From positions 1 through 22,999 of the forward strand of contig BFBT01000007.1 of assembly GCA_003112755.1 (NCBI GenBank): a DNA stretch of 22,999 nucleotides, given 5' to 3'. The position numbers and the translations under genes are program-made. Each line of letters starts with the position of its first letter. Within the stretch, counting starts at the first letter, position 1. Under the pieces are notes generated by a model that saw only the letters and a program-made list of their open reading frames with translations, was not told where the DNA came from and did not search any database. Below are positions 1-22,999 of the stretch, piece by piece. Origin of the DNA: Lawsonibacter asaccharolyticus (GTDB lineage Bacteria > Bacillota > Clostridia > Oscillospirales > Oscillospiraceae).

Positions 1-318
1 GGAAACGGCTTTGGCCAGGATCATGTCGATCTTTCCCTGGCGGCACATCCGGATCATCTGGAGGAATTCCTTCCGCTTACAGGTGGAGGTGCCGGTCTTG
101 CCCTCATCCGCGAACACCTTTACCATGGTCCAGCTGGGGTTCTTCATGATCTTCTCGGTGTAGTAGGCAAGTTGGTTTTCATAGCTGGTGAGCTGCTCCT
201 TGCTGTTGGTGGATACACGGCAGTAGGCCGCTACCCGCAGGTGCCTCTTTTGGGCCTGCTCCTGGGGCGTTTCCTTCTTGGCTGGGATCACAATGACTTT
301 CGGAGCGGTTTCTGTCAT
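1..318 (-). CDS. Large serine recombinase, N-terminal part (cut by window edge)
   Basis: A site-specific DNA recombinase of the resolvase/invertase type; it would cut and rejoin element ends through a 5'-phosphoserine link. The 106 visible residues start with a short basic tail, then the first catalytic motif AAYCRVSTNSKEQ with the likely nucleophile Ser36 and Arg34, followed by the FADEGKTGTS segment of the resolvase fold. The reading frame is clean to position 1, where the window ends. The ATG at 318-316 overlaps the stop of the preceding recombinase gene as ATGA, so translational coupling is likely and the start is well supported. It is the third recombinase gene of a minus-strand operon. 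Family assignment is firm; recombination site and element identity are not visible. Confidence 0.9.
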   Translation of the reverse strand, partial: MTETAPKVIVIPAKKETPQEQAQKRHLRVAAYCRVSTNSKEQLTSYENQLAYYTEKIMKNPSWTMVKVFADEGKTGTSTCKRKEFLQMIRMCRQGKIDMILAKAVS

Positions 319-1062
319 GGCTGTTGTCCTCCCTTCATGATCTGGCCGTTTTTCAGCTGGACCTGAGTGCCTTTTCCTCTGTATGTGATCTGTCGGACGC
401 TCTCACGCAGGAGCTCCCGCTCCAGCTCCTCCATGAGCGGATGGTTCCGGAAGAGCTTTTGGAGCCGCGTCGTCTCATATTCCTCCGCCCCAATGGCGTT
501 GAGCCTGTTCTGCCAGCCGAAGCGCCATATCCCTGGTCCGTTCGCCATCTACAGGCGGGGATTGGAGAGCCTCCTCCAGCTCCCGGCGCATTTTCCCGCT
601 CTCTGCCTGGTCCTCCATTTCTGCCTGGCCGGAGGCAATACGCTCCGGTGCTGGACAAGACGGTTCAGAAGCGTCAGGGTCTGCTGTTCCACCCAGGCAG
701 GCGGGGACCGCCGCACAGCCGCCGCAGCTCCATCTGGGCCGGCGTTTTCCTGACCGGGACCGCCCGGTCCCTGCGGCGCTCCTGCGCGCTGCGGAACTGC
801 TCCTCCGGGAGTATGGCCGGTACCGGTCTGTCCCGATGTATCTCTTATCCTCCAGAATACGGGCCACCATATTTTTGTTCCACAGCTTGCCCTCGTCATA
901 GGCAACTCCCCGCTCTTGGAGTGCCTCCACCAGTTCCTGATAGGACGCCCCGGCCAGATAGGTCTGGTAGATCCAGCGGACTGTTTCCGCCTCTGCCGGA
1001 TGGGGAGTGTACTCTCCGAACTCCATCCGGTATCCGAAGGGCTGCTTTCGGTTGTTCGCCAT
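315..1062 (-). pseudogene. Recombinase-domain protein lacking the catalytic domain, frameshifted
   Basis: The middle gene of the recombinase operon. Its start MANNRKQPFGYRMEFGEY goes straight into the Recombinase DNA-binding domain (PF07508 type): HPAEAETVRWIYQTYLAGAS, then WNKNMVARILEDKRYIGTD. There is no resolvase catalytic domain upstream, and the start overlaps the previous stop as ATGA (1064-1060), so this is the true N-terminus. The reading moves between frames at least three times: near 825, where the reading becomes PEEQFRSAQERRRDRAVPV; near 680, where AWVEQQTLTLLNRLV appears; and near 520, where the C-terminus NAIGAEEYETTRLQKLFRNH continues to 315. The reconstructed protein is about 245 residues with a helical C-terminal half. 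No in-frame stop mutation is seen. It is probably an accessory DNA-binding partner of the flanking catalytic recombinases (inference), and it is either decayed or mis-sequenced. Confidence 0.8.
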
Positions 1063-2657
1063 CAGCGCACCGTCCTCTCGATGGCCTCTGTCAGCTCCAG
1101 CCCATTGATCAGCCGGAACCGCAGGCATTCGTTGTTCTCCACGATGATCTTTGCAACCAGCTCGCTGAACAACTCCTCATCAAACGCCTCCAGAAATTCC
1201 GGCCCGGTCTCCAATATCTCCAACAGGACTTGAGTCTGCCGGATGGTCTGGTCCTCCTCGGACTCCAGAAACCGTTCCTTTTCCAGCTTGGCGGTGCGGA
1301 GCTGTTCAGCCAGCGTGTTGCTCCGGGTAATATAAATGTCAGGATCGACAAGGCCCTGTTGCTTCAGCTCGGCCAATAGTCGCTCCTGACGGACGATATC
1401 CGCTATTTGTTTGTTCGCTTCCACGATGTCCAGGCTCCAGAGCAGCTTCCCGTTTTGGACTGTCTGGAGGTCCGTAAGCAGTTGGGAGAGAATCGGCATT
1501 CCACGGTGCCGCAGTTTGTAATACAGGCGGAGGAAAGCATGTTCAAATTCAGCTTCCGGGATCTGCGTGATCTGACATTTGTCAGGCGACTTATCGTGGA
1601 GCCTGCAAGTCCAATAGGCGGTTTCCCTGCACTTTTTTCGTTTGAATATGGAACCGCAGTTCCCGCAGATGACGGTACCGGTCCATGGGTATGTGACTCC
1701 GGACTTTGGGCGGATCACCATGCCTTTCTGCTTCAGCAGTGCCTGTGCCTGGTCAAACACTTCCCGGTCAATAATGGCCGGATGGCTGCCCGGTACGAAA
1801 TACTGGTCATACTCACCTTGATTTCGCTTCTTCCTGTGGGGCAGTGTTCGGGTGGTATAGGTCTTTTGCGCCAGCGAGTCACCCGCGTATTTTTCATTGT
1901 GGAGGACATATTGGATCGACGTTGTCTGCCAATATGGGGTCTTATCTCTTGGGGATCCCATATCGTGTGATCTCTTTGGCGATGTCCTCCATGCTGCGTC
2001 CATTGAGGTATCTCTGGAAGATCAGGCGGATGATCTCGGCCTCCGCCTCGATGATCTCCAGCCTCCGCCGACCAGGCGGGTATCCAAACGGGGCCTTGCA
2101 GGTGATGAAGCGGCCCTTTTCATTTTCTTCTGGTAGGTCCAGCGGATATTTTCAGAAATAGTCTCGCTCTCTTTCTGAGCCATCATGGAGAAGATGGCTG
2201 TCAGCAGCTCGCCGGACATCTGGGCGGTATCGATGCCCTGCTCCTCGAAGCAGACCCCGACCCCCAGGTCCCTCAGCTCCCGGACCGCCATCAGGCTCTC
2301 GCTGGTGTTTCGCGCGAACCGAGCGGTGGATTTTGTCAGGACCTTGTCGATGCGGCCTCTGCGGCAGTCTTTCAGGAGCCGCTGGAAGTCATCCCGCTTC
2401 TCCGCGGAGGTCCCGGTGATCCCCTCATCCGCATATACGTCCACGAACTCCCATTCCGGGTTGCCGGTGATGAGTTCTGTGTAGTAGGCATTCTGTGTGG
2501 CAAAGGAGTGGAGCTGGTCCTCAGAGTTGGAGCTGACACGAGCGTAAGCTGCCACACGCAGTTTCCGGGTCCGGACCGGCCCAGAGGCCGGGATCATGAT
2601 AACATGGGGGGTGCTGTTCAGTGCGAGGGATCCACTGATCGCTGTCTGTCCGTTCAT
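1062..2657 (-). pseudogene. Full-length large serine recombinase with two compensating frameshifts
   Basis: The first large recombinase of the operon, about 530 residues when restored. The N-terminal resolvase domain has VAAYARVSSNSEDQ with the probable nucleophile Ser42 and Arg40, then YADEGITGTSAEKR and a TARFARNTSESL segment. The recombinase domain follows (PFGYPPGRRRLEIIEAEAEI, then YWQTTSIQYVLHNEKYAGD), then a zinc-ribbon-like stretch beginning ICGNCGSIFKRKKC, and a long helical C-terminus. One base appears lost in a G run near 2125, and one appears gained in a C run near 1955. Between these points only the alternative frame reads as protein, and outside them the original frame resumes. 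The start at 2657 has AGAGGTGA six bases upstream. Its end overlaps the next gene as ATGA. Apart from the two indels all key residues remain, so a sequencing error is as plausible as decay. Confidence 0.85.
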
Positions 2658-2726
2658 CTAAATCACCTCTGTTCAGCCACACACATACCCTAACTTTCTC
2701 TGAAAAGCTATACTCAAATGCAACAA

Positions 2727-2873
2727 CTATTGAGGCGAATATATGACGTCCGCTCCTGTTTCTACCCGGAGCCGCGCGGCGATCTTCCGCGCCTCCGCTT
2801 CGCTGATAATACTGGCGTCCCGCAAGGCACACAGCAGGTTTACCATACCAATGTAGTTTACATTCGCGTTCAT
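2727..2873 (-). CDS. 48-aa SHOCT-like small protein in the recombinase operon
   Basis: A short intact gene of 48 residues beginning MNANVNYIGMVNLLCALRD and ending ADVIYSPQ. The central LLCALRDASIISEAEARKIA resembles the SHOCT pattern (short helix, turn with I-I-S-E-A-E, second helix) found in small oligomerisation or DNA-associated proteins; this resemblance is by eye. A strong GGGAGGG lies about seven bases upstream of the ATG at 2873. It sits about 70 bases upstream of the large recombinase start and about 56 bases downstream of the small resolvase-like gene, all on the minus strand, so it is probably in the same transcript. Proteins of this size often accompany clostridial recombinase clusters; a role as accessory factor is inference. 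Confidence 0.7.
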   Translation of the reverse strand: MNANVNYIGMVNLLCALRDASIISEAEARKIAARLRVETGADVIYSPQ

Positions 2874-2929
2874 GCTTTTCCCTCCCAATCAGGCTTCTTC
2901 ATCCAAAGAGAGACCAGGCAGTTTTATTT

Positions 2930-3378
2930 TCAGAAGGATTGCGTCATATCTAACCCTTCTGATTCTTCCTGGTCCTCGAAAGGAGTCTCATCCAGTTCTT
3001 CGGGCAGTGTTTCATCGGGGATCTGCATCGCGGCCGCGAAGCGTGCAAAGGAAAGCGCCCGGTTCAGAGATATGTTTTCCTCTTTGACACTTTGCACCGC
3101 TATGTTTTGATCCTTCAGGTCTGTCATCGTATCAAGTGCTTCTGAAAGGTCTCTCCCCAGCCGATTCCACGAAGAAATTAGCAGGACCTCAAAGTCATGC
3201 TTCGCCGCGCCAAGACGCACATACTTCAGGCTGCTCTGGCTCGGGAATGGTCAGCGGCAACCTCCGTCACCTCATATCCTGCTTTATCTGCGTACTCCAG
3301 CAAAAGCGACTTCTGGGCCTTCAGGTCTTCATCGGTCCTGGCTTTCAGATACAGCCATGCTTTCTTCTTTTCCGCCAT
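2930..3378 (-). pseudogene. Small resolvase-domain-like protein, one frameshift
   Basis: Restored length is about 148 residues. It starts MAEKKKAWLYLKARTDEDLK at 3378 with GGGAGG nine bases upstream, runs to YEVTEVAADHSRARAA, and then hits a stop about 150 bases in. One base out of frame the reading continues SSLKYVRLGAAKHDFEVLLI and SSWNRLGRDLSEALDTMTDL, which matches the serine-recombinase segment around the conserved S/R-L-G-R-D motif. It ends in an acidic tail (EELDETPFEDQEESEGLD) with no DNA-binding domain. The N-terminus lacks the usual Y-x-R-x-S motif (it has YLKARTDED), so it is probably catalytically inactive. It stands first of the recombinase genes, downstream of the sigma-like gene. 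A regulatory or structural partner role is inference. Confidence 0.65.
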
Positions 3379-3467
3379 AAGCTTTATGCCTCCCATGATG
3401 GTGCGCCAGAGATAAGCTCCGGCGCACAGCGATCCTTCATTCGTTTTTCAGTCGTGTATGAAAACAA

Positions 3468-3526
3468 GCGGGGGCCGCTCCACGATGTGTGGCAGCATTG
3501 GCGATACCTTTCAGGGCGGCCCCCGC
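3468..3526. repeat. GC-rich inverted repeat, 11-bp perfect arms
   Basis: GCGGGGGCCGC at 3468-3478 is exactly complementary to GCGGCCCCCGC at 3516-3526, separated by 37 bases. It has no U run, so it is not an obvious intrinsic terminator. It could form a stable RNA hairpin or bind a dimeric protein in the leader of the recombinase genes. Confidence 0.6.
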
Positions 3527-3748
3527 CGCTTCTGACATTTGCGTTTCCAATGATGGCCCTATTCGACACTACTTCCCGAGCCGTGGGCGGCAGGCTTGGA
3601 CCGCGCGGGCGCGCGTCACGGGAATCTCACCCCTCCGAGGATCTCTCCGAGCTGCCCCCACTGCTTGCGGCTGTGGCTGGACAGGAGTATCATTACTGGA
3701 TTGCCGGCGAGGGTCGGGCAGGACTCCTGTGAGTCCCGCCGCAATGCG

Positions 3749-3772
3749 AAACAGCCCGCCACAGGCTGTTTT
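3749..3772. terminator. Short hairpin with T run, possible terminator
   Basis: AAACAGCC (3749-3756) pairs with GGCTGTTT (3764-3771) around a 7-base loop. On the plus strand it is followed by one more T; on the minus strand the arm also ends in TTT. It may be a weak bidirectional terminator or an attenuator between the sigma-like gene and the recombinases. Confidence 0.4.
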
Positions 3773-4004
3773 ATGGACGGATGGGAACCGCTCTGCACCT
3801 TATTTGGCCGTCTTTGATGCGGAGCTTCCCGCACAGATGGTCTTGGCGCATCCTCCAATGTCGCTTCAGCCTCCCTCTCGGGGGCCTCTCGCCAACGGAC
3901 GTATCCAAGCTGCCGGATATTCTATTTTCAAAGATCAAGAGGAGGAAGATTTGACCCCCTCATTATGTACAGGCAATAAGTAAGGGAGTTCACAAACGAT
4001 TTTT

Positions 4005-4480
4005 CTAAAATTTTTTCTTTTCTCCGTTTTGCACAAAATCTTTCAGCCGTTGTAAGGCATAACGCTCACGATAACTGACTGCTTGCTGCGTGAGAGAAAG
4101 CATTTTCGCTACATCCTCCTGACTCATGTCTTTCCAGTAGCGGAAATAAAGCAGCAGCTGGTATTCTCTTTCCAGACGCATAAGGCTTGATGCAAGTGAT
4201 ATACTTCCTCCTGATGTTGCACCTGTTCGTCCAGCGTCGGGCCGTTAGAAAATTGCTGCCGTCCATCCTCCATGAGCTCCTCCAGGGAGATTTCCCGACT
4301 GGGTAAAGATGCAATGGTTTGTTTTTTTTGATCCCACACCGAACGCTCCGATTTGAGTCCCTTTTCCATATAGCGCATCTTGCGGTCACTTGCTCGCAGT
4401 ACACGCAAAATATCCGGACGTTTTTCAATGCCTGGGTAGAGCTTCTCATAGTCTGGGTAGTACATGTTGTATCGCGGCAT
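4005..4480 (-). pseudogene. Sigma-70 region-4-like regulator, one frameshift
   Basis: The first gene of the left operon, about 158 residues when restored. It begins MPRYNMYYPDYEKLYPGIEK, continues through a long helical middle (RASDRKMRYMEKGLKSERSV), and near 4175 switches frame to RLEREYQLLLYFRYWKDMSQ followed by EDVAKMLSLTQQAVSYRERY. That last part is a helix-turn-helix of the sigma-70 region 4 type (RLEREYQLLLYFRYWKDMSQEDVA, turn, then the recognition helix around LTQQAVSYR). AAGGAGG lies just upstream of the ATG at 4480. Proteins of this shape commonly sit ahead of recombination genes in clostridial elements, so it probably controls the recombinase operon (inference). Its leader contains a perfect hairpin that abuts the ribosome binding site. 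The single frameshift lies between the two halves and the C-terminus ends cleanly at 4005. Confidence 0.75.
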
Positions 4481-4494
4481 GTCCGTTCCTCCTT

Positions 4495-4531
4495 CGATTT
4501 TCGTTGGTTCGCGGGCAGTCAACGAAAATCG
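4495..4531 (-). promoter_or_regulatory. Perfect 12-bp hairpin in the 5' leader of the sigma-like gene
   Basis: On the minus strand CGATTTTCGTTG and CAACGAAAATCG are exact complements separated by 13 bases. The second arm runs directly into AAGGAGG, the ribosome binding site of the gene starting at 4480. As RNA it would fold beside the binding site; as DNA it is a good operator for a dimeric repressor. Confidence 0.65.
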
Positions 4532-4563
4532 GGAGGACCCCGGCAGGAATTTCTTTTCCCGCC

Positions 4564-4592
4564 AAAATATAAAAATTTTTCTACATTTTCAA
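4564..4592 (-). promoter_or_regulatory. Sigma-A-type promoter of the recombinase operon
   Basis: On the minus strand TTGAAA (4592-4587) and TATTTT (4569-4564) are separated by exactly 17 bases, with an A/T-rich spacer. This places a transcript start around 4556, about 75 bases before the sigma-like gene, so the hairpin at 4495-4531 lies within the leader RNA. Confidence 0.65.
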
Positions 4593-4640
4593 TGTTTTTT
4601 CTGGTCTGGAATGGAAACGCGAAAAAATTACATCCATATT

Positions 4641-4700
4641 TCGACAATTCATCCCAGCATCTCCCAGAATTTTCTGGAGGATGCTCGGATAATTTGTCGA
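4641..4700. repeat. 60-bp imperfect palindrome upstream of the recombinase operon
   Basis: The segment begins TCGACAATTCATCCCAGCAT and ends with its near complement (GATGCTCGGATAATTTGTCGA). Read against its own reverse complement, the two 30-base halves agree except at a few scattered positions. It lies about 50 bases upstream of the operon promoter. An operator, a recombinase site or a folded terminator are all possible. Confidence 0.6.
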
Positions 4701-4710
4701 GGACAAAATG

Positions 4711-4746
4711 AGGCGCAGACAACCAGCTGGTTGCCTGCGCCTTTTT
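4711..4746. terminator. Strong intrinsic terminator hairpin
   Basis: AGGCGCAG pairs with CTGCGCCT around an inner self-complementary CAACCAGCTGGTTG, followed by TTTTT on the plus strand. No complete plus-strand gene ends nearby, so it probably belonged to a gene now lost. It could also end minus-strand reading from the SLH remnant, although the T run is weaker in that direction. Confidence 0.7.
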
Positions 4747-4769
4747 AGCAGGTGGCGATATTGGATTTG

Positions 4770-4788
4770 GCGGCGGCTTAGCCGCCGC
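4770..4788. repeat. GC hairpin with 3-base loop
   Basis: GCGGCGGC (4770-4777) and GCCGCCGC (4781-4788) are perfect complements around TTA. It follows the terminator at 4711-4746 and lies just downstream of the stop of the SLH remnant, so it may be part of that gene's terminator. Confidence 0.5.
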
Positions 4789-4838
4789 TGGAGCAAAAGG
4801 GACGATAAAGCATTGTTATTCTCCCGTCTTTTGTGTAG

Positions 4839-5060
4839 TTACCAGCTCACATATTTCTTACAAAGCCGCATGAGGATCACGGCGGCTTGTGCCCTCGTGG
4901 CGGTGGCGCTTGGTCTGAGGGGCCCGCTGTCAGTGCCGTTGATAATCCCGGCGCTCACAGCCCAGTTCAGGGCCTCCAGCGCAAAATTGGAGATCTGGTC
5001 ATAGTCCGCATATTCCCGAATGACCATGCCGCCCTGGATGGTGTCATAGTCCCTGTTCTT
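4839..5060 (-). pseudogene. C-terminal SLH (S-layer homology) domain remnant
   Basis: The last 65 or so residues of a cell-surface protein. The reading REYADYDQISNFALEALNWA then VSAGIINGTDSGPLRPSATA and TRAQAAVILMRLCKKYVSW is a textbook SLH motif (F-x-D-x-x-x-I-x-x-W/A...AV..GI.NG......P...ATRAQ.A.IL.R). SLH domains anchor proteins to secondary cell-wall polymers, and here the copy would be the C-terminal anchor. Upstream of about 5060 the same frame no longer reads as protein and has no start or ribosome binding site, so only the 3' end survives. The stop is at 4841-4839. It is probably a chromosomal gene truncated by insertion of the neighbouring elements. Confidence 0.75.
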
Positions 5061-5226
5061 GCGTAGCGGTACAGGACGGCTGGTCAAGAGGCCAGGACAG
5101 GCCCAGGCTGGGAATCTCCAAGGGCTGCTCTTTTTTATGCAGTAGTTAATGACGAAATAGATGTAATCAAGAAAAAGAAAGGAAAAGCACAATCCAGACG
5201 GAACCGGCGGTTGTGTCAAGAAATAT

Positions 5227-5255
5227 TTGTGAGTTCACAAGAATTTTGCTATAAT
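5227..5255 (+). promoter_or_regulatory. Promoter with palindromic operator ahead of small XRE gene
   Basis: TTGTGA (5227-5232) and TATAAT (5250-5255) lie 17 bases apart. The -35 box is half of the palindrome TTGTGA-GT-TCACAA (5227-5240), well placed for autorepression by the XRE protein encoded just downstream. The -10 covers the ATG at 5254, which therefore cannot be the true gene start. Confidence 0.7.
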
Positions 5256-5295
5256 GAGGACAGAAACCCCTATGCAGGGAGAAGGGCAGGAGCCT

Positions 5296-5517
5296 ATGCA
5301 CATCAGCTATCAGCCGCTATGGGACACCCTGAAAGAGCGCGGCATGAGGAAAGCGGACTTGCGGCTGGCCGCCGGTCTTACTACCAACATGATTGCCAAC
5401 ATGGGAAAGGGCGAGCATATCAGCATGAAAACGCTGCTGCGTATCTGCGGGGCGCTGCATTGTGATATTGCAGATGTAATTGCTTTGGAGCAGGACGACA
5501 ATTCTGTTGCCCCATGA
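5296..5517 (+). CDS. Small XRE-family (Cro/CI-like) DNA-binding protein
   Basis: A 73-residue helix-turn-helix regulator that is essentially a bare DNA-binding domain. From the chosen start it reads MHISYQPLWDTLKERGMRKA, then DLRLAAGLTTNMIANMGKGE with the recognition helix, and ISMKTLLRICGALHCDIADV, ending DDNSVAP. This matches the short XRE proteins common on clostridial mobile elements. I chose the ATG at 5296 because the longer frame from 5254 overlaps the promoter -10, and because family members begin MHISY. AGGAG lies three bases upstream, with GAAGGG slightly further, so spacing is tight; 5272 is the alternative. A palindrome over the -35 suggests autoregulation. No clear target operon is attached. 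The gene is intact. Confidence 0.85.
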   Translation: MHISYQPLWDTLKERGMRKADLRLAAGLTTNMIANMGKGEHISMKTLLRICGALHCDIADVIALEQDDNSVAP

Positions 5518-5533
5518 GGGGCCGCCCCCTGTC

Positions 5534-5565
5534 GGGACACTTTGTCAACAGCTCCACTTTGTCCC
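5534..5565. repeat. Paired CACTTTGTC motifs
   Basis: GGGACACTTTGTC (5534-5546) and CACTTTGTCCC (5555-5565) share an ACTTTGTC core. They are related to the palindrome at 9978-9992. They lie just downstream of the small XRE gene and may be protein-binding sites or scars of the same mobile-element sequence. Confidence 0.4.
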
Positions 5566-5668
5566 ATAGTTGAATGTATGACAGAGGATTTGCAGAATAA
5601 CTTACTACATATATCGGTTTGCACACATACCATCAAATTTGAATAACTGCTGGATTGGGGATGAAGAA

Positions 5669-6118
5669 ATGTCGCTATCAAATGATAGTTTTATATCCTG
5701 GTTATTCGCATGGATTTGGATTTCAGCATTGGCAATTCCCATTGGACGTGCGTGTTCCCTGTACTTCCCATATTTGGTGACTGGAAAAATATTTTTCACC
5801 ATAAAAAATGAAAAACTGCGGAGGTTTTTTATTTCAACATACTTAAACCGGGACAATTCAAATGCAACGAATCCCAAAGACCAAGATAAACTTCCGCTCT
5901 TAGGCTGTATTTACTATGCCGTTGCTATTCCTTTGGTCACTGTCGCTTATATTGCATTGATAGGGTTTCAAATCAGTGCCATTACACTTGCAGAACCGTT
6001 ATGGTTGTTTGACCGTATATTCGGGATTGTTGCGCCAGCATACTGCCTCTTTGCTCCGGTTATGGCCTTGCTGTATCGACTTGATTACGCAATCGGGAGG
6101 CGCATTCACGATATTTGA
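5669..6118 (+). CDS. Small hydrophobic membrane protein, unrecognised
   Basis: A 149-residue protein that I do not recognise. It has an N-terminal hydrophobic segment (FISWLFAWIWISALAIPIGR), a basic loop with KNEKLRRFFISTYLNRDNSN, a second hydrophobic block (CIYYAVAIPLVTVAYIALIG) and a third near the C-terminus (IFGIVAPAYCLFAPVMALLY), ending in a charged tail. About three to four membrane spans are therefore likely. The ATG at 5669 has GGGGATG upstream; a TTG at 5639 in the same frame has no ribosome binding site. The gene is visibly more AT-rich than its surroundings, consistent with acquired cargo. It lies behind the small XRE gene, and a terminator follows at 6192-6220. A superinfection-immunity or bacteriocin-immunity role is possible but unsupported. 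Confidence 0.6.
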   Translation: MSLSNDSFISWLFAWIWISALAIPIGRACSLYFPYLVTGKIFFTIKNEKLRRFFISTYLNRDNSNATNPKDQDKLPLLGCIYYAVAIPLVTVAYIALIGFQISAITLAEPLWLFDRIFGIVAPAYCLFAPVMALLYRLDYAIGRRIHDI

Positions 6119-6191
6119 AATAGCAACAAGATAAATCAAATATTCATTCCCCAAACCTCTGGACACATTGGTCCAGCCCGCTGGCGGCCCC

Positions 6192-6220
6192 AAGCAGGAG
6201 ACTTTGGTTTCCTGCTTTTT
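6192..6220 (+). terminator. Intrinsic terminator after the membrane-protein gene
   Basis: AAGCAGGA (6192-6199) pairs with TCCTGCTT (6210-6217) and runs into TTTTT. It ends plus-strand transcription before the convergent minus-strand XRE gene, whose stop codon at 6219 touches it. Confidence 0.75.
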
Positions 6221-7040
6221 ATTTGCGCATTTTCCGCTTTGAGCCATGTGTTTTGAGCAGGGAGGATTTGTCCAGAATGTGGATAAGCTGCCGGAACTCT
6301 GTTTCCGTCAGCTTGCTGTAATTGATCCCCAGCCGCTTGCAGTACAACATCGCCTGCCGCTCCAAGTCGCTGCCCTTGAAGTTCATGGTTTCCTCAATGT
6401 CCCGCCGCAGTTCCTCGGCTACCGTGTTGACCGGCGCACTCTCGCTGTCCCCTTTATGGGCGGCACGGATGTCCTGAATGACCCGGCACAGATCCTCGCT
6501 GACAAGCTGGCTGAAATACTCGTCCTCGTCCAGATGGGCGGCGCGCAGGACGCGGAGGTGGGGATCGTCCTCTCCCGGCTGGTAGCGGTCTATGATTTCC
6601 TGCCGCACCACATCCACATAGGCGTTGAGGCTCTGCACCTGCATACTGGCTACCCTGTCCACATAAATCTCAATATCCGCCAGCAGTCGGACAAAATCTT
6701 TATGCGCCATCATCTCGCACAGCAGCCGGTTATTGACCCGCCCGCTTTTCAGGAGGGCCACCGCTTCATCGGTCAGGTGCAGCTCCGCCAGCGGCGTGTC
6801 CAGATAGTTTCGGTTGTCGGTCAGGCCCAGCAGGTAGTCCACGGACACCTGATAGAAGTCGGCCAGCTTCAACAGGCTGCCGTGGTTGATCTCCTTGTTC
6901 TCGTTCTTTTCATCGGTAATCTCATAGCTGCCGAGGGCAGATTTTGAAAGGCCTACCTGTTCCGCCAGTTCTTCCAGCTTCAAGCCTTTCTCCACCCTTA
7001 AATCCTTCAACCGTTCCTGTACGGAAATGCGGGTTTTCAT
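6219..7040 (-). CDS. XRE-family transcriptional regulator of a Tn1549-like element
   Basis: An intact 273-residue regulator. The N-terminal helix-turn-helix spans about residues 5-70: QERLKDLRVEKGLKLEELAE, then QVGLSKSALGSYEITDEKNE and SLLKLADFYQVSVDYLLGLT. The remaining 200 residues are an acidic, helical C-terminal domain (TDEAVALLKSGRVNNRLLCE and onwards) of the kind found in regulators of clostridial conjugative elements, where such proteins usually repress the element. I chose the ATG at 7040 with GAAGGGG upstream. The longer start at 7085 lies inside the TATAAT -10 box and cannot be transcribed from that promoter. It is divergent from the Tn1549-like block beginning at 7573 and probably controls it (inference). 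No damage is seen. Confidence 0.88.
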   Translation of the reverse strand: MKTRISVQERLKDLRVEKGLKLEELAEQVGLSKSALGSYEITDEKNENKEINHGSLLKLADFYQVSVDYLLGLTDNRNYLDTPLAELHLTDEAVALLKSGRVNNRLLCEMMAHKDFVRLLADIEIYVDRVASMQVQSLNAYVDVVRQEIIDRYQPGEDDPHLRVLRAAHLDEDEYFSQLVSEDLCRVIQDIRAAHKGDSESAPVNTVAEELRRDIEETMNFKGSDLERQAMLYCKRLGINYSKLTETEFRQLIHILDKSSLLKTHGSKRKMRK

Positions 7041-7083
7041 ATCAGCCACCCCTTCCTGCGCCTGTGCACCGCCGTTTTCTTCC

Positions 7084-7114
7084 ATTATAGCATACCATTC
7101 CGCAATCGTGGAAT
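7084..7114 (-). promoter_or_regulatory. Promoter and dyad operator of the XRE regulator
   Basis: On the minus strand TATAAT lies at 7089-7084. A dyad ATTCC-N8-GGAAT at 7097-7114 covers the region where the -35 (TTCCAC or TCCACG) would be. This is the expected geometry for self-repression and for control of divergent transcription. Confidence 0.55.
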
Positions 7115-7556
7115 TTTTCGTTTTTGGAGCCGATTTCCTACTTTATGGACATACGGGCGGGGAAACAAAAATGTTCTATGATATGGGTAGTTCATCGATG
7201 GATCAAATCCAATCGAATGACCGGCCTGTATGGGATATGCCCCCCGGCGATGTAGCGCGGCGACCTGCGGTGAGGAAATGGAGGAACCTTGACTGCAGCG
7301 AGCGTACCAATGGGGGCGAAACGCCGCTGAAAAAGCCAGGGGCAGGAACGACATTAAGGAGAACCGGCGAATATGGACACCGAATTGATACCGAAACACA
7401 ACAATCCGATAGGGCATAGTCTGCCCTATCCGTACTACTACGGGAGATTTCAGGGCGGCTCTACGGCTGTTTTCCCCTTGAAAATCGCCCCGAAACACAA
7501 CACAAAAATCTGCTGTCCGTCCACTCCGGCTGTTACGGCTGACTGGCGGATTTTTT
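7115..7556 (+). other. Leader region of the Tn1549-like block with hairpins
   Basis: Mostly non-coding. It includes a perfect hairpin GATAGGGCA / TGCCCTATC (7408-7430, 5-base loop) and a second imperfect stem (CCG.CCA..CCG with CGG.....TGG.CGG, 7517-7549) followed by six Ts (7551-7556). The latter looks like an intrinsic terminator or attenuator just before the MPRMSKKRK gene. A short open frame overlaps these structures and is listed separately. Confidence 0.45.
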
Positions 7557-7558
7557 GA
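7373..7558 (+). CDS. Possible 61-aa leader ORF (doubtful)
   Basis: An open frame beginning MDTELIPKHNNPIGHSLPYP with AAGGAG eleven bases upstream. It runs through both hairpins of the leader and ends in the T run at 7551-7556. Composition is not typical of a folded protein and I recognise no family. It could be a leader peptide whose translation controls the attenuator-like structure, or chance. Confidence 0.25.
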   Translation: MDTELIPKHNNPIGHSLPYPYYYGRFQGGSTAVFPLKIAPKHNTKICCPSTPAVTADWRIF

Positions 7559-7572
7559 TGATAGGAGCCAAT

Positions 7573-7754
7573 ATGCCGAGAATGTCAAAAAAGAGGAAGC
7601 TGGAGCTGTCCTTCTTCCTCAACGAGCGCGGGCGGGTGGCGCACAACATCCTTTGCCGGAAATGCCGCCACGCCTGCAACAGAGCTTCCGGGCCATTGTG
7701 ATCCTCTGCCCCCACTACCATTCCAAGCGGGCCAAGGGAAAGGAGGACACCTGA
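7573..7754 (+). pseudogene. Conserved small protein of Tn1549-like elements, one frameshift
   Basis: Starts MPRMSKKRKLELSFFLNERG then RVAHNILCRKCRHAC, with AGGAG five bases upstream of the ATG at 7573. The original frame stops shortly afterwards. One base out of frame the reading continues QSFRAIVILCPHYHSKRAKG and ends KEDT at a TGA (7752-7754) that directly abuts the ATG of the next gene. The restored protein of about 60 residues, with C-x2-C and later cysteine/histidine positions (CRKCRHAC...CPHYH), looks like a small zinc-binding protein. From memory, proteins of this form accompany the RepA-like gene in Tn1549-type conjugative transposons. One missing base between TGCAA and CAGAG would explain the break. 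Confidence 0.7.
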
Positions 7755-8081
7755 ATGAATACGGAATTTATGACCGCCGACACCAACCTGCCGCCCTGTC
7801 TGCCCCTGCCGGGGGCCATGCTGGGGCTGGTGAGCAGTACCGCCAAGGTCATGTATGCCAAGCTGCTGGGCGCTGTTCTCACAGCGGGCGTGGAGGACGC
7901 CAACGGGATGTTATTTGTCCGTTTCCCCCTTGCAGAGCTGGCCGTGGCGCTGGGGCGCAGTACGCAGACCTGCAAGCGGGCCTTGCGGGAGCTGGAGGCC
8001 GCTGGGCTGATCCTGTGGGTGCGTCAGGGAATTGGAGCACCGAACAGGATTTATGTGCTGGTGCCGAAGAAGCGGGATTGA
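7755..8081 (+). CDS. RepA-type winged-helix protein (short form)
   Basis: A 108-residue protein: MNTEFMTADTNLPPCLPLPG, AMLGLVSSTAKVMYAKLLGA, then FVRFPLAELAVALGRSTQTC with a winged helix-turn-helix ending RALRELEAAGLILWVRQGIG and APNRIYVLVPKKRD. This is the N-terminal DNA-binding domain found in replication initiator protein A of Tn1549-like elements; the usual longer C-terminal part is absent. The start directly follows the upstream stop (TGAATG), so coupling is likely. Its last codons contain the -35 box of a promoter. The 3' half is repeated at 13549 and 18097, so this is the most complete of three copies and the likely source of the repeats. Confidence 0.8.
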   Translation: MNTEFMTADTNLPPCLPLPGAMLGLVSSTAKVMYAKLLGAVLTAGVEDANGMLFVRFPLAELAVALGRSTQTCKRALRELEAAGLILWVRQGIGAPNRIYVLVPKKRD

Positions 8082-8182
8082 AGAAAATCCTGTAGCACGG
8101 TATAATGAAAAGTAAGAAATCCTCGCCGCCATACAGTGAGGAACGCCGGGAGGCGGCGAGGAAGTTTGCGAGGGAACACAAT
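7940..8182 (+). repeat. 5' cargo module, copy 1 (most complete)
   Basis: The 3' half of the RepA-type gene, its overlapping promoter, and the segment encoding PPYSEERREAARKFAREHN. It recurs, in part or whole, at 8765-8846, 13549-13690, 18097-18310 and 18463-18545. Each copy lies immediately upstream of a different, mostly AT-rich cargo gene. Confidence 0.75.
8078..8106 (+). promoter_or_regulatory. Cargo promoter inside the repeated 5' module (copy 1)
   Basis: TTGAAG (8078-8083) and TATAAT (8101-8106) lie exactly 17 bases apart, overlapping the stop of the RepA-type gene. The same boxes with the same spacing occur at 18221-18249. It would drive the Imm1-like gene at 8185. Confidence 0.7.
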
Positions 8183-8197
8183 ATATGTGGGTATTAA
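8105..8197 (+). CDS. Short ORF MKSKKSSPPYSEERREAA (module-encoded, 30 aa)
   Basis: A basic 30-residue reading whose core PPYSEERREAARKFAREHN recurs in four places in the window. In the copy at 8645-8846 it forms the C-terminus of a longer, damaged protein (DDDGWGYKTFEIDKGRFCFR before it), so this version is probably a deletion remnant with a fortuitous ATG. That ATG overlaps the TATAAT of the promoter, so only read-through transcripts could express it. It ends inside the Imm1-like gene. Confidence 0.35.
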   Translation: MKSKKSSPPYSEERREAARKFAREHNICGY

Positions 8198-8550
8198 AAT
8201 GGAATTTAACAGGTAAGCTGGTAACATCTTCTTGTGATGAAGTGATTAAAAAAATCAACAGTTTAAATCAAGAATACCAAGACAAACAACCTGTTATTAT
8301 TGAAATCGAAACATCTTCAAAAAAATCTTTGACAATAGGCGTAGGTACTAAAGAAGGCTTAAGCTGCCTGGTATACTTTCCTTTCCCAGATGGTTTAGGA
8401 TCTATGCACCCTGTTCCCCACAATAGTCAATATCGCGATTGCGATAAAAGTATATTTTTTTGGCTAAATTCTTACGACTCAGAATTTGAAATGAAAGATT
8501 TGATTACTTATGAAGAAGCAGTAAATGAAGTGATATTTTTTGCAAAATGA
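8185..8550 (+). CDS. Imm1-like immunity protein
   Basis: A 121-residue, AT-rich gene unlike its GC-rich flanks. It reads MWVLKWNLTGKLVTSSCDEV, IIEIETSSKKSLTIGVGTKE, then GLSCLVYFPFPDGLGSMHPV and later SIFFWLNSYDSEFEMKDLIT followed by YEEAVNEVIFFAK. The order (L-T-I-G-x-G, then x-L-x-Y-F, a central loop, and a C-terminal helix with Y-E-E-A-x-x-E) matches my recollection of the Imm1 family, immunity proteins for polymorphic toxins. No cognate toxin is present, so it would be an orphan immunity gene protecting against kin or neighbour toxins (inference). The start at 8185 uses GCGAGGGAA from the repeated module as its ribosome binding site, ten bases away, and the promoter at 8078-8106 lies just upstream. 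Confidence 0.6.
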   Translation: MWVLKWNLTGKLVTSSCDEVIKKINSLNQEYQDKQPVIIEIETSSKKSLTIGVGTKEGLSCLVYFPFPDGLGSMHPVPHNSQYRDCDKSIFFWLNSYDSEFEMKDLITYEEAVNEVIFFAK

Positions 8551-8583
8551 TGATGTTAGTGCTAATTTAAGCTGGGAGCCAGA

Positions 8584-8621
8584 TTGACTATTGAATAATC
8601 GTAAAATCCCTTTAGGAATTA
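8584..8621 (+). repeat. Shared cargo 3' element, copy near Imm1-like gene
   Basis: TTGACTATTGAATAATCGTA followed by AAATCCCTTTAGGAATTAG. A closely related stretch occurs at 16582-16618 behind the DUF1266 gene, and its CCCTTTAGGAA core recurs in the hairpin at 9479-9517 behind the SUKH gene. Confidence 0.5.
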
Positions 8622-8644
8622 GTCCAACTCATAAAAATCAAGAG

Positions 8645-8846
8645 AACAGCAGAAACAGACTGGGAGCCTACGCCCGCCGCTGGCCGGAGTTGCCGAAAGG
8701 TGGACGATGACGGCTGGGGTTACAAGACCTTTGAGATCGACAAGGGCCGCTTCTGTTTCCGGCTGACCGCGCCATACAGCGAGGAACGCCGGGAGGCGGC
8801 AAGGAAGTTTGCGAGGGAACACAATGCCATAGCGAACTTCAAGTGA
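8645..8846 (+). pseudogene. C-terminal fragment of a mobile-element gene, frameshifted
   Basis: The reading NSRNRLGAYARRWPELPKG changes frame at about 8700 to DDDGWGYKTFEIDKGRFCFR, then LTAPYSEERREAARKFAREH and NAIANFK before the TGA at 8844-8846. There is no start or ribosome binding site, so this is the 3' end of a longer gene. Its last part is the repeated PYSEERREAARKFAREHN segment, which suggests that the repeat comes from the C-terminus of this unknown protein. I do not recognise the family. It sits directly upstream of the SUKH gene, as the equivalent segment does for the other cargo genes. Confidence 0.6.
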
Positions 8847-8872
8847 AAGAGTTAGAGGCAAGGAGGGACTTT

Positions 8873-9487
8873 ATGGACACCTTTATAGACAAATGCTTTA
8901 ATTCTTTGAGCAGTAATTTCCCGGAGAAATTTTTGGATGGCTTGCAAAAATCAACAATTACAGATAAGGATATTCATGTGGCGGAAGAAAATTTAGGATA
9001 TAGGTTTCCTACAATTTTTAAGGACTTTTTGAAAAGTTATGTTTGCCCATTCATGTGCTTATATGGGAAGTTTAGCGGCTATTCAGCAAGGAGAGGTTTA
9101 ACTTACTCCGTTGAAGATGAAGAATATAAATATATTGAAGATAAACTTCCATTCTCCGTTATTAAATTGCAGTTAGAGGGCTTTCCAAAAGAGCCAGAAA
9201 AGATTGCAGAGTATATTGAATTAGTTACATGGAATGAAGCCGCTCAATTTGGATATTTGTATATCGGGGAATTTTACGGTGACTATCAACTTTTCTATAA
9301 CTTAATTACGGATGAAATTATTCAAATAGACCATGAAGAAACACCCTTTCCCCCACAAGCTCAAGACGATATGGAGGAATATGCCACTGTACTTTTTAAG
9401 TCATTTTCTGATTTTTTGCGTTGCTTCTTTTTAGGTGATATTTATAATGAAGACACATTAGAATTTGAAGGCGGACGAGAAGCCTAA
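8873..9487 (+). CDS. SUKH (SMI1/KNR4)-like immunity protein
   Basis: A 204-residue, AT-rich gene. After an N-terminal helix (MDTFIDKCFNSLSSNFPEKF) it shows the SUKH signature DKDIHVAEENLGYRFPTIFK followed by DFLKSYVCPFMCLYGKF (the I..AE..LG..FP..f..FL..Y motif), a middle part with LYIGEFYGDYQLFYNLITDE typical of the later beta strands, and an acidic tail. SUKH proteins are immunity proteins for nuclease and other polymorphic toxins. AGGAGGG sits six bases upstream of the ATG at 8873, which fixes the start. No toxin is adjacent. The gene follows a copy of the repeated segment and is followed by a perfect 18-bp hairpin and a terminator that is duplicated at 16672. It is intact. Confidence 0.7.
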   Translation: MDTFIDKCFNSLSSNFPEKFLDGLQKSTITDKDIHVAEENLGYRFPTIFKDFLKSYVCPFMCLYGKFSGYSARRGLTYSVEDEEYKYIEDKLPFSVIKLQLEGFPKEPEKIAEYIELVTWNEAAQFGYLYIGEFYGDYQLFYNLITDEIIQIDHEETPFPPQAQDDMEEYATVLFKSFSDFLRCFFLGDIYNEDTLEFEGGREA

Positions 9488-9517
9488 ACCCTTTAGGAAC
9501 TAAAGGGTTTAGGCTTC
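9479..9517. repeat. Perfect 18-bp stem hairpin over the SUKH stop codon
   Basis: GAAGCCTAAACCCTTTAG (9479-9496) and CTAAAGGGTTTAGGCTTC (9500-9517) are exact complements around GAA. The SUKH stop codon lies in the left arm. There is no T run, so it is not a standard terminator. It contains the CCCTTTAGGAA core also found behind the Imm1-like gene. Confidence 0.7.
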
Positions 9518-9568
9518 TATACATAGCCTAACGGCCATGTATTCGTGCGCTCTGCGAGGCGGGACGGG

Positions 9569-9604
9569 ACGGCGGATTGCCAGATGGAGCAACTCGCCGT
9601 TTTT
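9569..9604 (+). terminator. Intrinsic terminator of the 3' module (copy 1)
   Basis: ACGGCG pairs with CGCCGT, with an inner TTGC/GCAA pairing around CAGATGGA, followed by TTTTT. The surrounding 100 or so bases recur at 16625-16740, so the terminator belongs to a repeated 3' module. Confidence 0.65.
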
Positions 9605-10122
9605 GCGTCGCTGCGCTCCGTCCAAGGGGCTGGTCTCGCCTGCCAGCTCGGTCGGCGCTTCAAGGCGTTTCACGCCTTGAGGTCGCCACCGGCGACCCGC
9701 GCCCCCTTGCGCGGCTTATGCCGCTTACTGCGTCTGTCCCCCTTCCGAGGGCCTTATAACGAACACCAACACCCTGACCGCTCACCGGGAACGCCCCAGA
9801 GGACGGTCTTTTTTTCACCCATTTTCAGCAAGGGAAGGCAACACCTTTTACATTTCCCGCCGCAGACAGGAGCAGACCCACACCCAACGCTGGGACAGGG
9901 ATATGGAGCGGTAAGGGACTTCCTATTTCCTGCCACCGGTGTTAAAATGAAATCAGTCTTACGGGCTGCGCCCCGCTGGGACAAAGTGTCCCAAAGCCGG
10001 GGGCATGATCTCCCCGCCCAACCTCTGGCCTTTTGTCCAGCCAGCGGACGGCTTGCCAAAGAGAAAGAGGGAATTGTGATAAAAGATAAAAACCGCAACA
10101 AAAAATCAATCCAGCCGCAGCT
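9605..10122. other. Gene-free mobile-element backbone segment
   Basis: GC-rich, with no convincing gene. The long plus-strand open frame across it is low-complexity and has no ribosome binding site. It holds the palindrome TGGGACA-AAG-TGTCCCA (9977-9993) and the CCTCTGG...TTTGTCCAGCC motif (10022-10042), which is also found at 6156 and 13431. It resembles intergenic backbone of a conjugative element; an origin of transfer cannot be shown. Confidence 0.4.
9977..9993. repeat. Palindrome TGGGACA-AAG-TGTCCCA
   Basis: Perfect 7-bp arms around AAG. Related half-sites occur at 5534-5565. A protein-binding site is likely, but its partner is unknown. Confidence 0.5.
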
Positions 10123-10563
10123 GTGATTGCCGTTTTTCTGTGGGTAATCGTCCTAACGATAGTTCTCCATGCTTATTGTCAACAGGGTGGGACGCTTGCA
10201 AAGGTTGTGGAAGTGGCGTTGATTGTACTTACCCTGGTGGATTTATCGCCTGTATCGTCATTTATGTTATCCCGATCCGGCGTTTGGCAGCGCGAATTGA
10301 CAAGGCAGCTTTTCAGTATCAGTTGACCCATGACGGGGAGGCATATCTGGCTGAATTGGAAGAATGCAAGGAAATGCCCGGCGTGAAACGAGCTGTCTTT
10401 ATGATGTGCCAGCAAAAGACTACTTGGAGGTTTTGAGAATCAGGGCTCTTCGGGAGATGGGCCGGACAGCCGAGAGCCGCGCTCTGCTGGAAACAGTAAA
10501 ACAGGAAACTACCAACGATTTGACGCGGCAGGCATTAAAAACAGAGGAAGAACAACTACCATA
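10123..10563 (+). pseudogene. Membrane-anchored protein, two frameshifts, unrecognised
   Basis: About 140 residues when restored from three frames: a hydrophobic N-terminus (VIAVFLWVIVLTIVLHAYCQ, then VVEVALIVLTLVDLSP), then IVIYVIPIRRLAARIDKAAF and QYQLTHDGEAYLAELEECKE, and finally YDVPAKDYLEVLRIRALREM followed by GRTAESRALLETVKQET and a stop at 10561. The breaks lie near 10260 and 10400. Two membrane spans followed by a helical, charged domain are likely. The start is unsure; GTG at 10123 is the first candidate and has no clear ribosome binding site. Its end lies about 30 bases ahead of the lipoprotein gene, so the two may have been co-transcribed. I do not recognise the family. Confidence 0.5.
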
Positions 10564-10594
10564 AGCCAAGCACAGGCTTTCAGGAGGAGCAACC

Positions 10595-11682
10595 ATGGAA
10601 AAACGAATGAAGCGGCGATTATGCCTGACTGTCATGGCGGCCCTGATGCTGCTGGTTCTGACGGGCTGCTATCACCCCGCCAGCCGCGGGGAGCTGATCG
10701 AATGGTTCCAAGAAACCTATACTGATGCGCCGTTGGTGGTTTCCCGGGAATGGGTGGAGGGCCGTGGGGCGGGCGGTAGCTATGAGGCATATCTCAAGGA
10801 CAAGCCGGATCTGGTGTTTCACTTGGAAAGCAAATGGGTCTATGTGGGAGAACACGCCGAGTACCACAATGCCACCGATTTTAGCCGGGTCTACGGCGAA
10901 TACTATCTGGCCGAGTACCAGATAGAGCGGCCCTCCAATACTGGCAAGTTGTTAAAGACCATTGGGATCAGGAGAGTTTCACTCTGGAGACCGTCTATGA
11001 CAACCCGGAGGGTTTGGAGGCAGCGGCAGCGGAGCTTTTGGATTTCCACGCTTTTCTGGCGGAGCAGTGCCCGGAGGCGGATGTGCGGTACCTGTTCACC
11101 TTCCGCTCCCCGGTCTGCCCAGATCGGCCCAGTGTGTCGCTTGGCTCTGGTGTTGTGTACCTGTCAGCAGGAGCGGGGATGGGGCCATCCGGCAGGAGAT
11201 CGGGGACTTGACAGCGGAACTGGCGGTGTGGTCTGTGTCCTACGGCCTCCATCCGGAGTGGTTCTCTCCGGAGGAAGATGGAGGCAGCCCTGGACTACAC
11301 CCAGACGCCGGAATACGACGGCCAGAACATCTACATCGGGGCATGGCTTGTCTCCGATCCGGAGCGGGGTGATCTGCGAGTCCCCGCTCACCGCCCGGAA
11401 AGCGAGCGGTACACCTTTGCTGAAATTTACCGGCTGCTGGAGGCCTGGAGTGGGAAACTTTGGAAGGCACCGAGACAGACTTTTCTTTCACCCGGAGCGG
11501 ACGGAAGCCTCTATGCCCTTTCCTATGACTTGTGGGAGGACGAGTATGGACATATGCTCAGCCGCTGTACGAAGGACGGTGAGCCGCCGCAAAACTGCCC
11601 GGACGATGGTACGTTCCCCATCTGGTGGAGCCTGGAGGAGATGACCGGCCTGGAGTTCCAAACGGGGAACGAACCACAATAA
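10595..11682 (+). pseudogene. Lipoprotein gene with several frameshifts
   Basis: The N-terminus MEKRMKRRLCLTVMAALMLL followed by VLTGC is a clear lipoprotein signal peptide with lipobox LTGC (lipidated Cys25). The mature part starts YHPASRGELIEWFQETYTDA. The frame is lost near 10920, where the next frame reads DRAALQYWQVVKDHWDQESF and EAAAAELLDFHAFLAEQCPE, again near 11170 (GDGAIRQEIGDLTAELAVWS), and again near 11275 (MEAALDYTQTPEYDGQNIYI, then WLVSDPERGDL and a C-terminus ending MTGLEFQTGNEPQ). A further pair of shifts between 11450 and 11490 is possible. The restored protein is about 360 residues. GGAGG lies upstream of the ATG. The family is unknown to me. A second, shorter relative lies at 11876. 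Indels, not nonsense changes, are what break it. Confidence 0.7.
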
Positions 11683-11875
11683 CCTACCCGCGGCCCCGGC
11701 CCTGACGGAATTGTGGGAGCTGCCTTCTGGCCCAGGAGAAGAGCTTCCGTAGGCTGATACTTCGCCGATACGCAACAGAACCGCCGGGAGCTTTGGGTCG
11801 CTGAACAGGTTTTTATAGAGGAAATGTCCTAAATATTTATTACATATATCGTTGAACTCAAAGGAGGGACAGGTG

Positions 11876-12117
11876 GTGAGAAAAAAGAGGAAAAGTATGT
11901 TTGGGCGCGACGGCGGTGCTGTGTACTCTGTCCGGTTGCGGACGTCCGTCATGCCACCCGCGGGGAACTGATCGACTGGTTCCGGGGGAACTACGATGGG
12001 AAATGTGATTTATCTGGAAGGACAGCCGGAGCACACGGCACTATCTATGGCAATGGGCTGACAGACACTTTGATCAGCGGCCCTCCTTTTGAGCGGTTCT
12101 CAGCTTGCGAAAACTGA
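11876..12117 (+). pseudogene. Paralogous lipoprotein fragment
   Basis: The reading TAVLCTLSGCGRPSCHPRGE then LIDWFRGNYDGKCDLSGRTA matches the start of the lipoprotein at 10595 (LTGC...PASRGELIEWFQETYTD), with a lipobox-like LSGC. The first codons (GTGAGAAAAAAGAGG, after AAGGAGGGAC) are out of frame with it, so at least one indel is present. The reading ends at 12115-12117. It is a degraded tandem duplicate, and only the first quarter of the protein is recognisable. Confidence 0.6.
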
Positions 12118-12538
12118 TCAGGAAAAGAGGCTTATTGTATGGCTGGCGGAAAAGGATCAAAGTGCAGTTGGTATGGGAAACCGTGGGCTTTTCCGTCCTG
12201 GATATGCCATGGGACAGGAACACCCTTGAGCAGAATCGGTCATTTCTGCGCAGGACAGTTGAGCAGGCGAAACTGAGGAGAGGATGGGAGCTGCTTGACT
12301 ACCAGCCTTCGGAGGAATTGCTTCTTCCCAGTCTGGAGAAGTTCTTATTCCTGATCGCGCCAATTAAAACAGGCAGGTATACAGCCGGATTGTTTAGAAA
12401 GCATGGCTCGCAGAGGCCGCAGAAATGACCCGGTAAGATGCGGCTTTCCGCGCTGCCCCAGGCATCACACGCTGCTGACCGTATTTGGCTGTCAGATTTG
12501 CAACCATGATCATTCGGATAATCGGGGGATTGAATGGA
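12118..12538 (+). other. Degraded stretch between lipoprotein remnant and next gene
   Basis: No intact gene. An open frame of 107 codons at 12105-12428 includes protein-like text (RTVEQAKLRRGWELLDYQPS, then LLPSLEKFLFLIAPIKT) but has no good start or ribosome binding site and may be a frameshifted remnant. Nothing else is recognisable. Confidence 0.35.
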
Positions 12539-13101
12539 ATGGCCGCGAAATTTGAAGTTTACATTGTAAGCGGGAACTATCTCAGCATTCAATTATGTCA
12601 AGCGATATTCCCTCATGTGGGTGAAATACAGTTTTCTGGAACATGCACCCGTCTGGGATAGCTGGCAGCCAACCAAAGAAATCATGGTTTATCTACAAGA
12701 TGACAAGGAAATGGAAGCCTGCCTGAGCAGCGGCAAAATCCTTCACTTTTATGGCGCAGCAGGCCCCCCACATGATCGGAGCAAGGCAGTATTTTGAATA
12801 TGGTGTGTTTTGCACAGAGCTATGGATCGACACATCACGTTTGCCTGACTTGGATACGAATATGCCAAATGATTTTTGTAATTCTTTTTGCCAGTCCGTC
12901 AGAAGGAATATGCTGGGGCTGGATCAAACAGTGGAGATGAAATTCTTTGCTATGGGCACAGAAATGAGCATTGACTTTTCTGAACAGCTGGAAGAGTGTA
13001 TCAATGAAAAGCCATGGTGTCATGTGCTATTGGAGCGAGAAAACCGGCAACCATTAAAAGCGGAGAAATCGTGGCTCCGAGCCATGAAGCACAGGCTTTA
13101 A
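12539..13101 (+). pseudogene. Unrecognised cytosolic protein, two frameshifts
   Basis: Restored length is about 185 residues: MAAKFEVYIVSGNYLSIQLC, QAIFPHVGEIQFSGTCT, then in the next frame DSWQPTKEIMVYLQDDKEME and ACLSSGKILHFYGA, and in the third frame MIGARQYFEYGVFCTELWID through to WLRAMKHRL. Breaks lie near 12650 and 12755. It has no signal peptide or membrane span; it looks like a compact alpha/beta protein such as an immunity protein, but I recognise no family. GGGGG precedes the ATG at 12539. The last codons overlap the AAGCACAGGCTTTAAGGAGG block that also precedes the lipoprotein at 10595, so the downstream gene was probably translated from the same message. Confidence 0.55.
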
Positions 13102-13114
13102 GGAGGGATAGGTG

Positions 13115-13380
13115 GTGACAAAGAAAGAAAATATTGCCTAATTGTAGGTGGAACCGTTATCCTGGCTATCGTCTTGCTTTTCTGCTTTATTCCTTATTAT
13201 ATCCGTTTCACATTTTTTTACTGTCAGAAAATGAGGTGTTGGCAGGACTTGAGGCACGCTATGGCATGGAATTCGAGGTACAGGATGTGCAGCCGGATAA
13301 AAAATGTAGAGACACTTCTGTAAAAGGCACAACAGATTATCAATGATGGTTATGATTATTACGCTATGCATGGGAAAAAT
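13115..13380 (+). pseudogene. Single-span membrane protein remnant, multiple frameshifts
   Basis: After AAGGAGGGATAGGTG, a GTG start gives VTKKENIA and then a stop. One frame over, the reading is LIVGGTVILAIVLLFCFIPY, a membrane anchor, followed by YIRFTFFYCQK. Another frame continues VLAGLEARYGMEFEVQDVQP and DKK, and a final fragment reads INDGYDYYAMHGKN. At least three shifts are needed. It was probably a small anchored extracytoplasmic protein like its lipoprotein neighbours. The family is unknown. Confidence 0.5.
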
Positions 13381-13394
13381 CTGCCCTTGATTTC

Positions 13395-13414
13395 GCTCTA
13401 AATCAGTTTAGAGC
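13395..13414. repeat. Perfect 8-bp hairpin
   Basis: GCTCTAAA (13395-13402) and TTTAGAGC (13407-13414) around TCAG. It lies at the 3' end of the lipoprotein/membrane gene group, in the same relative place as the larger TAAA-containing hairpin behind the SUKH gene. Confidence 0.5.
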
Positions 13415-13548
13415 TTAACCATAGCCTCCACCTCTGGAAACTTTGTCCAGCCAGAAACGGACAACCAAACACTACTCACCAAGGTGCGGCCAGCAGACCG
13501 CGCCTTTCCTATGCCTGAAACTGCCCCCCCCGCGAATTTCCCCTCGCA

Positions 13549-13690
13549 GAACCGACCGTGGCGCTGGGGCGCAGTACGCAGACCTGTAAGCGGGCCTTGC
13601 GGGAGCTGGGACGATGGACTCTGATCCTGCGGGTGCGCTGGGAAATCAGAGCGCTGAACAGGATTTATGTCCTCATTCCAAGAAGATTAA
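13549..13690 (+). pseudogene. RepA-type winged-helix fragment (5' module, copy 2)
   Basis: The reading VALGRSTQTCKRALRELGRW then TLILRVRWEIRALNRIYVLI and PRRLN is the second half of the protein at 7755. It has no start codon or ribosome binding site, its 5' part is missing and it has diverged in the middle, so it is non-functional as a gene. It lies immediately upstream of the LemA operon promoter, as the other copies lie upstream of their cargo. Confidence 0.75.
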
Positions 13691-13729
13691 ACCGTTGAAA
13701 AACAGAAGAATAAGCCGCCCAAAACAGTT

Positions 13730-13757
13730 TTACAAAAGATTTCAGGTTTGCTATAAT
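13730..13757 (+). promoter_or_regulatory. Promoter of the LemA-DUF3137-DUF1266 operon
   Basis: TTACAA (13730-13735) and TATAAT (13752-13757) with a 16-base spacer, about 55 bases ahead of the LemA start. It is not the same sequence as the TTGAAG promoter of the other modules. Confidence 0.55.
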
Positions 13758-13813
13758 AAACGCAGGAAATTGAGAGTTTTGACTAATATTTCAATGTGCG
13801 GGAGGGTTTCATA

Positions 13814-14557
13814 ATGTGGATAGTTATTTTAGTGGCAGTCATCGCAGTACTACTCATTCTTTACATTAAGTTCTATAACCGTTTGCAGCGGCTTTCCGTC
13901 AAGGTGCAGGAAGGCAGCGCGGGCATTGATGTTGCTTTGGAGAAACGCTACGATATGCTGTCGGAAGAAATTGAGGCAGTAAAAAAGTATCTGGCGCATG
14001 AGTATCAGATCTACACAGAAGTCACATCTACCCGCGCAGGGAAAGAACTGAACGAAAGCATATTTCAGGAAAAGAAACAACTGTCTGAGGAAGCGGTCAA
14101 AGCAATCAGCGAGACGATTGCCGAACAGCAAAAGCAGATGGAAACAATCCGGCAGCAGTTGGATCAGCAGCGAGGGCAGGATAACTCTCTTGGAGCGGAA
14201 ACACCAGGTATGGGAGGCGACGGGCTGCTCGGACATCAGGTAAGCCTGGATCGGAAACTTGGCTTGCTTACTTCCGCCCAGCTGGGACTCACCGGGGTCA
14301 ACTCTGCCATCAATGCACTGGCTGAGCAATACCCAACTCTTTATTCCTATGCGTCCATGCAGCAATTTTCAGCAGGATATTTTGACGCAGAAGAACACTT
14401 ACAAGCGGCGAGACGGTTGTACAACTCTAATGTATCTTTGTATAACCAGAGAATTAACACATTTCCTTATCTGCTTTTAGCAAAACTTCATGGTATGAAA
14501 GAAGCGAAGTTTTATACTGTGGAAGAAAAGAAAAAAGACTTTAAGGTGCAGTTTTGA
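13814..14557 (+). CDS. lemA: LemA family membrane protein
   Basis: An intact 247-residue protein. It starts MWIVILVAVIAVLLILYIKF, the single N-terminal membrane anchor typical of LemA, followed directly by YNRLQRLSVKVQEGSAGIDV, the hallmark N.L......V.....I.V.L..R, and a long helical region. The C-terminus contains NSAINALAEQYPTLYSYASM, then RRLYNSNVSLYNQRINTFPY, the conserved Y-N-x-x-V-x-x-Y-N-x-x-I-x-x-F-P signature. A large insert in the middle (QLDQQRGQDNSLGAETPGMG) makes it longer than most. GGGAGGG precedes the ATG at 13814; the earlier ATG at 13796 lies within the leader and lacks one. It overlaps or closely abuts the DUF3137 gene. The biochemical role of LemA is unsettled; envelope-stress functions have been proposed. 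Confidence 0.9.
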   Translation: MWIVILVAVIAVLLILYIKFYNRLQRLSVKVQEGSAGIDVALEKRYDMLSEEIEAVKKYLAHEYQIYTEVTSTRAGKELNESIFQEKKQLSEEAVKAISETIAEQQKQMETIRQQLDQQRGQDNSLGAETPGMGGDGLLGHQVSLDRKLGLLTSAQLGLTGVNSAINALAEQYPTLYSYASMQQFSAGYFDAEEHLQAARRLYNSNVSLYNQRINTFPYLLLAKLHGMKEAKFYTVEEKKKDFKVQF

Positions 14558-14577
14558 GAAGAAAGGAAAAAAGATGT

Positions 14578-15564
14578 ATGAAAATGGTGGAACAAAATAT
14601 CAGCGGTGTCAAGCTGGAACAGTTGCGGCAGAACGCTGTTAAAAAGCATAAGATTCTGCGGAAGCTGCTCCCGGTGTGCCTGATTTTATTTATAGGATTG
14701 ACACTGGTAAAAAACGATTTTTGTTTTGTCTCCATCAGTGAATATGGCTTTGGAGACCCAGCAACTCAGGGGGCCTTTTGGGGTCTGATCGGAGGCATGA
14801 TGCTCAGTGTGATTTTTGCGGGTGCTGTTTTTGGTTTTTACTATATGCTGGTCTATAAAAAAGCTTATGACCTCTTTTGTATCAATTTCAAAAACAAATA
14901 TGTGTTGGACACTCTCCGACAACTGCCGGATTTTTCCGAACTGCGCTACAATGCCGGAGGCGGTCTTTCTTATGAGGAAATGAACCGTTTAAAGTTAATC
15001 CCCGGAGGCCAGTCGGTCTTTTATCAATCGTCGGATGAACTGTCCGGCAAGCTGGATGGAGTCCCCTTCCGGGCTGTCAATGTCTGCACTGGCGAAAAAG
15101 TTTCCGCAAGAAGTTCTACCCCCAAAATTCTATTTGAGGGACAGGTCATTGTTTTTTCCTATTTTGATAATCGGAAGATCAGTGAGGGTTTTGTCCAGGT
15201 GTTTTCCAAAAAAGCTCTGTCTAAACTCAGGGAAACCAGAGTCCCGTTGCCAATTCAGACAGAAAACAGTGTATTCAATGAAAATTTTGCGGTGTTTGCA
15301 GAGAACGAGCAGAATGCTTTTTACATTCTGACCCCCCAGGTGATGGAGCAGATTACAGCTTTTCAGGAAGCTATGGAAGGAAACATTTATCTTTCCTTTT
15401 CTGAAAAATCTCTATATGTAACTTGCAGCCAGCTTCGCAACCCTTTTCATATTTATATAGATATTCCTGTTGAAGAACAGCGTCAAAAGATTGCCGGCGA
15501 TACGGCGATTCTCCGCAGTGCAAAGGAAATTCTCATAAGAGCCGGACAAAGCAGTCCGAAATAA
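14578..15564 (+). CDS. DUF3137 membrane protein
   Basis: An intact 328-residue protein. Two hydrophobic segments near the N-terminus (KLLPVCLILFIGLTLVKND and GLIGGMMLSVIFAGAVFGFY) are followed by a cytosolic or surface domain with YDLFCINFKNKYVLDTLRQL, SYEEMNRLKLIPGGQSVFYQ and FEGQVIVFSYFDNRKISEGF, matching DUF3137 as I know it. DUF3137 genes are frequently next to lemA, which supports the assignment. The ATG at 14578 follows AAAGGAAAAAAG; the nominal TTG start at 14554 overlaps the lemA end. Function is unknown. Codon use and GC are even with lemA, and no indels are seen across both genes, unlike the surroundings. Confidence 0.85.
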   Translation: MKMVEQNISGVKLEQLRQNAVKKHKILRKLLPVCLILFIGLTLVKNDFCFVSISEYGFGDPATQGAFWGLIGGMMLSVIFAGAVFGFYYMLVYKKAYDLFCINFKNKYVLDTLRQLPDFSELRYNAGGGLSYEEMNRLKLIPGGQSVFYQSSDELSGKLDGVPFRAVNVCTGEKVSARSSTPKILFEGQVIVFSYFDNRKISEGFVQVFSKKALSKLRETRVPLPIQTENSVFNENFAVFAENEQNAFYILTPQVMEQITAFQEAMEGNIYLSFSEKSLYVTCSQLRNPFHIYIDIPVEEQRQKIAGDTAILRSAKEILIRAGQSSPK

Positions 15565-15595
15565 GAAGGCAGTCCTTGAAAGGCGGTAGTATCAT

Positions 15596-16519
15596 ATGGG
15601 ATGTACAATTGTGTTCGTTATCCTGCTGTTATTGGAATGGGCATCCTCTGTTTTCTGACGGGGGATATGGCGGCTTTTATCGCCCTGTCCGCTACTTTAG
15701 TCGTAGGGCTTGGTCTTGCCGGTATTCTGTATCATATCTATAAATCGAAGCAAAGACGGATGGAGAAGTATAATCCCCTATCCCCTACATTGCGCTGGAT
15801 GAATGCCGCAGGGTCGATCCTGATTGCAGCAAGTCAACATACAAATTTTCATCTGCTGGCTGGCTGGCGGTACAATAACGAATTTGACCGGGAAAGTATT
15901 AAAACAATGCTGTGGGATTATTGGGGCATTCAAGGACATGAGACAGCTATAAAGGAAATGCGCAGCCTGATCGACGAGGGAATGCGTGCCAGCTATCGGA
16001 GGAAAATGGAACTCTTGTCGCATAAATATAAGGATGCTACAGAAGTCCAGCTCATTGAGGAGGCCCGCAAAACCAATCCAAACGCAGATGAGGACAGCTA
16101 TCTGCCGAAAATGCTGATGGCCTGGCGGCGCTATGGGGAAAATGCCCTGTTAGGCTGGGACATGGGACGTTGCGCATATATCACGCAATGTTGCTATCTG
16201 GCAGGTTATATCAGTATGCAGGAAATGCTGGATCTGTGCGTGGATGCCGGGATGAAGGCACAGTCCTTTTTTCAGAATTGGAAGAAATGATGGAGAGCTA
16301 TCTGCTGGGCGCCAGTTCTGGCAGCATGAGGATAAGAATGACCCAAAATCCATGACGGCAGAACGATGGAAGCTATATGAACAGCTCTGGCAAGGAAAAA
16401 AGCCGTTCCAGGGTTCTCCGTACCTCGCTGTCCCATTCGACCAGCCCCTCTCCAAAGAGGTTATTACCAATGAATACGGTATTCTGCCGGAATACCAAAA
16501 ATATTATAATCATGGATAG
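15596..16519 (+). pseudogene. DUF1266 protein with C-terminal frameshifts
   Basis: The third gene of the trio, about 305 residues when restored. It has an N-terminal membrane segment (MAAFIALSATLVVGLGLAGI) and a domain with FHLLAGWRYNNEFDRESIKT and WGIQGHETAIKEMRSLIDEG. It continues ENALLGWDMGRCAYITQCCY LAGYIS, the G-W-D-x-x-R motif of DUF1266. Near 16272, at a run of six Ts, the frame shifts to SELEEMMESYLLGA, and at about 16310 again to QFWQHEDKNDPKSMTAERWK and onwards to YQKYYNHG, stop at 16517-16519. The exact N-terminus is uncertain: the ATG at 15596 gives MGCTIVFVILLLLEWA and then needs a shift into the main frame, while 15601 is in frame but lacks good spacing. DUF1266 function is unknown. 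Confidence 0.75.
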
Positions 16520-16581
16520 TTAGCTTTCGGTACAGAGTAAGCATGATAGAAGTGTGTACAAATACTTTGGAAATGCTAAAT

Positions 16582-16740
16582 TTGACTATTAAGTAATTGG
16601 AAAATCTTTTCAGGAACGAAATGCACACGTATATGGTCTAACAGCCATGTATGTGTGCTCTGGGAGGCGGAACGGCGGATTGCCAGATGGAGCAACCCGC
16701 CGTTTTTGCGTCACTGCGCCCCGTCCAAGGGACTGCGCCC
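16582..16740 (+). repeat. 3' cargo module, copy 2, truncated by the IS
   Basis: It begins TTGACTATTAAGTAATTGGA (compare 8584) and continues with a stretch very similar to 9519-9640, including the terminator. It ends abruptly at 16740, where the IS256-type element begins. The gene-free stretch 16520-16852 consists of this module plus the IS leader. Confidence 0.65.
16672..16707 (+). terminator. Intrinsic terminator of the 3' module (copy 2)
   Basis: ACGGCGG pairs with CCGCCGT with the same inner TTGC/GCAA pairing and CAGATGGA loop as at 9569-9604, followed by TTTTT. It would end the LemA operon transcript. Confidence 0.7.
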
Positions 16741-16788
16741 GATAATGTAAGATAAGTTGCGCAAATTGAATAGAGGATAAAAAGAGAC

Positions 16789-16854
16789 ATGGTTTGCAGA
16801 CCTCTGGTAGAATGAAGTTACCACACACCATTCTGAAAGGAGTCTGTAAACCAT
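16789..16854 (+). repeat. Leader hairpin of the IS over the transposase start
   Basis: ATGGTTTGCAGAC (16789-16801) and GTCTGTAAACCAT (16842-16854) are complementary except at one position. The right arm starts in the AAAGGAG ribosome binding site and ends in the start codon. Transcripts entering from outside would fold and mask translation initiation. Confidence 0.55.
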
Positions 16855-18043
16855 GTCCGAGAAGATTGTACAACTGAACGAGGAAGTAATCAAGGGTCAG
16901 CTCAAAGAATTGGTCCGTGGCAGCGTAGAAGAAACGCTGAATGAACTGCTGGAGCAGGAAGCGGAGAAGCTGACCCAGGCTGCCCGCTACGAGCGCAACG
17001 AAGCTCGCCAGGGCTACCGCAGCGGTCACTACGACCGGAACCTTACCACTACCTCTGGAGATGTCACGCTCCACGTACCTCGTCTCAAGGGCGTTTCTTT
17101 TGAGACGGCCATCATTGAGCGGTATCGCCGCCGGGAGAGCAGCGTGGAGGAAGCCCTCATTGAGATGTACCTTGCCGGCGTCTCTGTGCGCCGTGTGGAG
17201 GACATTACCGAGGCCCTGTGGGGCAGCAAGGTATCTCCGGCCACCATCAGTGAGCTGAACAAGAAAGCCTATGTCCACATTGAGGACTGGCGGAATCGCC
17301 CTTTACAAGGCGGCAAATATCCGTATGTCTATGTGGACGGCATCTACTTGCGGCGCAACTGGGGCGGAGAGTATGAAAATGTCGCGATTTTGGTTGCAAT
17401 CGCGGTAAATGAGGACGGATACCGTGAGGTTTTAGGTGCTGCCGAGGGCATGAAAGAAGACAAGGCCAGCTGGGTGAATTTCTTTCAGTGGCTCAAAAGC
17501 AGAGGATTGGACGGCGTGAAACTCGTTGTTGGGGACAAGTGTCTGGGAATGCTGGAAGCCGCGGGAGAAGTATTTCCTGACGCCAAATACCAGCGCTGTA
17601 CGGTCCATTTTTACCGGAATGTGTTTCCCGTTGTTCCTCGCTCCAAAGTAAAATTAGTGGCCAAGATGCTCAAGGCGATCCACGCTCAGGAAAGCAAGAA
17701 GGCCGCCCGTGAAAAGGCTAAAGCTGTGGTAACCCAGTTGAGGGAAATGAAACTGAAAGAGGCCGCCAGGAAGGTGGAGGACAGTGTTGAGGAGACGCTG
17801 ACCTACTGTGATTTTCCCTATGAGCACTGGACCCGGATTCGCACCAACAATGTGATTGAGCGGCTGAACCGGGAAATCCGCCGCAGGACCCGCGTGGTGG
17901 GGACCTTTCCGGACGGCAGCTCTGCCCTCATGCTGGTTTGCGCCCGGCTGCGCCATGTGGCAGGAACCCAGTGGGGCAACAAGAAGTACATGAATATGAA
18001 GCACTTAGAGGCGGCTTTAGAATACGCCTCTATTGCCGGCTGA
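16853..18043 (+). CDS. IS256-family DDE transposase, intact
   Basis: A 396-residue transposase of normal length for the family. The N-terminal helical DNA-binding part (MSEKIVQLNEEVIKGQLKEL, then ARYERNEARQGYRSGHYDRN) is followed by the RNase-H-like catalytic core. The likely catalytic triad is Asp162 (YPYVYVDGIYLRR), Asp228 (KLVVGDKCLGM) and Glu336 (TNNVIERLNREIRRRT). The C/H signature QRCTVHFYRNV lies between the second Asp and the Glu. AAAGGAG is ten bases before the ATG. The frame is clean throughout, so the protein is probably active. It cuts and pastes its own element through a circular intermediate, as known for the family. A leader hairpin covers the start codon. Confidence 0.95.
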   Translation: MSEKIVQLNEEVIKGQLKELVRGSVEETLNELLEQEAEKLTQAARYERNEARQGYRSGHYDRNLTTTSGDVTLHVPRLKGVSFETAIIERYRRRESSVEEALIEMYLAGVSVRRVEDITEALWGSKVSPATISELNKKAYVHIEDWRNRPLQGGKYPYVYVDGIYLRRNWGGEYENVAILVAIAVNEDGYREVLGAAEGMKEDKASWVNFFQWLKSRGLDGVKLVVGDKCLGMLEAAGEVFPDAKYQRCTVHFYRNVFPVVPRSKVKLVAKMLKAIHAQESKKAAREKAKAVVTQLREMKLKEAARKVEDSVEETLTYCDFPYEHWTRIRTNNVIERLNREIRRRTRVVGTFPDGSSALMLVCARLRHVAGTQWGNKKYMNMKHLEAALEYASIAG

Positions 18044-18096
18044 CCTCATCCAGCCAGAGTCTGCAAACCAATTTGCGCATAATTCTTGACAGTACC

Positions 18097-18330
18097 GGAC
18101 ACAGTACACAGACCTGCAAGCGGGCCTTGCGGGAGCTGGAGGACGCCGGACTGATCCTGCGGGTGCGTCAGGGAATTGGAGCGCCGAACAGGATTTATGT
18201 GCTGGTGCCGAAGAAGCGGATTGAAGAAAATCCTGCGGCACGGTATAATGAAAAGTAAGAAATCCTCGCCGCCATACAGCGAGGAACGCCGGGAGGCGGC
18301 GAGGGAACACGATCTCATAGAAAGGATGAA
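18097..18330 (+). repeat. 5' cargo module, copy 3
   Basis: Closely matches 7957-8170: the end of the RepA-type gene (STQTCKRALRELEDAGLILR, then IYVLVPKKRIEENPAARYNE), the TTGAAG/TATAAT promoter, and the PPYSEERREAA segment with a 12-base internal deletion. One base fewer in the AAGCGG run removes the normal stop and extends the winged-helix reading by a dozen residues. Its 5' end is cut by the IS. Confidence 0.8.
18221..18249 (+). promoter_or_regulatory. Cargo promoter inside the repeated 5' module (copy 3)
   Basis: TTGAAG (18221-18226) and TATAAT (18244-18249), 17 bases apart, the same as at 8078-8106. The boxes are identical although nearby bases differ. Confidence 0.7.
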
Positions 18331-18337
18331 GAAATAA
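18248..18337 (+). CDS. Short ORF MKSKKSSPPYSEERREAA (copy 3)
   Basis: A 29-residue reading ending REHDLIERMKK. Compared with copy 1, four residues (RKFA) are missing. Its stop overlaps the next start as TAATG. As in copy 1, its ATG overlaps the promoter -10, so expression would need upstream transcription. It is probably a remnant. Confidence 0.3.
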   Translation: MKSKKSSPPYSEERREAAREHDLIERMKK

Positions 18338-18465
18338 TGGAGAGTTGTTCTTGCGGTAAATATCAATATGGAGATGAAGTAAAAACTTCCAAACTCTGCT
18401 TGGCAATATGTGAAAGAGGGATTTATGGGTACAGTTTAGACATATATAAGTTTGCTTGTGAATGA
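18337..18465 (+). pseudogene. Truncated cargo gene (42 aa)
   Basis: An AT-rich reading MESCSCGKYQYGDEVKTSKL, then CLAICERGIYGYSLDIYKFA and CE before a stop where the next module copy begins. A weak GGATGAAG precedes the ATG. It looks like the 5' end of an acquired gene, possibly another immunity gene, cut off by the repeat at 18463. The family is not identifiable. Confidence 0.4.
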
Positions 18466-18545
18466 CTGCGCCATACAGCAAGGAACGCTGGGAGGCGGCG
18501 AGGAAGTTTGCGAGGAAACATAATAGCGTTGTGAAGTTATCTAAA
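18463..18545 (+). repeat. 5' cargo module, copy 5 (PYSEERR segment only)
   Basis: TGACTGCGCCATACAGCAAG and what follows correspond to 8765-8846 with scattered changes; it encodes APYSKERWEAARKFARKHN. It precedes the small secreted-protein remnant at 18563. Confidence 0.6.
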
Positions 18546-18562
18546 AGAACAGGGAGCAATGT

Positions 18563-18794
18563 ATGAAAAGAAAAATCTTATGGGGAGTTATGGCCTCTTT
18601 TATGATCATAGCGATAGCCTTGATGACGATCATGCTTATCCGAATGGCCCAAATGACCGTTCCTGGATCATCGGTGTGTCCCCGTCGGGGCCATATTACG
18701 ATGGCCTGTATATTGATCTGGTACAGGAAGCGGATCATCAGAGCTATGTGATTTAGGATGCCTTTTCATTGATGAGCACGGAGACATTTGTTGA
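18563..18794 (+). pseudogene. Small membrane or secreted protein remnant
   Basis: MKRKILWGVMASFMIIAIAL then MTIMLIRMAQMT is a signal anchor. Near 18655 the frame shifts to SWIIGVSPSGPYYDGLYIDL and VQEADHQSYVI, and a further shift would give GCLFIDEHGDIC, ending at 18794. AGGGAG precedes the ATG at 18563. A terminator follows. It is probably a truncated cargo gene of about 75 residues; the family is unknown. Confidence 0.45.
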
Positions 18795-18822
18795 CAGAAC
18801 ATAATAGGACAGATAATTTTAG

Positions 18823-18852
18823 GCCGGCTTTCGTGCAGAAAGTCGGCTTTTA
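18823..18852 (+). terminator. Intrinsic terminator
   Basis: GCCGGCTTTC (18823-18832) and GAAAGTCGGC (18838-18847) pair with one G-U around GTGCA and are followed by TTTTA. It closes the plus-strand cargo region. Confidence 0.7.
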
Positions 18853-18940
18853 TATCTCCGATATTGCGGGTGCACCGTCTCATTATGTGCTAGGATATAT
18901 TGAATGACCGTACCTCACCTCGTCATGTGACTTTATGTAG

Positions 18941-18979
18941 ACAAAGAAAACCTACACCACATAGTTGAGTGGTGTAGGT
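18941..18979 (-). terminator. Terminator of the right-hand minus-strand operon
   Basis: ACCTACACCAC (18950-18960) and GTGGTGTAGGT (18969-18979) are perfect complements with an 8-base loop. On the minus strand the stem is followed by TTTTCTTTG. It lies about 110 bases beyond the stop of the 525-aa gene. Confidence 0.7.
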
Positions 18980-19089
18980 GTATGTTCGTTTGAATCAAGG
19001 CAACAGTCTGGTAATATTTTGAACACACAGTATGTTCGTCAGTTAAGTAAAGTTCCCTACGATAGATTCTCGAATTATATAGAAAATGC

Positions 19090-20667
19090 TTAGGTAAGCG
19101 AAGAACGTAAATGTCCTGGCAGACTGCCAATCACTACATGAGAGGTTTTGTCATCCCAAAAGAAATAAATTCGCAGACAATAGAGCGCATTGTGGCTGAC
19201 GCCCTTTTTCAAGTGCCGCTCCAGCAGCCGCCGTTTTCCCCCATAGGTGATGTAATATTCATCTCCCTGCTCCAGGATATCGCTGCCCTCCCCAAAGCCG
19301 CACTCGCTTAGGCCAGGATCAACCGCGCTACAACGCTGTAAAAAGGCGTCCCGGTTGATCCGGCCCTTCCGGTAATCATAGTAGTCCTCCGCCAGCAGGA
19401 TCAGGCAACGATAGACCATGGATGGGTTTTGATAGACGGCAGATTTCAGGGCACGGACTGCCCTCGGATGCAAATAGAGACGGTCCGGATAATACTGCTC
19501 CACCCATTTTGCCATTTGCTCATAGGTCAAATCGACCGGAGGCCGTTCTGTTTTCCCGTGCTTTAACCGGGCGATTTCCCGTCTCTGACGGTCCATCATT
19601 TCCGCCATGGCCGTCATCTGCTTTTGAAGCGCCTGACTGTCCTCCCGACAAGCTGCCATATCGGCGTAGTATGTCTCGGCCAACGCCTTATATTCTTCCT
19701 TGGATTCATATACCCGGCGCAGCTGCTCCCGACACTGTGCCAGCAATTCCTCCGTGCTTTCCTCCGTACTGGCGGAGAGCATACGGGCCTGCTCCGCTTC
19801 TATGTAAAACCGAACGCCAAACCTGTTCCAATCAATGACCTGCGCGACGCTTGCAGGTGAATCGCTTTTTCCAGCTCCTTTTCAAATTCGCCGGGGTAAA
19901 AATTCCTTTTGATGGTTTGAGCTGTGTAGAGCGGATGTTTGTAGGGGTCATCTGCTTCAAAATCAATCGAACTGGGCCAGTAGATACGGACGGCGCCACC
20001 AAAGCAGGACCACTCGTCCTCAACGATCCGGCTAAGCTCATAGGTTGCATCCCAGTCTATAACCATTACATGGGCGCTGTCAACCAGAGCTGCGGCCAGT
20101 TTCCATCCGTCCACTAAATATCCGTTCTGACCAAGCGCAGGATTTTTGGCTTGAGAAATCAGGACAACGGGCAGCCGTCGGTCCTCGGCACACAAGAGGC
20201 CATCAGTTTACTGACTTTGTGCGTTGAAATATGCTGGGGCTCTGTCGAGAGCCGGAGGCCATCATTCAGGCCAACCTCGTCTATCAGCTGGCGCACAAAT
20301 ACCGGCGACCTGGGCACAGGCTTTGCCTTGGAGCCAGGCTCGCGGAGAAAAACGGTTTCCCGGACCGCAAGGAGCAGGCTGTGACGATATGGCTTGATCT
20401 CAGCCTCAACAGTGTCCCGGATGCCGCTTTCAAATACAGAGGAACGAAGGGTGAAAAAGTGTTCCTCCGGCTGGTAAATCACCGCAACAGACCGTCCTTT
20501 TTTCGTTGACCCGCTCACAGTCGCCGGAAACTCCGGGAGCGGAATGCAGTCGATGACTTCCCTGCGCATCCAGCATAGAGGATCCACGCCGCAGCCATAA
20601 ATTTTTCGTCATTGATTCCGTCTATTTCGGAGCCAATCCATGCCGCAAACTGATAGATGTTTTTCAT
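19090..20667 (-). pseudogene. Multidomain protein of about 525 aa, unrecognised, three frameshifts
   Basis: Restored from MKNIYQFAAWIGSEIDGIND at 20667 (GGAG nine bases upstream). Frames change near 20565 (to REVIDCIPLPEFPATVSGST), near 20185 (to AEDRRLPVVLISQAKNPALG) and near 19835 (to AQVIDWNRFGVRFYIEAEQA). The N-terminal half contains LAAALVDSAHVMVIDWDATY and GGAVRIYWPSSIDFEADDPY, an alpha/beta domain. A coiled coil follows (about residues 280-360, including ALQKQMTAMAEMMDRQRREI). The last 60 residues read DEYYITYGGKRRLLERHLKK, LRIYFFWDDKTSHVVIGSLP and GHL, a compact beta-rich domain reminiscent of RelE/HigB-like folds (impression only). No enzyme motif is certain. It is the last gene of a three-gene operon with a terminator. 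No nonsense codons are seen, so it may be functional if the indels are sequence errors. Confidence 0.6.
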
Positions 20668-20853
20668 TGTCGTTTTCTCCCTAATGGTAACAACCGACCT
20701 GTACGTCATTCCCCTCACTTGCTATTATTTTACTACACATGATCTCAAAATCATAGGTATTTGTTGAAAAACCCCGGCTACTCAACGTAAAACCTCGACA
20801 AGACGCTCCAATCTGGCTGCGAAATAGGTTGCTGCCTTATTCCCGATTCTCAT

Positions 20854-21319
20854 TCAAGAAATCCCGGAATATTTGTTATAATACTCCCTGTCTTGCAGCT
20901 TGTTAATCAGTGGGATAACACGACGGCACAGTTCCGCCTCCTCTGCTGGCACATGGCGGTTGTCATGTGTTCCTCCACGATTTTTAGGTCCCGTACATCA
21001 TGGTATATTTCATCAATCAGGCAGTAAAAGAGACTATCAGCGTCCGCAAAGTATTCATAGTTTCCGTCTATGTCTGGCCGAACTACTCCAAATTTTGAGG
21101 ACACCAGAAATCAAAATAATGATGCCCATGAATATACGAACCAAATGCCCGTAAAACATATCGATTTTTTCCATCTCTGTCGCCTCAACAAAGACTTTTC
21201 TCGGCTTCATTTCATCTTCGCGGGCTGTTGATGCAAGCAATCCCCAAAATCAGTTCTTCTCTCGACAAATTTTTATATAGGTCTATCCCCAACAGTGTCT
21301 CTTTCGTATTTTTGTCCAT
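20854..21319 (-). pseudogene. Protein of about 150 aa, unrecognised, three frameshifts
   Basis: Starts MDKNTKETLLGIDLYKNLSR then EELILGIACINSPR at 21319, with AGAAAGG eight bases upstream. Frame changes follow near 21225 (EDEMKPRKVFVEATEMEKID and FYGHLVRIFMGIIILISGVL), near 21095 (KFGVVRPDIDGNYEYFADAD, then LFYCLIDEIYHDVRDLKIVE) and near 20945 (EEAELCRRVIPLINKLQDRE, ending YSGIS). The central LVRIFMGIIILISGVLKFGV is hydrophobic enough for one membrane span. It lies 66 bases after the zinc-ribbon gene and about 190 bases before the 525-aa gene, all on one strand, so the three are probably one operon. The family is unknown. Confidence 0.5.
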
Positions 21320-21385
21320 TGTGTTGCACCTTTCTAAATTGGAGATTTTATTCAGATGTGCCCGGTGAGTTTGGAAGAAAACTCA

Positions 21386-22389
21386 TTACGGCATTTTAGA
21401 CTTTGCTAGAAAGTTGTAGAAGTCAATCCCTGCACCCGGCGTTGACTGTATCTGATCTCCTGCATCAAATTGAGGGCTGTGTTCTCCGTCTCCTGAACCA
21501 TAATTGGGGAAGAACTTCAGGACTGCATTTTCCAGTGCGGCACGGTTGATCCTCGGCCCCCATGAATTTCCATCATAATCAATCATCTCATAAATAGGGA
21601 GACAACTCACTTTATAAGTAAAAAAACGGTAGCCGCAGGTGTTGTCGATACCATTTTCTTGGTCATACTTGTTTAGTGATGCAAGTTCCAATGTTTCAGG
21701 CCAAATCCCGCTACAGAGGGGATAGGCGATGCCAGTATCCATCCGACCTCCGCAGTTTCCAGCCAATATAGGCCATTGCAAAGGCGGTCGTGCCGCAGAA
21801 CTGGTCCCCATGGAGTTTCTTCCGGAATGGGAAACTCGCCAAAAATTCCGGACAAACTTCCATTCCAAATGACTTGTCACTGTCCAAAGAGTAGCCCTTC
21901 GGCAAAGGAAGCCCATGTTCAGCAAGGTATTTATGGGCCTCATATTCTACAACATGCCGCCCCTTACAGTCATAATCGTTATCATATAAATATACCCTCG
22001 GGATGATTGGTAGTTGTACGCCATAGGCCCGCGCTTCCGAAGAGATTGCAGGGGAGTCCTCTGTTACCGCAATATATTCCGTTAAAAAATGAGGACTGAT
22101 TTTATTGCCTTTAGTTCCAATATAGTACACGCCCGGACAAATGGTTTCCGCAAAATGGATTGTGCCGTACTGATTTTCAACGGTATGAAAATCAAACGGA
22201 AGTTCTGATACCGGTATCTGCTTTTCGCTGGAATCCCCTTTTACGACCACTGGCACAGGAATGTGCCTTTGAGATTCGGCGGAACCAGTGCGGCGATTTC
22301 TGGCGGTAGTTCCCGCAGCCTTTCCCGCACTCAGAACAAAAGAATGCTGTATCACACATTTGTTTCTTGCAGTTTGGGCATCGTAACAT
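21386..22389 (-). pseudogene. Zinc-ribbon protein of about 330 aa, three frameshifts
   Basis: Begins MLRCPNCKKQMCDTAFFCSE with CG following: a C-x2-C...C-x2-C zinc ribbon. GGAGG sits upstream of the ATG at 22389. The frame changes near 22310 (GTTARNRRTGSAESQRHIPV), after which a long clean stretch includes VENQYGTIHFAETICPGVYY and PRVYLYDNDYDCKGRHVVEY. It changes again near 21845 (GEFPIPEETPWGPVLRHDRL) and near 21765 (MDTGIAYPLCSGIWPETLEL), ending NFLAKSKMP at 21386. I know no family for the main domain. It is the first gene of the minus-strand operon and diverges from the XRE regulator at 22668. Confidence 0.6.
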
Positions 22390-22612
22390 TGTAAATTTCC
22401 TCCATTAAGCCTGACACTTGACTTATTTAGATTGGAAGTATGGGTTACTTGATGGAGCGTATCCACCAACAGGCGTTTGATATGATCACATGATAACTGA
22501 ACCGTCTTTCTTTATGGGATTCGACTCCCTATATCTCTGATCTCTGTATCTCCATGTATGTCGATGGTGTTTTTCTGCGAATAAATTATACTTCCTAGAA
22601 CACTATAAGTCA

Positions 22613-22646
22613 ACGATATAACGAAGTATAATGTTCGTATCAACGA
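22613..22646 (+). promoter_or_regulatory. XRE promoter with ACGA boxes
   Basis: TATAAT at 22627-22632 lies within ACGAA-N8-TTCGT (22621-22638). Further ACGA boxes occur at 22613-22616 and 22643-22646, giving four half-sites at intervals around the -10. No good -35 is visible (TATAAG at the 17-bp position). It is likely an autoregulatory operator, possibly also acting on the divergent operon. Confidence 0.55.
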
Positions 22647-22667
22647 AGGAGCGCGGACGGCAGAATT

Positions 22668-22976
22668 ATGAAAAATGTACTTGCGGAAATTACAAGATTA
22701 CGATTAGAACGTGGTTGGAATGAATACGAGTTAGCAAAACACTGTGGGCTATCGCAGTCAACAATATCAACGTGGTACAGAAAAAATCAGACACCTACAA
22801 TCCAAACTCTGGATAAAGTCTGCAAAGGACTGGGCATCTCATTATCTCAGTTTTTTGCAGAGGGGAGTGATGCAGTATCACTTACCCCAGAACAAAAGGA
22901 TATGTTAGATAACTGGTCAGCGTTAAATATACAGCAAAAACAAATTATTAGGGATCTGCTTAAAAATATGCGTTAA
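22668..22976 (+). CDS. XRE-family (HTH_3) regulator
   Basis: An intact 102-residue regulator: MKNVLAEITRLRLERGWNEY, then ELAKHCGLSQSTISTWYRKN with a clear helix-turn-helix (LAKHCGLSQSTISTW), TLDKVCKGLGISLSQFFAEG, and a C-terminal helical tail with LTPEQKDMLDNWSALNIQQK. This is a common Bacillota repressor type of about 100 residues. The ATG follows a distant AAGGAG (about 17 bases), so initiation may be weak or leader-dependent. It is AT-rich, is divergent from the zinc-ribbon gene, and has palindromic boxes over its promoter, so it is the probable regulator of the right-hand operon (inference). Confidence 0.88.
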   Translation: MKNVLAEITRLRLERGWNEYELAKHCGLSQSTISTWYRKNQTPTIQTLDKVCKGLGISLSQFFAEGSDAVSLTPEQKDMLDNWSALNIQQKQIIRDLLKNMR

Positions 22977-22999
22977 GCGTTATCACGTTAAAAAGATAC

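Follow-up and report, generated by a model that had tools for sequence, protein, structure and literature searches.

In integrons, the Pc promoter inside intI drives exchangeable genes, and the locus analysed here resembles them in that a promoter-like site apparently lies within a conserved element gene ahead of candidate exchangeable genes; no integron integrase or attC site was noticed. The rAID (recombinase-associated acquired interbacterial defence) arrays, described for Bacteroidales, contain co-oriented short genes, SUKH immunity genes among them, with conserved intergenic motifs (excerpted text of PMC12247911). Co-oriented short genes including SUKH are likewise found here, the conserved intergenic motifs being the linkers L1, L2, L3 and R, whereas no tyrosine recombinase, the enzyme associated with rAID, was recognised among the genes identified at our locus, which include serine recombinases and an IS256-type transposase; it is a locus whose linkers are pieces of an IME gene, whose phylum is a different one and whose cargo extends beyond immunity. 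IMEs and ICEs (e.g. IME_Rho_tet, and the Tn4451-type elements) have serine recombinases, variable cargo and tandem accretion with decay (passages of PMC5704250 and PMC12904643), and our locus shares all three traits with their cargo regions and with CIME accretion; those passages do not mention a conserved gene end with a promoter as the boundary of a cargo slot, and at our locus the backbone is mostly lost and the slots are repeated. In the tandem immunity arrays of esaG and tipC, recombination, homology blocks between neighbours and gene gain and loss are reported (passages of PMC9484751). Homology blocks beside putative immunity genes and apparent gene gain and loss are features of our locus too, whereas the homology there resides in paralogous immunity genes and intergenic regions, and here in linkers that are foreign to the cargo, which is itself unrelated. 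A search of the open PMC literature found no description of an ORF2 cargo slot.

Linkers and cargo of the locus

The window (the whole stretch of DNA that was analysed, 22,999 nucleotides) is contig C7 in its entirety; it duplicates a chromosomal locus that was assembled also as the end of C3, as C4 and as the start of C1, and is thus redundant. A comparison of the window with C4 shows 80 gap openings, and as the longer reading frames are those of C4, frames are better read in the latter. The repeats (Table 1) are fragments of two mobile-element genes: one is a short gene of wHTH/RepA type, represented by its end, and the other is ORF2 (97 aa), represented by its 3′ end. They form two parallel blocks with a common linker order, in which 195/204 (96%), 79/95 (83%) and 56/62 (90%) positions are identical. 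Since blastn between the two blocks gives an E-value of 1e-92, the repeats are not a product of chance. The cargo proteins of the two blocks match one another no better than E 0.12; the linkers are thus kept and the cargo differs, as an earlier note on this DNA had claimed for the genes behind the repeated mobile-element gene ends. The five repeat copies listed in that note are real and are present in overlapping contigs. Those at 7940 and 18097 correspond to L1a and L1b, which join the RepA-type end, the promoter-like site and the ORF2 end; the copy at 13537 consists of the RepA-type end alone and lacks the TTGAAG module, and the copy at 8765 is the end of a 5′-truncated ORF2. ORF2 end copies lie at 8764–8839 and 18463–18538, and the TTGAAG module is absent from both L2 and L3. 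The RepA-type end, proposed earlier as the shared docking part, gives way to ORF2 as the common part, and in G605 and G367 no RepA end accompanies the module. A search of the own genome finds ORF2 as fragments only, with no intact copy, and the RepA-type protein finds 1 locus in genome_contigs and relatives in 95/400 family genomes (E ≤ 0.001, own genome counted). The GAGGG within the first ORF2 remnant may serve as the RBS of the next gene.

Table 1. Features of the window, in order of position
Feature	Position	Strand	Remark
Short wHTH/RepA-type gene, intact, 108 aa	7755..8081	+	HTH_24 above cutoff; L1a begins within its 3′ end
Linker L1a: RepA-type end, promoter-like site, shortened ORF2	7958..8161	+	195/204 identical to second copy in C4
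Promoter-like TTGAAG-17-TATAAT	8078..8106	+	hexamers 12/12 identical in G605, G212, G367
ORF2 3′ end remnant	8128..8184	+	holds GAGGG
Putative immunity gene, Imm1/DddI-like	8185..8587	+	disrupted frame in window; C4 version 134 aa
Linker L2: CCTTTAGGAA tail and 5′-truncated ORF2	8601..8846	+	85 aa open in C4; metagenome protein P0059 close
SUKH-family gene, 204 aa	8873..9487	+	PF09346 27.2 bits, cutoff 25.4
Hairpin at SUKH stop	9484..9512	+	fold z −5.45
Right linker R, hairpin then TTTTT	9514..9632	+	84% to 16630–16740, 87% to G287; z −2.64
RepA-type end remnant without TTGAAG module	13537..13685	+	83% identity
Separate promoter-like TTTACA-17-TATAAT before LemA trio	13729..13757	+	sequence
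LemA (PF04011), DUF3137 (PF11335), DUF1266 (PF06889) cargo	13811..16519	+	DUF1266 gene frame-broken in window
Second right linker R with hairpin	16630..16740	+	fold z −3.05
Mutator/IS256-type transposase gene	16853..18043	+	PF00872; end directly left of L1b
Linker L1b: RepA-type end, promoter-like site, shortened ORF2	18102..18304	+	~95% to L1a within window
Promoter-like TTGAAG-17-TATAAT	18221..18249	+	sequence
Start of 84-aa gene	18337..18438	+	cut by 902-bp deletion relative to C4
Linker L3: ORF2 3′ end alone	18463..18538	+	sequence comparison
Start of 195-aa gene	18563..18747	+	cut by 526-bp deletion relative to C4

The product of the gene at 8185 has a predicted fold like that of a T6SS immunity protein (Imm1/DddI fold matches), and 3 of 15 relatives of this protein match the Imm1 family, the window's own protein being without a match; both this product and that of the SUKH gene would function in immunity. 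Further cargo at the locus includes a lipoprotein-like gene and, in C4, a 188-aa gene between the open 84-aa and 195-aa genes, the protein of which has a helical predicted model (pLDDT 88.5) with no match in the PDB at E ≤ 0.001. The two genes that had been described as truncated are so in the window as products of deletion, and are open in C4: 902 bp and 526 bp of C4 are missing from C7 and C1, and the joins carry 3-nt repeats (TTA and TAT, respectively). These two short-homology deletions are the only structural differences found among the versions of the locus. PADLOC on 6 proteins returned weak matches only (best E 0.0015), and Rfam in the window returned pemK RNA only. To the left of the array are serine recombinase genes (window 315–3396), and Resolvase/Recombinase domains exceed the Pfam cutoffs in 4/4 frames scanned there (C4 coordinates 9582–13935). 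Short inverted repeats flank the Mutator/IS256-type transposase on both sides. No relaxase or mobilization gene was recognised on reading the frames of the window.

Promoter-like sites and right linkers

The two TTGAAG-17-TATAAT copies of the window, which had been taken as identical, are identical in their hexamers, whereas 15 of the 17 spacer bases agree. This conservation extends to diverged copies from other genomes, as the hexamers are invariant in G000, G605 and G212 with just 6–10 of 17 spacer positions identical (P 2.5e-4). A scan of the window finds 2 promoter-like sites against 2.5 expected from shuffles; because frequency alone is not above shuffles, the support for a promoter comes from the conservation of the hexamers, which points to promoter activity of TTGAAG-17-TATAAT. 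The promoter part may derive from ORF2, although its match to ORF2 is no more than weak (model hit in G287, E 0.0065). The promoter-bearing repeat envisaged by the earlier note does not extend to the LemA trio, which has its own TTTACA-17-TATAAT behind the module-less copy. The possibility that a mini-ORF beginning with TATAATG encodes a small protein was dropped, its ATG overlapping the −10.

The right linker R recurs behind two cargo blocks of the own genome and behind cargo in G287, where the copy has TTCTT in place of the TTTTT of the window. The hairpins of R may act as terminators; a simple terminator scan called none at the right linkers (window and G287) or at the SUKH-stop hairpin.

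ORF2 and its cargo in other genomes

ORF2 has 2220 database relatives at E ≤ 0.001, a match in 45/300 family genomes (own included) and no match in NCBIfam or Pfam. Forty regions were fetched, 37 for ORF2 matches and 3 for other matches; ORF2 is usually intact in the fetched regions, and the gene after it varies widely (methylase, APH, SdpI-like and Erm-type genes among others) rather than being one fixed gene, in line with the earlier proposal. In the element L115, DUF3847 and MobA_MobL genes come after the cargo behind ORF2. Twelve of the 16 scanned cargo proteins score above a Pfam cutoff, i.e. an RlmA-type methyltransferase, SdpI, APH, peptidase S11/beta-lactamase2, sigma-70, HTH, radical SAM, RrnaAD, YspA, two C5 MTases and a D12 MTase. 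An immunity-rich cargo had been expected, and two genes of the window are indeed immunity-like, whereas elsewhere 1 of the 16 scanned proteins (SdpI-like) recalls immunity; the post-ORF2 cargo of relatives is not specially immunity, consisting mainly of resistance-type, modification and regulatory genes.

An extended −10 motif, TTCA..TG-N-TAT, is present in 24 of 47 post-ORF2 rows and absent from 23, the latter including L127, which runs out where its contig ends; L129 and L131, in which the ORF2 match ended early, were left out, and in L237 and L126 the motif stands behind a different ORF2 tail, outside the alignment. Across nine post-ORF2 segments, chosen by eye from those of the 47 rows whose ORF2 tails are alike, with every distinct downstream sequence represented once, the mean pairwise identity is 0.71 just past the stop, 0.49–0.53 over the motif and 0.26–0.31 beyond 45 nt. 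In metagenomes, P0059, P0049, P0098 and P0115 carry the truncated-ORF2 linker after differing preceding sequence, the ORF2 of P0011 is of mosaic-looking make-up, and in P0123 the Imm1-like gene apparently lies behind another version of the ORF2 end (N-terminus only).

Searches with the 243-bp repeat, as the earlier note had proposed, return mostly separate RepA-end or ORF2-end matches. Matches at E ≤ 0.001 occur in at least 38/400 family, at least 11/64 genus and at least 25/394 order genomes (own included; the sets overlap, and up to 2, 12 and 2 candidates per genome, respectively, were scored, so that further copies may exist), and among the candidates scored the query covers the junction outside the own genome in G212 and G605 only. 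The exact module, the docking repeat of the earlier note, is rare, being present outside the own genome in G212, G605 and G367 only among the genomes scanned; the matches of these modules to the module model are by construction, as the model was built from them. A pattern match with 1 mismatch in G161 was taken as chance, and the reversed pattern, used as a control, gave 0 matches in 400 genomes. In plasmids, the full query gave two short matches, and the module alone and the cargo gave none; tblastn with ORF2 matched 1 plasmid record and 3 phage records, and a DNA search of phages gave no match. In viral_contigs, one pattern gave 6 raw matches and the others none, and locus searches yielded one locus with ORF2 in one search, none in another and none with cargo.

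Origin of the array

On balance, we lean towards reading the repeated module as the edge of an IME cargo slot, such slots having piled up, been re-filled by recombination over shared edges and then eroded. In these elements a variable cargo gene stands behind ORF2. An incoming element or fragment that has both edges in common with a resident copy, namely the ORF2 end at one side and a segment bearing a hairpin at the other, could recombine with that copy and add or replace the gene between these edges. The edge may also bring transcription, through TTGAAG-17-TATAAT at the start of the shortened ORF2 in the lineage of the window, and in the common IME subgroup the extended −10 motif immediately beyond the stop codon of ORF2 could supply it. 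In the own genome, the element backbone would have been largely lost while slots accumulated as an array of Imm1/DddI-like, SUKH, LemA and unknown genes, which short-homology deletions and an IS may then have eroded. For homologous recombination, the exchange mechanism that we infer and that the earlier note had proposed, no direct event is found at the repeats among the compared versions of the locus (C7, C1 and C4), in which short-homology deletion is the only change seen directly. Further points against the cargo-slot reading are the rarity of the exact module, the single ORF2 of the loci elsewhere, the 23 post-ORF2 rows without the motif, the weak match of the promoter part to ORF2, the negative terminator scan and the TTCTT of the G287 copy, and the absence of the TTGAAG module from L2 and L3.

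Serial integration of related IMEs, with backbones lost by chance and ORF2 and RepA ends persisting as fossils without a role, would accord with the IME accretion and subsequent decay on record (passages of PMC5704250), with the deletions and IS visible at the locus and with ORF2 being single, without an array, in 38 of 38 ORF2 loci fetched elsewhere. We nevertheless consider such passive accretion unlikely, given the identical linker order of two blocks around unrelated cargo, the hexamers conserved inside a diverged module and the promoter-like segment after ORF2 that is conserved ahead of nine different downstream sequences. The end of the homology varies between copies and, in the common IME subgroup, reaches ~45 nt beyond the stop, which makes it quite improbable that the ORF2 end serves a recombinase (e.g. 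serine, 315–3396) as attachment site for inserting cargo as in integrons or rAID, even though the junctions in the own copies are near the last ORF2 codons and serine recombinase genes are close at hand on the left. An assembly artefact from collapsed or joined copies of one element, the case that the earlier note had raised against the repeats, is scarcely credible: although the window contig is redundant and indel-rich and the locus was assembled several times, C3, C4 and C1 hold the same repeats at the same places as far as each extends, C4 spans from C3 sequence into C1 sequence, and similar modules are present in other genomes. The artefact reading is largely refuted for the repeats, but may apply to the two C7/C1 deletions.

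Beyond this locus, the cargo slot at the ORF2 3′ end may, as we tentatively suggest, be a general, promoter-bearing one of a widespread gut IME family, with a right terminator-like bound in at least one lineage, and could provide an integrase-free expression platform that swaps resistance, immunity and modification genes by homologous recombination and leaves arrays behind. The cargo-slot reading offers a concrete searchable edge in gut Bacillota, i.e. the ORF2 3′ end and a nearby promoter-like site with exchangeable genes behind, including resistance- and immunity-type ones, and this edge makes testable both the immediate expression of newly acquired genes and the way in which orphan immunity genes gather in Gram-positive gut bacteria.

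It also counts against the cargo-slot reading that the shorter linkers, 62 bp at 90% and 95 bp at 83% identity, are near the figure of ~70 bp for recombination in Bacillus subtilis that is given in the title of a paper in the reference list of PMC9484751.

One locus in four contigs

Contig C7, the entire 22,999 bp of the window in a genome of 4.28 Mb in 7 contigs, matches the end of contig C3 (window 1-14524), the start of C1 (window 3640-22999) and C4. As C4 passes from C3 sequence into C1 sequence, the four contigs represent one locus. The repeats recur in C3, C1 and C4 to the extent that each covers the locus, which excludes an assembly join as their origin and contradicts the artefact contemplated in the earlier note. 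When the two are aligned, C7 shows 55 gaps and C4 shows 25, and since several frames broken in the indel-rich C7 are open in C4, genes were read in C4. Relative to C4, C7 and C1 are shorter by 902 bp at 18438 and by 526 bp at 18747, each time with a 3-nt repeat at the join (TTA and TAT, respectively). One assembly holds two versions of a single locus that differ by short-homology deletions.

Features of the locus in window coordinates
Feature	Position	Strand	Description
Four serine-recombinase-type frames, side by side	315-3396	-	Left end of locus; read in C4 9582-13935
pemK RNA motif RF02913	3616-3696	-	68.8 bits (gathering 34.8)
Linker L1	7958-8161 and 18102-18304		RepA-type end, TTGAAG-17-TATAAT, shortened ORF2
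Linker L2	8601-8846		CCTTTAGGAA tail, 5′-truncated ORF2
Lone RepA end	13537-13685		83% identical
Linker L3	18463-18538		ORF2 end, nothing else

Linkers and the two linker-cargo series

The 3′ part of the linkers derives from ORF2, a small gene of integrative mobilizable elements (IMEs) whose C-terminal portion is the PYSEERREAARKFAREHN segment. ORF2 occurs at full length (97 aa) in genome G287 (L030/L114). Of 2227 candidates, 2220 qualify as relatives at E<=0.001; ORF2 has no match in NCBIfam or Pfam, and a search of the own genome (G000) returned fragments only. The RepA-type gene encodes a short wHTH protein similar to the N-terminus of longer RepA-like proteins. In C4, block I comprises L1, an Imm1-like gene (134 aa), L2, a SUKH gene (204 aa) and R, a right linker with a hairpin, and block II comprises L1, an 84-aa gene, L2 with the ORF2 middle deleted, a 188-aa gene, L3 and a 195-aa gene. 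The linkers of the two blocks agree at 195/204, 79/95 and 56/62 positions, whereas the best match between their cargo proteins reaches just E 0.12. The scaffold is constant and the cargo changes, the strongest sign that cargo has been replaced. R is found 3′ of the SUKH gene, of the LemA trio and of the G287 cargo with 84 to 87% identity, and its hairpin folds with z of -2.6 to -3.9; a terminator function is a guess because a simple terminator scan calls no terminator at these sites.

The LemA trio has a promoter-like TTTACA-17-TATAAT of its own (13729-13757), immediately past the RepA-end remnant. Another lone RepA-end remnant lies far from the array (L108, G000:C1:2403584-2403739; 79% protein identity, containing stops), and the DNA behind it reads like a tRNA gene.

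The promoter module in other genomes

The module junction was found by blastn in G212, with the RepA end attached, and in G605, of a different family, without it. A pattern search that tolerated at most 2 mismatches gave hits in 4 of 400 family genomes (own, G212, G367 and, by pattern alone, G161), and the reversed pattern gave 0 matches. The G367 module is without the RepA end and without a clear ORF2 end. A sequence model built from the modules of G000, G212, G367 and G605 matched 5 of 35 chosen genomes, namely these four source genomes and G287. The promoter sequence is conserved: both hexamers are identical in G000, G212, G605 and G367, with spacer agreement of 6 to 12 of 17, and in an alignment of G000, G605 and G212, the three modules detected independently of the promoter, 34 columns out of 62 do not vary, all 12 hexamer columns among them (hypergeometric P 2.5e-4). 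In G287, the model match is to the ORF2 5′ end (E 0.0065), and TTGAAG-17-TATAAT lies at the ORF2 start (L114 7411-7439); the resemblance of the promoter part to this start is suggestive only.

The gene after the module varies, with products of 204 aa in G212, 368 aa in G605 and 646 aa in G367. The 646-aa protein (L220:5966-7906), whose gene sits after the module, is related to two genes of the window locus (42% and 44%), which are separate there (10595-11682 and 13134-13346).

ORF2 cargo in relatives and the reading of the array

Of 300 family genomes searched, 45 have an ORF2 match, the own genome among them. Among 40 fetched regions, 38 hold a match, in single copy and with varying genes directly after it, and none of the other ORF2 loci contains an array. 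The position behind ORF2 is a general cargo position in these relatives. In L115, DUF3847 and then MobA_MobL genes come after the cargo; in L153, which is without ORF2, a RepA-type gene precedes DUF3847. Of 16 cargo proteins scanned (12 above a Pfam cutoff, 4 not), just an SdpI-like protein recalls immunity; judged from these family assignments, the slot is therefore general and not one for immunity genes. The motif TTCA..TG-N-TAT follows the ORF2 stop in 24 of 47 post-ORF2 rows, 22 of these 24 having a similar ORF2 tail, and is absent from the remaining 23; several of the rows represent one place fetched twice. Among nine representatives with differing downstream sequence, mean pairwise identity is 0.71 right after the stop, lies between 0.49 and 0.53 over the motif and is down to 0.26-0.31 more than 45 nt out. 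The same RlmA-type methyltransferase region lies behind ORF2 in several genomes (L115-L119, L121, L042, L205), followed in L121 by a radical-SAM gene.

In our reading, the array consists of cargo slots of IMEs that have since decayed; the slots have heaped up and some have been filled again. Slots would be re-filled through homologous recombination, the linkers would supply promoter and terminator activity, and the cargo products may act in immunity. Against this reading, the exact module is rare, the linkers are short, no exchange event was caught directly and the other ORF2 loci form no array. The closest known systems are rAID (recombinase-associated acquired interbacterial defence; PMC12247911), IME accretion (PMC5704250), esaG recombination (PMC9484751) and IME_Rho_tet (PMC12904643).

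Metagenome proteins, by protein sequence alone, include a truncated-ORF2 linker behind differing leader sequences (P0059, P0049, P0098, P0115), a mosaic-looking ORF2 (P0011) and the Imm1-like gene with a leader that reads like a further version of the ORF2 end (P0123). Fusions of G287-type cargo to the 188-aa protein (P0170, P0189) and of window ORF 5639 to the Imm1-like protein (P0131) point to deletions between adjacent cargo genes. Halves of different genes are likewise joined in P0190, P0137 and P0191, and the whole set looks as though arrays of this kind often undergo short-homology deletion; such metagenome fusions may also be assembly chimeras.
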